Source: Acidobacteriota bacterium (GTDB lineage Bacteria > Acidobacteriota > Holophagae > Holophagales > Holophagaceae). From it: a DNA stretch of 64,000 nucleotides. Numbering within the stretch: the stretch's first letter is position 1; every line of letters starts with the position of its first letter. This document shows positions 1-64,000 of this stretch, in pieces. Both the position numbers and the translations under genes were made by a program. Below the pieces are notes generated by a model, which ran no database searches, was not told where the DNA came from, and saw only the letters and a list, made by a program, of their open reading frames with translations. The stretch is from contig JACPYP010000007.1 of the NCBI GenBank assembly GCA_016195985.1, positions 124,001 to 188,000 on the forward strand, given 5' to 3'.

Positions 1-59
1 AAAGAGGAAGGCCTTCATCATGTGGCCGACCCATCCCATGGCGAGGTCGGCCACACCGT

Positions 60-350
60 CTAAGGTGCGAAGGATCTGAACCGAATCCAGTGCGAACCGA
101 AGGAATCGCGCATGGCACACCAACCTGGAGGCAGATCGGCGACTTCAAGGACGCTGGAGTCACGGCTGACGACTGCCTCCATCGGGATCACACGACGGTC
201 CTCCAGGTCAGACGTGGTTCCACAGGTGAACCCCCAATCTCCACGTGTGTAGTGGATCACCTGAACGATGGGTAGTCCCAGATCGAGCACCTGACGCGTG
301 GTCGTCGCGGTTTCATTCGGTGCTTGTTCGAATGGCCAATCCTGGATCAC
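60..350 (-). CDS. Small protein of unknown function
   Basis: 96 residues from a GTG start, with an AAGGGG ribosome-binding site 5 bases upstream. There is no signal peptide or membrane segment. A central stretch reads WGFTCGTT and the C-terminal third reads LEVADLPPGWCAMRD, followed by a Trp/Arg/Phe-rich tail. The LADLPPGW-type pattern recalls small cytosolic proteins of unknown function, some annotated near immunity-protein families; I cannot assign a role. It is leftward like the next four genes but 69 bases beyond the secreted protein, so it may be a separate unit. Real gene likely; function unknown. Confidence 0.5.
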   Translation of the reverse strand: MIQDWPFEQAPNETATTTRQVLDLGLPIVQVIHYTRGDWGFTCGTTSDLEDRRVIPMEAVVSRDSSVLEVADLPPGWCAMRDSFGSHWIRFRSFAP

Positions 351-418
351 AAAGCCCCTTCATTGCCCTCTGTGTGCATGCCTATGTCACATGCGAATAC
401 TGCTGAAGTGAGGTGAGT

Positions 419-1123
419 CTATCGTGTTCCAGCAACTGTGAATCCATCGAACAAGCAGACACTATCCGCCTTGGTCCAGATGCCCACGCGTCCGCTGACG
501 GGCTGATCCAGGGTGTGTTCCATGACCCGCTTGCCGTTCAGGTAACCCTCCAGATTCCGACCCCGGACAATGAGTTTCACCTCGTGCCACTGACCACTGG
601 GTGTGGGGGTGTTGCGAATCCACTTCACGGAACTGCGCTTCCCCTTTACCACTCGCCAGAGCACGAGATTGTTCTCCAGAGCATTGGCCCGCATGGCGAG
701 GTAATCCCCGTTGGCCTTCAGGTCGAAGAGGATGCCCCCAGCCTGATCCACCCGGCCCGCCAGGGCCTTGAAACGCATGGTGATCTCACCCTCTCTGAAG
801 TCGCCGACCTCCTTGGCCACCACGTAGGGGAAGTAGGCGAAGGCTTTCACGCTATCCAGGAACTCGGCGTAGCGTTCGCCGTAGATGGCCCTGGCCTTGT
901 CGGCCAGATTGGCGCCGCTCTGGCCTTCCTGCCACTTGGTCCCATCGACCTTCAGCACCTTTCGGCCATTGTCCTGGGTGATGGTCCAGTTACCCACCAT
1001 GGGGATCATGGCCTTGGGCTCGGCACCGACCGTTTCGGAGCTGAAATCCACGGTCTTCGAAACCACTTGGGCGACGGCGGGCAGAGCGACGAGGGCAGCG
1101 CAGGCAAACAGGGAGCGAAGCAT
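419..1123 (-). CDS. Secreted concanavalin A-like (DUF1080/LamG-type) protein
   Basis: 234 residues with a clear signal peptide (hydrophobic residues 4-16, AlaXAla cleavage near residue 18). The body has the pattern of a jelly-roll lectin/glucanase fold: an aromatic-rich GNWTI strand, FDLKANGDYLAMR, W-H-E-V-K-L near residue 187 and a C-terminal G-R-V-G-I-W-T-K strand, as in LamG and DUF1080 (3-keto-disaccharide hydrolase) domains. The start is supported by AAGGAG 6 bases upstream. It begins 9 bases after the ABC permease stop and is probably the last gene of that operon. It is likely periplasmic and may bind sugars or glycans, but no catalytic residues can be named. Confidence 0.7.
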   Translation of the reverse strand: MLRSLFACAALVALPAVAQVVSKTVDFSSETVGAEPKAMIPMVGNWTITQDNGRKVLKVDGTKWQEGQSGANLADKARAIYGERYAEFLDSVKAFAYFPYVVAKEVGDFREGEITMRFKALAGRVDQAGGILFDLKANGDYLAMRANALENNLVLWRVVKGKRSSVKWIRNTPTPSGQWHEVKLIVRGRNLEGYLNGKRVMEHTLDQPVSGRVGIWTKADSVCLFDGFTVAGTR

Positions 1124-1132
1124 GGCTTCTCC

Positions 1133-2461
1133 TTAGGTGTGATTGGGGCGGGCCAGGTGCTGACGCAGCCAGAGGGCGGCAACAAGAAGCGGCAAGATCA
1201 AACGGAACCAGAGCATCCCTGGCGGCACGTTCAGCGTGTTTGGGTAACCGGGATACATGACATCGGATTCCTCGACCACGGGATGGATGGCGGTCAGCTT
1301 CCAGATGAGGGGCAAGACTTCACCGGCACTGGTGGAACGACTGGTGTCTTCCCTGTCTTGATACCGATAGGTCACTTCACCGTAGCGGTCATCACCACCC
1401 TGATTGAAGCGTCCAAACGCGCCCGTATCACCCGAGCGCAACACGTGCATATTGGGCACCACCCGCTGCAGCTTGCGAAGGAGGCTCCGATCCAGGTCCA
1501 TCCATCGGGGGTCCTCGGCGCTGAGGCGAACCTCGATATCCAAGCGTTCTGGAATGCGCACAAGGGCCTGCTCTATGCCGATAGGGAATGAATGGCGGCG
1601 GTCTTCGGTGAGGTCCCAAGATTTTGGCAAATGAGGGAATGCTAAGAGGATCAAGACCATCGCCACCACCCCACTGATCGAGGGGAGAACCTTCGACAGC
1701 AACGAATGTCCTGGGTGCAGCCACAGGGCGGCATACCCAAGGGCCATCAGGATGAGGGCGACCCAAGCCAAGCCGTGCCCCTGAGACAGCAACCCACGCT
1801 CCAGCGGGCGGAGAGCCTGCGTGAGTGACAGGGCTGCGACTTGGGATAGCCATCCCCCACTTGCGGTCCCCTCGAAATCGATAACCCACGACCCCAAAGT
1901 TGCCGCCAGAACCAAGAGTGAGGCTGTCGCCGAACTACGGGCAATGCAGCCCGCCAATAGGGAGACCGCAATCACCACAGCCCCATAGAGCAAGTGGCCG
2001 AAGAGCAGACCCCCGAGCTCCGCTGCGGCCAGATGGCCACCAGATCTCGACCAAAGAAGAGCGGCGCTCAATGGCACCAGGAGGCAGATCGCCCATGCCG
2101 TAAGCAGCACAGTATATTTCCGGACCAACACCTGGATGGGAGGGCATCCCAAACCCAGCAGCAGTTTCAGGGCACCGGACTCCCGATCCGCCCCGATCTG
2201 GCGGATGGACACGAAGGGGAGCAGAAGCGTGGCCACGAGATAGGCCGATCCAAACGTCGGCACCAAAATGCCGTCGAAGGGATTCATGCCCTGGGCGAGG
2301 TCAGGGCTGCTGAGGGCCGCACGACTACCCTCCGTGAAGATCCCCACTGCCTTCGCAAAGGTGGACCCCACCAGCAGGCTCAGGATCACAACAAGTCCGA
2401 GCCAAGCTCGCCCCGTCAGGAGTTGCCTTATTTCCAGGCGCCAGAGGTTACCGGATCGCAA
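1133..2461 (-). CDS. ABC transporter permease (ABC-2 type)
   Basis: 442-residue integral membrane protein. One helix lies near residues 18-38, a cluster of about four between 75 and 210, another pair around 235-275, and a final helix at 415-432 before a short basic tail. A soluble periplasmic loop (about 285-410) separates the last two. This matches ABC-2 permeases of the NosY/GldF/DUF3526 type, in which a large loop sits before the last helix. Its start overlaps the 3' end of the ATPase gene by 14 bases, so the two are translationally coupled and form one exporter. Substrate unknown. Confidence 0.8.
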   Translation of the reverse strand: MRSGNLWRLEIRQLLTGRAWLGLVVILSLLVGSTFAKAVGIFTEGSRAALSSPDLAQGMNPFDGILVPTFGSAYLVATLLLPFVSIRQIGADRESGALKLLLGLGCPPIQVLVRKYTVLLTAWAICLLVPLSAALLWSRSGGHLAAAELGGLLFGHLLYGAVVIAVSLLAGCIARSSATASLLVLAATLGSWVIDFEGTASGGWLSQVAALSLTQALRPLERGLLSQGHGLAWVALILMALGYAALWLHPGHSLLSKVLPSISGVVAMVLILLAFPHLPKSWDLTEDRRHSFPIGIEQALVRIPERLDIEVRLSAEDPRWMDLDRSLLRKLQRVVPNMHVLRSGDTGAFGRFNQGGDDRYGEVTYRYQDREDTSRSTSAGEVLPLIWKLTAIHPVVEESDVMYPGYPNTLNVPPGMLWFRLILPLLVAALWLRQHLARPNHT

Positions 2462-3113
2462 GGAACACCTCTTCTAGCCCGTCCGCCGTGCCGGTGAGTT
2501 CCCGCAATTCCTGGAGGGTCCCGGTCGCGACCAATTCACCACCCACCAGGAGGAGGAAGCGTTCGCATAGTCCCTCCGCTTGCCGGAGTTCGTGGATCGA
2601 GAGCAGGAAGGTGCGACCGGCAGCCTGATATGACTCGATCAGGTTCACCGCCCGGCGAGCCTGATGGATGTCCAAGCCGTCGAAGGGTTCGTCGAGTAAG
2701 AGCAGCTCGGCCGTCGTCAGAAAGGCCAGGGCCAGGAGGACCCGCTTACGGTTGCCCTTGGACAGCTCGCTCATGCGCTTGCCCAGCACGGGCTTCAGAT
2801 CGAGTTCGTCGATGAGGCCCGTTCTATCTCCATTCTCGCGTTGGTGGTGAAGCTGGAACGTGGAGAGCAGTTCTCCCACCCGAAGCTCTGCCCAGGGCGT
2901 GATGCCATCGGGTAGATAGAAGAGCGGCAGATGGCGTGTGACCTCACCGCCAGCCAGGGGGAGCAGGCCCGCCAGTGCCTCCAACAGCGTGGTCTTCCCG
3001 GCGCCATTCGGCCCAATGAGGCCGAGACGTTCACCAGCATGGATCTCAAAATTCAGATCCTGGAGGATGGGTTGCCCTCCCAGATGAACAGAAAGCCTTC
3101 GTGCCTCAAGCAT
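2448..3113 (-). CDS. ABC transporter ATP-binding protein
   Basis: 221 residues, the usual length of a stand-alone ABC ATPase. Walker A is GPNGAGKTT (residues 34-42), the signature is an LSKGNRKR variant of LSGGQ, Walker B is LLLLDEPFDGLD and the switch His lies in SIHELRQAEGL. It powers the permease that overlaps it. The signature has Lys where most exporters have Gly, an acceptable LSxGxxxR variation. First gene of the leftward exporter operon, 108 bases downstream of the ChrB-domain gene. Confidence 0.9.
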   Translation of the reverse strand: MLEARRLSVHLGGQPILQDLNFEIHAGERLGLIGPNGAGKTTLLEALAGLLPLAGGEVTRHLPLFYLPDGITPWAELRVGELLSTFQLHHQRENGDRTGLIDELDLKPVLGKRMSELSKGNRKRVLLALAFLTTAELLLLDEPFDGLDIHQARRAVNLIESYQAAGRTFLLSIHELRQAEGLCERFLLLVGGELVATGTLQELRELTGTADGLEEVFLAIR

Positions 3114-3221
3114 GTTGGAACCCTGCGTCCTCGGGGGCCGTAGTCTGCCATCCGGCGGAAAAGAGAATCAGACGACGATCAGACAAAGAGCCCCCCGACT
3201 TGGCCCCGGGTGTGATGCTTT

Positions 3222-3659
3222 CTACCCATGGGTCTCTCCAACAAAGTCCCGACACCATGTGTAGAGGGCGTCGTAGACGATGAGGCCCATTTGGAGCTGC
3301 GCCTGATCATCCTGAATGTTGGCCCCCAGCCCCCGGCTGATGGCCAATAAGCCGGGGCTTTCGGGAGCGAGATCAAGTCGGTTGGTATCGGCTCCTCGAA
3401 CGATGATGGCGAGACGATCCAGGGCTGGATCCACCAGTTCGTACCTCTTCAAAAAGGCGTCGAAACTGCATCGCTCTCCCACATGGCCCAGTTCCACACC
3501 TGGGACATCGAAAGGGGTGGCTCCGGTGGTTTCGGCCACGGAGAGAACCTGATCCTTGGGCACATATAGGAACTCCGCTGCTTGGTCGATGAACCGGAGG
3601 ACCAGCCAAGGGCAGGCAATGCGGTCGATCCTGGGCCTTTCGCGGGTCACCCACTGCAT
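3222..3659 (-). CDS. Stand-alone ChrB C-terminal domain protein
   Basis: 145 residues homologous to the second half of the full-length ChrB encoded divergently at 4513-5478. Both carry the same opening block (here IDRIACPWLVLRFID, there VDRIACAWLIRRFID), the CSFDAF/CSFETL block and the I-V-R-G-A-D / I-H-D-I-D segment. It starts 8 bases after the superoxide dismutase stop, so the two are one leftward operon. In characterised chr operons ChrB is a chromate-responsive regulator; a protein with only this domain lacks the N-terminal part and may be a sensor or effector. The duplication on both sides of one promoter region ties it to chromate stress. Confidence 0.8.
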   Translation of the reverse strand: MQWVTRERPRIDRIACPWLVLRFIDQAAEFLYVPKDQVLSVAETTGATPFDVPGVELGHVGERCSFDAFLKRYELVDPALDRLAIIVRGADTNRLDLAPESPGLLAISRGLGANIQDDQAQLQMGLIVYDALYTWCRDFVGETHG

Positions 3660-3667
3660 ACGGACAC

Positions 3668-4405
3668 TCAGCCCTTCAGAACCAACAAGGCCTTCTGGGC
3701 GCGTTCGTAGCGGTGGTTCACCTCATCCCAATTGATGTTCTGGAAGAAGGCTTCGATGTACTTGGCTGCGGCAGCGCCGTAGTCCATCTGGTAGGCGTGC
3801 TCGTACATGTCCATCACGAGCAAGGGCAACCCCGCCGCGAGCGTCTGGCTGTGGTCCCCAGCCCAGGAGAGGCGCAAGTCGCCAGTGGGTAGGTGGAGAT
3901 CGAGGATCGCCCAGCCGCTGCCACCGGCGAGACTCATGCCCAATACCTTTAAGCCCTGTTCCCAGGCCCCGAGGGATCCCCACGTCGAGGCGATGGCCTT
4001 CGCGATGGAGCCGTCGGCCTTGCCATTGCCGCCCAGATTCCCGAAGTAGGCCTCGTGGAGGGTCATGGAATTGGCGTAGACCAACTCCTTGGCACGAAGC
4101 CCTCCCACCAGAAAGGCTGGCGTATCCGGCGTGGCTTTGGCCAGTTCGTTGCGAACCCCGTTCAGGTTCTTCACGGCCCCACCGTAGTTGTTGTCGTGGT
4201 GAGACGCGATGAGCTTCTCCGAGATGCCCTTCAATTTCGTCGGGTCGAAAGGGAGGGGCTTGGGGGCGAAGGCGGGGAGGGTAGGCGTCTGTGGCATGGC
4301 TTGCTCCTCCAACAGGGTTAAGTCTTTCCCCATGAGGGCGGTGGTGGCTGCGGCGACACCGCCGCTCACCAACAGGCCCAATGCGTTCCGTCGGGTCAGT
4401 TCCAT
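3668..4405 (-). CDS. sodB-like: Fe/Mn-family superoxide dismutase with Tat-type leader
   Basis: 245 residues. The ATG at 4405 is chosen because a strong AAGGGAGG lies 6 bases upstream and the product begins with a twin-arginine leader (ELTRRNALGLL); an upstream in-frame start would run into the divergent chrB. Metal-ligand blocks of the Fe/Mn SOD family are visible: SHHDNNYGG, TLHEAYFGNLGG, and MDMYEHAYQMDYG near the C terminus, followed by YIEAFFQNINWDEV. The Tat leader predicts a folded, metal-loaded periplasmic enzyme. Its position, divergent from chrBA and followed by a ChrB-domain gene, suggests defence against superoxide made during chromate reduction. Metal specificity cannot be decided. 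Confidence 0.88.
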   Translation of the reverse strand: MELTRRNALGLLVSGGVAAATTALMGKDLTLLEEQAMPQTPTLPAFAPKPLPFDPTKLKGISEKLIASHHDNNYGGAVKNLNGVRNELAKATPDTPAFLVGGLRAKELVYANSMTLHEAYFGNLGGNGKADGSIAKAIASTWGSLGAWEQGLKVLGMSLAGGSGWAILDLHLPTGDLRLSWAGDHSQTLAAGLPLLVMDMYEHAYQMDYGAAAAKYIEAFFQNINWDEVNHRYERAQKALLVLKG

Positions 4406-4512
4406 GGAAGCCTCCCTTGGTTGAAGGTTGAGACCCAAAGGTAGGGGGTCGGGAAAGGTTGCGCAAGATACATTTGTAGCACATGATTGATTCAGCTGAT
4501 TTTGAGGTAGAT

Positions 4513-5478
4513 ATGGCCGAAATTCCTGGACCCTGGCTGCTGCTGATCCACCAACTACCCCCACACCCCGCCTACTTCCGTGTGAAGGTGTGGCGTCAGC
4601 TCCAGGGGCTGGGGGCCGTGGCCCTCAAAAATTCCGTATACGCCCTTCCCCTGTCGGATGAGTCCCGCGAGGACTTCCAGTGGATGGTCCGGCAGATCGT
4701 GGCCGGGGGCGGGGAAGCCAGCGTGGTCGAGGCGCTCTTCGTGGACGGACTCACCGACGGGGAGATCCGGGAGCGCTTTCGCCAAGCTCGAAATGAGGAC
4801 TACACCAAGCTCCAGGAGGAAATCCTGGCCATCCAGAAAGCGCTCCCGAAAAATCCAGCCGAAGGACAGAAGGGGGAGACTGAGGTACAGCTTGCCAAGT
4901 TCAGGAAGCGGTATGCCGATCTCCAGGCCATCGACTTCTTCGAAGCCGGGGGCGCAGCCGAGGTGCGGACGCAGATCAACCGGCTGGAGACCCACCTCGC
5001 CCCCAAAGCTCTGGCCACTGAGGACAGCCCCACCTGGGACATCAAGGATCTTCAAGGCCGCACCTGGGTGACCCGCAAGGGCATGCATGTGGATCGCATC
5101 GCTTGCGCGTGGCTCATCCGGCGTTTCATCGATCCCGAGGCGCGATTCCGTTTTGTGGAATCCAAGACCACCTCCGTCCGAAAGGGCGAACTGCGCTTCG
5201 ACATGTTCGAGGGTGAGTTCACGCACGAAGGCGACTGGTGCAGCTTCGAAACCCTCGTCCATCGTCTGGGGCTTGAGGATGCGGCCCTGCACGCCTTGGG
5301 CGAAGTCATTCACGATATCGATCTGAAGGACGCCAAGTTCAAGCGCCCCGAGTCCTCCGGATTCGACCGGGCCATCATGGGCGTGGCGCTCCTTCATCCG
5401 AAGGACGAGGCCCGTCTGGTGGCTGGATCGGGTGTCCTGGACGCGTTCTACGCAGCCTTCCAGAAGGTCAAGCCATGA
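4513..5478 (+). CDS. chrB: Chromate resistance protein ChrB
   Basis: 321 residues when started at 4513, where GAGG lies 5 bases upstream; an in-frame ATG at 4483 exists but has no ribosome-binding site. The N-terminal half (PGPWLLLIHQLPPHPAYFRVKVW, NSVYALP) is the ChrB N-domain, then comes a charged helical linker, and the C-terminal half (VDRIACAWLIRRFIDPEARF, CSFETL) is the ChrB chromate-resistance domain. In studied operons ChrB regulates chrA in response to chromate. It overlaps chrA by 4 bases (ATGA), so the two are coupled. Confidence 0.9.
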   Translation: MAEIPGPWLLLIHQLPPHPAYFRVKVWRQLQGLGAVALKNSVYALPLSDESREDFQWMVRQIVAGGGEASVVEALFVDGLTDGEIRERFRQARNEDYTKLQEEILAIQKALPKNPAEGQKGETEVQLAKFRKRYADLQAIDFFEAGGAAEVRTQINRLETHLAPKALATEDSPTWDIKDLQGRTWVTRKGMHVDRIACAWLIRRFIDPEARFRFVESKTTSVRKGELRFDMFEGEFTHEGDWCSFETLVHRLGLEDAALHALGEVIHDIDLKDAKFKRPESSGFDRAIMGVALLHPKDEARLVAGSGVLDAFYAAFQKVKP

Positions 5479-6617
5479 GCGAGAAACCTTCCGTTCCCAT
5501 GGGCACTTTCCTGGCCTATTTCCTTCGACTGGGCACCCTCGGCTTTGGCGGCCCCATCGCTCTGGCGGGGGCCATGCACCGGGACTTGGTGGAGACCAGG
5601 GGTTGGATCACCGAAGAGGACTATCAGGAAGGGCTGACTCTCGCCCAGGTCTCGCCCGGCCCGCTGGCCGCCCAGCTCGCCATCTACCTCGGCTACGTGC
5701 GGGCGGGCATCCTCGGTGCAAATCTAGTGGGGCTCGCCTTCATACTGCCTTCCTTCTTGATGGTGCTGGGGCTGGCGGCCCTCTACCTGCGCTTCGGTGG
5801 CCTGCACTGGATGCAGGCCGTGTTCTACGGCGTGGGGGCTGCCGTCATCGGTCTCATCATCCGCAGCGCCTTCAAGCTCGCGAAGTCCACGCTCAAGCGT
5901 GACCCCCTGGCGTGGGGGATCTTCGCGGTTGTGGGCCTGGCCACGGCCATCACCGGGCGGGAGTGGGTCCTCCTGGTGATCGGCGGCGGCCTGCTCTTCT
6001 GGATCGTCAAGACCCGGCCCTGGCGGAATGGCACAGTGACTCTGAGCTTGACGCCTACCTTCTGGCTGACAGGGCTGCACGGTCCTGCTGCCCTCGCGAC
6101 GGTGGGCGGGATCTTCCTCTTCTTCGCCAAGGCCGGGCTCTTCGTGTTCGGCAGCGGACTGGCCATCGTGCCCTTCCTGCATGGGACGGTTGTTTCGGAG
6201 TTCCACTGGCTCACCGAGCAGCAGTTCCTAGATGCCGTGGCTGTGGCCATGATCACGCCAGGGCCAGTTGTCATCACCGTGGCCTTCATCGGCTACCTGG
6301 TGGCCGGTCCCCTGGGTGCCGGCGCGGCGGCCCTAGGCGTGTTCCTCCCGGTCCTCGTGGTGGTGATCATCGCGGCACCGCTCCTGCGGCGCTACGGCCA
6401 GCGCCCGGGTCTCAAGGCCCTCGTCCAGGGAATCACCGCTGGTGCTGCGGGGGCCATCGCAGGTTCAGTGGTGGTGCTAGGTCGTGGTGCCGTCCGTGAT
6501 CTGCCCACGGCCATCGTCGCCATCAGCACCCTGCTGCTCGTTTGGAAGACCAAAGTCCCCGAGCCCGTGCTGGTGGTCATGGCCGCGCTCGCGGGAGGAC
6601 TGCTGTTCCATGGGTAG
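5475..6617 (+). CDS. chrA: Chromate transporter ChrA
   Basis: 380 residues with two homologous halves, the long-chain CHR arrangement. Each half opens with an amphipathic FLRLGTLGFGGP or FFAKAGLFVFGSG block and contains a conserved PGP motif (QVSPGPLAAQLA and MITPGPVVITVAFIGY), with about ten membrane helices overall. The family exports chromate from the cytoplasm. The gene starts inside the chrB stop codon and its own last 8 bases overlap the next gene, giving tight coupling from chrB into the DUF5916 gene. Confidence 0.95.
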   Translation: MSEKPSVPMGTFLAYFLRLGTLGFGGPIALAGAMHRDLVETRGWITEEDYQEGLTLAQVSPGPLAAQLAIYLGYVRAGILGANLVGLAFILPSFLMVLGLAALYLRFGGLHWMQAVFYGVGAAVIGLIIRSAFKLAKSTLKRDPLAWGIFAVVGLATAITGREWVLLVIGGGLLFWIVKTRPWRNGTVTLSLTPTFWLTGLHGPAALATVGGIFLFFAKAGLFVFGSGLAIVPFLHGTVVSEFHWLTEQQFLDAVAVAMITPGPVVITVAFIGYLVAGPLGAGAAALGVFLPVLVVVIIAAPLLRRYGQRPGLKALVQGITAGAAGAIAGSVVVLGRGAVRDLPTAIVAISTLLLVWKTKVPEPVLVVMAALAGGLLFHG

Positions 6618-8775
6618 TCCCTTCCGCAGTGCGCTCCTGATGACGATGACGGCGCTCCTTTCGGGAGCCGACCGCCCCACCATCCCCGCCATCCGGCTCG
6701 GCTCCGAGGCACAGGTCATCCATGTGGATGGTCGTCTGGACGAATCCGCGTGGGCCCTGGCCCCCGTAGTGGCCCTCACCCAGCAGGCGCCGCATTCCGG
6801 CGAGGTCAGCCCCTTCATCACCACCGCCCGAATCCTGGTTACACCGAAGGGGATCTACATCGGTCTGCGCTGCCTCGACCCAGACCCCAAGCACCTCAGC
6901 ATCCACTCCCTGCTGCGCGACGCCGACCTCACGGGAGATGACACGGTGGCCGCCGTGCTCGACACCAGCGGAGATGGCCGCACCGGCTGGCTCTTCCGGA
7001 TCAACGCAGGGGGCGCCCGGCAGGATGGCCTGATTTCCGGGCCGGAGGCCGTGTCCCTGGATTGGGATGGGATCTGGGAGGCCGCCACCACTCGCGACGA
7101 AGGCGGCTGGACTGCGGAAATCTTCATCCCCAGCAGGACCCTCCGCTTCAACCCGGCCAAGGACACCTGGGGCCTCAACCTGGAACGCTTTGTGGCTCGG
7201 GAGCGGATGACACTCCGCTGGTCCAGCCCTACGCTCGACTCCCGCCTGGAGGACATGAGCCGGAATGGTGTGCTCACGGGCCTTCAGGGGTTGGAGCGGG
7301 GCCGGGGCTTCTCGGTGACCCCCTACCTATCTGGTCAGACCTTCCAGGACTTCCAATCCCGCGAGACCAGCACCCGGGTCCGTGCGGGCCTGGACCTCAC
7401 CGCACCCCTGGGCGAACAGATGCACGGGGTGCTCACCATCCGTCCGGACTTCGCCGAGACGGAGGTGGACCTCCAGCGCATCAACCTCACGCGCTTCCCG
7501 CTGCTCTACCCCGAGAAGCGGGCCTTCTTCCTGGAGGGGGCCAACCTCTTCCAGTTCGGGCTGGGCCTGGAGGAGATGTTCCTGCCCTTCTTCTCCCGCA
7601 CCATTGGTCTGGTTAACGGGGTGATGGTTCCCCTGGATGCGGGCGTGAAGGTTCTGGGCCGCGTAGGGGATGTCTCGGTCGGGGCCCTGGGGGTTCAGCA
7701 GCAGGGCCTGCTGGACGGCCCGTCCAAGACCCTCGGCACCACCCGCCTGGCCTGGGACATGAACAAGAACTTCCGCATGGGCTACCTCGGTACCCGGGGA
7801 AATCCGGCGAGCCCCCAGCACAATGCCTTCGACGGGGCCGACCTGCTGTGGCACACGTCTGAAGCCTTCGGCGACAAGAACTTCCTGGTGGGGGCCTGGG
7901 GCGGGCGCAGCTCCGGTGACCTGCCCGATGGCAGCCATGATGGCTACGGCCTCAAAGTGGACTACCCCAACGACCTCTGGGATCTCACGGCTTCCTGGAA
8001 CCGCTTCGGTGATGCGCTGCTGCCTGCCATGGGCTTCCTGCCTCGTCCGGGCACCCGCCAGAGCAAGCTCGCGGCGGCCTTCCAGCCGCGACCCACGTCC
8101 CCGTCCCTCCAGTGGATCCGGCAGGCGTTCTTCGAGGTCCAATACCTTCGCGTGGAGGACCTGCAAGGGCGTGTGGAAAGTTGGCAGCTCTTCACCGCGC
8201 CCTTCAACATCGTCACCCCGCAAGGCGACCATTTCGAGGTCAACTACCAGCCCGAGTTCGAGCGCCTGAACATGCCCTTCGAGATTGTCCCGGGCGTGGT
8301 GATCCCCGTGGGCGACTACCGCTTCGACCGCTACCGCGCCCAGGTGGAAAGTTCCTCCTCGCGGCGGTGGCAGGTGAACAGCACCGTGTGGTTCGGTGAT
8401 TTCTACGGAGGGCGGTTGACGCAGTGGGTGCGCGGCGCGGGCTATACCTCCAGGGAGGGCGGGTGGCACATCGTCGCCAGTAGCGAAGTGGATTTCGCCC
8501 ACATGCCCTGGGGCGACTTCACGCAGAAACTGCTGACGGTTAGGAACGAGTTCGCCTGGAGTGCCGACCTCGTGCTCTCCGCCATCGCCCAATACGAAAC
8601 AGAGTCCCGGAACGTCGGGGGTCAGGTGCGCCTTCGATGGACCCCCCGCCCGGAACTGGAGGTCTTCCTGGTGGGTGACCGCACTTGGCTCAATCCCTTG
8701 GACACCGGCCCCATGCGGCTCGTCCCCCAGCAACAGCGGCTGTCGTTCAAGGTCCGCTGGACCTTCCGACCCTAG
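6610..8775 (+). CDS. DUF5916 protein with CBM9-like N-domain (secreted/outer membrane)
   Basis: 721 residues started at the ATG at 6610, which overlaps the end of chrA by 8 bases. A short hydrophobic leader (about residues 5-19) is followed by a CBM9-like domain (IHVDGRLDESAWALAP near residue 38, ARILVTPKGIYIGLRC) and then by the DUF5916 region, with the hallmark PEKRAFFLEGANLFQFG and C-terminal aromatic strands ending in RWTFRP. The alternating strands and terminal aromatic/basic residues suggest a membrane barrel. Function of the family is unknown; coupling to chrA suggests co-expression with chromate efflux. Confidence 0.75.
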   Translation: MGSPFRSALLMTMTALLSGADRPTIPAIRLGSEAQVIHVDGRLDESAWALAPVVALTQQAPHSGEVSPFITTARILVTPKGIYIGLRCLDPDPKHLSIHSLLRDADLTGDDTVAAVLDTSGDGRTGWLFRINAGGARQDGLISGPEAVSLDWDGIWEAATTRDEGGWTAEIFIPSRTLRFNPAKDTWGLNLERFVARERMTLRWSSPTLDSRLEDMSRNGVLTGLQGLERGRGFSVTPYLSGQTFQDFQSRETSTRVRAGLDLTAPLGEQMHGVLTIRPDFAETEVDLQRINLTRFPLLYPEKRAFFLEGANLFQFGLGLEEMFLPFFSRTIGLVNGVMVPLDAGVKVLGRVGDVSVGALGVQQQGLLDGPSKTLGTTRLAWDMNKNFRMGYLGTRGNPASPQHNAFDGADLLWHTSEAFGDKNFLVGAWGGRSSGDLPDGSHDGYGLKVDYPNDLWDLTASWNRFGDALLPAMGFLPRPGTRQSKLAAAFQPRPTSPSLQWIRQAFFEVQYLRVEDLQGRVESWQLFTAPFNIVTPQGDHFEVNYQPEFERLNMPFEIVPGVVIPVGDYRFDRYRAQVESSSSRRWQVNSTVWFGDFYGGRLTQWVRGAGYTSREGGWHIVASSEVDFAHMPWGDFTQKLLTVRNEFAWSADLVLSAIAQYETESRNVGGQVRLRWTPRPELEVFLVGDRTWLNPLDTGPMRLVPQQQRLSFKVRWTFRP

Positions 8776-8793
8776 CCCTTCTGGATTCCAACC

Positions 8794-9531
8794 ATGACCT
8801 TCCTCTCCACCCTTCGCGCCCTGGCCACGGTCTCCTTGACGACCGCGCTCTTCGCAGGGCCTCCCTACCTCACCGATGACCCCGAGCCCGTGGAGAGGCA
8901 CCACTGGGAGACCTACCTGTTCATGCAGGGGGTGGTCGTGTCCCATGGCACCAAGTCCGGCCTGCTACCCGCCTTCGAGGCCAACTACGGTCCCTTCGCC
9001 AACGCCCAGATCCAGTTCCAGATCCCAGTGGCCTACGAGCAGAAGCCGGATGGCACGCGTGACCATGGCCTTGGCGACCTTCAGGCGGGCTTCAAATACC
9101 GCTTCGTCCAGGAAGGCAACATCCTTCCCCAGATCGCCATCTACCCTCAGGTCCAGGCCCCGACCGGCAACGAACAAGTTGGTCTGGGCAATGGCCACTG
9201 GCGCCTCTACGTGCCCGTCTTGTTCCAGAAGAGCTTCGGCCCTTGGACCACCTATGGCGGCCCAGGTTGGTGGCGGAACCCCGGAGACGGGGAGCAGAAC
9301 TACATGACCTTCGGTTGGCAGGTGCAGCGCAGCTTCGGAGAAACGTTCTCCATGGGGGCCGAGGTCTTCCACCAGGGAGCCGACACCATCGGCGGCACCG
9401 GCTCCACCACTTTCAACCTCGGCTGCGTCAAAAGCCTGGGATCCCGCTTCGCGGCACTCGCAACCCTTGGCCGAGTTTTCCATGGCGAGACCGGCTACCA
9501 GGTCTACCTCGGGGTGCGGGGAACGTTCTAA
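8794..9531 (+). CDS. Outer-membrane beta-barrel protein (MetA/transporter-like)
   Basis: 245 residues with an N-terminal signal peptide (hydrophobic 9-20, cleavage after LFAG). The mature part alternates short amphipathic strands and ends in YLGVRGTF with a C-terminal Phe, the usual barrel-assembly signal. Strand content such as ANAQIQFQIPVAYEQ and GDLQAGFKYRFVQ resembles the 'MetA pathway of phenol degradation'/transporter barrel family. It lies 18 bases after the DUF5916 gene and 78 bases before the cytochrome gene, probably one operon. It may be an outer-membrane channel for the system; substrate unknown. Confidence 0.7.
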   Translation: MTFLSTLRALATVSLTTALFAGPPYLTDDPEPVERHHWETYLFMQGVVVSHGTKSGLLPAFEANYGPFANAQIQFQIPVAYEQKPDGTRDHGLGDLQAGFKYRFVQEGNILPQIAIYPQVQAPTGNEQVGLGNGHWRLYVPVLFQKSFGPWTTYGGPGWWRNPGDGEQNYMTFGWQVQRSFGETFSMGAEVFHQGADTIGGTGSTTFNLGCVKSLGSRFAALATLGRVFHGETGYQVYLGVRGTF

Positions 9532-9609
9532 GACCGAACCACCACCCTTTTCCTTCCCTCACCAACCCACTGCGCGAACGACATCGCGCCCTTTGAAAGG
9601 ACATGCCCC

Positions 9610-10833
9610 ATGAACCCCTTCACCCGCCCAGGGCGAGCCCTCCTCCTGCTGGCGATGCTCGGCACGGCCATGGGAGCCTTCGCCCAGACGATGACCTTCC
9701 CCGACGGCACGGCCACGGACTCCAAGAAGTGCGGCATGTGCCACAAGGCCGTCTACCGCGAGTTCGCCCACGGCTTCGGCAGCGACATCCACAACAACCC
9801 GACCACGATCCCCGGGAAGGAAGGCGAGTCCCTCGACTTCAAGGGCTCCGTGTCGGCCACGGCTACCGCCCATGCCTTCGCCGGGACCGACAACTACCCC
9901 TTGCATGCCCGCGACGCTGAAGAGGGTGGCCGCTCGTGCAACGTGTGCCACTACCCCATGCCCTTCGCCATCCCTGACCTGAACGTGGCCGAGATGACCA
10001 AGCCCACGGCGCGGCCCAAGGACAAGGAAGCGGGCGGCCTGACCTGCGCCAGTTGCCACCTCACGCCGGAGGGCAAAATCCGAGGCGCCCACGCCGTGAA
10101 GGCCCCCCACGAGACCGTAGTGGACCCTGCCATCCAGACTTCAGCCATGTGCGCCTACTGCCACAGCATGGGCAAGCGGGCCTCGGGCAAGCAGACCCAG
10201 ACCTTCTTCGAGTGGCGCGAGGACTTCTTCAAGCCCGGCCTGGGCAAGCAGCAGTGCCAGGACTGCCACATGCCCCGCACGCTTCGGAAGGTGGTCGATA
10301 GCCCTGATGCCCCCGAACGTGCCGTCGCTCGCCACCTCTGGACCGGGGGCCGCTCCCTCCAGCGCCTGAACAGCGCCCTCAGCCTCGTGGCCGTGCAGAC
10401 GGAAGAAGGTAAGGGCACCCTGAACCTTCACTTGATCAACATCGGCGCGGGCCACTCAGTCCCCACCGGCTCCAACCGCCGGGCCATCTACCTCGTGGCC
10501 GAAGTGCTCGATGCTGCCGGGAAAAAGGTAGCCGACGCCGATTGGATGTTCGCCCCCTGGTATGGCCCCCGGCCCGATGACCGCAAGTTCCTGGAAGAGG
10601 ACAAGGCCCGCCCCGATGCCATCGCCGCCACCCAGGCCGACGCCCAGGGCCCCCACGAGGCGCCCATCAAGGCAGGCGAGGAGCGCATCCTACCCTGGGC
10701 CCCCAAGCTGAAGGCAGGCACCTACACAGTGAAGGCTCGGCTCATCTACGACCTGAACCGCTACAACGACCGTTCCTTCAAGGCCGACCAGACCGAGTTC
10801 AACAGCACCACGCTGGCGTTCAGCGTGAAGTAA
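9610..10833 (+). CDS. Five-heme periplasmic cytochrome c (cytochrome c554-like)
   Basis: 407 residues with a signal peptide (hydrophobic 10-22, AFAQ cleavage near 26). Five CXXCH heme sites are seen at Cys41 (CGMCH), Cys110 (CNVCH), Cys146 (CASCH), Cys181 (CAYCH) and Cys216 (CQDCH), all in the first 220 residues. The C-terminal half has no heme motif and looks like a beta-sandwich. The KKCGMCHKAVYREF opening resembles cytochrome c554/c-prime proteins. The start is supported by AAAGGA upstream. Last gene of the chrB-chrA-DUF5916-barrel run, so a link to metal or chromate electron transfer is plausible but unproven. Confidence 0.9.
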   Translation: MNPFTRPGRALLLLAMLGTAMGAFAQTMTFPDGTATDSKKCGMCHKAVYREFAHGFGSDIHNNPTTIPGKEGESLDFKGSVSATATAHAFAGTDNYPLHARDAEEGGRSCNVCHYPMPFAIPDLNVAEMTKPTARPKDKEAGGLTCASCHLTPEGKIRGAHAVKAPHETVVDPAIQTSAMCAYCHSMGKRASGKQTQTFFEWREDFFKPGLGKQQCQDCHMPRTLRKVVDSPDAPERAVARHLWTGGRSLQRLNSALSLVAVQTEEGKGTLNLHLINIGAGHSVPTGSNRRAIYLVAEVLDAAGKKVADADWMFAPWYGPRPDDRKFLEEDKARPDAIAATQADAQGPHEAPIKAGEERILPWAPKLKAGTYTVKARLIYDLNRYNDRSFKADQTEFNSTTLAFSVK

Positions 10834-10888
10834 GGAACTAAGACCTTGCCTCCGGCGGCGGAGAGGATCTTGTCGGAAGAGGCCACCT

Positions 10889-10932
10889 AAAGGAGCAAGA
10901 GGCAGCCTTCAGGGGCCACCTCTTGCTCCTTT
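10889..10932. terminator. Perfect 14-bp hairpin, bidirectional terminator
   Basis: Arms AAAGGAGCAAGAGG (10889-10902) and CCTCTTGCTCCTTT (10919-10932) are perfectly complementary around a 16-base loop. The hairpin lies 55 bases after the cytochrome stop and faces the decayed kinase gene on the other strand. The 3' arm ends in TTT but no long U tract follows, so its strength as an intrinsic terminator is uncertain. It marks the boundary between the chromate operon and the lower-GC island. Confidence 0.7.
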
Positions 10933-10984
10933 CAATTGAACAATCAGGTGATAGCCTCACCCTGCATAGCGCTAGTGGATTTTC

Positions 10985-11284
10985 TCATTGCCTAGAATTC
11001 AGGCTTCTCGTGCAGACATTCGCTCGAGAAGGCACCGTTGCTGCCCTCGCCCCTACCTGCTGCCAGGGGAGACCAGGGCCGCTCTCACGGACTTCCTGGA
11101 TCGGTGTGGACTCCAATCCGTCCGCCAGCCTGCCCCTATCCATCGACGGCTTGATCAGCTTTAAAACAACATCACCTTCAATAGCGTGAGTTGCACCAAA
11201 CACCCATTTTTGTCCGCCTTCACCAATAAGCAATACATTCGCAAGGTCTGGAAAAGTATGCGTCAGCCAAATCGGGGTTATCAC
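10985..11284 (-). pseudogene. Truncated Ser/Thr protein kinase (N-lobe only)
   Basis: The GTG at 11284 has AGGAG 8 bases upstream, inside the stop region of the preceding nuclease gene, so the pair was once an operon. Residues about 15-35 hold a kinase N-lobe: glycine loop GEGGQKWVF followed by GDVVLKLIKP with the beta-3 lysine. After this the reading becomes low-complexity and stops at about 99 codons. No HRD, DFG or APE motifs occur here or in the other frames down to the hairpin at 10932. I read it as the 5' stump of a kinase gene deleted by the neighbouring operon boundary. Confidence 0.55.
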
Positions 11285-11295
11285 TGGCGAAGCTC

Positions 11296-12234
11296 CTATG
11301 CGAGTCCCCGGGCAACTGATGAGCGCCAAGCCCACTCATTGAAAAGCCACGATGCGTATGACTTCGGTTGCTCTTCCGCTCTCACAGGAGATCGCAAGAT
11401 AGGCTCAGGATCACCTACAATCCAGATGCCGACCCCTTCCGATTGGGCGTCTCTAAGGCAATTTCCAGATTTTGGGGACTTTGGCAACAATACGTATGAC
11501 TCGGATGCAAACCATTTATTTAAAGAGGCCTGCTCAACTGCCTTGGAGAAATCGGAAATCTTGGCCTCTAAGGCAATGATATGCCTTACTGCGAAACTAT
11601 TCTTTATGGAGGAGAGCTTCCAGATGGATCCTCGATTAGAGATTAAGCCTAGGTTCGCTAATCGGTCGATCCATCGTTTGATTGGCGTTTGAAGTAAATA
11701 TTTTAATTGTTCTTCCGTTTGTGAACCGTGGCAGGCCAGGATGTGTAGTATTCGGACTTCGTCACGAGTAATACTGGCTCGCTCAGTCATCCAACGATTT
11801 GCAGTTGGTTTGTGCCAGATCACTGCGACTAGATCCGGGAATCCTGAAATCAGTTTAGGTTCTTGGAATATGGTTAGGCGCTGTGTGGGTTTAGTAGAAA
11901 ATGGCAGTTCTAGAAGAAACTGGTTCACCAGGTGCGTTTCGGCCCCGACCCTTGGTCGGCGACCGCCGATGCCTTTGTCGTCGACGCACTGAATCAGGTC
12001 AACCCCTGATTTGCGAACCAGAGGCATAGGCATGTTGCCTAGATATTGTGGTGGACCAGGCACTCTCACGGAACCCATAGACTTCTTCGTCCTCATGAAC
12101 CGCCCACAATTTGGATAGTGGGCAAACGGTAGGAACCTGCCAGAAGCATACCAAGATTTGAGCCAATCGATGGTGCGGAAACATACCACGGTCGCAATAT
12201 TCAGGCGCGTCAATGCTAGTGGGAACTCGCACAA
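11296..12234 (-). CDS. Predicted PD-(D/E)XK nuclease with inserted winged helix
   Basis: 312 codons from a weak TTG; ATGs at 12096 and 12078 are alternative starts, so the N terminus is uncertain. Nuclease-like residues are spread as expected for PD-(D/E)XK: Glu99 (ETHLVNQFL), Asp134 in GFPDLVAVIW, then Glu223 and Lys225 in IIALEAKISDF, followed by the alpha helix AVEQASLNKWF. Between Asp134 and Glu223 lies a winged-helix-like segment (about 155-210, EVRILHILACHGSQTEEQLKYLL). The C-terminal ESYVLLPKSPKS block completes the fold. Base composition is visibly more AT-rich than flanking genes. Followed directly by the kinase stump. Function inferred only from motifs. Confidence 0.55.
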   Translation of the reverse strand: MCEFPLALTRLNIATVVCFRTIDWLKSWYASGRFLPFAHYPNCGRFMRTKKSMGSVRVPGPPQYLGNMPMPLVRKSGVDLIQCVDDKGIGGRRPRVGAETHLVNQFLLELPFSTKPTQRLTIFQEPKLISGFPDLVAVIWHKPTANRWMTERASITRDEVRILHILACHGSQTEEQLKYLLQTPIKRWIDRLANLGLISNRGSIWKLSSIKNSFAVRHIIALEAKISDFSKAVEQASLNKWFASESYVLLPKSPKSGNCLRDAQSEGVGIWIVGDPEPILRSPVRAEEQPKSYASWLFNEWAWRSSVARGLA

Positions 12235-12243
12235 CGGCGGGTG

Positions 12244-12438
12244 TCATCCATAGACAATAGGCCGACCCTTAGTCGATGTCGGGCGGCCTCGGCGCTTGGG
12301 TGATGGCACTTCACCAGGTGTGGAGTTCCTTGGGCGACCTCGCCGAATAGGTGGGGGCGCTTCAGAGAGCACGGACTTCAGGCGTTCCAGGAGGGTCGGT
12401 GTCCGCCGCCCCGAATTGCCGAGATGCCGCAGCTTCAA
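12244..12438 (-). CDS. Small AT-hook-like ORF (doubtful)
   Basis: 64 codons from a TTG start. Two AT-hook cores occur, RRGRPR near residue 33 and KRRGRP near residue 48, in a Pro/Arg-rich chain. The 5' half overlaps the end of the hsdR remnant in another frame and no convincing ribosome-binding site is seen. It could be a chance reading through decayed DNA or a small DNA-binding protein ahead of the nuclease gene. Confidence 0.25.
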   Translation of the reverse strand: MKLRHLGNSGRRTPTLLERLKSVLSEAPPPIRRGRPRNSTPGEVPSPKRRGRPTSTKGRPIVYG

Positions 12439-13030
12439 CTACTATCCGCTCACCCGTCTCGCGGTCTACGTACACGATCTTGTCGGCTTCCTTCACCGGT
12501 ATGCCCAGGAGGCGCACCTGGGAATCGACGTTCACTTAATCGAAGTCGACCAGATAGCCTTCATCGATGGCCTGTTGCAGCCCGTAGACGCGCAGGCGAG
12601 TCGTCTCTTCTACGGGATGGTCCTTGAACCACCCAACGGCTACGGTTGGGTCGGTACAGAACATATCCGCCAGGGCCTCAGGGGCATGAAGTCCATCCAT
12701 GGGTTGCCGGGACATATAGTCCTCCCGGCGAACATCGGCGAACCAGTGCTGCAACCCATTGCTGGAGTAAAGGAAGAGAATCCGATATCCATTCCAATTA
12801 CCAGCCCCATCGACAATATCCCGAGAGTAGCGCTGCGCTTGGACCAGCACCCCCTCTGAACCGACCTCCAGCTTCTTGGCCCCCAGAGCCCCTAAGGGCT
12901 TCCCTTTCATGAACAGAACATAATCAGAAGGTCCGCTGGCGGTGCCGCCCCAGCGGACCCCAATTTGAACCATCCCGTTGATCGATTGAAGCGGCTTCGA
13001 GGGGTCGAGTAGGCCTTCCTGAACACTCAA
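12362..13030 (-). pseudogene. hsdR: Remnant of type I restriction subunit HsdR
   Basis: Fragments typical of HsdR are collinear but shortened. First comes the nuclease region (DYVLFMKGKPLGALGAKK, then AQRYSRDI and FLYSSNGLQHWF) with Gly in place of the catalytic Glu of the usual EAKK. Next is the LHAPEALADMF block. The reading then jumps to YGLQQAIDEGYLVDFD, which in intact proteins lies beyond the helicase motor, so helicase motifs are deleted. An in-frame TAA at 12536 interrupts it; the same frame continues with VNVDSQVRLLGIPVKEADK and VYVDRETGER, also HsdR-like, to a stop at 12362. Clearly non-functional. Confidence 0.7.
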
Positions 13031-13349
13031 ACCTAGAAATAATTGAAAATGGGGTCCGATTTGAATTGGTTAAAAATTTGATTCACAACAATTGACCACT
13101 CGGATTCCGGTCCTACCTTCTTTATTTCAATAATTCAGTCATGAGATCAGTTTCTGACTTCCTGCTCGTCTCCGGGCATGGTCGCTGGAAGATGGGGCTC
13201 TGATTTCTCTTAGGAATGCCCTGTTCGGCTATGTCATGGCCCTCACCTAGGCCACATACGCCTGTTTCACTTTGGCATTTGAAACGAGACAACGGACATC
13301 TGAAAAGAACAAATGACAACTGAAACGAGCCCCGACAACTAAACCGGTT
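13031..13349. other. Non-coding junction between island and bla cassette
   Basis: No gene is supported here. The left part is AT-rich (around 13040-13135). The right part carries iterated GACA(A/T)CT repeats, listed separately. A 65-codon reading on the minus strand (13122-13319) has no recognisable domain. Confidence 0.5.
13295..13345. repeat. Iterated ~20-bp repeats, possible IS21-type end
   Basis: Three copies of a GACAWCTRAAA-like motif begin at 13295 (GACATCTGAAAA), 13315 (GACAACTGAAAC) and 13334 (GACAACTAAACC), spaced 20 and 19 bases; a weaker GACAACGG occurs at 13288. Short repeats at about 20-bp pitch are a feature of IS21-family ends, where they bind the transposase. No istA or istB is present, so this would be a solo end. 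Confidence 0.35.
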
Positions 13350-13390
13350 ACGAAGATTTTCGTTGACTGCTACGAGAGATGTCGTATCTT
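13350..13390 (+). promoter_or_regulatory. blaI promoter with BlaI-type operator dyads
   Basis: A sigma70-like promoter is readable: -35 TTGACT (13363-13368), 16-base spacer, -10 TATCTT (13385-13390). Between them lies the dyad TACGA-N6-TCGTA (13371-13386), which overlaps the -10. A second dyad, ACGAA-N4-TTCGT (13350-13363), abuts the -35. BlaI/MecI repressors bind such dyads and block their own operon, so autoregulation is predicted. The dyad half sites differ from the classical TACA/TGTA but are in the expected place. Confidence 0.65.
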
Positions 13391-13421
13391 TTCGTCACCC
13401 CGCAAACTGGAGCTCTATTCC

Positions 13422-13805
13422 ATGTCCGCTGCAACCCGTCCCACCGATGCCGAACTCGCCATCCTCCGCGTTCTGTGGGAGCGGGGGCCCAGCACGGTCC
13501 GGCAGGTCTTCGAGGTGCTGTCCGAGGAGAAGGACCTGGGCTACACCACCGTCCTCAAGATGCTGCAGATCATGACGGAAAAGGGCCTGGTGCAGCGCGA
13601 GATCACGGACCGCGTGCACATCTTCTCCACAACGCAGACACAGACGGAAACCCGGCAGACCCTGCTGGACGATCTGCTGGACAAGGCCTTCGGCGGCTCC
13701 TCCAAGAGCCTGGTGATGCAGGCCCTGGCCACCCGCAAGACAAGCCAGGCCGAACTGGCTGAGATCCGGAAGATGCTCGATCAGGCAGAAGGGAGGAAGC
13801 GATGA
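13422..13805 (+). CDS. blaI: BlaI/MecI-family transcriptional repressor
   Basis: 127 residues, full length for the family. The N-terminal winged helix is intact (PTDAELAILRVLWERGPSTVRQVFEVL, GYTTVLKMLQIMTEKGLV), followed by the dimerisation helices (LLDDLLDKAFGGS, LAEIRKMLDQ). BlaI proteins repress beta-lactamase and sensor genes until cleaved after BlaR1 activation. The stop overlaps the blaR1 start by 4 bases (ATGA). A promoter with operator dyads lies 30-70 bases upstream. Confidence 0.93.
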   Translation: MSAATRPTDAELAILRVLWERGPSTVRQVFEVLSEEKDLGYTTVLKMLQIMTEKGLVQREITDRVHIFSTTQTQTETRQTLLDDLLDKAFGGSSKSLVMQALATRKTSQAELAEIRKMLDQAEGRKR

Positions 13806-15847
13806 CCATGCTCCTGTCGCTCTTGCTGCAGCCCTGGGCCCAGACCCTCGGCTGGACGCTTCTCCATTTCCTTTGGCAGGGGCTGATCCTGGGCCTGCTG
13901 GCCTGGGGAACCCTCGCCCTCATGAGGGGAGGCAGCGCCCGGGCCCGCTACGGCGTGGCCTGCGCCTTCCTGGTGCTGATGGTGGCCAGCCCCCTGGCCA
14001 CCTACCGGGTGCTGCAGCGCCAGCCCCCGGCGGCGCCCGCCCTCAGCGTGAGCGTGGACGCCACTGCCCCCTCCGGCGAGATTCCGCCTCCAGCCCCGCT
14101 GGCCCAGCGGGTGAAGGCCTCCCTGGATCCCGCCCTGCCCTGGCTGCTGGCCGCCTGGGCCGCGGGCGTGCTGGCGCTGTCCCTGCGCTTCCTGGGCAGC
14201 TGGCTGCGGGTGCAGCGGCTGCGCCGGCGCAGCGCGGTGCCGGTGCCCTCCGAATGGCATCTGATCCTTTCCCGCCTTTGCCGCGACCTGAAGCTCTCCC
14301 GCACGGTGCGGCTGCTGCAGTCCGCGGCGGTGGAAGTGCCCACGGCCCTGGGCTGGCTGCGGCCCGTGATCCTGCTGCCCGCCTGCGCCCTGGCGGGCCT
14401 CAGCCCCCTTCAATTGGAAGCCATCCTGGCCCACGAGCTGGCGCACATCCGCCGGGGCGATTTCGTGGTGAACCTGCTCCAATCCCTGGTGGAAGTGCTG
14501 CTCTTCTACCATCCGGCCGTCTGGTGGCTGTCCGCCCGCATCCGCGCCGAGCGCGAGCTCTGCTGCGACGACGTGGCCGCAGATCTCTGCGGCGATCCCC
14601 TGATCCTGGCCCGTGCCCTGACCGATCTCGAGTCCCTGCGCGAGCCCATCGCTCCATCTCCCACCCCTCTGGCCATGGCCGCCAATGGAGGCTCCCTCAT
14701 GCACCGCGTCCGCCACCTGCTTCATCCCGCCCTGCCCATCACCAGCGGGGCCCGCGCCACCGCCCTGGCCGTGTTGGCCGCCTCCCTTCTGGGCGCCGCC
14801 GGGGTGGCCATGCAGGACAAACCGAAGGACGGCGCTGAGCCCGAAAAGACCACCCGCATCCGCGTGGCCGACGGCGACCGGAACCTGAACGTGTCCATGA
14901 AGGGCGATGTCCAGATCAACAGCGAGGCCCCGGAACCCGTGGTGGTGGCCGGCGACGGCAGTTTCTCGGTGGAGGAAAAGAAGGATGGCAAGAAGCGCGT
15001 CTACGCCGCCGTCAAAGGCAAGGCGACCTACACCGTGGACGGCGCGGAAAAGCCCGTGGACAAGGACGTCCGCGACTGGCTCCGGGAAGTCCTGCGCAAC
15101 GTCAAGCGCAACGAATACGCCCGCGTGCGGGTGATGGAGGTCAAGCGGCGCCACATGGAAAGCCGGGAGCGCGCGATGGAAGCCAAGGGCCGGGCCATGG
15201 AGGCCCAGGGCCGCGCCTTGGAAGCGAAGATGCGGCAGCTCGAACTGCGCGACCCGAGCATGAGTGCCGAGGACCGGGCCAAGCTGCAGGCCGAGACCGA
15301 CCAGTTGAAAGCCGAAGGCGAAAAGCTCAAGGCCGAGGGCGAACGCTTCAAGGAGGATGGCGAGCGTTTCAAGGAACAGGCCGAGCGGTTCAAGCAGAGC
15401 CATGAATTCAAGCACATGATCGAGGAGGCCCGGAAGGCCGGGCGGGAAGTTCATGTGGAGGTGCACCGCAAAGGCGAGGGAGGCGCCGAAGCCATCGTGA
15501 CGGGACCCGGAGGGAGCGGCCACGACTTCACCTGGATCAACCCCGGCGATTTCGAGGGCCTCGACATCGCGGAGGATATCCACATCCCTCCCATCCACAT
15601 CCCCAAGGTCCGCGTGAAGACCTTTTCCCGCGGCGGCGAGACCGATCCCAAGGCCGAGATGGCCGAGATCCAGGTGGAATTGAAAGCCCTCCAGGCCCGG
15701 CTGGACCAGTTGCAGCACCAGATCGCCACCCCGCCCAAGCCTCCCAAACCGCCCAAGCCGCCGGTGGCTCCCAAGGCCGTCCATCCCTCCGTCCCAGCCC
15801 CCCCGGCGCCCCCCGCCCCGGACGCGCCTCCCGCGCCGGGCGTGTAG
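13802..15847 (+). CDS. blaR1: BlaR1-type M56 sensor metallopeptidase
   Basis: 681 residues. Residues 1-100 and 120-140 hold membrane helices. The zinc site HELAH is at 211-215 with the downstream acidic RERELCCDDVA block, and a last helix lies at about 318-336. This is the M56 peptidase that inactivates BlaI. The periplasmic C-terminal part (about 340-681) is unusual: no penicillin-binding SXXK/SXN/KTG domain is visible. Instead there is a beta-rich stretch, a long charged coiled coil (about 430-545, rich in GERFKE/MEAKGRAM units), and a Pro/Lys/Ala tail. What it senses is therefore unclear. Coupled to blaI. Confidence 0.88.
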   Translation: MTMLLSLLLQPWAQTLGWTLLHFLWQGLILGLLAWGTLALMRGGSARARYGVACAFLVLMVASPLATYRVLQRQPPAAPALSVSVDATAPSGEIPPPAPLAQRVKASLDPALPWLLAAWAAGVLALSLRFLGSWLRVQRLRRRSAVPVPSEWHLILSRLCRDLKLSRTVRLLQSAAVEVPTALGWLRPVILLPACALAGLSPLQLEAILAHELAHIRRGDFVVNLLQSLVEVLLFYHPAVWWLSARIRAERELCCDDVAADLCGDPLILARALTDLESLREPIAPSPTPLAMAANGGSLMHRVRHLLHPALPITSGARATALAVLAASLLGAAGVAMQDKPKDGAEPEKTTRIRVADGDRNLNVSMKGDVQINSEAPEPVVVAGDGSFSVEEKKDGKKRVYAAVKGKATYTVDGAEKPVDKDVRDWLREVLRNVKRNEYARVRVMEVKRRHMESRERAMEAKGRAMEAQGRALEAKMRQLELRDPSMSAEDRAKLQAETDQLKAEGEKLKAEGERFKEDGERFKEQAERFKQSHEFKHMIEEARKAGREVHVEVHRKGEGGAEAIVTGPGGSGHDFTWINPGDFEGLDIAEDIHIPPIHIPKVRVKTFSRGGETDPKAEMAEIQVELKALQARLDQLQHQIATPPKPPKPPKPPVAPKAVHPSVPAPPAPPAPDAPPAPGV

Positions 15848-15865
15848 ACGCCATCTCGTCCACCC

Positions 15866-15892
15866 AAGGGCCCGCCACGCGGGCCCTTCTTG
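15866..15892 (+). terminator. Hairpin terminator after blaR1
   Basis: Perfect 10-bp arms AAGGGCCCGC (15866-15875) and GCGGGCCCTT (15879-15888) around a CAC loop, followed by CTTG. It lies 18 bases after the blaR1 stop and 78 bases before the beta-lactamase, so read-through or a separate promoter is needed for the enzyme gene. Confidence 0.75.
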
Positions 15893-15970
15893 CGCTTGGG
15901 CCCCGGATGGAGCGAAAGCTGTTGCGAAGCCGATCCCCGCCCGCCAAGGTGGTCCTTCGAGGTGCGCCCC

Positions 15971-16789
15971 ATGCTCAAGCCCGCCCCTTTGCTTCCCGCC
16001 CTTTTTCTGGCTTTTCCGCTGGCCGGTGCCGACACTCCGCCGGAGTGGTCCAGGCCCTACCCGGCCCACCGCATCGCCGCCAACGTCTGCTATGTCGGCA
16101 CCGCGGATCTGGGCTGCTACCTCATCACCGGTTCCCAGGGGCATATCCTCGTCAACACGGGCCTGGCGGATTCGCCGCCCCTCATCCTGGCGGGCCTTCG
16201 TTCCCTGGGCGTCGATCCCAAGGACATCCGCGTCCTGCTCACCAACCAGGCCCACTACGATCATGTGGGCGGCTTCGCCGGGATGCAGCAGCTCAGCGGC
16301 GCCAAGGTCTGGGCCACCGCCGCCGATGCGCGCCTGCTGCGGGACGGCGGCGCCTCGGATCCCAGCGGCATGTCCCGCTTCAAGCCCGTGAAAGTGGACC
16401 GGGTGCTGAAGGATGGCGAAGTGATCCGCCTGGGCGACCTCTCTCTCACGGTGATCGAGACGCCTGGCCACACGCCCGGCAGCGTGAGTTACCAGATGAC
16501 GGTCCAGCCGGACGGGCGGGAGCGGACCTTCCTCTTCGCCAACCTGCCCACGGTGGTGATGCCCCTGGACAGCCCCAAGTACCCCGGCATGGTGGCGGAT
16601 CTCCGGCGGAGTTTCGCGCGCCTCAAGGCGCTCAAGCCCGACCTCTGGGTGGCGGCCCATGCCTCGCAGTGCGGTCTGGCCGCCAAGCATGCCGCGGGGA
16701 GGTACGAGGATCCGGCGGGCTATGCACGGGCCGTGGCGGAATGCGAGGCGGACTTCCTGGCCAAGCTGCGGTCGCTGCCCTCGAAGTAG
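15971..16789 (+). CDS. bla: Subclass B3 metallo-beta-lactamase, Gln in first zinc position
   Basis: 272 residues from the ATG at 15971 (GAGGTG upstream), with a signal peptide (residues 5-20). The fold motif is NQAHYDHVGG: Gln93, His95, Asp97, His98 take the places of standard positions 116, 118, 120, 121. His167 (TPGHTPGS) and His230 (VAAHASQ) correspond to 196 and 263. Most B3 enzymes have His at 116; GOB-type enzymes have Gln, so this may be a GOB-like variant. The preceding blaI-blaR1 pair strongly supports a beta-lactamase role over other MBL-fold hydrolases. Substrate range is not inferable. Confidence 0.85.
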   Translation: MLKPAPLLPALFLAFPLAGADTPPEWSRPYPAHRIAANVCYVGTADLGCYLITGSQGHILVNTGLADSPPLILAGLRSLGVDPKDIRVLLTNQAHYDHVGGFAGMQQLSGAKVWATAADARLLRDGGASDPSGMSRFKPVKVDRVLKDGEVIRLGDLSLTVIETPGHTPGSVSYQMTVQPDGRERTFLFANLPTVVMPLDSPKYPGMVADLRRSFARLKALKPDLWVAAHASQCGLAAKHAAGRYEDPAGYARAVAECEADFLAKLRSLPSK

Positions 16790-16792
16790 CGG

Positions 16793-18841
16793 TCAGAGCG
16801 CGCCGAGGAAAGTTTCCACGCGCTCCCAGTCCCGGGTCAGCGGGAAGGGCGGCAGGGCCGCGCGCACCTGGGCCGCGTAGCGTTTCCCGAAGCGGTCCTC
16901 GCTGGGCAGCATGAGGCGCGGGTCCATCACCGCCACCACGCCGCGGTCCGAGCGGGTGCGGATGAGGCGGCCGATGCCCTGCTTCAGCTTCAGCGTCATC
17001 TGCGGCACCTGGATGCCGATGAAGCCCAGGCCTTCTCTTTGGGCGTCCGCCTCGCGGATGCGGGCCTGCAGCACGGGATCGTCCGGCGGCGCGAAGGGCA
17101 GCGCCGACACCACCACCAGGCTGAGCGCGTCGCCGGGCAGGTCCACGCCTTGCCAAAAGCTGGCGAGGCCCAGCAGCGCCGCCGAGGGCGTGGCGCGGAA
17201 GCGGTCCAGCAGCTGGGTGCGCGAAAGCCCCTCGCCCTGCACGAAGAAGGTGATTTCCGGCAGGGCCGCCTCCAGGCGCGGACGGAAAGCCGCCAGCATC
17301 TTGCGGCTGGTGAAGAGCAGCAGGGCCCGGCCGCGGCTGGCGCGCAGCATGCGCTCCATGGCCGCGATCGAAGCCTCCACCCAGGCGGGATCGCCCACGC
17401 CGCCTGCGCCGGGCCGGCGTTCCGGAAGGCCGGGCGGCACGAAGAGCAGGCCCTGTCCCTCGAAGTCGAAGGGGCTTTCCACGTGCTCGGCGGCCTCCAC
17501 TTCGGGCTTGGTCAGTCCCAGGCGCAGGCCCAGGCCGTTGAAGCCGCGACCGTCCCGCAGGGTGGCGCTGGTCATCACCACGCTCTCGAAGCCGCGCCGC
17601 ACGTGCTGGTGGAAGAAGGGCCGCACGTCCACGGGATTCGATTTGAAGTGCACGAGGTTCGCGCCCTCTCGGCTCAGGGTGGACACCCATCCTTCGGGCT
17701 GGGCAAAGATCTGCTCCATGCGCGCGAAGGCCGTGCCCACGCGCTCGGCGAGGCGCATCCACAGCGGATTCTCGGGATCGGCCCCGGCCAGGCGCCGGGC
17801 CTCCACCCACAGGGGATGTCCCGCCTCCACCCAAGCGCCCACTGCATCGGCCAGGGCCTTCATCTCCGGGCCCGGCGCCAGCAGGGGTTGCACGCCGCCA
17901 TCCAGAGGCACCCAGGTCATGAGACCGGACCAGGCCTGCTCCCAGGGCTCCAGCAGCCCGGCCAGGCCTGCGCCCGAGCCCTTCGCGGCCTCCCGCAGAT
18001 CCGTGAAGAGCAGGCTCATGGCGCGGCTGGACCAGGTCTCGGCGCAGCTCTCCGTGAGCTGCTCCTCCAGCTCGTGGGCCTCGTCCAGGATGAGCACCGG
18101 CGCGTCCGGCAGCACCTGGCCGAAGGCGGATTCCCGAAGCACGCGGTCCGCCAGCAGCAGGGCGTGATTGACGATGATGAGATCGGCCTCGGCCACTTCG
18201 GCCCGCAGCTTCGTGAGGTAGCAGTCCTCGAAGCGGGGACACTGGCGGCCCGTGCAGCGCTCGGCGCGGGCATTGATCTTGTCCCAGAGGGGCGACTCGC
18301 CTTCGCCGAAGCGGCCCAGCCCTTCGCGGTCGCCGTCCTGGGTCTCGCGGGTCCAGCGCTGCAGGGCCAGCCAGAGCTGCTGGTCCGAGCGGCTGAATTC
18401 CAGATGCGGATCGGAGGACACCGCCTCCCAGGCCGTGCGGCACAGGTAGTTGGCCCGGCCCTTGGCCAGCACGGCCTTGATGGAACGGCCCAGGATGCCC
18501 GAGGCCCGGGGCACGTCCTCCTCCAGCAGCTGCCGCTGGAGCTGCTTGGTGCGCGTGGCCACCAGTACCGGATGCCGCCCCGCCGACAGGGCCGGGATCA
18601 GGTAGCCCAGGCTCTTGCCCGTGCCCGTGCCCGCCTCCACGGCCTGGATCACCGCCTCGGGTTTGGATTCGGGTTCAGCGCCGCGGTTGCGCCACTGGTC
18701 GAAGCGGGCGCCGCCATCGGCCACGGCGTTGAACACCAGCTCCGCCATGCGCCGCTGGCCGGGCCGGTCCTCCGCCCCCGGGAAGCAGGCGAAAATCCGG
18801 CCCTCCTCCGGGGCGAAGTAGCGGTCCATGGGATGCGCCAT
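16793..18841 (-). CDS. dinG: DinG-family ATP-dependent DNA helicase
   Basis: 682 residues. Walker A EAGTGTGKS (69-77), DEAH box LDEAHELEEQ (Asp253) and the C-terminal helicase motifs (FTSRKMLAAF, LGLASFWQGVDLPGD, QGIGRLIRTRSDRG) are all in order. Cys134, Cys196, Cys201 and Cys207 lie between Walker A and the DEAH box at the spacing of the XPD/DinG iron-sulfur cluster. Such enzymes unwind DNA 5'-3' and resolve R-loops and damaged forks. It converges with the beta-lactamase gene, with 3 bases between stops. Complete. Confidence 0.93.
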   Translation of the reverse strand: MAHPMDRYFAPEEGRIFACFPGAEDRPGQRRMAELVFNAVADGGARFDQWRNRGAEPESKPEAVIQAVEAGTGTGKSLGYLIPALSAGRHPVLVATRTKQLQRQLLEEDVPRASGILGRSIKAVLAKGRANYLCRTAWEAVSSDPHLEFSRSDQQLWLALQRWTRETQDGDREGLGRFGEGESPLWDKINARAERCTGRQCPRFEDCYLTKLRAEVAEADLIIVNHALLLADRVLRESAFGQVLPDAPVLILDEAHELEEQLTESCAETWSSRAMSLLFTDLREAAKGSGAGLAGLLEPWEQAWSGLMTWVPLDGGVQPLLAPGPEMKALADAVGAWVEAGHPLWVEARRLAGADPENPLWMRLAERVGTAFARMEQIFAQPEGWVSTLSREGANLVHFKSNPVDVRPFFHQHVRRGFESVVMTSATLRDGRGFNGLGLRLGLTKPEVEAAEHVESPFDFEGQGLLFVPPGLPERRPGAGGVGDPAWVEASIAAMERMLRASRGRALLLFTSRKMLAAFRPRLEAALPEITFFVQGEGLSRTQLLDRFRATPSAALLGLASFWQGVDLPGDALSLVVVSALPFAPPDDPVLQARIREADAQREGLGFIGIQVPQMTLKLKQGIGRLIRTRSDRGVVAVMDPRLMLPSEDRFGKRYAAQVRAALPPFPLTRDWERVETFLGAL

Positions 18842-18896
18842 CCCACCAGTGTGATCGAAAGGCGGAAAAAGGGCGAACGCCCAGGCGGCCCCTTGA

Positions 18897-19355
18897 TTAT
18901 TTGTGGTAGTCCTTCCCGCGAATGATGGTGAAGGCCCGGTAGAGCTGCTCCAGGAACATGATGCGGCTCAGTTCGTGGGGAAAGGTCATGGGCGACAAGC
19001 TCATCTGCTCGGGAATCTCTTTTTTCAAGGCCGGGTCGAAACCGTTGCTGCTCCCTAACGCGAAGGCCAGGCTCTCCCCCCGGTTCATGCGCGCCACCAG
19101 CCACTGGGCCAACCCTTCGCTGTCCCGCAGCTTCCCTTCCGGGGTGAGCAGCACGGCGCAGCGCGCCGCCGCCAGCTTCGGACGCAACCGGTCGGCCTCT
19201 TCCTTCAGTTGGCGGGCCATGTCCCCCTTGCCTTCGGGCAGTTCCGTGACCTCCATGCGGGCATAGGCCCGCAGCATGTCCAGGTAATGCCGCTCAAGGC
19301 CGCGGCAGGGTTCCAGGCGGAGGCGGCCGAAGGCGAGGAGGCTGACCGGATACAT
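18897..19355 (-). CDS. rlmH: 23S rRNA pseudouridine-1915 N3-methyltransferase RlmH
   Basis: 152 residues, typical of this SPOUT methyltransferase. The C-terminal knot region is well preserved: FALGSSNGFD, LSLSPMTFPHELSRIMFLEQLYRAF and the final KDYHK. The N terminus (SLLAFGRLRLEP...HYLDMLRAY) fits the family. It methylates the pseudouridine at 1915 in helix 69 of 23S rRNA. It lies 55 bases upstream of dinG in the same direction. Confidence 0.93.
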   Translation of the reverse strand: MYPVSLLAFGRLRLEPCRGLERHYLDMLRAYARMEVTELPEGKGDMARQLKEEADRLRPKLAAARCAVLLTPEGKLRDSEGLAQWLVARMNRGESLAFALGSSNGFDPALKKEIPEQMSLSPMTFPHELSRIMFLEQLYRAFTIIRGKDYHK

Positions 19356-19439
19356 GATCCTATTGTGATGAATTTCCCTTGGCAGCGCAGCGGGAAGGCG
19401 ACACCATCCTTAACATCCAGAACTCCCGGAGGTATTCCC

Positions 19440-20051
19440 ATGCGTCGTTCCCTGATGCTGTCTCTCGCCAGCCTGCTTCTCGTGCCCGCCTTCATCAGCT
19501 GCGGCGGCGATGAGGTTCCGACCACTCCGCCCCCCGCCTCCAAGGAACCCGCCGACATCCTCTACCACCTGCAGTACGTGGCCGTGCGCAAGGACTACAA
19601 GCATGTCGCCCTGGTGGCGCCCATCACGCCCGACGTGGTCTACCCCTCGGCCCGCCAGTTGCACCTGGATGCCAAGACCCTGGGGCTCACGCTGACCCCT
19701 GAGGAGGTCAAGGGCCTGGGGATCGAGCATCTGGCCGACAAGCTCGATACGCTGCCCGGCGGCCCCACCGACGACTACCCGGTGAAGGACGCCCGCCTGG
19801 CCTTCAACGCCGGCCTCTACCGCATGACCAAGGCCCTCACCGCCAAGTCCTGGGGCAAGATGCGCCACATGGGCATCACCGACAACAACGCGGGCCGCGC
19901 CTACGGCTCCCAGGCGGTCATCAAGGACATGGCGCTCGGATTCGATGGCCAGAAGATCCTCACCGTCAGCTGCCTGAAGAAGCCCGATGGCACCTTCGGC
20001 GTCACCCTGCTGCGCTGGGAGATCAACCCCAAGAACCTGAAGCAGGACTAA
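19440..20051 (+). CDS. Probable lipoprotein of unknown function
   Basis: 203 residues from the ATG at 19440, with GGAGG 6 bases upstream. The leader (MRRSLMLSLASLLLVPAFISC) ends in a Cys at residue 21, giving an approximate lipobox (FISC). The mature chain has a Pro-rich start (PTTPPPAS), then a soluble alpha/beta region without recognised motifs (LHLDAKTLGLTL, YRMTKALTAKSWGKMR). The last 60 residues are beta-rich. It is transcribed away from rlmH and is followed by a strong hairpin. I do not recognise the family. Confidence 0.65.
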   Translation: MRRSLMLSLASLLLVPAFISCGGDEVPTTPPPASKEPADILYHLQYVAVRKDYKHVALVAPITPDVVYPSARQLHLDAKTLGLTLTPEEVKGLGIEHLADKLDTLPGGPTDDYPVKDARLAFNAGLYRMTKALTAKSWGKMRHMGITDNNAGRAYGSQAVIKDMALGFDGQKILTVSCLKKPDGTFGVTLLRWEINPKNLKQD

Positions 20052-20067
20052 ATCCCAACGGTTCGTC

Positions 20068-20100
20068 CGAGGCCGCGCAGCTCCTGCGCGGCCTCGTCAT
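20068..20100 (+). terminator. Strong hairpin terminator after the lipoprotein gene
   Basis: Perfect 13-bp arms at 20068-20080 and 20084-20096 (CGAGGCCGCGCAG and its complement) with a CTC loop, 16 bases after the stop. The following bases are TCAT, so the U tract is weak, but the stem is very stable. Confidence 0.75.
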
Positions 20101-20233
20101 GTACGGGCGGAGCGTCCGGCCTCAACGGACTTGGAGACTCTTTAAATCCCTATGGCTTTTCATTGTACCGCCTGAAAAAATCAATGGATCCGGCTGGCGG
20201 GGCGTCCCAACACAATCCAGCCGTGGAGGATCC

Positions 20234-21289
20234 ATGGCCAAGAAGAACGTCATCCACGTCGTCGGCACAGGCACCATCGGCGAACCCCTCATCGGACTGC
20301 TCATCGAATACGCCAAGGAGCTGGGCATCGACGAAGTGACCTTCCACAAAAACAGCGTCACCGACCGTCCCAAGGTGAAGGCGCTGCTGCGCCGGGGCGC
20401 CAAGCTCTCGGTGGATCCCGCCAACGTGGAAGGCTTCCGCTCTTGGGGCGTCGAACCGCACATGCTGCACGACCAGGCCCTGGAAGAAGCCAGCGTCGTC
20501 ATCGACTGCAGCCCCAAGGGACTGGAGATGAAGGAGCAGCTCTACCGGAAGTACGAGCACAACACCCTGGGCTTCATCGCCCAGGGCAGCGAATTCGGCT
20601 TCGGCACCATGTACGCCCGGGGCGTCAATGACGAAGTGCTCACGGGCAAGGGCAAGTACGTGCAGGTGGTCAGCTGCAACACCCACAACCTCTCCTGCAT
20701 CCTCCAGACCCTGGCCCTGGCCGAAGGCGACGACAACCTCGTCGAGGGTTCCTTCGTGTGCATGCGCCGCGCCAACGACATCAGCCAGGTGAAGGACTTC
20801 TGCCCCGCCCCCCAGGTGGGCACCCACAAAGACGGCAAGTTCGGCACCCACCACGCCCGTGACGCCTACCACCTGTTCCAGACCAAGGGCCTGGAGCTGA
20901 ACCTCTTCAGCAGCGCCGTGAAGCTGCCCACCCAGTACATGCACAGCCTCTGGTTCGACCTGCGCCTGAAGCGCGCCACCACGCTGGACGCCCTCAAGCT
21001 GCGCGTGAAGGCCAACGACCGCATCGCCATCACCGATAAGAAGGACGCCAACACCGTGTTCTCCTTCGGCCGCGACCAGGGCCACTTCGGCCGCATCATG
21101 AACCAGACCGTGATCCCCCTCAGCACCATGACCATGCCCAACCCCCACCGCGTGGTGGGCTTCTGCTTCACGCCCCAGGACGGCAACAGCCTGCTCTCCA
21201 GCGTCTCGGCGGCCCTCCACTTCATCCACCCCGCGGACTGGGAGCAGCGCATCCAGGTGCTCAAGCCCTTCTTCTTCGACGAGGTGTGA
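20234..21289 (+). CDS. Type II (archaeal-type) glyceraldehyde-3-phosphate dehydrogenase-like
   Basis: 351 residues from the ATG at 20234 (GGAGG 4 bases before). The N-terminal Rossmann block is HVVGTGTIGEPLIGLL. The probable catalytic Cys is in VQVVSCNTHNLS, matching the SCNTT block of archaeal-type GAPDH, and CMRRANDISQVKD follows, as in that family. Length also fits (about 340). The second Thr of the SCNTT motif is His here, so the reaction may differ. Flanked by strong terminators on both sides, so it is a single-gene unit. Alternative: a related aldehyde or semialdehyde dehydrogenase. Confidence 0.7.
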   Translation: MAKKNVIHVVGTGTIGEPLIGLLIEYAKELGIDEVTFHKNSVTDRPKVKALLRRGAKLSVDPANVEGFRSWGVEPHMLHDQALEEASVVIDCSPKGLEMKEQLYRKYEHNTLGFIAQGSEFGFGTMYARGVNDEVLTGKGKYVQVVSCNTHNLSCILQTLALAEGDDNLVEGSFVCMRRANDISQVKDFCPAPQVGTHKDGKFGTHHARDAYHLFQTKGLELNLFSSAVKLPTQYMHSLWFDLRLKRATTLDALKLRVKANDRIAITDKKDANTVFSFGRDQGHFGRIMNQTVIPLSTMTMPNPHRVVGFCFTPQDGNSLLSSVSAALHFIHPADWEQRIQVLKPFFFDEV

Positions 21290-21321
21290 TGGAGGCTCGA
21301 ACCGAAGAGTGATCGGTGTTG

Positions 21322-21349
21322 AGAGGGCCCGCTTTGCGGGCCCTCTTCA
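21322..21349 (+). terminator. Hairpin terminator after the GAPDH-like gene
   Basis: Perfect 11-bp arms AGAGGGCCCGC (21322-21332) and its complement (21336-21346) with a TTT loop, followed by TCAT. It lies 33 bases after the stop codon. Confidence 0.8.
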
Positions 21350-21399
21350 TGAAGGCAGGCCACCGCTAATCACCTGGACGGCCCCGCCGTAGCCGTGCC

Positions 21400-22305
21400 A
21401 TGACCCTCAAAGAGCTGTTCATCCGCCCCGGGACGGGAATCCTCCGGCCCGGCTGGCGCATCCCCTGGCTGATCCTCTGGATGGCGCCGCTCGTCGTGGC
21501 GCTGGGCGGGCTCGTGACCCTGGCCCGCCGCCACGTGCCCGGCCCCTGGCTACCCGTGCCCCGGGCCCTCCTCGGCCTGGCCCTCATCTTCGGGGCCCTC
21601 ACCATCTACCGCCGCTTCATCCGCCGCGTGGAGCGCCGAGCGCCCCTGGAGGTGCAGGTCGACGCGCGCACGCCCCGGCATGTGGGGTTGGGCTTCCTCC
21701 TGGGGGGCGGCGCCATGCTTCTCATCACCGCCCTCCTGGCCCTGGCCGGCGCCTACCGGGTGGAGGGCTTCCACTCGCCCTGGCTGCTCCTCAAAGCCAC
21801 CATCCTCTACCTGCCCCAGTCCTTCTCCGAGGACTTCTTCTTCTGCCTCGTCCTCTTCTGCCCCCTGAGGGAGGGCCTGGGCCGCTGGCCCGCCCTGATC
21901 CTCGCGCCCCTGCTCTTCGCCCTGGCCCACGTGGGCAATCCCAATGAAAGCGTGCTGGGCATCGCCGAGATCGTCACCAGCGGCATGGTGATGTACTACG
22001 CCTTCGACCGCACCGGGCGCTTCTGGACCGTCTGGGCTCTGCACTTCTCCTGGAACTTCACCATGAACGGCGTGCTGGGCATGGCCAACAGCGGGCTGGC
22101 CCTCCAGGGCTGGATCCGGCCCGCCCTCGCCGGGCCCGCCTGGCTGACGGGAGGCGCCACGGGGCCCGAGGCTTCTGCCCTGGCCCTGGGTCTGGACCTG
22201 CTGATGCTGTTGCTGCTGTCCCGCCTGCCGGCCCAGTGGCTGCAGGGCGGCACGCCCGTCCAAGAGACCTGGGCCGGCGTGCCGCCGACAAAGGGCCTGT
22301 CGTAG
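21400..22305 (+). CDS. CPBP-family intramembrane protease-like protein
   Basis: 301 residues with about seven membrane helices. The CPBP signature is present in divergent form: SED (143-145) where most members have the double Glu, LLFALAHVGN with His177, and LHFSWNF with His215 and Asn219. Members include CAAX-type and bacteriocin-immunity proteases. The first Glu of the motif is replaced by Ser-Glu-Asp, so activity is uncertain. No strong ribosome-binding site precedes the ATG. The next gene starts 15 bases later in the same direction. Confidence 0.75.
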   Translation: MTLKELFIRPGTGILRPGWRIPWLILWMAPLVVALGGLVTLARRHVPGPWLPVPRALLGLALIFGALTIYRRFIRRVERRAPLEVQVDARTPRHVGLGFLLGGGAMLLITALLALAGAYRVEGFHSPWLLLKATILYLPQSFSEDFFFCLVLFCPLREGLGRWPALILAPLLFALAHVGNPNESVLGIAEIVTSGMVMYYAFDRTGRFWTVWALHFSWNFTMNGVLGMANSGLALQGWIRPALAGPAWLTGGATGPEASALALGLDLLMLLLLSRLPAQWLQGGTPVQETWAGVPPTKGLS

Positions 22306-22320
22306 GCCTCTTTTGGTGGA

Positions 22321-22818
22321 ATGCTGGTGTTTTGGACGCCCATGCTCCTCGCCACCCAGTACTCCCTCACCCCCGACGAGGCCCTTCGCGGCACCCGCAC
22401 CTTCAAGCGCCTGAGGTATGCCGTGTCCGTGGGTTCCGGCCTCCTGGTGGCCCTGCTGGGCCTCTACGTGGCGCTCTCCGAAGGCTCTGCCGCCTTCGGC
22501 TATTTCATGATCTTCAACGGACTGCTGTTCGTGGCCATGCCCGAGCTGGTGCTGCGCTGGGGGCGCCGCCGCCGGGGCTCGGCTCCCTATTCGCCCATCA
22601 CCCTGCAACTGGACGACGAAGGCCTGCGCCTGGAGACCGAAGTCAGCGAGGGCGGCCTGCCCTGGGATGCCTTCACCGACATCCGCCGCCGCAGCGGCTT
22701 CTGGATCTTCCGCATGGATCACGCCCAGGCGGTGCTGGTTCCCGAGCGCGCCTTCGAGGCCGCCGCCAACGCCGAGCTGGAAACCTTCCTGCGCGGCCGG
22801 GGGATGCTGGCCCGATGA
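22321..22818 (+). CDS. YcxB-like membrane protein
   Basis: 165 residues: two hydrophobic helices (about 43-62 and 66-82) followed by a soluble C-terminal beta domain (ITLQLDDEGLRLET, GGLPWDAFTDIRR, FWIFRMDHAQAVLVPERAF). This is the YcxB/DUF architecture, in which the C-terminal domain is PH-like. Role unknown. The stop overlaps the start of the DNA glycosylase by 4 bases (ATGA). Confidence 0.7.
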   Translation: MLVFWTPMLLATQYSLTPDEALRGTRTFKRLRYAVSVGSGLLVALLGLYVALSEGSAAFGYFMIFNGLLFVAMPELVLRWGRRRRGSAPYSPITLQLDDEGLRLETEVSEGGLPWDAFTDIRRRSGFWIFRMDHAQAVLVPERAFEAAANAELETFLRGRGMLAR

Positions 22819-23405
22819 GGCTTTCGGGCCCCGTGGACCGCGCCGCCCGCAGCCTGCTGGGCCAGCTGCTGCGCCGGGAGGAAGTCGTCCTCCGCATCAC
22901 GGAAGTGGAAGCCTACGACGGCCCCGGCGACACGGCCAGCCACGCCCGGCACGGCCGGACATCCCGCAATGCGCCGATGTGGGGCCCGCCGGGCCGCGCC
23001 TACCTCTACTTCTGCTACGGCATGCACTGGATGCTGAACGTGACCACGGGGCCCGAAGACCGTCCCTCCGCCGTGCTCGTCCGCGGGGCCGAAGTGCTGT
23101 CGGGCCTGGACACCGTCCTGCGGCGCCGCAAGGCCGCAAAGGCCACGCCCCAGCTCTGCGCCGGCCCCGGCAAGGTGGCCCAGGCCCTGGGCCTGGACAA
23201 GGCCTTCGACGGCCATGACCTGCTGGCCCCGGGCGGACTGGAATTGCTCCCGGCCGGGCCGCCCAAGCACGTGGTGGCCGGGCCCCGCCTGGGCATCGGC
23301 TTCGCCTCGCCCGAGGACCAGGCCCGGCCCTGGCGCTTCGCCGACGGGGACAGTTCCGCCGTGTTGAAGCGGCCAGATCTGGCACCCTGGAAGCCTCGAC
23401 CATAG
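22815..23405 (+). CDS. mpg: DNA-3-methyladenine glycosylase (AAG/MPG family)
   Basis: 196 residues starting at the ATGA overlap. The active-site region ITEVEAYDGPGDTASHA holds the catalytic Glu, and the family blocks RNAPMWGPPGRAYLYFCYGMHWMLNV, SAVLVRGAEVL and CAGPGKVAQALGL are intact, ending with GPRLGIGFA. It excises alkylated and deaminated purines. Full length. It belongs to the YcxB-like/mpg/tautomerase run. Confidence 0.93.
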   Translation: MRLSGPVDRAARSLLGQLLRREEVVLRITEVEAYDGPGDTASHARHGRTSRNAPMWGPPGRAYLYFCYGMHWMLNVTTGPEDRPSAVLVRGAEVLSGLDTVLRRRKAAKATPQLCAGPGKVAQALGLDKAFDGHDLLAPGGLELLPAGPPKHVVAGPRLGIGFASPEDQARPWRFADGDSSAVLKRPDLAPWKPRP

Positions 23406-23459
23406 ACACGGATGGCGCCCGCGCCACCCGCGAGACCACCAGCGAGACCAGGAGCCGCC

Positions 23460-23663
23460 ATGCCCTTCGTGAACATCCGCATCACCCGCGACGGCGCCAC
23501 CGCCGAACAGAAGGCCGCCCTCATCCAGGGCGCCACCCAGCTGCTGGTCGACGTGCTCGGCAAGAACCCCAAGACCACCGTCGTCATCATCGACGAAGTG
23601 GACACCGACAACTGGGGCATCGGCGGCGAAAGCGTCACCGCCCGCCGCAAGCAGGGGATCTAG
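23460..23663 (+). CDS. 4-oxalocrotonate tautomerase family protein
   Basis: 67 residues from the ATG at 23460, with AGGAG 6 bases upstream. The mature N-terminal Pro (MPFVNI) is the catalytic base of the family, and the KTTVVIIDEVDTDNWGIGG block is typical of small 4-OT proteins. It probably acts as a homohexamer on keto/enol substrates; the physiological substrate is unknown. It lies 54 bases after mpg. Confidence 0.88.
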   Translation: MPFVNIRITRDGATAEQKAALIQGATQLLVDVLGKNPKTTVVIIDEVDTDNWGIGGESVTARRKQGI

Positions 23664-23672
23664 CCCCGCGCC

Positions 23673-23701
23673 TTGTGCATCCCGGCCCAGCCCTGCATAC
23701 T
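23673..23701 (+). promoter_or_regulatory. Candidate ssrA promoter
   Basis: TTGTGC (23673-23678) and CATACT (23696-23701) are separated by 17 bases and lie about 54 bases before the mature tmRNA 5' end, leaving a short leader that RNase P would remove. Confidence 0.4.
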
Positions 23702-23754
23702 CAATGTCCGCTTCAAGCGAGGCCTCGCGGGGACTCGGGAAGCACACCGCACAC

Positions 23755-24144
23755 GGGGGTGACCGGTTTCGACAGGTCGTGATCCAGGTGCTCGGTGCAG
23801 GCGGGGGTTGGACGGATGGCCCCCTTATCAATCCGCCCACATCAAACTGCCAACGATAACTTCGAACTGGCTCTCGCTGCCTAGGGCAACCTAGGTTCCG
23901 AGCGAGTCCCCGGGATCTCTGGGTACCGGGCTCGTTAAACCGCTGAAGGGGTGGCTTCGGCCTGCTTGACAGCGGCACCAGATAGGCCGCCGCGACGTCC
24001 CCTGACGGCGGCCGAGATCAGGAGACACACGTTCCGAGCGGCTCGTCCGTTCCCCGCCGGAAGGTTCCAAGAGCGGACCAAGCCTGTGAAGAGCCGCCAT
24101 CCGGCATGTCTTGGACGTGGGTTCGACTCCCACCACCTCCACCA
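23755..24144 (+). ncRNA. ssrA: Transfer-messenger RNA
   Basis: About 390 nt. The 5' end GGGGGTGACCGGTTTCGACAGG is the tmRNA consensus and pairs with the 3' acceptor CACCTCC before ACCA; the T-arm GGGTTCGACTCCC precedes it. The CCA is encoded. The resume codon is GCC at 23849 and the tag frame encodes ANDNFELALAA, ending at TAG (23882-23884); the AA-rich end is the usual degradation signal. One-piece (non-permuted) form. It rescues stalled ribosomes. The genes directly downstream are decayed excisionase-like, consistent with use of ssrA as an integration site. Confidence 0.97.
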
Positions 24145-24218
24145 TTTTCAATATAACGTGCATATTTGCCTAATATTTGCGGCAAATGCGCCTCAACACC
24201 CATACCGATACCCATACC

Positions 24219-24419
24219 TCATTTCTGACTGGGAATCCGTTCTCCTGGAGCCTTCACCTTCGTCGCAAGGAAGAGGTGCTCGGCTTCCCATTTCTCCAAC
24301 AGGCCCTTGCGGTAGAGGACGATGCGCCGGCCGAACTTGAAGAAGGGCGGCCCGTCACCCTTGACCCGCCAGTTGGCCAAGGTGCTGCGCTTCACGACCC
24401 CCCGCCACCCGATCAGCAC
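24219..24419 (-). CDS. Excisionase/MerR-like helix-turn-helix protein
   Basis: A HTH_17-type domain is readable: IAEVLIGWRGVVKRSTLANWR, then FFKFGRRIVLYRKGLLEKWEAE. The recognition helix (KRSTLANWR) and the wing (GRRIVLYRK) are the conserved core. The GTG at 24419 truncates the first helix; the same frame is open further upstream over the end of the next gene, so the true start is uncertain. Such small proteins are excisionases or regulators of integrated elements. It lies 75 bases from ssrA. Confidence 0.5.
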   Translation of the reverse strand: MLIGWRGVVKRSTLANWRVKGDGPPFFKFGRRIVLYRKGLLEKWEAEHLFLATKVKAPGERIPSQK

Positions 24420-24430
24420 TTCGGCGATGG

Positions 24431-24674
24431 TCAGGTTCCCTTCGGGGTCGGGGAGGACTTCACCCGCGGCGGGAGGTTCGCTTGTTCCCAGCGCTCAATT
24501 TCGGCGATTGGGTAAAGCACTAGGCACCCCCACTTGATGAACCGTGGCCCGAGACCGGCGCCCCTCCAGCGGGCCAAGGTGCTGACGGCAACATCGATTC
24601 GTTCGGCGGCCTCCTTTGGCGCGAGGATTCGTTGGACTGCCCTTTGTCGCTTCTTTCGTTTCGCGCTTCGACAT
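24431..24674 (-). pseudogene. Second excisionase-like HTH gene, frameshifted
   Basis: An ATG at 24674 with an ideal GAGGAGG opens a reading MSKRETKEATKG that soon leaves the domain. The HTH_17 domain itself (ILAPKEAAERIDVAVSTLARWRGAGLG, then LVLYPIAEIERWEQ) is in the neighbouring frame and ends at 24431. No start codon with a ribosome-binding site serves that frame, so a one- or two-base indel between about 24620 and 24674 has broken the gene. It overlaps the 5' part of the other HTH reading. Confidence 0.6.
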
Positions 24675-24859
24675 AGCTGCCTCCTCAACAGATTCCGAAT
24701 CCGCCACCAGGGCGGGAGTAAACGTCCATGAGCCCGAGCCGCTTGAGCCGCTCCAACAGGGGCTCCAGTGCGCCGCGTAGATCCCGGAAAGCTGATGCTG
24801 GCGACTTCAGCTTCTATGTCTCGGGCAAACAATCTGATTGGAACTTACACCTAGGAATC

Positions 24860-25285
24860 TCAATCCCGCTCATTGCTCCCATGTTTTTCGTGCCCGCGAC
24901 CGTGTTCCCTGTGCCAGCGGCTGTAGTCTTCGCCTTCCTCCAGGCGCTGGTGGGACCAATGTCCGGGCTCGAAGCGGTAGGCGCCGCCCTCGCGGCGGTA
25001 TTGGGCCCGCACCCATCTTGATCCACGCTGGCCAGGCTCCTCCCAGCGGCCGGGGGCCCAGGCCCACCGGTTGTCTTGGCGATCCCAGCACCCGCCGATC
25101 CAGATGTGGTTGCGACTGGGACGCGAGGGGCGCGATTCCACTCGCATGGGGGGCGGGGCATCCGGCACGATGCGGATGCGAAGGGCGCCCGAATCAACCC
25201 CCAGTCGAATCTGAGCCGGGGCGGGCAGGCAGCTCAAGGCAATGAGGGCAGCGGGCAGGGCGAATCTTGCCAATCGGTTTGTCAT
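24860..25285 (-). CDS. Secreted WXXGXW-repeat (YXWGXW/BcpO-like) protein
   Basis: 141 residues from the ATG at 25285 (GAGGAGG 5 bases upstream), with a signal peptide (hydrophobic 8-20, APAQ cleavage near 25). The mature part carries the Trp/Gly/Pro pattern of this family: IWIGGCWDRQ, WAWAPGRWE and YRFEPGHWS. The tail is charged, with repeated HGRGHEKH. Probably periplasmic or surface; role unknown. It is separated from the glycoside hydrolase gene by 175 bases. Confidence 0.75.
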   Translation of the reverse strand: MTNRLARFALPAALIALSCLPAPAQIRLGVDSGALRIRIVPDAPPPMRVESRPSRPSRNHIWIGGCWDRQDNRWAWAPGRWEEPGQRGSRWVRAQYRREGGAYRFEPGHWSHQRLEEGEDYSRWHREHGRGHEKHGSNERD

Positions 25286-25460
25286 GAAGGCCTCCTCGAC
25301 CACATGGAAACTAGGCAGGTGTTGTGCCCAGAGCCTACCCTGAGCCATCCGAGCCATTTGCAGAACCATTACGTGAGATCTCCGCATCTGGACGCCATCG
25401 GGATGATGCAGACCCCTGATCATTCCGATGGCTTTTGTTGTTCCGTGATGACAGGCCTGG

Positions 25461-26594
25461 TCAGACTCCGTCGAAGAACAAGACCTTGCCGGCCTCCACG
25501 CAAGCCGCTGCGTAGAGGTACATGGCTGCCGACCAGCTTTGCCAGTCCTGCCCAGCGGGGCGTCCATCCTGAGCACGGAACCATTCGTTGAACCCGAAAG
25601 CTCCCGCGTGGGTGGGAGGCAGGTCTCGCGCCTGCCGGACCAGGGCCGTGAGGGCCAGCAGTTTCTTCTCGGCCAAATGCAACTCCCCAGCCGCAACGAG
25701 GGCCGCGATGTAGAAGCCGCAAACAAAGGGCCACACGCCCCCGTTGTGGTAGTCGCCTGGCAGATTGTAGATTCCGCAGCGAGGCCGCCAATCGGGATCC
25801 GACGGCTGCACGAAGGGAAAGAGGCAGGGCGGGAGATCCAAAGCCAGTTCGCCTCGGATGCGCAGGTCTGCGCATTGGGCTTCGATCCAGGCCACCATGG
25901 CTCGGGCCCGGTCACCGTCGGCGAGCCCCGTCAAGATGGCGAGGCTGTTGCCCAAAAGATCGCAGCGTTTGTTGCGCAGCACCTTGTAGAACCAGAGCGC
26001 ATAGACCGGCTGGCCCTGGATCGCGAACCCTTCTCCATCGGCCCGATTCACTGCGGCGCGCAAGGCGGCGGCCTGGTCATCCAGCCCCAGCCCCCGCAGA
26101 TAGCCGTGGACCAGCGCATTGACATACAGCCCATGGCCCAGCACCCATTGCTCGTCCCGCCAGTCGCTGGTGGGTTGCTGGCCCACCAGGATGCGATCGT
26201 CTATGGTCTGGTAGGCCATCCACTGGAGCGCCTTGGCGGCGGCGCCTTCCAGGAAGCGGGTCTCGCCGCTCTGTTTCCGGAAAAGGCCGAGCACCATCAG
26301 GAAGAGGGGAGTGGTGTCGCTGGCCCCGCGGTTCTCGGGATCATGCACCATGGATGGGATCTGTCCGCGTGGGCTCTGGTGCTGGCTGAGGAGCTTCATC
26401 ACCCGGCGCAAAACCTGGAGGAGATCCTCCCGTCCGGAAGCCAGAATGCCCAGCGCCGAGATGAGGAGATCGCGGGTGTAGGGCTCGGGATACCCCCAGC
26501 CCGCGGTGCGTGGCAGGCCATCGAAGGGTCCGCTGGCGTTGTTCAGCAGAACTCTCAGGGCGGCTGATTTGGCTTCTTCGATGGCGGGTTCCAT
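25461..26594 (-). CDS. Glycoside hydrolase, GH100/amylo-1,6-glucosidase-like
   Basis: 377 residues from the ATG at 26594 (AAAGGG upstream, 5 bases after the GT4 stop). An (alpha/alpha)6 barrel pattern is visible. Blocks include GWGYPEPYTRDLLIS, GQIPSMVHDPENRGASDTTPLFL, TSDWRDEQWVLG and YHNGGVWPFVCGF; the last is shared with neutral/alkaline invertases. It has no signal peptide, so it is cytoplasmic. It is the last gene of the PIG-L/GT4/hydrolase unit, which suggests turnover of an intracellular glycan or glycoside. Exact substrate unknown. Confidence 0.75.
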   Translation of the reverse strand: MEPAIEEAKSAALRVLLNNASGPFDGLPRTAGWGYPEPYTRDLLISALGILASGREDLLQVLRRVMKLLSQHQSPRGQIPSMVHDPENRGASDTTPLFLMVLGLFRKQSGETRFLEGAAAKALQWMAYQTIDDRILVGQQPTSDWRDEQWVLGHGLYVNALVHGYLRGLGLDDQAAALRAAVNRADGEGFAIQGQPVYALWFYKVLRNKRCDLLGNSLAILTGLADGDRARAMVAWIEAQCADLRIRGELALDLPPCLFPFVQPSDPDWRPRCGIYNLPGDYHNGGVWPFVCGFYIAALVAAGELHLAEKKLLALTALVRQARDLPPTHAGAFGFNEWFRAQDGRPAGQDWQSWSAAMYLYAAACVEAGKVLFFDGV

Positions 26595-26599
26595 GGCCA

Positions 26600-27730
26600 C
26601 TACCCTTTCCGCAGGATGTCCATCAATCGTTGCGCCACAAGCCGGTAGTCGAAGCATGCGACCGCACGCGCACGGCCCGCCTCGCCCATCCGGCGGCAAA
26701 GCTCCGGGTCGTTAAGGAGAAGCTTCAGGTAGCCAGCGATGTCGCTGGCACTGGCGCGGTAGTCCGACACCCGTGGCTTGGCGAAGACCAACCGATGCCC
26801 CGGTTCAAAGCCCGATTCAGGGCCCAGCACTGTTTCCGTGATGCTGATTTCCTGGGCCACACCAGCGAGGAAGGCGGTCTCCTTGTGCACGAGGGTGTCC
26901 AGCATCGCCATGGCACGAATGCCGATGACCGGCTTGCCGCAGGCTCCAGCTTCGACCTGGGGCATGCCAAAACCCTCGAGCCGTGAAGGGGCCGCGTAGA
27001 TGTCGCAGGCCGCCAGCAGGTGGGGCATGAGGTTCCGTGACACCTGGTGGGTGGAAAACGTCACGCGATCCTGGATGCCCAGCGTCGTGGCCAACTCCAG
27101 ATCGTACTGGTTCTGCACCCGCGTCCGTTCCTGGGGCCATACTTTGCAGACATAACGCCAGGGCGGCACCGTGGTGCCCAAGGTGGCCAGGGCCTCCATG
27201 ACTTCGCGCCCTCCCTTGGAAGCGGCATCGCCACCCACCGTCAAGATGAAACGCTCATCGAGCCCGAGGCCAAGGGCCTCCCGGACGGCCTGCACCTTGG
27301 GGTCCCGAGGGTTTCGCGGAATGAAGGCATCCGTATCGCAACCCACAGGCAGGGTCACGGTGTGATCGCCACGGATGCCATCGCGGATGAAGGTCTCCCG
27401 CACCCAGTCGGAGGTCACCAGCACCAACGGCAGATTATCGAGCACGCTTCGATAATTGGCTACATAACCATCGGCCAGAATCCAAGGCACCGCGCGAAGG
27501 CCGAAGCGCTGCGGATGGAGCACGATATCCGGAACATCCCCCCAGAAACCGATGCCCACCACCGCATCGGGCTGAAACCAGCGGTAGTACCACTCCTTCT
27601 CCAAATCCGACCGGAGGTTGGCCGCCTGGGCATCCACCCCTATCTCTAGAAGGCCACGGTACAGGAGATCGCCCTGGGTTGCGAGCCCGCCCGGCGCCGG
27701 AGGATGGTTATAGAGCACCAGGACCTTCAT
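26600..27730 (-). CDS. GT4-family glycosyltransferase
   Basis: 376 residues from the ATG at 27730 (AGGAGG upstream). GT-B fold: the N-terminal domain begins KVLVLYNHPPAPGGLATQGDLLYRGL, and the C-terminal donor-binding domain has FILTVGGDAASKGG and the GT4 EX7E-like segment in APSRLEGFGMPQVEAGACGKPVIG. A terminal helix (LCRRMGEAGRARAVACF) closes the fold. It shares an ATGA overlap with the PIG-L gene. Acceptor and sugar not known. Confidence 0.88.
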   Translation of the reverse strand: MKVLVLYNHPPAPGGLATQGDLLYRGLLEIGVDAQAANLRSDLEKEWYYRWFQPDAVVGIGFWGDVPDIVLHPQRFGLRAVPWILADGYVANYRSVLDNLPLVLVTSDWVRETFIRDGIRGDHTVTLPVGCDTDAFIPRNPRDPKVQAVREALGLGLDERFILTVGGDAASKGGREVMEALATLGTTVPPWRYVCKVWPQERTRVQNQYDLELATTLGIQDRVTFSTHQVSRNLMPHLLAACDIYAAPSRLEGFGMPQVEAGACGKPVIGIRAMAMLDTLVHKETAFLAGVAQEISITETVLGPESGFEPGHRLVFAKPRVSDYRASASDIAGYLKLLLNDPELCRRMGEAGRARAVACFDYRLVAQRLMDILRKG

Positions 27731-28398
27731 GGCTTCGCCTCCTGCCCACGGTCCATCCCGCGGATCAAGGTGCCGGGATCCCTGTAGCAATGGAAGGCTT
27801 CTGTCCGCGGGGTGGTCCGGCACTCCCAGCTGGTCTCACTGAAACCATAGATGTCGGTGATGATCCTCAGCTTCTCGGCCCAGATGGGTCCGGTGAGGGG
27901 CAACTGCAGCGACGGTGCGGCCTGAGCTCTCGGGACGTAGGCCCCGCCACCATCCTCGTAGGCGAATTGCCAAAATTCCTTCGTCTTCAATTGCCCGTCA
28001 CGCCACAAATCTCGCATGGCCAGGGAAACCTCGCCATGGCGTCGATGCCAGGTGTACTCGCCTTGCGGCGCGTGAGTGAGCAACAGATCAAAATCGGTTC
28101 CTGGCAACAGAGCCAGAATGGCGTCCTGGACGCACTGGGCCGACAAGGGCGACTGGTCCACACCATCGTCAAGGGTGCCCATGGCGCCGTCAGCGCCCAG
28201 ATTGAGAAGGGCCTGGTGGAAGCGGACAGAGCGATCCGGGTCGTCGCCGCGGCACAGAGAGACCACAAAGATCGACCATTCCGGATGGCCAAGCAGGAGG
28301 CCGCCGGCCCAGAGTGTTTCGTCATCCGGGTGGGCCACCACCACTGCCACAGAGGCAGCTCCGGTGTGTGGCGAATGGGGCCCCTTCGGCCAAGCCAT
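27727..28398 (-). CDS. PIG-L-type deacetylase
   Basis: Started at the ATG at 28398 (223 residues); a GTG at 28428 overlapping the BON gene is the alternative. The zinc motif AHPDDE is near the N terminus, with the later His in HAPQGEYTWHRRHGE. The family removes N-acetyl groups from GlcNAc-linked compounds. With GT4 and a hydrolase in the same operon, a glycoconjugate pathway is likely. The bacillithiol and mycothiol pathways also pair GT4 with PIG-L, but the GT4 here does not look like BshA. Confidence 0.85.
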   Translation of the reverse strand: MAWPKGPHSPHTGAASVAVVVAHPDDETLWAGGLLLGHPEWSIFVVSLCRGDDPDRSVRFHQALLNLGADGAMGTLDDGVDQSPLSAQCVQDAILALLPGTDFDLLLTHAPQGEYTWHRRHGEVSLAMRDLWRDGQLKTKEFWQFAYEDGGGAYVPRAQAAPSLQLPLTGPIWAEKLRIITDIYGFSETSWECRTTPRTEAFHCYRDPGTLIRGMDRGQEAKP

Positions 28399-28403
28399 GC
28401 CAT

Positions 28404-29090
28404 TCAATCCGTCAGGTCCCAGGGCCACTCCACCTTCAGATGATTGTCCACAGAAAGGATTCCCGGGGCGGCCCAGGCCAACCGCTCGGCCTCTTCGCTT
28501 TCGGCATAGCTGCGCACCCGGCCCGTGAGGGTCACATGGCGGTCTTCGGTCTCCACTTGAATGGAGGTGTTTTCCAGCAGGGCGCTCCGCTTAAGGGCGG
28601 ACTTCAGATGGATGTCGGTGGCCTCGGAGGTGAGCACCGGCCGGATGGTGATCTGGTTGCTGACACTGTGAACCCCGGGCAGGTGCTGGACGGCCTCTTC
28701 GGCTGCATGCTTCTGGTAGCCCCACTCCAGCTCGCCTTCCAGAGTCAGTTGACCCTCCGCGACGGTCACCTGGACCGCGCCCGATGGAATGAGGGTGGAC
28801 CAGTTGATCCGGTTGGCGGCAGCTGCGGCGATATCGCTGTCGGGATGATGGCCGGAGGCCGGCCGACTCACGGCAATGTCGTCGGCGATGGCCCGCACGC
28901 CCGCCACGCGCTTCACGGCGCGCACGGCACTCGACCTCTCTCCGAAACTGGCCGCCGTACCCTTGAGGGTGACCACGCCATCCTTCACCAGAACACTGAT
29001 GTCCGCGATCTTGATGGAGGGTTCGAATTGCAGCTGGGCGAGGACATCCATCTTTAGTGCTGTATCCGTCTTGCCTACGGTGGTGAGCAT
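28404..29090 (-). CDS. Cytoplasmic protein with three BON domains
   Basis: 228 residues from the ATG at 29090 (AGGAG 7 bases upstream), without a signal peptide. Three BON repeats are seen at about 5-70, 80-150 and 155-225; each has the V-x-V-x-x-G-x-V-T-L-x-G core (ISVLVKDGVVTLKGTA, VTVAEGQLTLEGEL, IQVETEDRHVTLTGRV). BON domains bind phospholipid or mediate contacts in stress proteins. A paralogue with a signal peptide lies at 41963-42718. It ends 5 bases before the PIG-L start. Confidence 0.88.
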   Translation of the reverse strand: MLTTVGKTDTALKMDVLAQLQFEPSIKIADISVLVKDGVVTLKGTAASFGERSSAVRAVKRVAGVRAIADDIAVSRPASGHHPDSDIAAAAANRINWSTLIPSGAVQVTVAEGQLTLEGELEWGYQKHAAEEAVQHLPGVHSVSNQITIRPVLTSEATDIHLKSALKRSALLENTSIQVETEDRHVTLTGRVRSYAESEEAERLAWAAPGILSVDNHLKVEWPWDLTD

Positions 29091-29389
29091 GTGGAGACTC
29101 CTGTGGGCCTGGGCTAGAGGGGCAGCGGCCTTGTGGGTGAGGGCCGTGATCGCGAGGCGATCCAAGGCGTCATGGCCTCCAGCAGCGGGGGCAGTATGCC
29201 GAGATTGATCAATCCAAACGGTGTCATGGCCCGCCTCCGGCGTAGATTCATGCGATGGCCCGGCAATCTGCACGCGAAGCCTGCTTGCCTTCCGGAGCCC
29301 TGGAAGGAGCGGGTTTCATGCCAGTCCGGAAGGAGCTTATCCAGAGGACTTGAGCGACTTCTCCGATGTGGTGGAGGGGGCTGCGCCCA
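29091..29389. other. Intergenic region between adaptor-like and BON genes
   Basis: 299 bases. No protein with a ribosome-binding site is supported on either strand; the open readings here are extensions or shadows. It presumably holds the promoter of the BON operon, but no clear -35/-10 or sigma54 element was found. Confidence 0.4.
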
Positions 29390-30328
29390 TCAAGACGACG
29401 GGGCATCTCCTTCAATTCGATGTGAAGCGCTCCCGCGAACCCACAAGACCTTGTACCCCTCAAGCCACAGGCTGCTGGTGAATCCGGCCGCATGGGCCAA
29501 CAGCAGATCGCCGCCTCTCGCGGATGACCACTCCGAGACGCTAGGCAGCAGCGCAGGCCCCTTGGACCGGTAGCGAGCGCCCTCCAGCGCCGTAGGATCC
29601 AGCAACACGATGTCACCCGGGTGAAGGCCCGCGGTGACTTCCACCTCCCCACCGCCGTATTGGCCAAGCCTGACCGGAACCTGCACCGCCTGGCCCGCTT
29701 GCAGAATGAGCACGCAAGGACCGGAGGCGACACGCAGCGCCTGCAGTGGAATGGCCAAGGCCGACCGGCTCTGCCCATAGCGGATTTCCACCGACACCCT
29801 CATGTGGCGGTTGAGTTCTGCCGAGATCTGAGGAAGGTCCAGCGCCACATCCACCGTGCCCGGCCCGGAGCCCCCGCCTAAGGTGCTGTAGTGAATCTGG
29901 GCTGGGAACCACTTGTCCGGGAAGGCCTCAAGATGGACCAGAGCATCCTGATTTTTTCGCAGTTGGGAAGGGCTTCGCTCCTCGGGCTGGATGCGGAGTT
30001 GCATGGGCTCCTCCAGCGGCAGGGAGAAGCGCAGGCCAACCGCAGGGGTGGCTTTCTCCGTTTGGATCAGCCGGGCCTCACGCATCTGACCACTCACCAC
30101 CAGCGTCCTTAGCAGGTTCCTGGGCTGGACTTCCATGACCGCCATCCGGGGGCCCCAGATCCATCGCGGTGAGCAGGAAGCGAGCAAGAACAGCAGGCCG
30201 AGAAAGACGCCCCCAATGAGGAGGTGCCGTATCCATCGGACCCGGCGCCATCCGTTCTCGGGTGGCGAATTGCCTTTTCGCGATCTCCGCCCCTTGCCCA
30301 GCCTGGAACCGCGCGCCTGCCATCTCAT
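29390..30328 (-). CDS. RND efflux periplasmic adaptor-like protein, hairpin missing
   Basis: 312 residues from the ATG at 30328. A basic N terminus is followed by one membrane helix (about 36-54). The chain then has the membrane-fusion-protein beta-barrel and proximal parts: LRTLVVSGQMREARLIQ, later TVDVALDLPQ, MRVSVEIRYGQ, ALAIPLQALR and a beta-rich PVRLGQYGGGEVEVTAGLHPGDIVLL. The biotinyl-lipoyl and helical-hairpin part, usually 100 or more residues between the first strand and the barrel, is absent. No pump or outer-membrane factor gene is adjacent. It may be a degenerate or repurposed adaptor. Confidence 0.6.
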   Translation of the reverse strand: MRWQARGSRLGKGRRSRKGNSPPENGWRRVRWIRHLLIGGVFLGLLFLLASCSPRWIWGPRMAVMEVQPRNLLRTLVVSGQMREARLIQTEKATPAVGLRFSLPLEEPMQLRIQPEERSPSQLRKNQDALVHLEAFPDKWFPAQIHYSTLGGGSGPGTVDVALDLPQISAELNRHMRVSVEIRYGQSRSALAIPLQALRVASGPCVLILQAGQAVQVPVRLGQYGGGEVEVTAGLHPGDIVLLDPTALEGARYRSKGPALLPSVSEWSSARGGDLLLAHAAGFTSSLWLEGYKVLWVRGSASHRIEGDAPSS

Positions 30329-30545
30329 GATCGCCCACCCCTCGCATCTTGAAAACAAGGCCTGAACCCGGCCCCTCGCCCTTCAGGCGTTCCGGAAGGA
30401 ACATCGGGGACTGAGGTCAAGAGCCGTTTTCGTGCCACTCCCTAAGCCGCTTTGATTCATCGGCTTGAAGGGTCAGCCTTTCTCCAGGTGGCGCTCGCTC
30501 CATCAACATGAAGCATCTGCCCCTTCCATTCGAGGCGCGTCTGTC

Positions 30546-33167
30546 TCACGCACCATACCTGCGTAGGAACCAGGCCTTCACCCCCTGAGTCAAGACCGCG
30601 TAACCCACCAGCAGGCCCATCAGATAAAGCCAAAACAGGGCCGGAAGGGGAACGAATCCGAGGGTGCCCGCCAGAGGCGAGATGGGTAGCCAGGCACCGA
30701 AGGCCGCGACCACCAGGGAACTGATCGCCAGGGGCCAGCTGGCGCGGCTTTGCAAGAAGGGAATCTTGTTGGTGCGGATGACGTGAATGATGAGGGTCTG
30801 GGTGCAGAGCGATTCCACAAACCAGCCGGTGCGAAAGAGGGCCGGATGATGCCAGCCGTCGAAGACCCGGAGCATCAGAAAGAATGTGGCGTAGTCGAAG
30901 AGTGAGCTGATGGGCCCGATGAACAGGATGAAGCGCAGAATACGGCCAATGTCCCACTGGCGCGGCTGCGTGGCCCAATCCTCATCCACAGCATCGGTGG
31001 GAATGGCGGTTTGCGAGACATCGTAGAGCAGGTTGTTGGTCAACACCTGGATGGGCAGCATGGGCAGGAAGGGCAGGAAGGCGCTGGCCCCCACCACGCT
31101 GAACATGTTCCCGAAGTTGGAGCTGGCGGCCATTTTGATGTATTTGACGATGTTTCCGAAAACCCGCCGCCCTTCCAGCACCCCCTGTTCCAGCACCAGC
31201 AGGCTGTTCTCCAGCAAGATGATGTCTGAGGATTCCTTGGCGATGTCCACCGCGCTGTCCACCGAGATGCCCACATCGGCCGCCTTCAGGGCCGGGGCAT
31301 CGTTGATGCCATCGCCCATGAAACCGGGCACGTGGCCCTTGGCCTGCAGCGCCCGGATGATGCGCTCCTTGTGCGTGGGGACCAGCCGCGCGAACACGCT
31401 GGTGCCGCCCACGGCTTCCGCCAGCTCCACCTCGGTCATGGCCTCGATCTGGGATCCCAGCAGCAGCTTTTCCACCGGGAGGCCCACCTTGCCGCAGATG
31501 TACGAGGTGATGATCTCGTTGTCCCCCGTAAGAACCTTGACCCCCACGCCCAGACCCCGGAGCCGCACCACGGCCTCGCCGGCCGAATCCTTGGGGGGGT
31601 CCAGAAAAGCCAGGAAGCCCAACAGGATGAGGTCTGATTCATCCTTGATCGAGTAAACCGGAGCGTCCGAGGCCCCCGGCATCTGCTTGTAGGCCAGGGC
31701 CACCACCCGGAACCCCTGGGCATTCAGTTCGTCGGCCAGCTGCCTGCGCTTGGCATCATGCTCGGGCAGGACTTCGATGACCTCATCCTTCACCTGCACA
31801 CGGGTGCAGAGATCCAGCACCTCCTCCACAGCTCCCTTGCAGATCAGGGTATTCAGCCCTGTCTCATCCTCCACCACGACAGATAGGCGTCGCCGGATGA
31901 AATCGAAGGGAATCTCGTCGATCTTGCGGTACCGCTCGTCGGCCTGCAGGTGGTCCTTCAGCTCCTGATGGTCGAGGATGGCCTTGTCCAGCAGGTTTTT
32001 CAGCCCCGTGTGGTGGAAGCTGTTCAGGTAGCCGAAGTGCAGCACCTTCTCGCTGGGATCCCCATTCACATCCAGGTGCTTCTCCAGGACGATCCTGCCT
32101 TGGGTCAGCGTGCCGGTCTTGTCCGTGCACAACACATCCATGGCGCCGAAATTCTGGATGGCGTTGAGACGCTTGACGATCACCTTCTTGCGCGACATCG
32201 CCAAGGCGCCCTTGGAGAGGTTGACGGTCACGATCATGGGCAGCATTTCCGGCGTCATCCCCACCGCCACGGCCATGGCGAACAGGAAGGCCTCCAGCCA
32301 GTTGTGCTTGCTCAACCCGTTGATGAGAAACACTGCCGGAACCATCACGGCAATGAAACGGATCATGAGCCAGGTGAACCGGTTGATGCCCAGATCGAAG
32401 CTGGTGGCCTGTCGCGGCGCCAGGATGTGGCTGGCCATGGCGCCGAAATAGGTCCTTGCTCCCGTGTGAAGCACCACCGCCGTGGCGGCGCCGCTTTCCA
32501 CGCTCGACCCGAAGAAGCAGAGGTTCGGAAGGTCCAGGGGGTTTTCAACCGCGCCTGCGGCAGATTCGACGTGCTTCTCCACGGGCAAGGCCTCTCCTGT
32601 CAGGGCCACCTGGTTCAGGAACAGATCCTTGACCTCGATCACCTGGACATCTGCGGGAACCATGTCCCCAGCTGCCAGCCGCACGAGGTCGCCGGGCACC
32701 AGCATGCGGAGGGGTTCCTCCACCTCCCGCCCGGCGCGGAGCACTGTGGCCGTGTTGCTGACCATGGCCTGCAGCTTTGCCGCGGCATGATCCGCCCGCA
32801 ACTCCTGATAGAACCGGAGCACTACGCCAAGGACCACCATTACGAAGATGACAGCCGTGGCGCGGGCATCTCCCGTGAGGAAGGAAAGCAGTCCCAGGGC
32901 CGAGAGCAGCAGAACCAGAGGATTCTTGATGTTGTCGAACAGGCGCATCAGCAGGGATCGGCGCCGTTCCTTGGCGATCTCGTTGGGACCAGAGGCCTTC
33001 AGGCGTGTGGCCGCCTCAGGAGGTTCGAGGCCCGTAGCCCTTGAGCCGAGCTTGGACAGCAGGGCTTCGACGCTGAGCTTGGAAGTCGCCAACAGGTCCG
33101 CCCCTTCTCGTCCAGAGGCTGCAGCTGCGGCAGGTTGCGAGGGCGAGGGGGCTTCGGATGGGGCCAT
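30546..33167 (-). CDS. mgtA: Mg2+-transporting P-type ATPase (MgtA/MgtB type)
   Basis: 873 residues from the ATG at 33167 (AGGGAG upstream). Family P3B features are complete: TGEA (190-193), TPEMLP (305-310) in the ion-binding helix, phosphorylation site DKTGT (349-353), KGAVEEVL nucleotide-binding segment, TGDNE and the GDGINDAPALKAADVGISV hinge, and ten helices with a C-terminal set ending near residue 870. It moves Mg2+ (or Ni2+) across the inner membrane. Single gene with 187 bases downstream before the adaptor-like gene. Confidence 0.93.
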   Translation of the reverse strand: MAPSEAPSPSQPAAAAASGREGADLLATSKLSVEALLSKLGSRATGLEPPEAATRLKASGPNEIAKERRRSLLMRLFDNIKNPLVLLLSALGLLSFLTGDARATAVIFVMVVLGVVLRFYQELRADHAAAKLQAMVSNTATVLRAGREVEEPLRMLVPGDLVRLAAGDMVPADVQVIEVKDLFLNQVALTGEALPVEKHVESAAGAVENPLDLPNLCFFGSSVESGAATAVVLHTGARTYFGAMASHILAPRQATSFDLGINRFTWLMIRFIAVMVPAVFLINGLSKHNWLEAFLFAMAVAVGMTPEMLPMIVTVNLSKGALAMSRKKVIVKRLNAIQNFGAMDVLCTDKTGTLTQGRIVLEKHLDVNGDPSEKVLHFGYLNSFHHTGLKNLLDKAILDHQELKDHLQADERYRKIDEIPFDFIRRRLSVVVEDETGLNTLICKGAVEEVLDLCTRVQVKDEVIEVLPEHDAKRRQLADELNAQGFRVVALAYKQMPGASDAPVYSIKDESDLILLGFLAFLDPPKDSAGEAVVRLRGLGVGVKVLTGDNEIITSYICGKVGLPVEKLLLGSQIEAMTEVELAEAVGGTSVFARLVPTHKERIIRALQAKGHVPGFMGDGINDAPALKAADVGISVDSAVDIAKESSDIILLENSLLVLEQGVLEGRRVFGNIVKYIKMAASSNFGNMFSVVGASAFLPFLPMLPIQVLTNNLLYDVSQTAIPTDAVDEDWATQPRQWDIGRILRFILFIGPISSLFDYATFFLMLRVFDGWHHPALFRTGWFVESLCTQTLIIHVIRTNKIPFLQSRASWPLAISSLVVAAFGAWLPISPLAGTLGFVPLPALFWLYLMGLLVGYAVLTQGVKAWFLRRYGA

Positions 33168-33246
33168 GTGTTGTCTCCCTGGATTCGTCGCACCCGCAGC
33201 TCGTCCGCAAGCAGGTTTGGCACGGACCTGCTCGCAGCGCCCGACC

Positions 33247-34656
33247 CTAGAGCCAATAGGCCAGAAGCCGCGCAAGCCATTCCTTGAATTTCTGGAGCTT
33301 CGGTCGACGCTTCCAGGATTCAAGGTGGATCTCGGTGGAATCCTTCAAGTCGTCCCGGAAGGCGGTTTCCATGTCGTGGCCAAAGGCGTCGCCCAGCACG
33401 ACGACGTTGACCTCTTTGTTATGAAGGAAGCTCCGCATGTCGAGGTTGGTGGATCCCACCGTGGACCAGCTGCCATCGATGACTGCGGTTTTGGCGTGGA
33501 GCACTGCCGTTTTCAGCTCGAACACCTGGATACCCGCCTCCAGCATCTGCAGGTAGTAGGAATGCGCCGCTTGGGAATTGAGCCAGCTGTCGGAGACGCT
33601 GGGCAGGATGACCTTCACTTCCACCCCGCGCCGCGCAGCCTCTACGAGGGCCTTCATGATCTGCACATCGGGGACAAAGTAGGCCGCCGTGATGTGGACA
33701 GATTTTGTCGCGCCCTGAATCGCCAAGTAATAGGCCTTGAAGATCTCGCGGTTGCTGCCGGGTTGGCTGCGCAGCACGCGCACCACCTTGTCACCTTGGT
33801 CCGTCAGCCTGGGGAAGTAATCCCGCTCGGGCGGGCTCTCCTCCTTCTGGCTGGCCCAGTTGTCCAAGAACATCCACTGGAGCGCGGCCACGGCAGGCCC
33901 TTCGATTTGGAGGTGGGTATCCCGCCAGCCCACCCCCGATGCCGGCTTGGCGTGGGACCGGAACAAGGAACTGCGCGAATAGGCGGAGGCGATGTTCACC
34001 CCGCCGACGAAGCCCACCTCCCCATCCACCACCAGAATTTTCCGGTGGTCACGGTTGTTGATGCGCCAGCGTCCAAGCCGGTGCATGGGACTGACGGGCT
34101 GAAAGGGCAGCAGGCGGACACCCGCCTGCTGCATGCGATCGAAGAAAGCCTGTGGGGTGCCCAGTGTGCCCACGCAGTCATAGATGATGTTGACCTGGAC
34201 GCCCTCCCGCTGTTTCGAGATGAGCATGTCTGCGAAGGCCAGGCCCAGGGCATCCTGGTCGAAGATGTAGGTCTCCAGGTTGATGGTGTCCCGGGCTGCC
34301 GAAGCCGCTGCTGTCATCGCCGCAATGGTGCTGGGGCCATCGAAAAGAAGGGTCACCTTGTTCCCGGCGATGAGGGGGCGCCCCGTGGCCGCCTCCTCCA
34401 GAGCCGCCGAGGCCTTGGCATCCAGACGGGCGTGGCCGGGCTGATGGGGCAGCAAGGAAGACGATGCCTTTTCGCTGAGCACCCCGTTTCCGTTAACCAT
34501 GCGCGGAGCAAGAGGCTCGTTCAGGGGTACCTTCAGGTAGTTCAGATCCGGCAGCCTTGCGCATCCGAAGGCCAGAAGACACAAGACCGGCAACCAAAGC
34601 CAAGGAGATCCATGATTCCAGGCCTGACCACTCCTGGGGCCACTTCCGATCATCAT
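33247..34656 (-). CDS. Phospholipase D/cardiolipin synthase-like protein
   Basis: 469 residues; the ATG at 34656 overlaps the stop of the DUF1003 gene (ATGA). An N-terminal hydrophobic helix (about 17-32) ends in AFGC, possibly a lipoprotein signal. Two HKD motifs are present: NRDHRKILVVDG with His204 and VLHAKTAVIDG with His387, each followed by the GGVN/GSTN segment. The family makes cardiolipin or hydrolyses phosphodiesters. The signal suggests action at the periplasmic face. Complete. Confidence 0.9.
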   Translation of the reverse strand: MMIGSGPRSGQAWNHGSPWLWLPVLCLLAFGCARLPDLNYLKVPLNEPLAPRMVNGNGVLSEKASSSLLPHQPGHARLDAKASAALEEAATGRPLIAGNKVTLLFDGPSTIAAMTAAASAARDTINLETYIFDQDALGLAFADMLISKQREGVQVNIIYDCVGTLGTPQAFFDRMQQAGVRLLPFQPVSPMHRLGRWRINNRDHRKILVVDGEVGFVGGVNIASAYSRSSLFRSHAKPASGVGWRDTHLQIEGPAVAALQWMFLDNWASQKEESPPERDYFPRLTDQGDKVVRVLRSQPGSNREIFKAYYLAIQGATKSVHITAAYFVPDVQIMKALVEAARRGVEVKVILPSVSDSWLNSQAAHSYYLQMLEAGIQVFELKTAVLHAKTAVIDGSWSTVGSTNLDMRSFLHNKEVNVVVLGDAFGHDMETAFRDDLKDSTEIHLESWKRRPKLQKFKEWLARLLAYWL

Positions 34657-35210
34657 GGCGACAGCGTTTTCTTGCGGATCAGATCCGACAGGATTGCCAG
34701 CTGCTCCTGCTGGATCGCCAGCAATTCTTCCCACTGCTTTTTCCGGAGCAGATCCATTTTTTCGTGCAGCAGCATGATGTCGAGCTCGGCCTTCAGGTTC
34801 ACCTCGTAGTCATGCTCCGCATTGAGACGATCCCGCTCCGCATGGCGGTTCTGCGACATGAGGATGACGGGGGCCTGGATGGCCGCCAGCATCGACAGGA
34901 ACAGGTTGAGCAGGATGTAGGGGTAGGGATCGAATGCCCTACCCTGGCCCCGGAGAAGAAAGCTGTTGATTCCCACCCAGGTCAGCATGGCCGTCGCGAA
35001 CAAACCGACGAAAGTCCAAGACCCGCCAAAGCTTGCCACTCGATCGGCGCAGCGCTGGCCGAAAGTGGTTTCCTTTTCGTACTCCGCCGTGACATCGCGG
35101 GCGATGTGCTTGCCCTCGGCCACGTGATGGAGCACCTTCTGCGACCGCCCATCCAAAGCTGTATATGCCTTGCCGAGCAGTTTGGTGGCCACCTCGTCGA
35201 CGCGCTTCAT
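34653..35210 (-). CDS. DUF1003 membrane protein
   Basis: 185 residues from the ATG at 35210 (AAAGGAG upstream). A cytoplasmic N-terminal part (TTFGQRCADRVASFGGSW) is followed by two helices (about 67-85 and 98-118) and a charged coiled-coil C terminus (NRHAERDRLNAEHDYEVNLKAE), the DUF1003 pattern. Function unknown; cotranslated with the phospholipase D-like gene. Confidence 0.88.
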   Translation of the reverse strand: MKRVDEVATKLLGKAYTALDGRSQKVLHHVAEGKHIARDVTAEYEKETTFGQRCADRVASFGGSWTFVGLFATAMLTWVGINSFLLRGQGRAFDPYPYILLNLFLSMLAAIQAPVILMSQNRHAERDRLNAEHDYEVNLKAELDIMLLHEKMDLLRKKQWEELLAIQQEQLAILSDLIRKKTLSP

Positions 35211-35264
35211 GGGTGCTCCTTTCCAGAACGCTCCTCCGGCCCGCCGAGCGCAGGTGATACTGGC

Positions 35265-36311
35265 TCACGGGCCGTTGGAAATGATCACCTTGAGGGCCCG
35301 CTGGTCCATAGCCTGACCGAACGTGTCATAGGCCTCCATGATCTGATCCAGGGTGAAGTGATGGGTGATGAGATCCCTGGGATCCAGCCTCCCGGAGCCC
35401 ACCTCCTTGATGAGCATCTGGGTCGACACCGCATCCACCAGGCGGGTGGTGAGGGTGATGTTATGCGACCAAAGCCGCTGAAGATCCAGCTGGACCGGCT
35501 TGCCGTGCACGCCGATGTTCGCGATGTGGCCTCCGGCCGCCACGATGGCCTGGCAGATATCGAAACTGGCCGCATGGCCGATGGCCTCGATGGCCACGTC
35601 CACACCCCGGCCGCCGGTCATGGCCAGGATCTTCTCCACAGCCAAGCCATCGCTGTTGTTGATGACACGGGTTGCACCGAATTTTTTGGCCCACTCCAGG
35701 CGATGGTCATCCACATCCACCAGGAAGATTTCCGCGGGCGTGTAGAACTGGGCGGTCAACAAGGTCGCCAGGCCGATGGGACCGGCACCGATGATCGCCA
35801 CCGAATCTCCTGGCTTCATGCAACCACTGAGCACCCCGCACTCGAACCCTGTGGGCAGGATGTCGCTGAGCATCACCAGCCCGATTTCATCTGTTCCGTT
35901 CGGGATGGTGTAGAGGCTGTGATCCGCGAAGGGGATCAAGACCCGCTCCGCCTGGGTGCCATCAATAAGGTTCCCGAGAATCCAGCCTCCCCCGTTCATG
36001 CAATGGGACGGCATGCCCTTCCGGCAATTCACACACCTTCCGCAGGAGCTGATGCAGGAAATCAGCACCTGGTCCCCGACCTTAAAGTCGAGAACGCTGG
36101 TTCCCACCTGTTCGATGATGCCCACACCCTCGTGGCCAAGAATGCGGCCCGCATCAACGCTCGGCACATCTCCATGCAGGATATGGAGGTCCGTCCCGCA
36201 GATGGTGGTGTGAGTGATCCGAACAACGGCATCGGTGGGAGCCGAAAGCCGGGGTTCGGGTCTTTCCTCAAAGGCTCGCTGGCCGGGACCGTGATACACA
36301 AGGGCTCGCAA
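35265..36311 (-). CDS. Zinc-dependent alcohol dehydrogenase (MDR family)
   Basis: 348 residues from a TTG start with AAGGAAG 6 bases upstream. Catalytic zinc ligands: Cys in TICGTDLHI and His in ILGHEGVG. Structural zinc Cys cluster CGRCVNCRKGMPSHC. The NAD(P) Rossmann block is VAIIGAGPIGLATLL. It oxidises alcohols or reduces aldehydes in the cytoplasm; substrate not deducible. Stands between the stress-protein gene and DUF1003, possibly one long leftward unit. Confidence 0.92.
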   Translation of the reverse strand: MRALVYHGPGQRAFEERPEPRLSAPTDAVVRITHTTICGTDLHILHGDVPSVDAGRILGHEGVGIIEQVGTSVLDFKVGDQVLISCISSCGRCVNCRKGMPSHCMNGGGWILGNLIDGTQAERVLIPFADHSLYTIPNGTDEIGLVMLSDILPTGFECGVLSGCMKPGDSVAIIGAGPIGLATLLTAQFYTPAEIFLVDVDDHRLEWAKKFGATRVINNSDGLAVEKILAMTGGRGVDVAIEAIGHAASFDICQAIVAAGGHIANIGVHGKPVQLDLQRLWSHNITLTTRLVDAVSTQMLIKEVGSGRLDPRDLITHHFTLDQIMEAYDTFGQAMDQRALKVIISNGP

Positions 36312-36378
36312 GGAGCTTCCTTTCTCTGGATGCCGTGCCGGCGCATCCTGTGATGCCTCGCCATGGTTGCGGAAACAA

Positions 36379-36921
36379 CTAGGTTTGGCTCACGAGCTCC
36401 CGGCAGCCTTCTTCATAAATGCCAATCTGCGCGGCGCCCGAGAACGCGAGCAGCTCCTTGGCATGTTGGGCCTCCTCGCCGGTGCCATGGGTAATCACAA
36501 GGAAGCGGTTTGATTTCACCGCGATTTCGTACTGCAGGCAGCTGTCCTTGGGAATGCCCAGACTGAAGAGCGCGGCGGAGAGGACGCCGATGCCGCCCCC
36601 CACGGCCGCGCCTTCCAAGGCGCCCACGATCCAGGTGACCAGGGGACCGAAGACCACCAGGGGCCCCAGTCCGGGAATCACGAAGAGGGCCGATCCGAAC
36701 AGCATCCCCCATAAGCCGCCCCAGAAGGCTCCGAGCTTCCCCCAAACTTTCATGCGGTCCCCGGCGTTGTAATACCCGACCACATGCTCTTCGGTGTGGA
36801 AATCCCGACCGACGATGGACAGCTTCTTCATGTTGAACCCCGCCCGCTGGAGTTCCTTGATGCCCTTTTCTGCATCCAGATGGGATTGGAACACCCCTAC
36901 CACCGCGTTGCGCTCGTTCAT
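36379..36921 (-). CDS. General-stress-protein (GSP17M/YflT-like) glycine-zipper protein
   Basis: 180 residues from the ATG at 36921 (AAGGAG upstream). The N-terminal domain, AVVGVFQSHLDAEKGIKELQRAGF then KLSIVGRDFHTEEHVVGYY, is the heat-stress YflT/GSP17M-like fold. A Gly/Ala/Leu-rich membrane segment (about 65-115) follows, then a second soluble alpha/beta domain (FLVITHGTGEEAQHAKELL). Likely membrane-associated, role unknown. Confidence 0.75.
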   Translation of the reverse strand: MNERNAVVGVFQSHLDAEKGIKELQRAGFNMKKLSIVGRDFHTEEHVVGYYNAGDRMKVWGKLGAFWGGLWGMLFGSALFVIPGLGPLVVFGPLVTWIVGALEGAAVGGGIGVLSAALFSLGIPKDSCLQYEIAVKSNRFLVITHGTGEEAQHAKELLAFSGAAQIGIYEEGCRELVSQT

Positions 36922-36979
36922 GGTCGAACTCCTTAAGCATGAGTGTGGATGGAAGACTTTGGCCCGAGGCCCAAGCCAG

Positions 36980-37774
36980 TCAAGAGAAGCCGCAGCTCGC
37001 ATCCAGCCAGGAGCCCAAAGCCGCGTTGAAAGCGATGGACTGTTCCATCGCCACGAGATGGCCGGCCTTGGGGAGGATCACAAGCTCCGCGCCCGGAATG
37101 CCCTCAGCGAGCGCCGTGGATTCACTGGGGGGAACGGTCGAATCCTCGGCACCGGCCAGCACCAGCGTGGGCACCCGGATATCCGCAAGGTCCGCGCGCC
37201 GATCAGCGCGTTCCGCCATGCCGAGCAGGGCGCTCGCGACACCCTCCGCACTGGACGAGCCCATGAGCTCCCGAATGGTTCCTTCCAAGCCGGGATTGGT
37301 TGTACTGGAGGCGAGCATCTTCGGGGCCATGGCCTCCACCACCGACGCGATGCCCTCCGCCTGAACTTTCTTAGCCGCCGCGATGCGGCCCTCGGCCACC
37401 TCGGGCGGGTCGGCGCCCGCCCGGGTCCCCACGAGCACCAGCCCACGCAGAAACAAAGGAAAGGCTTTCGCGAAGGCCAGAGCGACGTAACCGCCCATGG
37501 AGTGGCCGACGAGGATGACGGGGCCGGTTTTCAGGTGCTGACACAAGGCGAATAGATCCGACGCGAACAAGTCCATGGATGCGGGGCCCAGACGGGGTTC
37601 GCTGGCGCCGAAGCCCCGCAAATCGGGCGCAATGACCCGGTTCCTGTGTTTGAATCCATCCACCTGGCTCGACCAGCATCCCCGGTTCAAGGGAAAGCCA
37701 TGGACGAAGAGAATCGCCTGGCCCTTCCCTTCGTCCGTAAAAGAGGTCTGGTGGCCATGGATCAAGGTGCGCAT
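36980..37774 (-). CDS. Alpha/beta hydrolase
   Basis: 264 residues. The catalytic triad is intact: Ser92 in VGHSMGGY, Asp in LVLAGAEDSTVP and His in ILPKAGHLVAMEQS; the oxyanion block HGFPLNRGCW and DLRGFGASEP also fits. Typical of small esterases, haloperoxidase-like or pimeloyl-type hydrolases. Substrate unknown. A close paralogue at 46852-47598 has Ala at the nucleophile. ATG with AAGGACC upstream. Confidence 0.9.
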   Translation of the reverse strand: MRTLIHGHQTSFTDEGKGQAILFVHGFPLNRGCWSSQVDGFKHRNRVIAPDLRGFGASEPRLGPASMDLFASDLFALCQHLKTGPVILVGHSMGGYVALAFAKAFPLFLRGLVLVGTRAGADPPEVAEGRIAAAKKVQAEGIASVVEAMAPKMLASSTTNPGLEGTIRELMGSSSAEGVASALLGMAERADRRADLADIRVPTLVLAGAEDSTVPPSESTALAEGIPGAELVILPKAGHLVAMEQSIAFNAALGSWLDASCGFS

Positions 37775-37798
37775 GGGTGGTCCTTCTGAGATGGGAGT

Positions 37799-38074
37799 TC
37801 AACCGGGCAGGTCATCCACAGACACGGAAAAGCTGCGTCCCGGATCAGGTTTCTTCCAGACAAAGCGGCGTTTGGACCGATCCGAGGTCCCGCGAAACCC
37901 GGCCAGGGCCATTCGCGCCCGGTGCCGTCCCCGCCCAGCGAGGCGCTTCAATTCGGCCCGCAGTCGCGGACCGGTCTTAGGCGTGGTCAGCGCCAGCACC
38001 ACGGCACCAAGCGCGGCCCCGGCGAGAAAGATGAGGATGGAGGTGGCAGTGGGGGAACGCTGGGGCTGGCTCAT
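37799..38074 (-). CDS. YtxH-domain small membrane protein
   Basis: 91 residues from the ATG at 38074. One helix (about 13-31: LIFLAGAALGAVVLALTTP) precedes a KTGPRLRAELKRLAGRGRHR helix. This is the YtxH layout, in which the helix is followed by an amphipathic basic coil. A paralogue lies at 40191-40466 with the same LTTPKTGPxLR junction. The C-terminal tail is Lys/Arg-rich and unconserved. Role unknown; YtxH genes often respond to stress. Confidence 0.8.
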   Translation of the reverse strand: MSQPQRSPTATSILIFLAGAALGAVVLALTTPKTGPRLRAELKRLAGRGRHRARMALAGFRGTSDRSKRRFVWKKPDPGRSFSVSVDDLPG

Positions 38075-38217
38075 GGTCTGGAGTCCTTTCAGGGCGAGGG
38101 GAGGTCCGCCAGGCTCCATGAAATGGGGTGTCAGCGGTACCCGGTTTAAGCACACCATTCGGGTAAGGCGCGGAGCCGTGAGCCATATGACGTCAGGCTC
38201 CGCACTTCACCGGCCGG

Positions 38218-38586
38218 TTATTCCCAGTAGGGCGCGTATCCGTAGTAGGTATGGAGATCACGGTTCCACTGCTCGTCGGACATGGACGGCCAATGGTCCG
38301 AATCGAAACCGGGGGCCTTTTCTAACCGCTCCTTGGGAACCTTCAGCGAGTATTGGCTGTTGGCCTCATCGAATGCAAAGGAGCTGAAGGGGATGGCAAA
38401 CAGCTTCTCCCCCATATGCAGGAAGCCTCCGAAGGCCATGACCACATAGGCCACGCGTCCAGTCCTTGGATCAATGACGATTTCCTTGATGTTGCCAAGG
38501 CCTTCGCCGGCGGTATCAACCACCTTGGTTCCAATGATGCTGGAAGCTTTCACGGGGCAGTTTGAAAACAGGGCGAGCTGACTCAT
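38218..38586 (-). CDS. PRC-barrel domain protein
   Basis: 122 residues from the ATG at 38586 (GGAG 8 bases upstream). The PRC barrel spans about 12-85: ASSIIGTKVVDTAGEGLGNIKEIVIDPRTGRVAYVVMAFGGFL is the family signature, followed by FAIPFSSF. The C terminus is a variable tail rich in Asp/Tyr/Trp. Single-domain PRC proteins occur in stress and envelope clusters. No signal peptide. Confidence 0.88.
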   Translation of the reverse strand: MSQLALFSNCPVKASSIIGTKVVDTAGEGLGNIKEIVIDPRTGRVAYVVMAFGGFLHMGEKLFAIPFSSFAFDEANSQYSLKVPKERLEKAPGFDSDHWPSMSDEQWNRDLHTYYGYAPYWE

Positions 38587-38649
38587 GGAAATGCTCCTGA
38601 AACGCCTAAGGCGTTGGGTGAAGGGAAGACGTGAACGGAAGGCCTGAAC

Positions 38650-40098
38650 TTACAGGCCCGCATCCTTGGGAGCGGTGAGGCCCTCGCCAGAGACCACGAG
38701 TTCGACGCGTCGGTTTTCCTGGCGGCCGGCGGCCGTATCATTGGTGGCCACAGGATGTCCTTCGCCAAAGCCCTTGAACGTGATCGCCTCCGCCTTGACG
38801 CCCTGCTGCACCAGATAGTCCTTGGTGTTCTGGGCACGCTTCTCGGAGAGAACCTGATTGGAAGCCTCAGTACCGTTGCTGTCCGTGAAGCCCTCGGCCT
38901 CGATCCTCAGGCCCTTGTGGGTGGACAGGATGCCGGCGATCTTGGCCAGCTTCTCGCGGGCAGCGGGTAGGAGGGTTGCCTTGCCGTTTTCAAAGAGCAT
39001 GCCTGACATGTTGACGATCAGGCCACGGGCCGTGGTCTTGGTCTGAAGGACAGCGTTCAACTCGGCCATCAGCCGCGTTTTCAAATCATCGTTGCGAACC
39101 TGCAGGCCCTCGTTCTTCGCACGGAGACCGGCATTTTCCGTATCGGAATCCCGGGCCTTCTGAAGGGCCTCTTCTCCGGCGACATTGGCCGCGGCGGTTT
39201 CCCGCTTGGCCTCGCTGAGCACGTCCTGGGCCTGCTTCTGCTCCATGGCCACGCGCTCCACATCCTGTTTCTGGACGGCAATCAGGCGGGAGTCCTCCGC
39301 GCGTTGGACGGCTTCGCGGGCGGCGATGATCCGGCCCTTGTTGCCACCATCGTGGGTCTCCGCCTGGATGAGGTAGGCCTGGGCTTTCCCGTAGGCCTCA
39401 GGCGCGTAGCCCTGAGCACCTGCAGCCGCGGCGATGCGCACGGCGTTGCGGGCCTGGTAGACCTCGAAGGGCGTTTTGCTGTCAAGCACAGCCGGTTCAA
39501 GGGGGTTGAGGTTCAACGTGTACTGGCCACGCTTCAGCAGCTCGTATTTGGCGTCGATGAACTCGAACTGCTCCTTGGAGCCCTTCCGGACGGCGTTCTC
39601 AAGCACGATGACATTGCTGGGCTGGCTCACGGCGAAATAGGGCTCGGCTGTCACCACCAGGCCGAAGGTTTGGAGCTTCTCGATGACCTTGACCCTGCCT
39701 TTGCCGTTCTTGAGAACCACCTCACCCAGGTTGCTGGCGCGTCCCTCAGGGGAGATGCCCCACAACACGTAAGTGAGAAATTCGCCCCCGAAGGTGGTGG
39801 CGGGCGGCAGGTTTTTGAACTTGGCGGTGATCTCGATGGCGCCGTCCTCGCTTTTAACACGGGCTTCACCCGAGGCATTGGCAACGAGCACGGTCCCCAG
39901 CAGGTCGATCTCCGTCGAATGTTTCAGGTTCCGGTAGTTGATGGCGCGGGCAGAGCCCTGGACGACGGTCACTCGATAGAGCGGAACCGAGGTCGTCTGG
40001 GCCATAGGGATCTGGGGCTGCGGCGGAGACACCAAGATCGCTGTCGACTGAGCCGCCAACACCGCGGTGGTTAGGGGGATGATTTTCCAAATGATCAT
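38650..40098 (-). CDS. OmpA-family protein with DUF4398-like helical domain
   Basis: 482 residues from the ATG at 40098, with a signal peptide (about residues 1-22). A beta-rich N-terminal part (to about 200) precedes an alpha-helical DUF4398-like region with Ala-rich coils (YGKAQAYLIQAETH, VQRAEDSRLIAVQKQDVERVAMEQKQAQ) and then a C-terminal OmpA peptidoglycan-binding domain: IEAEGFTDSNGTEASNQVLSEKRAQNTKDYL and VELVVSG. It should anchor to peptidoglycan at the outer membrane. A hairpin-prone GC segment separates it from the YtxH gene. A second OmpA-type gene is at 43097. Confidence 0.85.
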   Translation of the reverse strand: MIIWKIIPLTTAVLAAQSTAILVSPPQPQIPMAQTTSVPLYRVTVVQGSARAINYRNLKHSTEIDLLGTVLVANASGEARVKSEDGAIEITAKFKNLPPATTFGGEFLTYVLWGISPEGRASNLGEVVLKNGKGRVKVIEKLQTFGLVVTAEPYFAVSQPSNVIVLENAVRKGSKEQFEFIDAKYELLKRGQYTLNLNPLEPAVLDSKTPFEVYQARNAVRIAAAAGAQGYAPEAYGKAQAYLIQAETHDGGNKGRIIAAREAVQRAEDSRLIAVQKQDVERVAMEQKQAQDVLSEAKRETAAANVAGEEALQKARDSDTENAGLRAKNEGLQVRNDDLKTRLMAELNAVLQTKTTARGLIVNMSGMLFENGKATLLPAAREKLAKIAGILSTHKGLRIEAEGFTDSNGTEASNQVLSEKRAQNTKDYLVQQGVKAEAITFKGFGEGHPVATNDTAAGRQENRRVELVVSGEGLTAPKDAGL

Positions 40099-40190
40099 GG
40101 GATTTCCTCTCTGGGAATGCATAGGAGGGCCCACCGCCACTCCGAGGTGAAGGGGCGGTGGCAGGATGTGTCTTCAGGGTGGTGAGGGCC

Positions 40191-40466
40191 TCAGCCTCTC
40201 AGATCTTGGGCGGCATCGGTCATTCCGCGTTTCAAATCCGCGGCGGCAAGGGCCGTGCGGCCCTTGAGGTCATCCCAGGTGTCGCTGGCATTTTCAGCCA
40301 TCTCGCCAGCCTTGCGGCGGGCTCGCCGGGTGAGATCCTTCAAATCGCCGCGCAGTTCGGGGCCGGTTTTCGGCGTGGTGAGCGCCACCACCACTGCGCC
40401 GACAGCGGCGCCTGCCAGGAAGGTCAAAAGGGTGGGGCCGTAGGAGGAGGTCTTAGGTTCATTCAT
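40191..40466 (-). CDS. YtxH-domain small membrane protein
   Basis: 91 residues from the ATG at 40466. A hydrophobic helix (about 11-29) is followed by a basic amphipathic helix (KTGPELRGDLKDLTRRARRKAG) and an Ala-rich coil to the end. Same family and size as the gene at 37799-38074. It overlaps the preceding DUF948-type gene by 8 bases, so the two are coupled. Confidence 0.8.
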   Translation of the reverse strand: MNEPKTSSYGPTLLTFLAGAAVGAVVVALTTPKTGPELRGDLKDLTRRARRKAGEMAENASDTWDDLKGRTALAAADLKRGMTDAAQDLRG

Positions 40467-40866
40467 GGTCAGGATCCTTTCCTGTGTCTTGGGCGGTGGA
40501 CTTGCTTTTGAAGAAGGCCAGCACGGAGCCGAGCCCTCCGAGAAGGCCCCCCACGGTGCGGGAGGCGGATTCAAGGGTCGTGCGAAATCGCTGATGCCAT
40601 TCCTTCACGGTGTGGCCCACCTCGCCCATAGAGCGGGTGAACACCGAGAGGTCGGTGAGGGTGTCCTGCAAGGTGACGGCCAGGTGATCCATCCGCAGCC
40701 GGGAGGCGTGAATGTCTTCGGCGATCTGGGAAAGATCCTTCCGCGCGGACAACAGGAATTGATCCAGGCCCCGCGCCGTGGTTCGAAGCTGGAAGAGCAG
40801 TGACACGGTGCCCGTGGCCACGGCAGCTAGCACCAGAATGAGGGTTATCTCCAGAACAATGGACAC
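40459..40866 (-). CDS. DUF948-like membrane-anchored coiled-coil protein
   Basis: 135 residues from the GTG at 40866, with GGGAGG 5 bases upstream. One N-terminal helix (about 6-27) is followed by a long coil (LRTTARGLDQFLLSARKDLSQIAEDIHASRLRMDHLAV...). The DUF948 pattern of a helix plus parallel coil fits. It begins 17 bases after the Dps gene. Confidence 0.75.
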   Translation of the reverse strand: MSIVLEITLILVLAAVATGTVSLLFQLRTTARGLDQFLLSARKDLSQIAEDIHASRLRMDHLAVTLQDTLTDLSVFTRSMGEVGHTVKEWHQRFRTTLESASRTVGGLLGGLGSVLAFFKSKSTAQDTGKDPDHE

Positions 40867-40883
40867 GGCGCCTCCCAAGGAAT

Positions 40884-41375
40884 TCACGCTTCCTGATGCG
40901 AGGTAAGCATCCAAAGCGCTTTGTCCATGGCTCGGCTCACCGAAGTGTAGAGGTCCGCCGAATCCTTGTCGCCGCACTTCTCGGCCTTCCGGATGCCCAG
41001 CCGAACCCGGCTGGTATAGTCGCTGTAGCGGTCCACCAGAGCATTCACGTGCGCCATGCCCTTTTTGGCTTCGATCGGGTACTCATCCAGGCTCGAGGCC
41101 ACCGAAGCCGCCCGGATGGTTCCGTGGGCCTGACCGCCGAGGGTGACGGCCCGCTCTGCGAAATCATCCACATAGGTTGAAAGTTGCGCATAGAGCGCGT
41201 CGAAGAGAAGGTGGAGGCTGTAGAAGTTGGGGCCTTTCACATTCCAGTGGGCCTGCTTGGTCTGGTAGGCCAAATCCAGCGTATCGGCCAGCGACTGGTT
41301 CAACATGGCCACCAGTTCTTCAGTGACCTTTCCTTCGAAAAGTTCGTGGTCAGCAATGCTCTCGTGCTTGCTCAT
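40884..41375 (-). CDS. dps: Dps-type DNA-binding/ferritin-like protein
   Basis: 163 residues from the ATG at 41375. Ferroxidase residues of the Dps family are visible: HWNVKGPNFYSLHLLFDALY (His and Asp of the dinuclear site) and the helices to the C terminus (LYTSVSRAMDKALWMLTSHQEA). The protein forms a 12-mer that stores iron with peroxide and shields DNA. The N-terminal tail is short and acidic, so DNA binding may be weak. Third iron/oxidative store in the window besides the encapsulin ferritin. Confidence 0.92.
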   Translation of the reverse strand: MSKHESIADHELFEGKVTEELVAMLNQSLADTLDLAYQTKQAHWNVKGPNFYSLHLLFDALYAQLSTYVDDFAERAVTLGGQAHGTIRAASVASSLDEYPIEAKKGMAHVNALVDRYSDYTSRVRLGIRKAEKCGDKDSADLYTSVSRAMDKALWMLTSHQEA

Positions 41376-41446
41376 GGGTAGCTCTCCTTGCAAGGGGCTT
41401 GGATGCCCAAGGGGATGATGCGGAATCCTGGATGCTCGTTCAGGTT

Positions 41447-41734
41447 TTAGGTGCGGGTTGCAGGTTTCGGAAAGTGCGACCGAAAGCGAGTCCAGGCCTT
41501 CTCGGTGCTGAGCTTCAGCGACTCCCATGCCTCGTCGGCGGAATCTCTGAGGACGCACAGCTGATGCTCGGCGTCATCGTGAATCCGCTGAAGCTTTTCA
41601 ATGGATTGATCGTACTGAACCTTCGCGCTGACTTCAGCGCGGCTGGCCTTAGCGCGGATCACTTCGATCTCGGCCTTCCACTGAGCGAGTTGCGCTTCCA
41701 GGTGGCCTTCATAGACCTTTCGGTTTTCGAGCAT
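41447..41734 (-). CDS. Sll1863-like coiled-coil stress protein
   Basis: 95 residues, almost entirely charged alpha helix: YEGHLEAQLAQWKAEIEVIRAKASRAEVSAK and later DDAEHQLCVLRDSADEAWESLK. The pattern matches the sll1863-type stress-response family. Its ATG has GGAGAA 5 bases upstream. No membrane segment. Ten bases after the lmo0937-like gene stop, same direction. Confidence 0.78.
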   Translation of the reverse strand: MLENRKVYEGHLEAQLAQWKAEIEVIRAKASRAEVSAKVQYDQSIEKLQRIHDDAEHQLCVLRDSADEAWESLKLSTEKAWTRFRSHFPKPATRT

Positions 41735-41743
41735 GGCGTTCTC

Positions 41744-41893
41744 CTATACCAACCTTCGGCCCTGGATGATCCGGATGAGCACGACCACAACGGCGATCAC
41801 CAACAGCACATGGATGAAGCCTCCCATGGTGTAGGCGCTGACCAAGCCAAGGGCCCAGAGGACGACCAGAACGACGGCGACAGTCCACAACAT
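41744..41893 (-). CDS. Lmo0937-family 49-residue membrane protein
   Basis: A short gene with AAAGGAGGA upstream of the ATG at 41893. Two helices, about residues 4-20 (VAVVLVVLWALGLVSAY) and 27-42 (HVLLVIAVVVVLIRII), and a basic end IIQGRRLV, which fits the Lmo0937/DUF5670 family of two-helix stress proteins. It is followed by the coiled-coil gene at 10 bases. Confidence 0.85.
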   Translation of the reverse strand: MLWTVAVVLVVLWALGLVSAYTMGGFIHVLLVIAVVVVLIRIIQGRRLV

Positions 41894-41962
41894 GAGATTC
41901 CTCCTTTGGGATTGAAGCCCCCGGCCCAGGCCGGGCCTGGAGCCAGGGCCGGTTGCTGGCGG

Positions 41963-42718
41963 TCACTTCACGGTCATCTTGTTGCTGACCTGTTTGACGC
42001 CATGGATATCCTCGGCGAGCTTGGTCACGAGGTCACGCTCAGCGCCGTTCTTGGCCTCGCCATGCAGACTCACCACCCCATCCCTGGTGGTCACCTTGGT
42101 GGCCAGGGCATGCGTGGATTTGTGGAAGAGCAGCGAGGATTTGACCTGGGCAGTGATGGAGGTGTCGTCAATCTTCTCGCCCATGGTCCGCGGAGGCAGC
42201 TTCGCCACCGTTAGGTTATTGCGGACCTCGGTCACACCATCCACATCCTTGGCGTATTCGGCCGTCAACTGTTTCTGGGCCGCAGAATCTGCCTTTCCGG
42301 TCAGCGTGACGACGCCGTTCTCCGTGTTCACTTCCGTGTCGGAGGCGCTCACATGCTTGTGAAAGGCGAGCACCGTTTTCACCTTCATGGTGATCCATCC
42401 GTCCGAATGATCGGCGGGCTGATCCCCCGCTACAGTCAGCTGGTTGTTCACGCTTTTCACGCCTGCCAAGCCAGCCACCGTTTCCTGTGCCAGAAACTTA
42501 TGGTAATCGCGGGAGACGGTGCCCGTCAGCGTTACGACGCCGGCGGATGAGTCCACCTTGATGTTGTCGCCCTTCAGATAGGTCATGAAGTTGTAGCTGG
42601 ATTTGGCCGAGGCTTCGATCTTGCGGTCCTGGTCGGATGCTTGCGCCGGGAGCCCCACCATGATCAGGGACACGGAAGTCAGGAGGGTGTGGCGGGCATT
42701 CAAGGCGAAATGGCGCAT
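41963..42718 (-). CDS. Periplasmic protein with three BON domains
   Basis: 251 residues with a signal peptide (about 1-27, cleaving after PAQAS). Three BON cores: IKVDSSAGVVTLTGTV (~55), TEVNTENGVVTLTGKA (~130) and TKVTTRDGVVSLHGEA (~205), each followed by a GV-K-x-V-x-N-x-L-x-V ending. OsmY-like architecture with an extra BON. Likely an envelope-stress protein in the periplasm. Paralogue of 28404-29090, but exported. Confidence 0.9.
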   Translation of the reverse strand: MRHFALNARHTLLTSVSLIMVGLPAQASDQDRKIEASAKSSYNFMTYLKGDNIKVDSSAGVVTLTGTVSRDYHKFLAQETVAGLAGVKSVNNQLTVAGDQPADHSDGWITMKVKTVLAFHKHVSASDTEVNTENGVVTLTGKADSAAQKQLTAEYAKDVDGVTEVRNNLTVAKLPPRTMGEKIDDTSITAQVKSSLLFHKSTHALATKVTTRDGVVSLHGEAKNGAERDLVTKLAEDIHGVKQVSNKMTVK

Positions 42719-42808
42719 GGCTGGCTCTCTTTCTGCCCCAAGGGGCGTAAAGGATGGATGGGACGGGGTTCAAGACGGTTGTTGGTTCTAGGTTTGTCGC
42801 GGCTGGAG

Positions 42809-43087
42809 CTACTTCTTGGAGGTGTTTCCCGAAGGCCGCCCTGCGGGGATCACCGGGTTTGAAAGCGTGGGGGCTCTGGGCGCCTTATCTCGGGCATTGA
42901 GGCTGGGCGCATGCTTGGGTGCCCTGTCCTGCCGTGATTCGTGTCGGGAAAGGTCATCCACTTTCTTGGAAGCGGTTGTCACTTGAGGCTTGGGGGCATC
43001 TCCGATTCTCGAATCCAGGCCTGGATGGGCCGGCTCTGGATTTCGGGTGGGCATGGGGTTAGGCGGTGGAATTTCGATGGGTCGCAT
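42809..43087 (-). CDS. Small disordered protein of unknown function
   Basis: 92 residues from the ATG at 43087, with AGGAG 6 bases upstream. Pro/Arg/Lys/Ser-rich without secondary-structure pattern or membrane segment (PIEIPPPNPMPTRNPEP, ending RPSGNTSKK). It lies 9 bases after the OmpA gene stop, so coexpression is likely. No family recognised. Confidence 0.5.
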   Translation of the reverse strand: MRPIEIPPPNPMPTRNPEPAHPGLDSRIGDAPKPQVTTASKKVDDLSRHESRQDRAPKHAPSLNARDKAPRAPTLSNPVIPAGRPSGNTSKK

Positions 43088-43096
43088 GGAAAGCTC

Positions 43097-44593
43097 CTAG
43101 CTTTTGGGGGTGTTTGGGTAGTTGATGATGAGGTTGACGCGGCGGTTCTCCTGCTGACCTTCAAGGGTGGTGCTGTAGGCGAATCGGCGCGTCTTGCCGA
43201 AGCCTTCGGCGGTCAACCGCGAGCGCTCGATGCCGAAGTTCTCCACCAGGCAGTTCACGACGTTTTGGGCACGCCGCATGGAAATGGCCATGGCCGAGGT
43301 ATCCGTGGTTTTCAGCTTGCCGGCGTGGCCTTCCACCGTGGCAGTGACCAAGGGGTTGGCTTTCAGGAAGCCTGCAGCCTTGCGGAGGTCGTCGCGGTGT
43401 TCCGGTTTGATCTCGTCTTTCATCAAATCGAACTCGATCTCCATGGCCATGGTGACCCGAGCTGGAGCGACCTTAAGTCCCTCGATGTCTGTCACACAAG
43501 ACACCACCGCATTGATGCGGCGATTCTCGCGCTTGCCCTGCTCCGTGCTGTTGTCCGACACCGGGCGAGTGTCCCCGTAGCCCACGGACGATAGCCGGGA
43601 GCGGTCGATGTGATTGGTCTCCACCAGGTAGTTCACAACACTTTCAGCACGCTTCCTGGAAAGCTCCATGTTGTGCTCACGTGCTCCCACATTGTCGGTG
43701 TGCCCTTCAATCACCACCGTGGTGTCCGGATACTTCGCCAAGAAGGTGCCGATCACTGCGAACCGCTCGGATTCCTCGCGTTGGATATCCCCCTTGTCAA
43801 TCTCGAATTGAATATCCAGGATGGTGCAGTACTGCTGAGTGCGGGCCACGGCAGGAACCACCACCGGAGTGGGGGCCACATAGGGCTCGGGGGCGGTGAT
43901 GGGGGTTGGTTCCGGAGGGGCCGTGTAGGCGACGGGAGAATCTGTCCGACGTCCGAAGCGGAAGAGGAACCCGATGGAAGCTAGGTCGATGTCACCCTTG
44001 TTGGCCACGGCATCGTTGATCCGGTAGCGCTCCCACTCCACCCGCATCCCGAAGGATTTGATGAAGTCGTACTGGAGGCCGCCGCCGTACTTCAGGTTGA
44101 TCGCCCGATCATTGGGAGTGGGGTTGGCTACCAGCACCGCGCCCGTTCGTTCGAAGGTGTCCTTCGTCTCCGCGGAGGCGGCGCCGACTCGAGCGAAGAA
44201 GGAGAACCGTTCCGTAAAGGGAATGTTCAGCACCGCGTCAAGGCTCACCCCTTTCACCTTCATCTCGGCGTTGAGGGTACCCAGGGGAACAGTGGCAGCC
44301 TTGAAACCCGCCTTGCCCAGATCGAAGTAGCCGCCCTCGAAGGAGACATATGAATTGAACTGGTAACCGCCGAAGACCTTGAACCCAGTGCCGTGATCGT
44401 TGTCTGTGGTCGAAGTGATGGTGAACCCGGTGGGCACGATGCCGCGGATGATCTTGTCATTCTCGAGCTTGGCCTTGGATTGGCCCACGTTGAAACCCGC
44501 GTACCAGCCTGCATCCTGGGCCATGACGGAGGGTGCGGCAATGAGCGCGAGCGCCACCAGACCAGGCATTCCAGCGGCTTTCATCGATGTCAT
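43097..44593 (-). CDS. OmpA-like outer-membrane protein with two OmpA C-terminal domains
   Basis: 498 residues with a signal peptide (to about 25). An N-terminal eight-stranded OmpA-type barrel (WYAGFNVGQSKAK, FKVFGGYQFNSYVSFEGGYF ... LASIGFLFRFG) is followed by a Pro-rich linker and then two peptidoglycan-binding OmpA domains, about 255-365 and 370-495. The first has VVIEGHTDNVG and SRKRAESVVNYL; the second has the less canonical VTATVEGHAGKLK. Tandem OmpA domains are unusual. Start supported by CAGGAG. Confidence 0.88.
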   Translation of the reverse strand: MTSMKAAGMPGLVALALIAAPSVMAQDAGWYAGFNVGQSKAKLENDKIIRGIVPTGFTITSTTDNDHGTGFKVFGGYQFNSYVSFEGGYFDLGKAGFKAATVPLGTLNAEMKVKGVSLDAVLNIPFTERFSFFARVGAASAETKDTFERTGAVLVANPTPNDRAINLKYGGGLQYDFIKSFGMRVEWERYRINDAVANKGDIDLASIGFLFRFGRRTDSPVAYTAPPEPTPITAPEPYVAPTPVVVPAVARTQQYCTILDIQFEIDKGDIQREESERFAVIGTFLAKYPDTTVVIEGHTDNVGAREHNMELSRKRAESVVNYLVETNHIDRSRLSSVGYGDTRPVSDNSTEQGKRENRRINAVVSCVTDIEGLKVAPARVTMAMEIEFDLMKDEIKPEHRDDLRKAAGFLKANPLVTATVEGHAGKLKTTDTSAMAISMRRAQNVVNCLVENFGIERSRLTAEGFGKTRRFAYSTTLEGQQENRRVNLIINYPNTPKS

Positions 44594-44633
44594 GATGTTC
44601 TCCTGAGTGGATTTGATTGGCCGGGGTGGGCCC

Positions 44634-44915
44634 TTAATTGATTGGAAGGGTGAGGGCCTTCGGCGCTGGTTTCATGACCAGCAAGGCGACCACGGGCACC
44701 GGAGGCGAGGTTGTCGAGCCGGCCGGACTGGGCTGATCTGGAAGTGGAACGGCTTCCTTTACGAGGGCCACGCGGCGACTCGCATGGGGGAAACCTGGAG
44801 CGGCAAGGACCGTGGGCGTTCGGTTGCAACTGAACTGCATGCCCGCTAGAAGCGCCCCCGCCGGGAGGGCGGCCCAAAAAACAACCCGATGAAGGGGGGC
44901 ATCTTGAGTGCTCAA
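44634..44915 (-). CDS. Short exported protein of unknown function
   Basis: 93 residues from a TTG with AAGGAG 7 bases upstream; a sigma54-like promoter lies about 30 bases further upstream. One hydrophobic stretch (12-27, VFWAALPAGALLAGMQFSC) with a Cys at residue 30 suggests a lipoprotein-like leader. The rest is Pro/Ala/Val-rich. It is the first leftward gene before the OmpA gene. No family recognised; start is not conventional, so moderate trust. Confidence 0.5.
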   Translation of the reverse strand: MSTQDAPLHRVVFWAALPAGALLAGMQFSCNRTPTVLAAPGFPHASRRVALVKEAVPLPDQPSPAGSTTSPPVPVVALLVMKPAPKALTLPIN

Positions 44916-44943
44916 CGGAGGACTCCTTATCTAGGAACCTTCC

Positions 44944-44960
44944 GCGCACGTTTTGCGCCA
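44944..44960 (-). promoter_or_regulatory. Sigma54-like promoter of the leftward envelope genes
   Basis: Leftward reading TGGCGCAAAACGTGCGC has the invariant GG and GC spaced by 10 bases: -24 TGGCGCA, -12 GTGC. Two mismatches to the consensus are present. It points to the TTG gene at 44915 and the OmpA gene behind it, and lies next to the divergent sigma54-activator gene. Confidence 0.5.
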
Positions 44961-45010
44961 TTTCACAAGACACTGCTTGCCAGCGTTTAAATAAAAGGCC
45001 CATCAGGACC

Positions 45011-45047
45011 GGGGTGGTATCTTCAATCAAGATGAACGACCCACCCC
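45011..45047. repeat. Nested inverted repeat upstream of the sigma54 regulator
   Basis: Outer arms GGGGTGG (45011-45017) and CCACCCC (45041-45047) enclose ATCTT (45019-45023) and AAGAT (45029-45033). It sits between the divergent promoters and 27 bases before the regulator start; it could be an operator or a leader hairpin. Confidence 0.4.
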
Positions 45048-45073
45048 TTCAGTCCGAAGGATGAAGGCCACCA

Positions 45074-46528
45074 ATGCGTGCCGAGGATCTGGACCACAAG
45101 GAACTTCTGGAATTGGACCCAGAAGAGGGAACCATCCGTTTCGCGGGTCAGCGGGCCCTCCTGCTCGATGCCGTCGCCATGGGTCTCCTGCGAAAGTACC
45201 TGGTAGAGAACTTCGGCCACGCAGCGGCCCGCACCGTACTCACTCAGTTCGGCTTCGCCCACGGCTGGCGCATGGCCGAGGCCATGCAGGCTGAATTCAA
45301 GTGGGCCAACGACGGGGAGCGATGCCACGCGGGGACCCGCATCCACTCGCTGGGAGGCCTCTTCGGCGTGGGCTCGGAAAACCGCGATCCCCGATCAAAA
45401 GAAGGGATGATGATCATCGCTTCCTACGAGGCGGAGCAGCATCTCCTTCACTTCGGCCGGGCGGATGCGCCCATGTGCTGGACCATCTGCGGCCTCATCA
45501 GCGGCCACCTGAGCCATACCTTAGGCAAGGAAGTGTTCGTCCTCGAAGACCGCTGCCTGGGCAAGGGTGATGCCGGTTGCCACCTCTTCGCGCGAACACG
45601 TGAGGAGTGGGGCGACGAGCGGGCGGAGGAACTTAAGTTCTACGAGAAGGGCCGCTTGGCGGACTGTCTTGAGGTCTCCCTCCACCGTGTGACCGAAACC
45701 CTGAAGGCGGCAGAGCGGAAACTCAAAGAGCATCGTAAAGCCCTCATTCAGGTGGCCTGGAGTGGTGATGAGCCCCAATTGGGGATCGTGGCGAAAAGCA
45801 AGGCCATGCGCCAACTGGTGGACCTGGCCCGGCGCGTCGCCAAGGTCGATTCGACGGTGCTCATCACAGGCGAAAGCGGCTCTGGCAAGGAACGCATCGC
45901 TCGGCTCATCCATGAGGAATCCACCACCCATGATCGGCCCGGGCTCTTCGAATCAGCCCGTGGAGGCACCCTCCTCCTGGATGAAGTCGGTGAAGTATCC
46001 CCGGGCATGCAAGTCAAACTCCTACGCACCATCCAGGAGCGGGAGGTCCGCCGGGTCGGGGAGAACATGAACCGCAAGCTGGATGTCCGCATCCTCGCCG
46101 CCACCAACCGCGATCTGGCCGCGAGCGTGACCAGCGGCACCTTTCGACAAGACCTCTACTACCGGCTCAAGGTGGTGGAGCTCATTGTGCCGCCTTTGCG
46201 CGAGCGCCGGGACGATGTGCTGCCCCTCGCACGGGCGCTGCTGGCTGGATCGGCCCTGCAGATGAAGCGGAAGATCACGGGCCTATCCCCGGGCGCCACG
46301 GACCAGCTTCTGCGCCATGCGTGGCCAGGTAACGTGCGTGAGCTGGAGAATGCCATGGAGCGGGCCGTGGCCCTGGCCCCAGGCAGCCGGGTGGAGTTGG
46401 AGGATCTGCCCGAGGACAGCCACGCTCTACCGGAAGCTCAAGAGCTACGGCCTCATCGGTGTGACAAGAGCTCTATAGTCTTCCGCGTTCGAAATGGATG
46501 GTTCCTATACTCGGCTCTCCGTGCCTGA
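45074..46528 (+). pseudogene. XylR-type sigma54 regulator lacking GAFTGA loop and Fis HTH
   Basis: 484 codons. Residues about 6-105 are a XylR_N domain and 110-172 a V4R small-molecule domain; then comes an AAA+ domain with Walker A GESGSGKE (266-273) and Walker B LLLDEVGE (300-307). Only about 25 residues separate the two, where family members have about 60, including the GAFTGA loop that contacts sigma54. Here IHEESTTHDRPGLFE (about 280-292) fuses the flanks, so the loop is deleted. The C terminus is also damaged: after ELEDLPED the frame changes, and the Fis helix end ATLYRKLKSYGL is found in another frame (46429-46488). It cannot activate sigma54 as in its relatives. Confidence 0.8.
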
Positions 46529-46851
46529 GCCGAAGGGCCGCTGGGGCCGAGGTTGGCACCCATTGGATTGATCGATGACAAACGAAGGTGCCTGCGGGAC
46601 ATGATCCGATGCCGTACCGTGGGCCTTCAGTTTGAAGGAGGCCCTGCTTCAACTTGATCCAACCGTGGTCGTTGATGGACTGGGAGACTTGGCGATTTCT
46701 TGTATTCGTTTGGATTTAGTGATTGGCGCAGGATTGGCTTCCTTTCGCCTCTGAAAGTCATGATCTGATCGTCCTTCTCATCCCAGATTCTGCGGCAGGG
46801 CTTCCGATAGAGGTTCTTGTCCCGCCAACGACGGCGCACAGGAGGTAGGAC
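46529..46851. other. Gene-free interval between regulator and hydrolase
   Basis: 323 bases. The displaced Fis end of the regulator stops at 46488, just before it. No supported ORF, RNA or promoter was found. A 91-codon minus-strand reading (46627-46902) has no ribosome-binding site or motif. Confidence 0.4.
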
Positions 46852-47598
46852 ATGATGGCCACCGTGAATGGAACCCGGATCGCATTTACCGATGAAGGAC
46901 ACGGATTCCCGCTGATCTTCTTACACGGGTTCCCCTATAACCGTGATGTCTGGTCGAAGCAGGTGGAGGCTTTCAAGCCCCAGTTCCGGGTCATCGCACC
47001 GGACCTAAGGGGCTTTGGCGAGAGCGAAGCCTCCTTTGGCCCCACCTCCCTCCATCACTTCGCGGAAGATCTCCATGCCCTGATGGACCATTTGGTGACC
47101 GGGCCTGTCGTCCTGGCGGGGCAAGCCATGGGCGGCCTTGTGGCGCTTGCGTATGCACATGCTTTCCCCAGGCTGGTTCGTGGCTTGGTGCTCGTGGGGA
47201 TAAAGGCCAGGCCTTACCTCTCCATGGCTGAAGTGATCACGGTTGCCTCCACCGCGCAGAAGACAATGGGAACGGCATCGAGCCCTGGAATGGAGGGGGG
47301 AGGAGCTCGGCCCCTTCAAAGGAAGGATGGGGTGTCTTGGGAGATGGATGCAGGGGAAAAAAAAGCAGGCTCCGGCGGTGTGGGGCACCTGATCGAGACC
47401 CTGCGAGTGCCGATTCTGGTTGTTGCTGGATCCGATGATCCCAGTATTCCAATCGATGAATCCCTCGTCTTTGCAAGCCCGGCACCCGGGGCCCAATTCA
47501 ATCTCATTCCCCACGCGGGCCAGCTCGTCGCTTTCGAGCAGGCTGAGACCTTCAATCAAATCGTGATGAATTGGCTGGCCTGGGGCAGTCAGAGATAA
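46852..47598 (+). CDS. Alpha/beta hydrolase homologue without nucleophile
   Basis: 248 residues, aligned almost residue for residue with the enzyme at 36980-37774 over the first 115 positions (HGFPYNRDVWSKQV, DLRGFGESEASFGP). At the nucleophile elbow it reads LAGQAMGGL: Ala92 takes the place of Ser92. The Asp (VAGSDDPSIP) and His (IPHAGQLVAFEQ) are kept. The cap region is shortened and has a low-complexity SSPGMEGGGARP segment. Either a catalytically dead paralogue or one with another role. AGGAGG upstream of the ATG supports translation. Confidence 0.8.
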   Translation: MMATVNGTRIAFTDEGHGFPLIFLHGFPYNRDVWSKQVEAFKPQFRVIAPDLRGFGESEASFGPTSLHHFAEDLHALMDHLVTGPVVLAGQAMGGLVALAYAHAFPRLVRGLVLVGIKARPYLSMAEVITVASTAQKTMGTASSPGMEGGGARPLQRKDGVSWEMDAGEKKAGSGGVGHLIETLRVPILVVAGSDDPSIPIDESLVFASPAPGAQFNLIPHAGQLVAFEQAETFNQIVMNWLAWGSQR

Positions 47599-47796
47599 GA
47601 AGCCCATTCGGTTGCGCGCCCGCCAGCCCAGGTGAGCCGTCGGGACAAATCTTCGAAATGGCCCGACTGCCTCATTCGGCCGTGGCGTAGCTGGGTGGGC
47701 AATCGGACGGCTCTGACCGCTGTCGCCGGCGGAAGAGGCTCGGCTTCTCAAGGCTGGCTGTGGACGGCAACTGAAGCCGTTGGCAAGGCCTTCAGC

Positions 47797-49023
47797 TCAT
47801 TTCCGGGCCCATCCGCAGTACCCGACTTGGCGGGAAGGGGTGAAGGCAAAGCGGAACCGGTCGCTCACGCGTCCGGTGATCACCATCCGGAGGAAGGCCC
47901 AGGTGAAGACCCTGGGGCGGACCCCGCGCAGGACCTCCACCTCCAGGCCCTCCCGGGCGCAGATGGCCACCAGCTCTGACGGCTTCAGGAACAGGCCATA
48001 GACATGCATGTTGCGGGGCGTGTTCTTGACGAACCACTCTACCCCTTTGATGGCGAGGAGCCAGCTCAGTGGCGTCCGGTTGAAGGTGTGGAAGAAGAAC
48101 CAGCCACCAGGGCGAAGCACCCGCGAAGCCTCCCGGATGACCTCCTCGCGCTCGGGCAGGTGCTCGAGGAAATCCATCATGCAGATCACGTCGAAGGTTC
48201 CATCCGCAAAGGACAGCTTCCGGGCATCCATGGGGAGGTATGTTACAGAATCCGTGATGTCGTGGTTTCTTGCCACCGCGAGGCTGTCTGCAGAAAGATC
48301 GATGCCGGTGACCACATGGCCCGCCGCCGCGAGAGGATTGCTGAGGAAGCCGCCCCCACAGGCCACATCCAGAATGGCCAGGGAACGCGGTCCGAATTCG
48401 GTCCACAACGTGGCCATGACCCAGGAGGTTCGAAGCCGGGCCTCCGCCCTAAGCAGCGCCACGGGATCATCGGTGGCGTCGTACCAGCGCTCTCCGAGGC
48501 CGTCGTAGATCGTGTTGTTGATCTCTGGCAGGCCTTCCTCCAAGGGCTTGAGGCCAGGCCGGTGGGCCAGCTGAAACACCAGGAATCCGGCGACCAGGAT
48601 CACCTGCAGCAGGAGCATCCATTCGCCCAGGAGCTGAGAAGGCATGGGGAATTCATGAGAGGGGCCAGGACCCACTTGGAACCACAGGAAGCCCGTTGAG
48701 ATCAGAACCAGGGGGTGCAGAAGAAACAACGCCGCATGCAGCCAGTGCTCTCCACCCTTGCACAGGCGTTGATGAATGAACTCATCCTTGGTGATCAGGA
48801 GGCAGGAGGCGGCGGCCAGCCCTCCAAACAGCCACAAGTGAGGCGTGGTCGGGGTGAGCAGCAGGGGGCAAGCGAGGCAGGCCAGGAAAGCCGAGGTGTC
48901 CAGCGCGTGTCCCAGCCACTCCCATCGCGGAATCACCCGCCGGCGATGAAACGCGAACTCATCCAGGGCCATCGCCAGCCCCTGCAGGCTGAAGGGCAGA
49001 AACCAGAGAAGGGTGCTGTTCAC
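47797..49023 (-). CDS. Membrane-fused UbiG-like SAM methyltransferase
   Basis: 408 residues from the GTG at 49023, which overlaps the polyketide synthase stop (GTGA). The N-terminal half (about 1-180) has four or five helices with conserved-looking LDEFAFHRRRVIPRWEWLGHALD and TKDEFIHQRLCKGGEHWLHA segments. The C-terminal half is a class I methyltransferase with motif I ILDVACGGGFLS, GIDLSADSLAVAR, CMMDFLEHLPE and LRPGGWFFFHTFNR, like UbiG. It probably O- or C-methylates the product of the coupled type III polyketide synthase at the membrane. The fusion with a membrane domain is unusual. Confidence 0.82.
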   Translation of the reverse strand: MNSTLLWFLPFSLQGLAMALDEFAFHRRRVIPRWEWLGHALDTSAFLACLACPLLLTPTTPHLWLFGGLAAASCLLITKDEFIHQRLCKGGEHWLHAALFLLHPLVLISTGFLWFQVGPGPSHEFPMPSQLLGEWMLLLQVILVAGFLVFQLAHRPGLKPLEEGLPEINNTIYDGLGERWYDATDDPVALLRAEARLRTSWVMATLWTEFGPRSLAILDVACGGGFLSNPLAAAGHVVTGIDLSADSLAVARNHDITDSVTYLPMDARKLSFADGTFDVICMMDFLEHLPEREEVIREASRVLRPGGWFFFHTFNRTPLSWLLAIKGVEWFVKNTPRNMHVYGLFLKPSELVAICAREGLEVEVLRGVRPRVFTWAFLRMVITGRVSDRFRFAFTPSRQVGYCGWARK

Positions 49024-50180
49024 CTGGATTTCCGGAGGATGGCGCCCGCAATGGTCAGGCCTGGGCCGAAAGCGAGGGAGACGATCAGCGTCCCTGGTTT
49101 CACGCTCCCGTCTTCGAGGAGGAGCTGCCACACGTGCGGCAAGGTGGCCGAGGACATGTTCCCGTATTGGCCCAGGATGGCGTTGCTGGCTTGCACCTGC
49201 GCCGGCTGCAGACCCAGGTGCTCTGCGATCTCATCAATGATCCTGGGCCCGCCTGGATGGATGGCGAAAATGGCCGTTTCAAGCAACGCTGGGATGGTCA
49301 GATCCGCGGATACGGCCAGGCGCTCCAGGAACGAACCTAGGCCGGCGCGGATGTGATCGGGCACCTTCCGCGAGAGGGTCATTTGCATCCCGAATTCCGA
49401 GACCATCCAGGTCATGGCGTCTTCGGTGCCTGGAGCGATCTCCTCATGGGTGGCCAACAGTTCCAGTCCCTTCTGGTTCTTTTCGCCTGTGTCCGCCTGC
49501 GATACGGAGTAGCGGATCAGGCCATCAGCGAACAGCGTCTGCACCACCAGCTGTTCAGGCAGGTGCTGACTCGGGTCCATATGCAGGGTGCAGAGCTCGG
49601 TGTGGACGATGTCCACTCTGGATTTCCCGCGTGCCACAAAGCCCGCGGCCATCCGGATGGCCGGCATGGAGGCGTAGCACCCCATGTGGTAGGCGTGGAT
49701 CACTTCCGTGCTGGCTCCCCAGTCCCTTCTCGCCACCAGGCGCTGGGCGCCGCTGGGCGAGACATACCCTGTGCAGGTGACGTGGATGAGAACATCCGGC
49801 GGAGACGTATCTTCGGCATAGAACCGTTCGAAGGCCTCCTCGCAAATCTCACTGAAGAAGCGGCTCCGCTCTCCGCAGTCCATGCCTCTGGGGAAGGCAT
49901 TGAGCTGGAAGATCCGCATTCGATCCCAATCCCTATGGGTGAAGTCCTCCAGCGCAGAGTTGCGGAAGGCGATGCGATCGGTGCTGCATCCAAATCGCAG
50001 CACCAGCTTCCGGAATCTCCGGATGAGGACAGCTCGTTCCTCCTCCGTCGCCGGTGTCTGGAGTGTAATCTCCGCCTGGGCGTGGGCGGCGGCAATCCAT
50101 TCCAGGATGGCGCCCTGATCCGAGCGGTAGGCCGCGGGCTGAATCTGGAAATCGTGCAGATAAACAGATGTTTGGGTCAT
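49020..50180 (-). CDS. Type III polyketide synthase
   Basis: 386 residues, full length for chalcone-synthase-like enzymes. The catalytic triad is Cys168 in YHMGCYAS, His308 in IHPGGPRIID and Asn341 in YGNMSSATLP; the FGPGLTIAGA block forms the C terminus. No signal peptide. Together with the coupled methyltransferase it likely makes a methylated long-chain resorcinol, pyrone or quinone-like lipid. Starter unit not known. ATG at 50180 is the first good start. Region 50181-50549 separates it from the divergent dismutase operon. Confidence 0.9.
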   Translation of the reverse strand: MTQTSVYLHDFQIQPAAYRSDQGAILEWIAAAHAQAEITLQTPATEEERAVLIRRFRKLVLRFGCSTDRIAFRNSALEDFTHRDWDRMRIFQLNAFPRGMDCGERSRFFSEICEEAFERFYAEDTSPPDVLIHVTCTGYVSPSGAQRLVARRDWGASTEVIHAYHMGCYASMPAIRMAAGFVARGKSRVDIVHTELCTLHMDPSQHLPEQLVVQTLFADGLIRYSVSQADTGEKNQKGLELLATHEEIAPGTEDAMTWMVSEFGMQMTLSRKVPDHIRAGLGSFLERLAVSADLTIPALLETAIFAIHPGGPRIIDEIAEHLGLQPAQVQASNAILGQYGNMSSATLPHVWQLLLEDGSVKPGTLIVSLAFGPGLTIAGAILRKSR

Positions 50181-50459
50181 TGCGAAGGGCCCCCTCGTGC
50201 TGGGGCTCAACGCATTTCTCGGGCCTATCACTAAATTATTTAAAATTAGCTAATTGAAGCGTGTTGATGCGGATTCGTGGCACCCGGAATCCATCAATTT
50301 GACTACAGGCGCCCGCCACATTGAGGGATTTGATGAGCCTTCGGCCACCCCAGCGGACCTCGGTCGAACTGAAGGCGTGAGCCATTCAATTTGGTGGGAT
50401 TTCCTGTCACCGCGCCGGAGCACTCCCACAAGGCAATAGGAAACAACTTGGTTAGGTGT

Positions 50460-50475
50460 TGGACCAGAAATTGCG
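50460..50475 (+). promoter_or_regulatory. Sigma54-like promoter of the SOD-ferritin-encapsulin operon
   Basis: TGGACCA-N4-TTGCG: invariant GG and GC 10 bases apart, with a full TTGC at -12. Predicted start near 50486, about 64 bases before the SOD ATG. The repeat unit behind it contains a second TTGCGG. Confidence 0.5.
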
Positions 50476-50491
50476 GAAAGAAATTGCGGAA
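50466..50491. repeat. Perfect 13-bp tandem duplication
   Basis: AGAAATTGCGGAA occurs twice without a gap (50466-50478 and 50479-50491). The first copy forms the -12 part of the sigma54-like promoter. It may be a recent slippage event or paired protein sites. Confidence 0.7.
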
Positions 50492-50549
50492 GAGGCCCGG
50501 TCCCTTGGTGAAGCCTCATCCCGATCACCCGATCCGCTGGAGAGATGAA

Positions 50550-51176
50550 ATGACGTACGAGCCCATGAATTATGAATACCTGAGGGGTGGAGCGATCAAG
50601 GGTTTCAGCGACAGCCAACTGGAGCTTCACTTCACCCTGTACAAAGGATATCTGACCAAGCTCAATGAGATCGAAGAGAAGCTGATCTCGGCAAACAACA
50701 GCAAACCCAACTACTCCTTTAATGAATACAGTGAGCTGAAGCGTCGGGAAGCCGTGGCCTTTAACGGCTCCTTCCTCCACGAGCTGTATTTCGAGAACCT
50801 GGGCGCCGATACCCAGACCAGCCCAGAGCTTGAGAAGGCCATGGATGCGCAGGGTGGTGTGGACAAGATCCTGGCGGATCTGAAAGCTGCGGCCCTCGGT
50901 GGCCCCGGCTGGGCCCTGCTCACCCAGAACCGCAGGGATGGAAAACTTCACACCTACTTCGTGGCAGAACATCACCTGGGCATGCCCATCGACCAGGATT
51001 TGCTCCTGGTCCTGGACAGCTGGGAGCATGCATTCATGGTGGATTTCGGGATGAGGCGCTCCGATTACATCAATGCCTTCCTGGAGAACATCAAGTGGAG
51101 TCAAGTCTCCCGGCGATTCGCCAACGCGAAGCTGCGCCATTCAGGGGAGGGGCTCCATGAGCGGGGGATTCATTGA
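50550..51176 (+). CDS. Fe/Mn-family superoxide dismutase (encapsulin operon)
   Basis: 208 residues from the ATG at 50550 (GGAGAG upstream), with no leader. Family blocks: LELHFTLYKGYLTKLNEIEE, NGSFLHELYFENLG, GGPGWALLTQ, and SWEHAFMVDFGMRRSDYINAFLENIKWSQV near the C terminus, which carries two of the metal ligands. It resembles the Tat-leader dismutase at 3668 but is cytosolic. Its 3' end overlaps the ferritin gene by 20 bases. The C terminus lacks an encapsulin targeting peptide, so it may remain outside the shell. Confidence 0.85.
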   Translation: MTYEPMNYEYLRGGAIKGFSDSQLELHFTLYKGYLTKLNEIEEKLISANNSKPNYSFNEYSELKRREAVAFNGSFLHELYFENLGADTQTSPELEKAMDAQGGVDKILADLKAAALGGPGWALLTQNRRDGKLHTYFVAEHHLGMPIDQDLLLVLDSWEHAFMVDFGMRRSDYINAFLENIKWSQVSRRFANAKLRHSGEGLHERGIH

Positions 51177-51495
51177 ATCGGGCCTTACAGCCGCTTCCCT
51201 CGACTTGCACCGGGCCTTGGCCAGCCTGCAAGAGGAATTAGAGGCCATCGACTATTACCACCAGCGGGTGGATGCCGCCTCCGACAGCGCCCTGAAGAGC
51301 ATCCTGGTGCACAACCGCGATGATGAGATGGAACATGCGGCGATGCTGCTGGAGTGGCTGCGCCGGACCCTGCCCGGCTTCGATCTCCAGTTGAAGAAAT
51401 TCTTGTTCATGTCCGGAGATCTGACTGCCCTCGCCAAGGGGGATCCACCTTCCGCCACGAGCGGAAGCGGCCTTGGCCTGGCGAACTTGAAATGA
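51157..51495 (+). CDS. Encapsulated ferritin-like protein (EncFtn)
   Basis: 112 residues from the ATG at 51157 (GGGGAGG upstream). The two-helix EncFtn core contains QEELEAIDYYHQRVDAASD (Glu27/Glu29) and RDDEMEHAAMLLEWLRR (Glu57, His60), the ferroxidase residues of this decameric ferritin relative. The C terminus SGSGLGLANLK (about 102-112), after a flexible Pro/Ser linker, resembles encapsulin cargo-loading peptides (G-S-L-G-I-G-S-L-K type). Cargo of the encapsulin encoded next, making an iron-storing compartment. Confidence 0.9.
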   Translation: MSGGFIESGLTAASLDLHRALASLQEELEAIDYYHQRVDAASDSALKSILVHNRDDEMEHAAMLLEWLRRTLPGFDLQLKKFLFMSGDLTALAKGDPPSATSGSGLGLANLK

Positions 51496-51516
51496 CCTTG
51501 TCCGGGAGATGCAGCC

Positions 51517-52335
51517 ATGGCTGACCTGCTGCGCCGCGAAATGGCCCCCATCGTCGATGAGGCCTGGAAGGAAATTGAACTTCAGAGCTCGCGCATCTTG
51601 AAGGGCAACCTGTCCGCCCGGAAGGTGGTCGATTTTCTGGGCCCTTATGGGTGGAAGCATGCGGCCATAAATCTTGGGAGGCTGGAAATCGGCCCTGAAT
51701 CCGCCACAGATGGTGTGGCCTGGGGCCTGCACAAGGTGCTTCCCCTGGTGGAAATCCGGGTGCCCTTCACGTTGGGGATCTGGGAGCTGGATGATGTGGC
51801 CCGAGGCGCGAAGAACCCAGACCTGGAATCCCTGAAAGCAGCTGCGCGGAAGGCGGCCCTGTTCGAGGAATCGGCGCTCTACTGGGGATTCGAGGAGGCA
51901 GGCATCCAGGGCTTGCTTCAGAGCTCCAGCCACCCTCCCGTGTCGCTGAGTCCTGACCGGGGTCGCCTCACGGAATCTGTGGAACTCGCCCTGTTGGCCA
52001 TCCAGGAGGCCGAGATCGGAGGGCCCTACGCACTGGTGCTGGGCAGCGAGCCCTACAAATGGCTGATGGCGGGCGAATCCAACAGCTATCCCCTTCGGAA
52101 ACGCATCGAGGCCCTCATCACCGGCGGCATCCACTGGAGCCCGGTGCTCGAAGGGGGCGCGGTGCTCTCCCGCCGGGGCGGCGATTTCGAGATGTCGGTG
52201 GGTCAGGATCTAGCCATTGGCTACAAGATCCACCAGGCCCGTGAGGTCGAATTGTACTTCACCGAGTCTTTCACATTCCGCGTGCTGGAGCCGGCGGCGG
52301 CGGTGGCGTTGAAGCTGGATCGGGCCTCGCTCTAG
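51517..52335 (+). CDS. Encapsulin shell protein (family 1)
   Basis: 272 residues, the length of T=1 family 1 encapsulins. The HK97-like fold pattern runs MADLLRREMAPIVDEAWKEIELQSSRIL, VVDFLGPYGWKHAAINLGRLEI, VPLVEIRVPFTLGIWELDD, SVELALLAIQEAEIGGPYALVLG, and the C-terminal FTESFTFRVLEPAAAVALKL. It lies 21 bases after the ferritin gene. The shell would enclose the EncFtn and mineralise iron. Complete. Confidence 0.93.
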   Translation: MADLLRREMAPIVDEAWKEIELQSSRILKGNLSARKVVDFLGPYGWKHAAINLGRLEIGPESATDGVAWGLHKVLPLVEIRVPFTLGIWELDDVARGAKNPDLESLKAAARKAALFEESALYWGFEEAGIQGLLQSSSHPPVSLSPDRGRLTESVELALLAIQEAEIGGPYALVLGSEPYKWLMAGESNSYPLRKRIEALITGGIHWSPVLEGGAVLSRRGGDFEMSVGQDLAIGYKIHQAREVELYFTESFTFRVLEPAAAVALKLDRASL

Positions 52336-52461
52336 GTGAACCGCGAGCCCCAAGTGGATCTCCGGTTGCAGGGCGCGTGATGGTTTTCCGCGAATTTGGC
52401 CGCTCGTGGAGAGGAAAGGGGCGATACTGGCTTTGTTCTGCCATGGCAAAGGCGGTATTCG

Positions 52462-53100
52462 ATGAACCAGAAGCAGACGGATTTGGAATCTACAGCCAGC
52501 CTTCGAACCCGGGCCGAAGACAGGCTCCAGAAGGGCGGCACCTCTTCTCACGGGGCGCTTCAATCGTGGACTCAGGAGGAGGCCCAGAGGACCATCCACG
52601 AGTTGGAGGTTCATCAACTTGAGCTGGTGATGCAAAACGAAGAACTTTCGCGGCTCCAGGCAGATCTGGAAGATGCGCGGGCGCACTATTTCGATCTCTA
52701 CCATCTCGCCCCGATCGGCTACTGCATTCTTTCTCGGGAGGGCCTGGTGATGGAGGCCAACCTCACGGCGGTGAAGCTGCTGGATCTGGCCCTGGCGACC
52801 CTCGTCAAGAAGCCGATCACTCAGTTCATCTATAAGGACGACCAGGATCTGTACTACCTCCATCGCAAACAGCTGCACCGCTCGGACCAGTTGTCATCCT
52901 GCGAGCTGCGCATGGTCAAGCGGGATGGAACCCTCTTTTGGGCCCAATTGATTTCGGCACCTCCAGAGGCTCGCCCTGGGCCGGGCGGCGCTGGGGAAAC
53001 CCGCCTGATCCTGAGCGATATCAGCGAGCGACGCAGCATGCAAGAAGAGAAGGCCGATCTGTTGGCTCGCTTACAACAGGCGCAGATCCCTGCGGGTTGA
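52462..53100 (+). CDS. PAS-domain protein, possibly truncated sensor kinase
   Basis: 212 residues from the ATG at 52462. A helical N terminus (ELEVHQLELVMQNEELSRLQADLEDA) leads into one PAS domain (about 75-195, LYHLAPIGYCILSREGLVMEANLTAVKLLD) with a PAC end, LILSDISERRSMQEEKADL. In relatives this is followed by the histidine-kinase H-box helix; here it stops right after LLARLQQAQIPAG. No kinase domain is found in the 258 bases downstream. Could be a genuine PAS-only protein or the 5' remnant of a hybrid kinase. Confidence 0.7.
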   Translation: MNQKQTDLESTASLRTRAEDRLQKGGTSSHGALQSWTQEEAQRTIHELEVHQLELVMQNEELSRLQADLEDARAHYFDLYHLAPIGYCILSREGLVMEANLTAVKLLDLALATLVKKPITQFIYKDDQDLYYLHRKQLHRSDQLSSCELRMVKRDGTLFWAQLISAPPEARPGPGGAGETRLILSDISERRSMQEEKADLLARLQQAQIPAG

Positions 53101-53358
53101 GAACAGGCCTCTCGAGGTCTTCACGCCAGCAGGTTTCTCCATGAATTGGGATATCGTTTTGAATCCAGTTGCCCCCGCGTCTCCTGAGAGGCGGAAGGCC
53201 ATGCCAGCGGGTCTTTCTACCGAAGGTTGGTTCGTGACATCTAGGAAGGGCAGAAAGGTTCGGGTTCTCATTTTCCAACTCATGGCCTAGCTCGGCGAAC
53301 TCAAAAAGGGCCTGAAAGAATGCCGCGAGCAAGTCTTGAAGGAGTTTAGGGGTAGGGA

Positions 53359-56004
53359 ATGCGACCAAAATCCATTTCTGGCGGAAAGAAGGCTCAACCT
53401 GCCAAGGTCGGGAAGCTGTCGCCCATCCAGAAAGGTCCAGCCTTTTTTCCGATTGTGGGTATTGGAGCTTCGGCCGGGGGTTTGGAGGCCCTGGATGAAT
53501 TCTTGAACCATCTGCCGGGAGACAGCCCCCTTGCCTTGGTGGTGGTACAGCACCTCGCCCCGACTCAGCCAGGGATGATGGTGGAACTGCTCCAGCGCTC
53601 TACTCCGTTTAAAGTTCTGCAGGCTATGGATGGTCAGGTTGTGAAACCTGGGCACCTCTATGTCATTCCACCGGGTTTGGATCTCTCTATCCTGCGGGGC
53701 AAGCTATTCCTCTTTCCGCCCACAGAGCCACATGGACTGCGGCTCCCTATTGACTTCTTCTTTCAGTCACTCGCCCAGGACCGTGCAGCCTCGGCAATCG
53801 GCATTGTCTTTTCAGGCATGGGCTCCGACGGACTTCGGGGTTCCAAAGCCATCAAAGAAAACGGCGGGATGGTTCTCGCCCAGGACCCAGCCTCTGCCCG
53901 TTACGACGGCATGCCGGGCAGTGTGGTCAGAGAGGGGCTCGCGGATCTGATGGGAACACCGGCCAAGCTGGCAGGGGACCTAATCCGCCTCTTGGCCGGA
54001 AAACTGAAATGTCCGCTCCCAGAGCCCTTCATGTCCAATCAGGAGCGGAGCTCATTCGAACGCATATGCATCCTTCTCCGGGCCAGGACCGGCCACGATT
54101 TTTCGCTATATAAGAAGAGCACCATCTACCGTCGGATCGAGCGCCGGATGGGGATTCATGGCATCGCTTCCATCTCCGAATATGTGCAATTCATCGAAGG
54201 AACCCCCCCAGAGTCGGAGTTGCTCTTCAAGGAGCTGCTCATCGGTGTGACCAGCTTCTTCCGGGATCCAGAATCCTGGAAACAGTTGGCTGAAGAAGTG
54301 ATCCCCGCTTTGATTGCCGCCCGCCCCGAGGGCGGTGTGCTGCGCGCCTGGGTGCCAGGATGCTCCACGGGGGAGGAAGCCTGCTCTTTGGCAATTACAT
54401 TCATGGAGGTTCTGAAGGAGCAGGGTCCAAGGGCACCCGTCACACTCCAGATTTTTGCCACCGATCTGGATCGTGATGCTGTTGAGAAGGGCCGCCAAGG
54501 GTCCTATTCACCGGCCGCAATGTCCGGCCTCTCGGACGAGAGGCGGTTGGCCTGGTTCATTCCAGATGAGCATGGATTCAAGCTGCGAAAGGAAATCCGG
54601 GAGATGCTGGTGTATGCCATTCAAGATGTCATCCAGGATCCGCCCTTCATCCGTCTGGATCTGCTCCTCTGCCGGAACCTTCTGATCTACTTCTCGTCCG
54701 ATCTCCAAAAGCGGGTCCTCCCCCTTTTCCACTACAGCCTGAACCCCAACGGATGCTTGTTTCTGGGGAGTGCTGAGAGCATCGGTCCATTCACGGATTT
54801 GTTTGTCCCCCATCCGGGCAAGGCGAGGCTCTTCTACCGGAAAGCGAATTCCCAGACACCCGGGTTCGCCCCATTCCCCATCACCCTTTCCCTTCCGAGG
54901 GAGAGCACTCGTGAGGCCACTGTGCCCAAGGCCCCGATCAATCTCCAGGCTCTTGCAGATCAGGTTCTGCTGCACCGGTTCGCGCCTCCAGCGGTTCTAT
55001 CTTCTGAATCTGGCGACATCCTCTACATCAGCGGCAAGACTGGCAACTATTTGGAACCCGCCATGGGTAAAGCGAACTGGAACTTGTTCGCCATGGCCAG
55101 GGAAGGGCTGCGCACTGAACTTGGAGTGGCATTCCGCAAAGCCCTTGGTCAGACCGACCCCGTGATTGTCAGAGGGCTTCGAGTGGGCACCAACGCTGGC
55201 ACTCAAATGGTGGACCTTACGGTTCAGGCGTTGCAAGCTCCTGAAGCGTTGAAGGGAACCGTGATGACTGTCTTTTCAAATCAAACCGATTCCCATCCGG
55301 TTAAGTTTTCAAAAGCGGGAAAGGGTCTACCGCCGAATCTTGTCCGGCTTTCGGAACTGGAGGCGGAGTTGAAGTCATCATTGGAAGAACTTCAGAGCAA
55401 TCGGGAGGAAATGCAGACCTCCCAGGAGGAACTGAAGGCCACCAATGAGGAATTGCAGTCCACCAATGAGGAACTGCAGTCCACCAATGAGGAACTGACC
55501 ACTTCCAAAGAAGAACTCCAATCGCTGAATGAGGAGCTGCAGACGGTGAATGCAGAACAGCAATCCAAGGTTGAGGAGTTGTCGGCGACTAACAATGATA
55601 TGAAGAACCTCCTGGATGCCACAGATATTGCGACCCTCTTTCTGGATGAACACCTGCATGTCCGTCGCTTTACCAAGGGCGCCACCCGCATTTTCAAACT
55701 CATTCAAAGCGATGTGGGGCGACCGATCACGGACATTGTCAGCAATCTCGACTATCCGGGGCTGGAGCGAGACGCCACTGAGGTTCTTAGAACCCTGGTA
55801 TTGAGTGAGCGAGAGGTTCCCGCCCAGCAAGGTGAGGCTTGGTTCTCGACTCGAATCCTGCCTTATCGAACGATCCAAAATGCCATTGGCGGGTTGGTTG
55901 TCACGTTCACAGAGATCACCCGCGCCAAGGCTCTTGAGGCCGACCTCAGGACGGAAGTTTCGGGAAAGCCCAAGGGGGGAAGTCGAGGACAACGATCAAA
56001 GTGA
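53359..56004 (+). CDS. CheB-CheR-PAS fusion protein
   Basis: 881 residues. Residues about 28-215 form a CheB methylesterase domain with Ser38 (GASAGG), His65 (VQHLAP) and Asp157 (GMGSDG). Residues about 228-490 form a CheR methyltransferase domain (PGCSTGEEACSLAI SAM motif, LLLCRNLLIYF). A long heptad coil (about 660-745) contains EELQSTNEELQSTNEELTT repeats, followed by a PAS domain (about 745-860). Such fusions methylate and demethylate receptor-type targets; the lack of a receiver domain means control is through the PAS/coil. No kinase domain follows. Confidence 0.92.
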   Translation: MRPKSISGGKKAQPAKVGKLSPIQKGPAFFPIVGIGASAGGLEALDEFLNHLPGDSPLALVVVQHLAPTQPGMMVELLQRSTPFKVLQAMDGQVVKPGHLYVIPPGLDLSILRGKLFLFPPTEPHGLRLPIDFFFQSLAQDRAASAIGIVFSGMGSDGLRGSKAIKENGGMVLAQDPASARYDGMPGSVVREGLADLMGTPAKLAGDLIRLLAGKLKCPLPEPFMSNQERSSFERICILLRARTGHDFSLYKKSTIYRRIERRMGIHGIASISEYVQFIEGTPPESELLFKELLIGVTSFFRDPESWKQLAEEVIPALIAARPEGGVLRAWVPGCSTGEEACSLAITFMEVLKEQGPRAPVTLQIFATDLDRDAVEKGRQGSYSPAAMSGLSDERRLAWFIPDEHGFKLRKEIREMLVYAIQDVIQDPPFIRLDLLLCRNLLIYFSSDLQKRVLPLFHYSLNPNGCLFLGSAESIGPFTDLFVPHPGKARLFYRKANSQTPGFAPFPITLSLPRESTREATVPKAPINLQALADQVLLHRFAPPAVLSSESGDILYISGKTGNYLEPAMGKANWNLFAMAREGLRTELGVAFRKALGQTDPVIVRGLRVGTNAGTQMVDLTVQALQAPEALKGTVMTVFSNQTDSHPVKFSKAGKGLPPNLVRLSELEAELKSSLEELQSNREEMQTSQEELKATNEELQSTNEELQSTNEELTTSKEELQSLNEELQTVNAEQQSKVEELSATNNDMKNLLDATDIATLFLDEHLHVRRFTKGATRIFKLIQSDVGRPITDIVSNLDYPGLERDATEVLRTLVLSEREVPAQQGEAWFSTRILPYRTIQNAIGGLVVTFTEITRAKALEADLRTEVSGKPKGGSRGQRSK
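55441..55500 (+). repeat. 21-bp in-frame repeat in the coil of the CheB-CheR protein
   Basis: Unit ACCAATGAGGAACTGCAGTCC occurs at 55441, 55462 and partly at 55483, encoding TNEELQS repeats in the coil. It extends a wider E-E-L heptad region. Confidence 0.85.
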
Positions 56005-56246
56005 GGCATCGGCGCAAAGATCCAACGATGTCTTGGAATCCGGGAGACCGTTGCATCAATTCCGCTCCATCAGTCGGATCGCCAAAAAGATGGCTCCGCA
56101 CAGCCGCCGGGACCGTGGGTCAGCGGGGAACCTCCAACTGGTGAGCAAGCTGCCGCACCGCCACAGTTCACCCAAATCCGCTTCAATTCGCGTTATGCGC
56201 TTTGCCAGCCGTTTGCCACTGCGGCGGATTTGCCAGCACAAAAGAG

Positions 56247-56274
56247 AAAGCCCAGGATTTTAAGCCTGGGCTTT
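56247..56274 (-). terminator. Hairpin terminator after tRNA-Val
   Basis: Arms AAAGCCCAGG (56247-56256) and CCTGGGCTTT (56265-56274) with an 8-base loop. On the minus strand the stem is followed by CTCTTTTG, downstream of the tRNA. It can also end rightward transcription from the chemotaxis gene. Confidence 0.75.
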
Positions 56275-56286
56275 TCATGTAGTTGC

Positions 56287-56361
<75 letters not shown>

Positions 56362-56445
56362 GCGCGAGGTTCCATTCTAGCGGAAAACTGGCGTCTGTCG
56401 AGCCTCGGGAGCGGCCCCCAGGCGGTCGGGGGGCCGGGGGTTCGG

Positions 56446-56568
56446 TCAGCTGTTCCTCAGCCAAAGCACGAGGGCGGTCAGGGTGGCGGCGGCGAGAACC
56501 ACCCATTCCTGCGCGTAGGGGTGGCCCACGGCGAAGCGGCGGATGGGGATCGGGGCATGGGTGGTCAT
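56446..56568 (-). CDS. 40-residue single-helix membrane peptide
   Basis: ATG at 56568 with AGGGAGG 5 bases upstream; 40 residues. The first half is polar (THAPIPIRRFAVGHPYAQ), then a helix of about 18 residues (WVVLAAATLTALVLWL) and RNS. It is the second of two small membrane peptides of the same length here (see 56648-56770), separated by 79 bases. Function unknown. Confidence 0.6.
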   Translation of the reverse strand: MTTHAPIPIRRFAVGHPYAQEWVVLAAATLTALVLWLRNS

Positions 56569-56647
56569 GGGAACCTCCCTTCCTGGACGGGCGTCCATCC
56601 CAAGGATGGTTCCCCGGGGTGTCCCGCGCCCGGAAAACTGGACGCCC

Positions 56648-56770
56648 CTACTGGTTGGAGACGGGCCAGAGCAGCCAGGCGAGCAGGACACCCAGCAGAA
56701 CGAGGGCCCAATTGAGCAGGGCGGAGCGCTCGGACAGAGGTTTTTCGGAACGCAGGGTATGGGCAGCCAT
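56648..56770 (-). CDS. 40-residue single-helix membrane peptide
   Basis: ATG at 56770 with GGGAGG 5 bases upstream. A polar N terminus (AAHTLRSEKPLSERS) precedes one membrane helix (about 19-36: LNWALVLLGVLLAWLLWP). No known motif. Downstream of glmS by 90 bases in the same direction, and followed by the second peptide gene. Confidence 0.6.
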   Translation of the reverse strand: MAAHTLRSEKPLSERSALLNWALVLLGVLLAWLLWPVSNQ

Positions 56771-56860
56771 GGTGACCTCCCGGTGGGCGGCAGCGATGTC
56801 CACCCCATGCTCGGTCTCCGCGCCGGGCCCGCCGTGAAGGCTTTGGAAATTCGGTGGTGC

Positions 56861-58693
<1,833 letters not shown>

Positions 58694-58874
58694 GGTCCGC
58701 TCCCACAGTTGACCTCACCCTAGCGAGCCCAAGCCCATGATCCAATGTGGTGCCGGCCACCCGCCCTGAGGTTCCCCTCAAACACACCCTGTGGCAGATC
58801 CGCCGCACCGGGCGAAGACCCGCAGCCATGCTGCTCCTGGAGGCATCATGCAGCGCGGAACCCCGGGACAGGGC

Positions 58875-59813
58875 TCACCCCAGGCTGCGGATCCTGGCGG
58901 CGCGGGTATCGATTTCCGTGATGCGGAAGGCGAAGTTGCCTTCGACGACGACCACCTCGCCCTTAGCGATGAGCTTGCCGTTGACCAGCAGCTCCACGGG
59001 CGCGTCGGCGCTGCGGTTGAGCTCAAGGATGGCGCCCGGCGTGAGCTTGAGGAGTTCGCCCATCTGCATTTCCGTCTGGCCCATGCGGACCACCACGGGC
59101 AGCTGGATGTCCAGCAGCAGGTCGAGGTTGCCGGCATCGGTGGGCGGCCCGGAAGCCACGGGGGCCTGACGCACGGGCGCCGCGATGGTGGCGGCCACGG
59201 AGGCGGAGGCGGGGGCGGGCGGCTCCGGCGCCGCGGCGGGCGCTTCCACGAGGCCCAGCTTCCGCTTGAGCTGCTGCAGGAGGAGGTCGGGGAAGAGGAG
59301 GTGGACCGTCGTGTTCAGGGAATCCTGGCTGGTGTGCAGGCGGAGATCCTGGAAACCGCCCTGGCCCATCTGTTCGGTGAAGGCCGCGGCTTCCTGGGCC
59401 ATGGCCACGATCTCCACATTGGCGATGGCGAAGGTCTCTCCGGCCAGATCCGAGAGGGTCTGGTTGGCGCTGCCCATGACCTGGTTGAAGGTTTCGGCCA
59501 GGGCGTCCTTGGAATCCCCCACCAGCTCCTCGGCGGGGGCCCCTTCGCCGCCCAGCATGAGGTCCACCAGCATGGTCCCCTCCTTGAGGGGCAGGGTGAA
59601 GAAGAGGGTGCCGCTGAGTCCCTTCTGGTAGTTGGCTTTCACCAGGATGCCTGGGCCGTCCTGCAGGCCCGCGATGGCCGCTGTTTCCATCAGGCTGCCG
59701 GGCTCGGACTGCATCTGGAAGTCGCGGCCCGTGAGCATGGAGAACACCGAGGCCATGCTCTCGGCGAAGGCGCTGCCGACTTTCTGGAAGAATTCCATAT
59801 CACGGGCATCCAT
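58875..59813 (-). CDS. fliN: Flagellar motor switch protein FliN/FliY
   Basis: 312 residues. The C-terminal SpoA/FliN domain is clear (about 228-312: LLLDIQLPVVVRMGQTEMQMGELLKLTPGAILELNRSADAPVELLVNGKLIAKGEVVVVEGNFAFRITEI). The N-terminal part (FGSAFAES..., LADLAGETFAIANVEIV) resembles the CheC/chemotaxis-phosphatase-like part of FliY, with an Ala/Pro linker between. It lies 3 bases after fliM. It forms the C ring with FliM and FliG. Confidence 0.88.
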   Translation of the reverse strand: MDARDMEFFQKVGSAFAESMASVFSMLTGRDFQMQSEPGSLMETAAIAGLQDGPGILVKANYQKGLSGTLFFTLPLKEGTMLVDLMLGGEGAPAEELVGDSKDALAETFNQVMGSANQTLSDLAGETFAIANVEIVAMAQEAAAFTEQMGQGGFQDLRLHTSQDSLNTTVHLLFPDLLLQQLKRKLGLVEAPAAAPEPPAPASASVAATIAAPVRQAPVASGPPTDAGNLDLLLDIQLPVVVRMGQTEMQMGELLKLTPGAILELNRSADAPVELLVNGKLIAKGEVVVVEGNFAFRITEIDTRAARIRSLG

Positions 59814-59816
59814 GGT

Positions 59817-60833
59817 TCACCCTTCCGACCGGCTGCCGGTCACTTGGAACACGCGCTTGCCATTGGGATTCAGGGCCACCAGGCCCATGAACCGCGGAAT
59901 GCCGTCCACGCAGAGATCCAGCTCCGCGTCGAAGCGCTTGGTCAGCGGAATGAGGTCGCCGACCTTCAGCTGGAGGACTTCCTCCATGGTGAGGTTGGTG
60001 CCCCGGATCTCGGCGGCGGCCTCCATGCCGCAGCGCTTCAGGCTGGCCATGAGCAGGCGGGCCTCCTCGAAGGTGGAGGATTTCTTGTAGCCCGTGAACA
60101 TCTCCTGGTCGAACTTGCTGGAGATCGGCTCAAGGATGATGCTCGGGATGGCCAGGTTGATCATGCCGCTCACGGGCCCCATCTTCACTTCGAAGACCAC
60201 CAGCAGCACCACTTCGTTGGGGGCCACGATCTGGATGAGCTGGGGGCTGGTCTCCCGGGCCTGGATGCGGAAATCCAGATCCACGATGCCGCGCCAGGAT
60301 TCGCGCATGTCCTCCAGCAGCAGCTTGAGGATGCCGTCGAAGATGCTCTGCTCGATGTCAGTCATGGTGCGGAGGTTCTTCAGCGGCTCGCCGGGGCCGC
60401 CCAGCATCTTGTCGATGATGGGGAAGACCAGGGTGGGGTTCACTTCCAGGGCCAGGGCGCCTTCCAGGGGCTTGATGGAGATGGCGTTGAAACAGGTGGG
60501 ATCCGGCACCGAGAGGAGGAATTCCTGGTAGCTGAGCTGCTCCACGCTCACCAGGTTCACTTCCGTGATGGTGCGAAGGTAGGCGCTGAGGGAACTGGAG
60601 AAGTTTCGGGCGAAGCGGTCGTGCATGAAGTGCAGCGAGCGCATCTGCTCGCGGCTGACCCGGTCGGGGCGGCGGAAGTTGTAGAGGGTGACCTTGCGCT
60701 GTACCTGGGCTTTTTTTGCCGGAGCGGGCGCTGCGCCCCGTTCGGAGCCTCCCCCCGCCGCGGCCTTCCCGGCCGGCTTGGTGTGGGACTTAAGTAGTGC
60801 GTCTACTTCCTCTTGGCTTAGAATTTTGGCCAT
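59817..60833 (-). CDS. fliM: Flagellar motor switch protein FliM
   Basis: 338 residues. The N terminus has the CheY-P-binding-like ILSQEEVDALL. The middle domain follows (VSREQMRSLHFMHDRFARNFSSSLSAYLRT) and the C-terminal SpoA-like domain (LKVGDLIPLTKRFDAELDLCVDGIPRFMGLVALNPNGKRVFQV). A Pro/Ala/Gly-rich insert lies at residues 18-40. It switches flagellar rotation. Coupled with fliA (3 bases) and fliN. Confidence 0.93.
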   Translation of the reverse strand: MAKILSQEEVDALLKSHTKPAGKAAAGGGSERGAAPAPAKKAQVQRKVTLYNFRRPDRVSREQMRSLHFMHDRFARNFSSSLSAYLRTITEVNLVSVEQLSYQEFLLSVPDPTCFNAISIKPLEGALALEVNPTLVFPIIDKMLGGPGEPLKNLRTMTDIEQSIFDGILKLLLEDMRESWRGIVDLDFRIQARETSPQLIQIVAPNEVVLLVVFEVKMGPVSGMINLAIPSIILEPISSKFDQEMFTGYKKSSTFEEARLLMASLKRCGMEAAAEIRGTNLTMEEVLQLKVGDLIPLTKRFDAELDLCVDGIPRFMGLVALNPNGKRVFQVTGSRSEG

Positions 60834-60836
60834 GGA

Positions 60837-61811
60837 TTACCCTTCGATGTGCTTCTCCAGGAGCTTTCCCCGGAGGCGCAGCATGGCCTTGGTATGCAAT
60901 TGGGATACCCGGGATTCGGTGATGTTCAGCAGGGTCCCGATTTCCTTCATGGTCAGCTCGTCGAAGTAGTAGAGCTGCACCACGAATTTCTCCTTCTTGG
61001 GCAGCACGTCCATGGCATCCCGGAGGATGTCCTTGATCTCGGAGGCCTGGAAGGTTTGGTGGGGATCCTCCGCGTCGGGATCCGGCACGAAGCTGATGAG
61101 GCTTTCGCCCTCGCCGTCCTCGCCCACCTCTACGAAGGTGCCCAGGGTGACGCCCTTCAGATCGTCCAGGTTCTTGTGCAGTTCCTCCAGAGGCATGCCC
61201 AAGTGCACGGCCACTTCCTCATCGGTGGCGGCCCGACCCATTTGCTGCTCAAGGGTGTGGTAGGCCCCCTCGATGTCCTTCTTCTTCCGGCGCAGGCTGC
61301 GGGGCACCCAATCCAGATCCCGCAGGCCGTCGAGGATGGCGCCCTTGATGCGCAGCTCGGCGTAGGTCTTGAACTTGATGTTGCGGGCCGGCTCGAACTT
61401 CTCGATGGCATCCATGAGGCCGAGGATGCCGCTGTTGATGAGGTCGTCCAGCTCCACGTGCGAGGGCAGGCGAGAGGCGATGCGGTGAGCCACGAACTTC
61501 ACCAGGGGCACGTAGTCCTTGATGATCTGCTCGCGGTTGTCGCGGTCGAAGGGTTCGGGTGGCTCGGCCGAGTCAGTGCTCGTCAGCGCCAGGGCGGGAT
61601 CCGCCGCGGAAGCGGGGGCGCCGGGGAGGGGTTGGCCGGGGAGGGGCTGGCCGGGGAGGGGCTGGCCGGGGGCGGTGGATCTCCCGTAGGCCTTGGCCGC
61701 GGCCAAGGCGGCCCAGGGGCGCAGTGCCGCCGGGGCGGATTCCACAGCTCGAAGGGCCTCGCCGCTGAGGGGCAGGCCGTGATCGGCGGGTTGGTCCGGG
61801 GTGGGAGGCAT
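60837..61811 (-). CDS. fliA: Flagellar sigma factor FliA (sigma28)
   Basis: 324 residues. Sigma-70 regions 2 to 4 are complete: LVKFVAHRIASRLPSHVELDDLINSGILGLMDAI (region 2), FKTYAELRIKGAILDGLRDLDWVPRSLRR (2-3) and LYYFDELTMKEIGTLLNITESRVSQLHTKAMLRL (4). Unusually, the first 80 residues are an added Pro/Ala/Gly-rich extension with tandem QPLPG repeats. It drives late flagellar genes. Between flhG and fliM in the same direction. Confidence 0.93.
   Translation of the reverse strand: MPPTPDQPADHGLPLSGEALRAVESAPAALRPWAALAAAKAYGRSTAPGQPLPGQPLPGQPLPGAPASAADPALALTSTDSAEPPEPFDRDNREQIIKDYVPLVKFVAHRIASRLPSHVELDDLINSGILGLMDAIEKFEPARNIKFKTYAELRIKGAILDGLRDLDWVPRSLRRKKKDIEGAYHTLEQQMGRAATDEEVAVHLGMPLEELHKNLDDLKGVTLGTFVEVGEDGEGESLISFVPDPDAEDPHQTFQASEIKDILRDAMDVLPKKEKFVVQLYYFDELTMKEIGTLLNITESRVSQLHTKAMLRLRGKLLEKHIEG
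61623..61667 (-). repeat. Three 15-bp tandem repeats inside fliA
   Basis: Units of GGGGAGGGGCTGGCC (one variant with TT) begin at 61623, 61638 and 61653; read leftward they encode QPLPG repeats in the N-terminal extension. Number is likely variable between strains. Confidence 0.8.
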
Positions 61812-61819
61812 GCGTGGAC

Positions 61820-62689
61820 CTATTGAGGTTCATCGGAAGCGAGATGCCTCCAGAATGACGCAAAGCCGTCCGGCTGCAAGGAGACTTGGCCCAGCAGAAT
61901 GCGGGCGACGGCCTGGAAGGCCTGGGCGGCGGGGCTGCGGGGGAAGAGATCCACCACGCCGCGCTGCTGGCGCACGGCCTGCAGGATGTGGGGGTCGTTG
62001 GGCACCATGCCCAGCACGTTGAGCTGCTTGCCCAGGAATCGCTCCGTGGCCGCCTGCAGCTGGTCGATGGTCTCCTGGGCCTCGTCGGCGCTCTGCCCGT
62101 TGTTCACGAGGAGCCACAGGGGCTTGTTGGCCTCGCGCAGGTGCAGCACCTTCACCATGGCGTAGGCGTCCACCAGGCTGGTGGGCTCCGGCGTGGTCAC
62201 CAGCACCACCTCCTGAGCGGCCATGAGGAGCTTCAGCACCGAGTCGTGGATGCCGGCCGCCGTATCGATGAGCAGCCAGTCGGCGGTTTCGGCCACGCGC
62301 TGCAAGCCTTGCACCAGCCTCAGCTCGCTCATGGTGTCCAGGCGGGTGAGTTCCTGGATGCCGCTGCTGGCCGGGATGATGCGGATGCCCATGGGGCCTT
62401 CCAGCAGGATCTCTTCGATGACCTTCTCGCCCCGGAGCACGTGCTCCAGGGTGTACTTGGGCGACAGGCCCAGCAGGATGTCGAGGTTGGCCAGGCCGAA
62501 ATCCGCGTCCATGACCACCACCCGCTGGCCCTGTTGGGCCAGGGAGAGGGCCAGGCCCGCGACGACGTTGGTCTTGCCGACGCCGCCCTTGCCGGAGGTG
62601 ATGGCCACCACGCGGGCGGCGAAAAGGGGCGATTCGGGACGCTGCCCCTGGGCCATGGCCCGGAGCCGGGATGCCTGGTCGCTGCTCAT
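61820..62689 (-). CDS. flhG: Flagellar number regulator FlhG (MinD-like ATPase)
   Basis: 289 residues. Deviant Walker A SGKGGVGKTNV (32-42), then GLANLDILLGLSPKYTL and DWLLIDTAAGIHDSVLKLL (Walker B region), with a C-terminal amphipathic segment. In FlhG, the partner of FlhF, this ATPase limits flagellar number. It shares an ATGA overlap with flhF and ends 8 bases before fliA. Confidence 0.92.
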   Translation of the reverse strand: MSSDQASRLRAMAQGQRPESPLFAARVVAITSGKGGVGKTNVVAGLALSLAQQGQRVVVMDADFGLANLDILLGLSPKYTLEHVLRGEKVIEEILLEGPMGIRIIPASSGIQELTRLDTMSELRLVQGLQRVAETADWLLIDTAAGIHDSVLKLLMAAQEVVLVTTPEPTSLVDAYAMVKVLHLREANKPLWLLVNNGQSADEAQETIDQLQAATERFLGKQLNVLGMVPNDPHILQAVRQQRGVVDLFPRSPAAQAFQAVARILLGQVSLQPDGFASFWRHLASDEPQ

Positions 62690-64000
62690 TCGGCCTCCTT
62701 CATGGTCGTGGGAAGAATGAGGTCGGCCACCCGGCGGCTGGTGGCCAGCTCCAGCGCCTCGGGCACTTCTTGGCCCGTGCCCAGGTAGCTGAGGGGCCGC
62801 TTCACGCGGGCGAGGGTGCTGAGGATGGGGCCGTAGGTGGAGGTTTCGTCCAGCTTGGTGAAGAGCAGGCGGGTGGGGCGCAGGGGTTCGTAACGGGCCG
62901 CGATCTCCGTGAGATCCCGGGGCTTGGTGGTGGCCGACAGCACCAAATGCGTTTCCACCTCGGGAAGTTCCTCCAGCAGGCCCCGCAGCTGGTTCAGCGT
63001 GTCGGTGTCCTTGGGGCTGTGACCGGGCGTGTCGATGAGTACCAGGGCGCGGTCCTGGTAGAAGCGCAGGGCGCTGCGGAGGTCCTCCACCGTGAGGGCC
63101 ACGTGCAGGGGCACTTGCAGGATCTGAGCGTACTGCTGCAGCTGGTCCACCGCCGCCATGCGGTAGGTGTCCAGGGTGAGCAGGGCCACCTTCTGTTTGA
63201 GGTGCAGCTGCGCATAGGCCGCCAGCTTGGCCAGGGTGGTGGTCTTTCCGACGCCGGTGGGGCCGACCAGGGCCGCCACCCGCATCTTGCCCGGATCGAG
63301 CTGGATGGGTGGCGCCACGGGGATGAAGTCGGCGATCACCCGCCGGAGGAAGAGGCGCGCCCGCTCAGGATCCACGGCCCCCGCGGAGGCGTCGCCGTCC
63401 TGGTCCGTGAGGGCCCGCTGGGCGTATTCGCAGAGGCGCAGGGCGATGAGGGGTTCCACGTCGTTGGCCACCAGGTCGCCGTAGAGTTCCAGCAGGCTGG
63501 GGGGGAGCTGCAGCTGGGCCGGGGGCATGCCCTGGCGCTGGATGCGGCTCAGCAGCGCCTTCATCTGATCCAGCTCTTTCAGGATCGAGGCGTTGCGCAG
63601 GTCGTTGTCCTTGAGGGCCGCCACGGCGCCCTTGATCTCCAGCAGCTCCCGGCGCAGGGGCTGCAGATCCATGGCGGGCGCCGGCGGTGGCGTCGGAGGG
63701 GGCGAGGGCGGGGCGGATTCCCGGGCGGACCGGCGCATGGGAGGCGGATCGAGGGGCGGCCGCAGGCCGTAGGTGAGGGAGGGCGCCGTGGACTGGGCCC
63801 CGGTCTGTGCCCCAATTTGGGCCCCGGTCTGGGCCTCATCCACGGCGGCGGTCACCTCGATGACGGCTTCCTCGCCGAGGCCAAGGGCCGCGGGCTTCCG
63901 GCGGGTGCGGGTGGACAGGATGAAGGCCTCCTCGCCCATCTCCTTCTTCACGATGTCCAGGGCTTCCTGCATGGATCCGGCTTCGAAGGTTTTCACGCGC
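62686..64000 (-). CDS. flhF: Flagellar SRP-like GTPase FlhF (5' end at or beyond window edge)
   Basis: At least 436 residues. The B-domain start, KTFEAGSMQEALDIVKKEMGEEAFILSTR, is in place, and the NG GTPase domain has GPTGVGKTTTLAKLAAY (G1), LLTLDTYRMAAVDQL, IDTPGHS (G3) and TKLDET (G4). The first readable codon in this window is GTG at 63996; FlhF usually starts with M-x-x-K-T-F, so a start just beyond the edge is likely. It sets flagellar placement. Confidence 0.93.
   Translation of the reverse strand, partial: RVKTFEAGSMQEALDIVKKEMGEEAFILSTRTRRKPAALGLGEEAVIEVTAAVDEAQTGAQIGAQTGAQSTAPSLTYGLRPPLDPPPMRRSARESAPPSPPPTPPPAPAMDLQPLRRELLEIKGAVAALKDNDLRNASILKELDQMKALLSRIQRQGMPPAQLQLPPSLLELYGDLVANDVEPLIALRLCEYAQRALTDQDGDASAGAVDPERARLFLRRVIADFIPVAPPIQLDPGKMRVAALVGPTGVGKTTTLAKLAAYAQLHLKQKVALLTLDTYRMAAVDQLQQYAQILQVPLHVALTVEDLRSALRFYQDRALVLIDTPGHSPKDTDTLNQLRGLLEELPEVETHLVLSATTKPRDLTEIAARYEPLRPTRLLFTKLDETSTYGPILSTLARVKRPLSYLGTGQEVPEALELATSRRVADLILPTTMKEAE

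Follow-up and report, generated by a model that had tools for sequence, protein, structure and literature searches.

The window analysed here, a stretch of 64,000 nucleotides from the genome of an Acidobacteriota bacterium, carries three reading frames that follow one another, in the order of minus-strand transcription, as a fragment of the type I restriction subunit HsdR, a nuclease-like ORF and an ORF holding the stump of a protein kinase. These, and the landmarks within them, are as follows, with the evidence for each in brackets:

10834..13338, strand not specified: low-GC stretch holding the HsdR remnant, the nuclease and the kinase stump (GC content, DNA comparison with relatives)
10985-11335, minus strand: kinase-stump ORF, 116 aa, of which the gene part is 10985..11284, from GTG 11284 (ORF list)
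11293..11297, minus strand: AGGAG over the nuclease stop, before the kinase GTG (sequence)
11296-12234, minus strand: nuclease-like ORF, 312 aa, open from TTG 12234
11296..12078, minus strand: predicted gene of a PD-(D/E)XK-like nuclease that carries an inserted winged helix (homologue alignments, model, start codons)
11560..11568, minus strand: codons of Glu155-Ala-Lys157 (Glu223 and Lys225 of the 312-aa ORF), the ExK motif (invariant, 13/13)
11611..11787, minus strand: predicted winged-helix insert, model residues 82-140 (AlphaFold2 model and structural comparison)
11833..11835, minus strand: codon of Asp66 (Asp134), in the GFPD motif (invariant, 13/13)
11938..11940, minus strand: codon of Glu31 (Glu99), first acidic residue of the nuclease core (13/13)
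12536..13030, minus strand: degenerate HsdR fragment, type I restriction subunit, upstream of the nuclease (profile matches)

The genes are closely packed: the AGGAG at 11297-11293 overlaps the TAG stop of the nuclease (11298-11296), and the kinase GTG follows 8 nt on. GC content is 0.47-0.48 at 11250-12000 and 0.49-0.60 in the rest of the insert, against 0.61-0.73 in the flanks, which bears out the AT-richness that an initial annotation of this DNA had remarked upon. The hsdR remnant that it placed next door is likewise real: the fragment matches NCBIfam PRK11448 (E 1.7e-13) and, slightly below the curated cut-off of that family, HSDR_N (E 6.1e-5), and it precedes the nuclease as an intact HsdR does at another locus, L026. 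In this remnant GAKK stands where the ExK nuclease motif would be—we take this stretch to be the usual place of that motif in HsdR—and the restriction nuclease looks dead. Among relatives of the same genus, DNA similarity to the window begins abruptly at about 13338, ahead of a BlaI/M56 pair. This holds for the nine relatives fetched, out of 39 genomes with a match and 47 of the genus searched, and the sequence upstream is therefore absent from the site in those nine. The pair itself, a BlaI-type regulator and an M56 peptidase, lies at 13422-15847 on the plus strand; the peptidase was matched in 39 of the 47 genomes.

Elsewhere, as we describe below, the nuclease and a complete kinase are accompanied by a third gene. 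This gene was not found anywhere in the genome to which the window belongs (98.3% complete), and the window copy is for that reason a relic, the decayed copy of a mobile three-gene module. Since its kinase is a stump and its third gene is gone, it cannot work as a three-gene system, but its nuclease may conceivably retain a solitary activity.

The nuclease and the kinase

The nuclease gene is probably shorter than the ORF in which it lies. Most homologues align from residue 87, 88 or 92 of the 312-aa ORF, and the earliest from residue 72. Because homology starts near residue 87, a later start is to be preferred: probably ATG 12078, which has GAGGA about 10 bases upstream and gives 260 residues, within the range of the relatives, or, as an alternative, ATG 12033. 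On this evidence the first 52-68 codons or so of ORF 11296-12234 on the minus strand are probably not part of the nuclease. The initial annotation had taken the 312 residues as one protein from the long start, which must be given up, because the onset of homology lies near residue 87 and the N-terminal part yielded no family match.

The remainder of that annotation's description of the protein has held. It proposed that Glu99, Asp134, Glu223 and Lys225 form a PD-(D/E)XK core, with a winged helix between the acidic pairs. In the trimmed nuclease (11299-12030) these residues are E31, D66, E155 and K157, and together with Gln167 they are invariant in all 13 aligned close homologues, which come from unrelated contigs. 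When divergent members are included, the Glu and Lys of the ExK motif occur in 19 of 19 and the first Glu is aligned in 19 of 19. The Asp is aligned in 15 of 19; it is gapped in four compact nucleases, whose own alignment shows a G-x-x-D-V motif. An AlphaFold2 model built on 12 sequences (that of L008 was left out, as it has masked residues) has a pLDDT of 85.9 and a pTM of 0.84, and comprises a helix (30-41), two strands (50-56 and 67-73), a winged helix (82-140), a strand (148-156), a helix (161-173) and a final strand (177-182). The order is alpha-beta-beta-beta-alpha-beta, with the winged helix inside the core. Model and alignment thus present both the core topology of PD-(D/E)XK enzymes and their helix-borne Glu, Asp and ExK motif, and by this prediction ORF 11296-12234 encodes a PD-(D/E)XK-like nuclease whose core is interrupted by a winged helix.

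With the nuclease model, Foldseek gave no match at E <= 0.001, and most of the matches listed were MarR-type proteins. By VIA, the domains closest in shape to the insert are Zalpha/Zbeta and MarR-type domains (4ka4_B, Z 10.9, rmsd 0.8 over 53 residues); the VIA matches listed for the whole nuclease lie mostly over the winged helix, and the sole one among them across the core is 3dnx (Z 9.5, 133 residues, rmsd 4.1), which we take to be a DUF2161 PD-(D/E)XK-like protein. The insert is not universal. The compact nucleases, from L027, L029, L030 and L082, consist of the core without it, and their profile and that of the longer nucleases match across the ExK half (probability 98.4, E 4.7e-15). The L083 nuclease has a winged-helix-like insert by alignment, yet by score it groups with the divergent members. 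The profile libraries searched gave no family for the nuclease, nor any match to NERD; one nuclease has a weak MTase_I match (E 0.0093), and otherwise the three proteins match no HsdR, HsdM or HsdS family. A same-genus genome match (G133, E 7.7e-4) was set aside as accidental: it falls on residues 35-97, beyond the conserved portion of the ORF, and spans what reads by eye as a carbamate-kinase-like gene.

The kinase of the window is an N-lobe and little else. As the initial annotation stated, it adjoins the nuclease, with AGGAG over the stop of the latter. Its motifs align with those of full kinases up to VVLKLIKP; it ends after the beta-3 lysine, the region of which is the only kinase hallmark it carries. 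Homology to full kinases is confined to 11147-11284, and the remainder, to the stop, is unrelated sequence. The full kinases of other loci, by comparison, are of the eukaryotic Ser/Thr type: the beta-3 Lys, the alpha-C Glu, the HRD motif and the DFG-type Asp, and indeed all of the Lys, Glu, HRD, Lys, Asn, Asp and Gly positions, are present in 15 of 15 aligned. Two of them match Pkinase with E-values of 4e-24 and 1.9e-27, and among solved structures the nearest chains belong to bacterial Ser/Thr kinases, including PknB (best E 1.7e-18). Among the profile libraries searched the kinase reaches generic kinase families only, the best PADLOC models being PD-T4-6 (E 5.5e-35 and 9.7e-41) and MAD6.

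The three-gene set and its surroundings

Loci were collected in several ways. The nuclease, run against 396 genomes of the phylum, matched five—that of the window, a probable chance match and three relatives—and a scan of genome contigs with it gave six loci. A profile of the third gene matched 10 of the 396 genomes. Viral contigs were scanned too, and the three family profiles were then run over the ORFs of all loci obtained. Whole genomes were thus searched in one phylum, and other phyla were sampled through the genome-contig and viral-contig scans. Searches of plasmid and phage records gave nothing (neither the window nuclease nor the third protein of L035 matched any of 50,697 phage records), and viral scans with single third proteins gave nothing beyond contigs already found.

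A complete trio of nuclease, full kinase and third gene occurs in 16 distinct loci: L007, L008 (where the contig ends within the third gene), L009, L010, L012, L024, L025, L026, L027, L029, L030, L031, L035, L037, L082 and L083. In this count, copies of one and the same contig are merged, as are L035 and L036, two contigs that are near-identical; the trios of L010 and L012 are also near-identical but occupy different sites. No locus was obtained with the kinase as query, and so its presence in all 16 was not built into the search. Intact nuclease–kinase pairs in other genomes had been predicted from the window, and these loci supply them, each with a full kinase and, in the 15 aligned, with all the catalytic residues checked. 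Neither a fold other than that of a nuclease nor homologues lying beside unrelated genes without a kinase, the outcomes that would have counted against the pairing, was encountered. The pair therefore stands, but as a two-gene unit it was drawn too small: the third gene is there in every complete locus.

Fourteen of the 16 loci have the genes on a single strand in the order nuclease, kinase, third gene. L027 and L031 have the nuclease convergent, tail to tail with the other two, which implies that the trio outlives rearrangement. The nuclease stop and the kinase start are separated by -76 to +8 nt, as measured in 11 loci, where kinase starts were taken from profile matches or ORF starts. The three proteins also diverge in step. 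Across 14 loci (L008 was excluded for its cut third gene, L012 as a near-copy of L010), protein distances correlate with r 0.884 for nuclease and kinase, 0.827 for nuclease and third protein, and 0.935 for kinase and third protein, values that 0 of 20000 permutations reached in each case. With the eight closer loci taken by themselves, r is 0.83, 0.72 and 0.64 (2, 17 and 887 of 20000 permutations), the last, for kinase and third protein, being weak.

Five loci hold a nuclease gene, or a piece of one, without the full set: the window, L011, L040, L041 and L042. The kinase is reduced to 98 codons in L011, and 98 residues are matched in L040 and 196 in L041. In L042, a phage contig, all that is left of the nuclease is its 83 C-terminal codons, a deletion remnant lying directly after a gene for the large subunit of terminase (3222-4829, plus strand). 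In L040 an in-frame fusion joins the nuclease ORF to what is, to judge from its motif, apparently the N-terminus of a dUTPase (5878-5970, plus strand), as if the module had landed inside that phage gene. The third gene stands by itself in L028, at a contig edge, and in L032, L033 and L034, and these four were left out of the trio counts.

The trio is mobile, and keeps varied company. It is found in type I restriction loci: a complete HsdR ends just ahead of the nuclease in L026, and HsdS and HsdR flank the trio in L031, where a 178-codon gene of unknown function lies between kinase and HsdS (8562-9098, minus strand). A DNA methylase is upstream of it in L030. It is found with transposons of the Tn7 type: TnsA-like, transposase and TniB genes adjoin it in L010, and the neighbours of the L011 copy resemble these by eye. 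In both (L010:1-5874, L011:129-5132) the Tn7-like transposition genes adjoin the nuclease, with a divergent XRE-type regulator between, and in L011 the kinase is truncated. Phage-type integrases lie near the trio in L007 and L012; directly after the L012 trio (8811-9845, plus strand) there is a weak match to an Mrr-type restriction endonuclease, below the curated cut-off (E 0.0099). In L008 and L009 the neighbours, read by eye over the stretch available, are mostly metabolic, and no defence gene was recognised among them. And it is found in phage structural regions: L083 reads terminase, nuclease, kinase, third gene, portal; the trio follows a head-morphogenesis gene in L082 and a tape-measure-like gene in L035; and of the incomplete copies, those of L040 and L042 adjoin terminases and that of L041 follows a weak head- or portal-like match.

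With several viral-contig copies among head and tail genes, a role in the service of phages is conceivable. The genes might form a cassette for packaging, for the control of lysogeny, for modification of host tRNA or for counter-defence, in which case the chromosomal copies would be prophage remains. The packaging and structural genes near the six viral copies just named speak for such a cassette. Their position in the phages varies from contig to contig, however, other copies are accompanied by Tn7-like transposition genes or lie inside type I restriction loci, and the 50,697 phage records hold no match. We consider this account unlikely, although it is the one most deserving of attention after that of an anti-invader module, to which we return after describing the third protein.

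The third protein and comparison with known systems

By sequence, the third protein belongs to no family in the profile libraries searched (Pfam, NCBIfam, PADLOC and PHROG). None of 13 members matches a Pfam family at E <= 10, PF01702 included; four members scanned against NCBIfam and PADLOC gave no match, and nothing convincing came from PHROGs. Immunoglobulin matches of the family, with E no better than 0.011, were discounted as chance hits. Its predicted structure is more telling. The model is a (beta/alpha)8 barrel (pLDDT 87.0, pTM 0.90), and all 50 of the matches listed by Foldseek from the PDB are tRNA-guanine transglycosylases (TGTs), the best with an E of 3.2e-6. VIA aligns it with the archaeosine TGT 1iq8 (Z 20.2, 304 residues, rmsd 3.6), and also with human QTRT1 (6h42), and among viral models a putative queuine tRNA-ribosyltransferase comes first (E 1.5e-4), followed by other barrels. 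On the strength of the model, then, the third protein can be assigned the TGT fold. Alignment of the family by hhalign with seven true TGTs gave a probability of 0.4, no sequence relation, and the link to TGTs therefore rests on the predicted model.

What the protein keeps of the TGT active site appears to be limited. In the enzyme of Z. mobilis, catalysis depends on Asp102 and on the nucleophile Asp280, and zinc is bound at a Cys/His site (PMC6165067). In the third protein an aspartate that follows the third barrel strand, Asp57, is conserved in 15 of 15 and stands, by strand order, where TGTs have D102, the Asp of DSGGF. At the end of strand 8, which by the same reckoning is the position of the nucleophile, all 15 have Ser, Thr or Ala-Gly and there is no conserved acid, and the alignment shows no conserved cysteine or Cys cluster. 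One TGT-like aspartate is thus retained, and the nucleophile and the zinc cysteines are apparently lost, as judged from strand order rather than superposition.

Two minor points concern this family. In L007 (6406-6486), L009 (7533-7613) and L035 (7560-7640) the frame of the third gene is open for about 26 codons upstream of the conserved MELHLQFG, and the extension repeats a similar M-x-x-LH-x-GM pattern; the earlier start may be the true one. The stand-alone relatives in L032 (2908-4170), L033 (6496-7695) and L034 (1242-2462) are distant, come from three genomes and form an uncharacterised branch, and no nuclease or kinase was found near them.

Homologues of TGT are used by two known systems, Dpd and BRC (PMC12839542). 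In Dpd, the TGT homologue DpdA inserts 7-deazaguanine into DNA and is accompanied by restriction genes. Dpd resembles the trio in its combination of a TGT fold with nucleases and in its mobile defence setting. If the trio worked in a like manner, as a restriction–modification system, a true transglycosylase would put a 7-deazaguanine-like base into host DNA as a mark, DNA without the mark would be cut by the nuclease, and the kinase would regulate. The TGT fold and the conserved Asp57 in the place of D102 (PMC6165067) are consistent with this, as is the marking of DNA by TGT homologues in Dpd, and its proposed marking in BRC (PMC12839542). The absence of an acid at the nucleophile position and of a cysteine cluster argues otherwise. 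Nor were deazaguanine synthesis genes, or genes like DpdB or DpdC, recognised by eye among the neighbouring ORFs; some loci have lost the third gene while keeping the nuclease; and, unlike Dpd, the trio has a Ser/Thr kinase in every complete locus and a third protein without a PF01702 match. We think it rather improbable that the trio marks DNA in this way.

Other systems share one component or another. PglW of type 2 BREX, and a subset of DndF, are NERD nucleases fused to kinase domains (PMC12839542), and like the trio they couple a restriction-endonuclease-like domain to a Ser/Thr/Tyr kinase in defence. In the trio, however, the genes are separate, the nuclease has no NERD match and carries a winged helix in its core, and the third gene has the TGT fold. 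BRC (BREX-related capture) resembles the trio in placing a TGT domain in a proposed defence locus, but it is built on PglZ, HerA/FtsK and STAND proteins (PMC12839542), none of which was recognised by eye beside the trio. PD-T4-6, the PADLOC kinase family that best matches the trio kinase, is a single-gene system, whereas the trio kinase adjoins a nuclease and a third gene in 16 of 16 complete loci. The kinase is similar also to MAD6 of MADS (methylation-associated defence), but two trio kinases score 87.7 and 91.2 bits where the MAD6 equivalog cut-off is 460, and no other MADS part was among the matches of the trio proteins scanned. Type I restriction genes, finally, adjoin the trio in L026 and L031 and as the HsdR remnant of the window, but the trio is not itself HsdR, HsdM or HsdS. 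Searches of the literature, covering the main text of open-access articles and of a minority of preprints, listed no paper that describes a nuclease–kinase–TGT trio, and the three-gene set is apparently undescribed.

A possible role in defence

From its context, the trio probably protects cells against invading DNA. The account that we favour, with some reserve, is that a PD-(D/E)XK nuclease, a Ser/Thr kinase and a TGT-fold protein make up a mobile three-gene module against invaders, intact elsewhere and decayed in the window. The restriction, transposon and phage settings speak for it, as do the best PADLOC matches of the kinase, PD-T4-6 and MAD6; the neighbourhoods of L008 and L009 speak against it. 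The conserved residues and the three folds come from computation, as do the trio, its mobility, its contexts and its truncation in the window; we infer the defence function, the ligand, the sequence of steps and that the kinase activates instead of inhibiting. Conserved as it is, and found on phages, on Tn7-like elements and at restriction loci, the trio is in any event a strong candidate for an unrecorded defence system.

How such a module might work can be sketched tentatively. Possibly, a TGT fold that no longer exchanges bases reads unusual purines in phage DNA or tRNA, and signals through the kinase to the winged-helix nuclease. The TGT-fold protein would be the sensor, or specificity part, and would bind an unusual or modified purine of the invader's DNA or tRNA, holding it in the base pocket that true TGTs use, with no canonical base exchange; this role is suggested because the barrel and one pocket aspartate are kept while the nucleophile and the zinc site are apparently missing. 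The kinase would relay the signal by phosphorylating the nuclease or the TGT-fold protein. The nuclease, placed by its winged helix, would then cut DNA, and it is cast as the effector because nothing in the family is as constant as its metal-site residues. If this is correct, the fold of a tRNA-modification enzyme has been recruited as a sensor of infection, and the hypermodification of phage bases would serve as a trigger and not a shield. It raises the question of whether base-modification enzymes can become sensors of modified phage nucleic acid.

That the kinase would activate, as this sketch of the module supposes, is suggested because open nuclease frames persist beside broken kinases in the window, L011, L040 and L041. 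The same four loci weigh against a system of the toxin–antitoxin kind, in which the nuclease would be a toxin held off by the kinase, with the TGT-fold protein, and addiction would retain the mobile elements. Tight coupling of the nuclease and kinase genes and their presence on mobile elements would suit such an arrangement, but we judge it improbable. There is equally little chance that the ORFs of the window are a dead ordinary fragment, a mere nuclease pseudogene: truncated kinase, missing third gene and fragmentary HsdR would fit, but the nuclease frame is open and has every catalytic residue, and elsewhere the family does exist in intact form.

The trio comes, moreover, in two forms. Nucleases with the winged helix and nucleases without it, each with a kinase and a TGT-fold partner of its own, offer a ready comparison of targeting.

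What the first reader, a model, noticed from the sequence alone, without database searches (positions are those of the whole stretch)
50460..52335. SOD-encapsulated ferritin-encapsulin operon behind a sigma54-like promoter
Three coupled genes (SOD 50550-51176, EncFtn 51157-51495 with 20 bases overlap, encapsulin 51517-52335) combine superoxide removal with an iron-storing protein shell. EncFtn ends in a targeting-like GSGLGLANLK, while the SOD does not, so the SOD may sit outside the shell and feed peroxide to the ferroxidase. A SOD built into an encapsulin operon is, to my knowledge, not a described arrangement. The sigma54-like site TGGACCA-N4-TTGCG adds a control link.
Basis: partly seen in the sequence, partly recalled or inferred. 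Interest (0 to 1): 0.82.

Follow-up and report, generated by a model that had tools for sequence, protein, structure and literature searches.

The report
Superoxide dismutase in sigma54-controlled encapsulin operon
In the iron-reducing soil bacterium Geothrix, a second copy of a superoxide-removing enzyme has been built into the operon for an iron-storing protein shell, and the whole unit appears to be switched on by an activator-dependent stress promoter shared with other stress genes.

Summary
SOD (50550-51176), EncFtn (51157-51495, 20-base overlap) and a family 1 encapsulin (51517-52335) form one cassette. It is conserved in Geothrix: all 10 genus genomes found with EncFtn have this SOD directly upstream (one with an internal deletion). 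It is absent from four other Holophagaceae loci and from 64 EncFtn loci elsewhere. The SOD is a second copy, distinct from the housekeeping SOD (about 74% identical); all metal ligands are invariant and it is under purifying selection. No SOD tail carries a cargo-loading peptide, while every EncFtn does, so the SOD most likely stays outside the shell. The same box-plus-promoter recurs at four other window sites and beside a XylR-N/V4R sigma54 activator gene across Geothrix; the reversed control pattern gives no hits. Best reading: a Geothrix-specific, sigma54-controlled superoxide and iron defence operon, a new variant of the known EncFtn-encapsulin system. Peroxide feeding and co-localisation are untested.

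The parts
50550..51176 (+). Fe/Mn superoxide dismutase, 208 aa, SodFM4-like (ligands H27, H77, D156, H160; second-sphere H141; motif HFTLYKGY), second copy linked to the encapsulin operon
   Evidence: distinct from the unlinked SOD copy
51157..51495 (+). encapsulated ferritin EncFtn, 112 aa, ferroxidase residues E27, E57, H60, Y34 by alignment, C-terminal loading peptide GSGLGLANLK
51517..52335 (+). family 1 encapsulin shell protein, 272 aa, closest solved shell Haliangium ochraceum 7odw
50362..50397 (+). paired upstream activator boxes (GGTCGAACTGAAG, then TTCAATTTGGTGG starting 23 bp later)
50460..50474 (+). sigma54 -24/-12 core TGGACCAGAAATTGC, 98 bp after the start of box 1 and 90 bp before the SOD ATG
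45074..46528 (+). XylR_N/V4R/AAA+ sigma54 activator gene; this copy lacks the GAFTGA segment and the C-terminal HTH that full-length orthologues in other Geothrix have
44946..45059 (-). activator boxes (45026-45059) immediately upstream of the activator gene but pointing away from it; sigma54 core 99 bp on (44960), towards the OmpA-type gene 43097-44593
46625..46738 (+). activator boxes plus sigma54 core (46724) ahead of an alpha/beta hydrolase gene (46852)
30423..30535 (-). activator boxes plus sigma54 core TGGCACGAAAACGGC ahead of open frame 29390-30358
29309..29422 (-). activator boxes plus sigma54 core TGGCATGAAACCCGC ahead of a BON-domain gene 28404-29273

Best explanation
The three genes are one transcription unit of a sigma54-dependent stress regulon in Geothrix. 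A XylR-N/V4R-type activator, supplied in trans, binds paired boxes about 99 bp upstream of a -24/-12 promoter and turns on a second SOD copy, the encapsulated ferritin and its shell together (sequence evidence; binding and transcription inferred). The SOD and EncFtn frames overlap (4 bases in most species), so their translation is probably coupled. EncFtn is loaded into the shell by its C-terminal peptide and oxidises and stores Fe(II). The SOD has no such peptide and most likely works in the cytosol, removing superoxide that would otherwise release iron from Fe-S clusters and reduce stored Fe(III). Together they limit Fenton chemistry when a Fe(II)-rich anaerobe meets oxygen (inference from known chemistry). 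The operon arose when a duplicate SOD was placed upstream of EncFtn-encapsulin genes; a relative without the SOD already shows the sigma54 control.
For: Operon conserved in 10 of 10 EncFtn-positive Geothrix genomes; 4-base SOD/EncFtn overlap in most, 20 in the window. SOD metal ligands invariant, pairwise dN/dS about 0.06-0.23 where dS could be estimated, fold matches Aquifex Fe-SOD 1coj. Loading-peptide motif in 7 of 7 EncFtn tails and 0 of 7 linked SOD tails. Boxes plus TGG/CGG-N10-GC at 98-100 bp in 10 of 10 aligned operons; 5 of 5 window sites paired at 98-99 bp against 0.8% per random position; absent from eight unlinked-SOD loci; about 40 genus-wide hits against 0 for the reversed control. 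Boxes sit beside the activator gene in most orthologues; the activator gene co-occurs with the operon (9 of 10, p 1.3e-4) and with box-bearing genomes (14 of 16, p 3e-6). rpoN present. L092 has box plus core upstream of EncFtn-encapsulin without SOD.
Against: No expression, binding or localisation data. In the isolate Geothrix fuzhouensis (L071) the SOD has an in-frame internal deletion while EncFtn and shell are intact; in one MAG (L067) the shell gene is missing while SOD and EncFtn remain, so the three parts can separate. The activator copy in the window looks defective and the second copy (C33) is cut by a contig end. L074 has its box further upstream, ahead of another gene, and L075 has none in the held sequence. 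The box pattern was derived from these same operons, so their match to it is partly by construction; the fixed spacing, the other genes and the other genomes are the independent part. The co-occurrence p-values ignore relatedness of the genomes.
Confidence: 0.75

Rival explanations
1. The SOD is physically part of the compartment (packaged, or docked on the shell) and passes hydrogen peroxide directly to EncFtn.
For: Conserved adjacency and overlapping frames; every intact linked SOD has a C-terminal extension of about 7-16 residues that the unlinked copy lacks; EncFtn-type ferroxidases are described as using O2 or H2O2 (PMC11202242).
Against: The extension is not conserved and never resembles the loading peptide; the N-terminus aligns without extension to that of the unlinked SOD; EncFtn and shell persist without an intact SOD in L071.
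Confidence: 0.1
2. The SOD is a bystander: a duplicate that landed in front of EncFtn and serves mainly as a translational leader, its enzyme activity being dispensable.
For: The in-frame internal deletion in L071 keeps a short open frame running up to EncFtn; an unlinked SOD exists in nearly all Geothrix genomes.
Against: Strong purifying selection and invariant active-site residues in the other linked copies.
Confidence: 0.12
3. The conserved upstream elements are not sigma54/activator sites but some other conserved control region.
For: The -24 element departs from the TGGCACG consensus at several positions; no footprint exists.
Against: 98-100 bp spacing in orthologous operons and in other genes, GG-N10-GC core, adjacency to a sigma54 activator gene, rpoN present.
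Confidence: 0.07

Closest known systems
Family 1 EncFtn-encapsulin iron storage systems (Rhodospirillum rubrum, Haliangium ochraceum)
   Same: EncFtn with C-terminal loading peptide directly upstream of a family 1 shell; ferroxidase residues kept
   Different: SOD gene upstream with overlapping frame, and an activator-box/sigma54 promoter; neither turned up in the encapsulin survey and EncFtn review consulted or in the paper searches
Fe/Mn superoxide dismutases of the SodFM4 kind, with Aquifex pyrophilus Fe-SOD 1coj as best solved match
   Same: All metal ligands, C-terminal water-coordinating His, lost second His of the HXXXHH motif
   Different: One residue shorter in that motif (HFTLYKGY against HFEAHYKGY); metal preference unknown
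XylR/DmpR (CapR, MopR) type sigma54 activators
   Same: XylR_N, V4R and AAA+ domains; full-length orthologues have GAFTGA and a C-terminal HTH
   Different: Target genes here look like stress genes rather than aromatic catabolism; effector unknown; window copy incomplete

Membership tests
Family 1 encapsulin | HK97-type shell protein, NF041155/PF04454 above cut-off | tested here: met
   281.8 bits against 100; 269.1 against 24.3
Family 1 encapsulin | cargo with C-terminal loading peptide in the operon | tested here: met
   EncFtn tail GSGLGLANLK, conserved in 7 of 7
Family 1 encapsulin | shell assembly with cargo inside | not testable with these tools
   needs purification and cryo-EM
EncFtn | PF22277 match and the HXXXEEXEH ferroxidase motif | tested here: met
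   118.4 bits against 27; HNRDDEMEH, with D in place of the first, non-coordinating E. TIGR04535 just under cut-off, 112.8 against 125
SodFM4 superoxide dismutase | three His and one Asp metal ligands | tested here: met
   H27, H77, D156, H160 invariant in 22 sequences
SodFM4 superoxide dismutase | C-terminal water-coordinating His and loss of the last His of HXXXHH | tested here: met
   H141 invariant; motif HFTLYKGY
SodFM4 superoxide dismutase | homotetramer, SOD activity, metal preference | not testable with these tools
   biochemistry needed
SOD as encapsulin cargo | loading peptide on the SOD | tested here: not met
   0 of 7 linked SOD tails match the motif that all EncFtn tails match
sigma54/activator promoter | GG-N10-GC core | tested here: met
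   window, and 10 of 10 aligned operons
sigma54/activator promoter | upstream activator sites at fixed spacing | tested here: met
   98-100 bp in 10 of 10 operons and 5 of 5 window promoters
sigma54/activator promoter | sigma54 in the genome | tested here: met
   PF04552, 2.3e-56
sigma54/activator promoter | binding and activation shown | not testable with these tools
   needs footprinting or in vitro transcription

The most novel reading that the evidence does not exclude
The SOD binds the shell through its variable tail or by another non-standard route, so that superoxide, peroxide and Fe(II) are processed in one particle: the first SOD-linked encapsulin.
Probability: 0.08. Interest if true: 0.8.

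Novelty: new variant of a known kind. Interest (0 to 1): 0.52.

Why it matters
It ties superoxide removal and iron storage into one regulated unit in an iron-reducing genus, and gives an encapsulin system a concrete regulatory logic (activator box, sigma54) with a candidate activator and further target genes. Natural deletions of the SOD in one species and of the shell in another make the division of labour directly testable.

Tried and rejected
SOD as a peptide-loaded cargo: rejected, no motif in any tail. A general SOD-encapsulin association across bacteria: rejected for EncFtn systems, no SOD by HMM within the available flanks of 64 EncFtn loci outside Holophagaceae, some of which are cut by contig ends; encapsulins with other cargo were not surveyed. 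Sigma70 promoter: none found. Viral contigs with EncFtn: none. Domains in the extra gene upstream in L074 and L092: none found. Papers joining encapsulin with Geothrix or with sigma-54: none in the library. The two copies in G009 contig C40 are mirror images (14314+22411 = contig length + 1), so one locus in a palindromic assembly, counted once. First attempts at alignments failed on strand and were redone.

Full report
Observation. The window lies in a 4.26 Mb genome (G000, contig C14); the named records of its relatives are Geothrix and other Holophagaceae (Acidobacteriota). Pfam and NCBIfam identify an Fe/Mn SOD, EncFtn and a family 1 encapsulin. The overlap is 20 bases and the EncFtn-to-shell gap 21 bases.

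Conservation. In the genus screen plus the phylum screen, ten Geothrix genomes have EncFtn, and in all ten a SOD of the same subgroup lies directly upstream; in one of them (L071) it carries an internal deletion. A named scan returned 80 EncFtn loci. An HMM for the SOD finds it only in Geothrix and close MAGs (L064-L068, L070-L076); four Holophagaceae loci (L069, L077, L079, L092) and all 64 loci outside the family have EncFtn without SOD in the available flank. The arrangement is therefore real and conserved, but restricted to this lineage.

The SOD. It belongs to the divergent SodFM4-like kind: ligands H27, H77, D156 and H160 and the second-sphere H141 are invariant in 22 sequences, and the HXXXHH motif is reduced to HFTLYKGY; the SodFM4 criteria are from PMC10172142. 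The predicted fold (pLDDT 86) matches Aquifex Fe-SOD 1coj best. Nearly every Geothrix genome also has an unlinked SOD (about 74% identical), which ends FGK, whereas linked copies carry a variable extension of about 7-16 residues. Linked copies need only one change on the tree, though support for that branch is weak. Pairwise dN/dS of about 0.06-0.23 indicates purifying selection.

EncFtn and shell. By alignment with solved EncFtn sequences and the residue numbering in PMC11202242, the ferroxidase residues are kept. All seven EncFtn tails match a loading-peptide motif and none of the seven linked SOD tails does. The closest solved shell is that of Haliangium ochraceum (7odw).

Promoter. Comparison of upstream regions shows, in ten of ten operons, paired boxes with spacing 23 (CTTCRAACTGAAG, TTCATTTTGATGG) and a TGG/CGG-N10-GC core 98-100 bp from the first box, while the core-to-SOD distance ranges from 73 to 238 bp. 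In the window the box pattern occurs six times at up to 3 mismatches against 0.4 expected, two of these being the two strands of one site. All five distinct sites have the core at 98-99 bp, against 0.8% for a random position. Across 47 Geothrix genomes the composite pattern gives about 40 hits and the reversed control none. The eight unlinked SOD loci examined have no such site. L092, which lacks the SOD, has the box and core ahead of an extra gene and EncFtn-encapsulin, and L074 has the extra gene plus SOD, suggesting that sigma54 control came before the SOD.

Activator. A XylR_N/V4R/AAA+ gene lies at 45074-46528 with a box immediately upstream, pointing away from it. Of the orthologues in 15 other Geothrix genomes, ten have the same divergent box with a core at 98-100 bp. 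The gene co-occurs with the operon (9 of 10) and with box-bearing genomes (14 of 16); relatedness was not corrected for. The window copy lacks the GAFTGA segment and most of the HTH; a second copy (C33) ends at a contig edge at the same residue, so an assembly fault is possible. rpoN is present.

Natural exceptions. Geothrix fuzhouensis SG12 (L071) has lost most of the SOD by an in-frame deletion and keeps EncFtn and shell. MAG L067 lacks the shell gene and keeps SOD and EncFtn, with the caution that its contig is a palindromic assembly.

Conclusion. A known iron-storage encapsulin system with two features not found described here: an operon SOD and a sigma54/activator-box promoter. Shown from sequence: conservation, frames, residues, absence of a loading peptide, promoter architecture. 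Inferred: joint transcript, activator identity, cytosolic SOD, and the purpose of limiting Fenton chemistry. Untested: peroxide relay and co-localisation.

Noticed in passing
L012 1986-2656, L009 895-1591, L057 6094-6495, L056 7251-7529, L011 1986-2435: Downstream of the unlinked SOD gene several Geothrix genomes carry tandem copies (mostly 91-97% identical, about 100-440 bp) of the SOD 3' end plus following sequence; cause unknown.
   Followed up: partly
window 28404-44593: Cluster of stress-type genes on the minus strand: BON proteins, P-type ATPase, PLD-like protein, DUF1003, zinc alcohol dehydrogenase, YflT, Dps-like ferritin, OmpA proteins; three of the five box/sigma54 promoters of the window lie in or next to it.
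   Followed up: partly
window 47797-50231: Divergent type III polyketide synthase-like gene and a methyltransferase with a likely membrane N-terminus; reverse-strand boxes in L066 and L072 suggest shared control.
   Followed up: no
G000:C33:1-852: Second activator gene copy, 92% identical to the window's, ends at the contig edge at the same residue where the window copy has its deletion.
   Followed up: partly
L074 3783-4364, L092 4393-4971: Unknown protein of about 193 aa between the sigma54 site and SOD or EncFtn; no Pfam match.
   Followed up: partly
G009:C40 (36724 bp): Palindromic contig, an assembly artefact that doubles the SOD-EncFtn locus.
   Followed up: yes
L078: A Fibrobacteres MAG contig carries an EncFtn 59% identical to the window's, higher than in most other phyla; possible transfer or binning error.
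   Followed up: no
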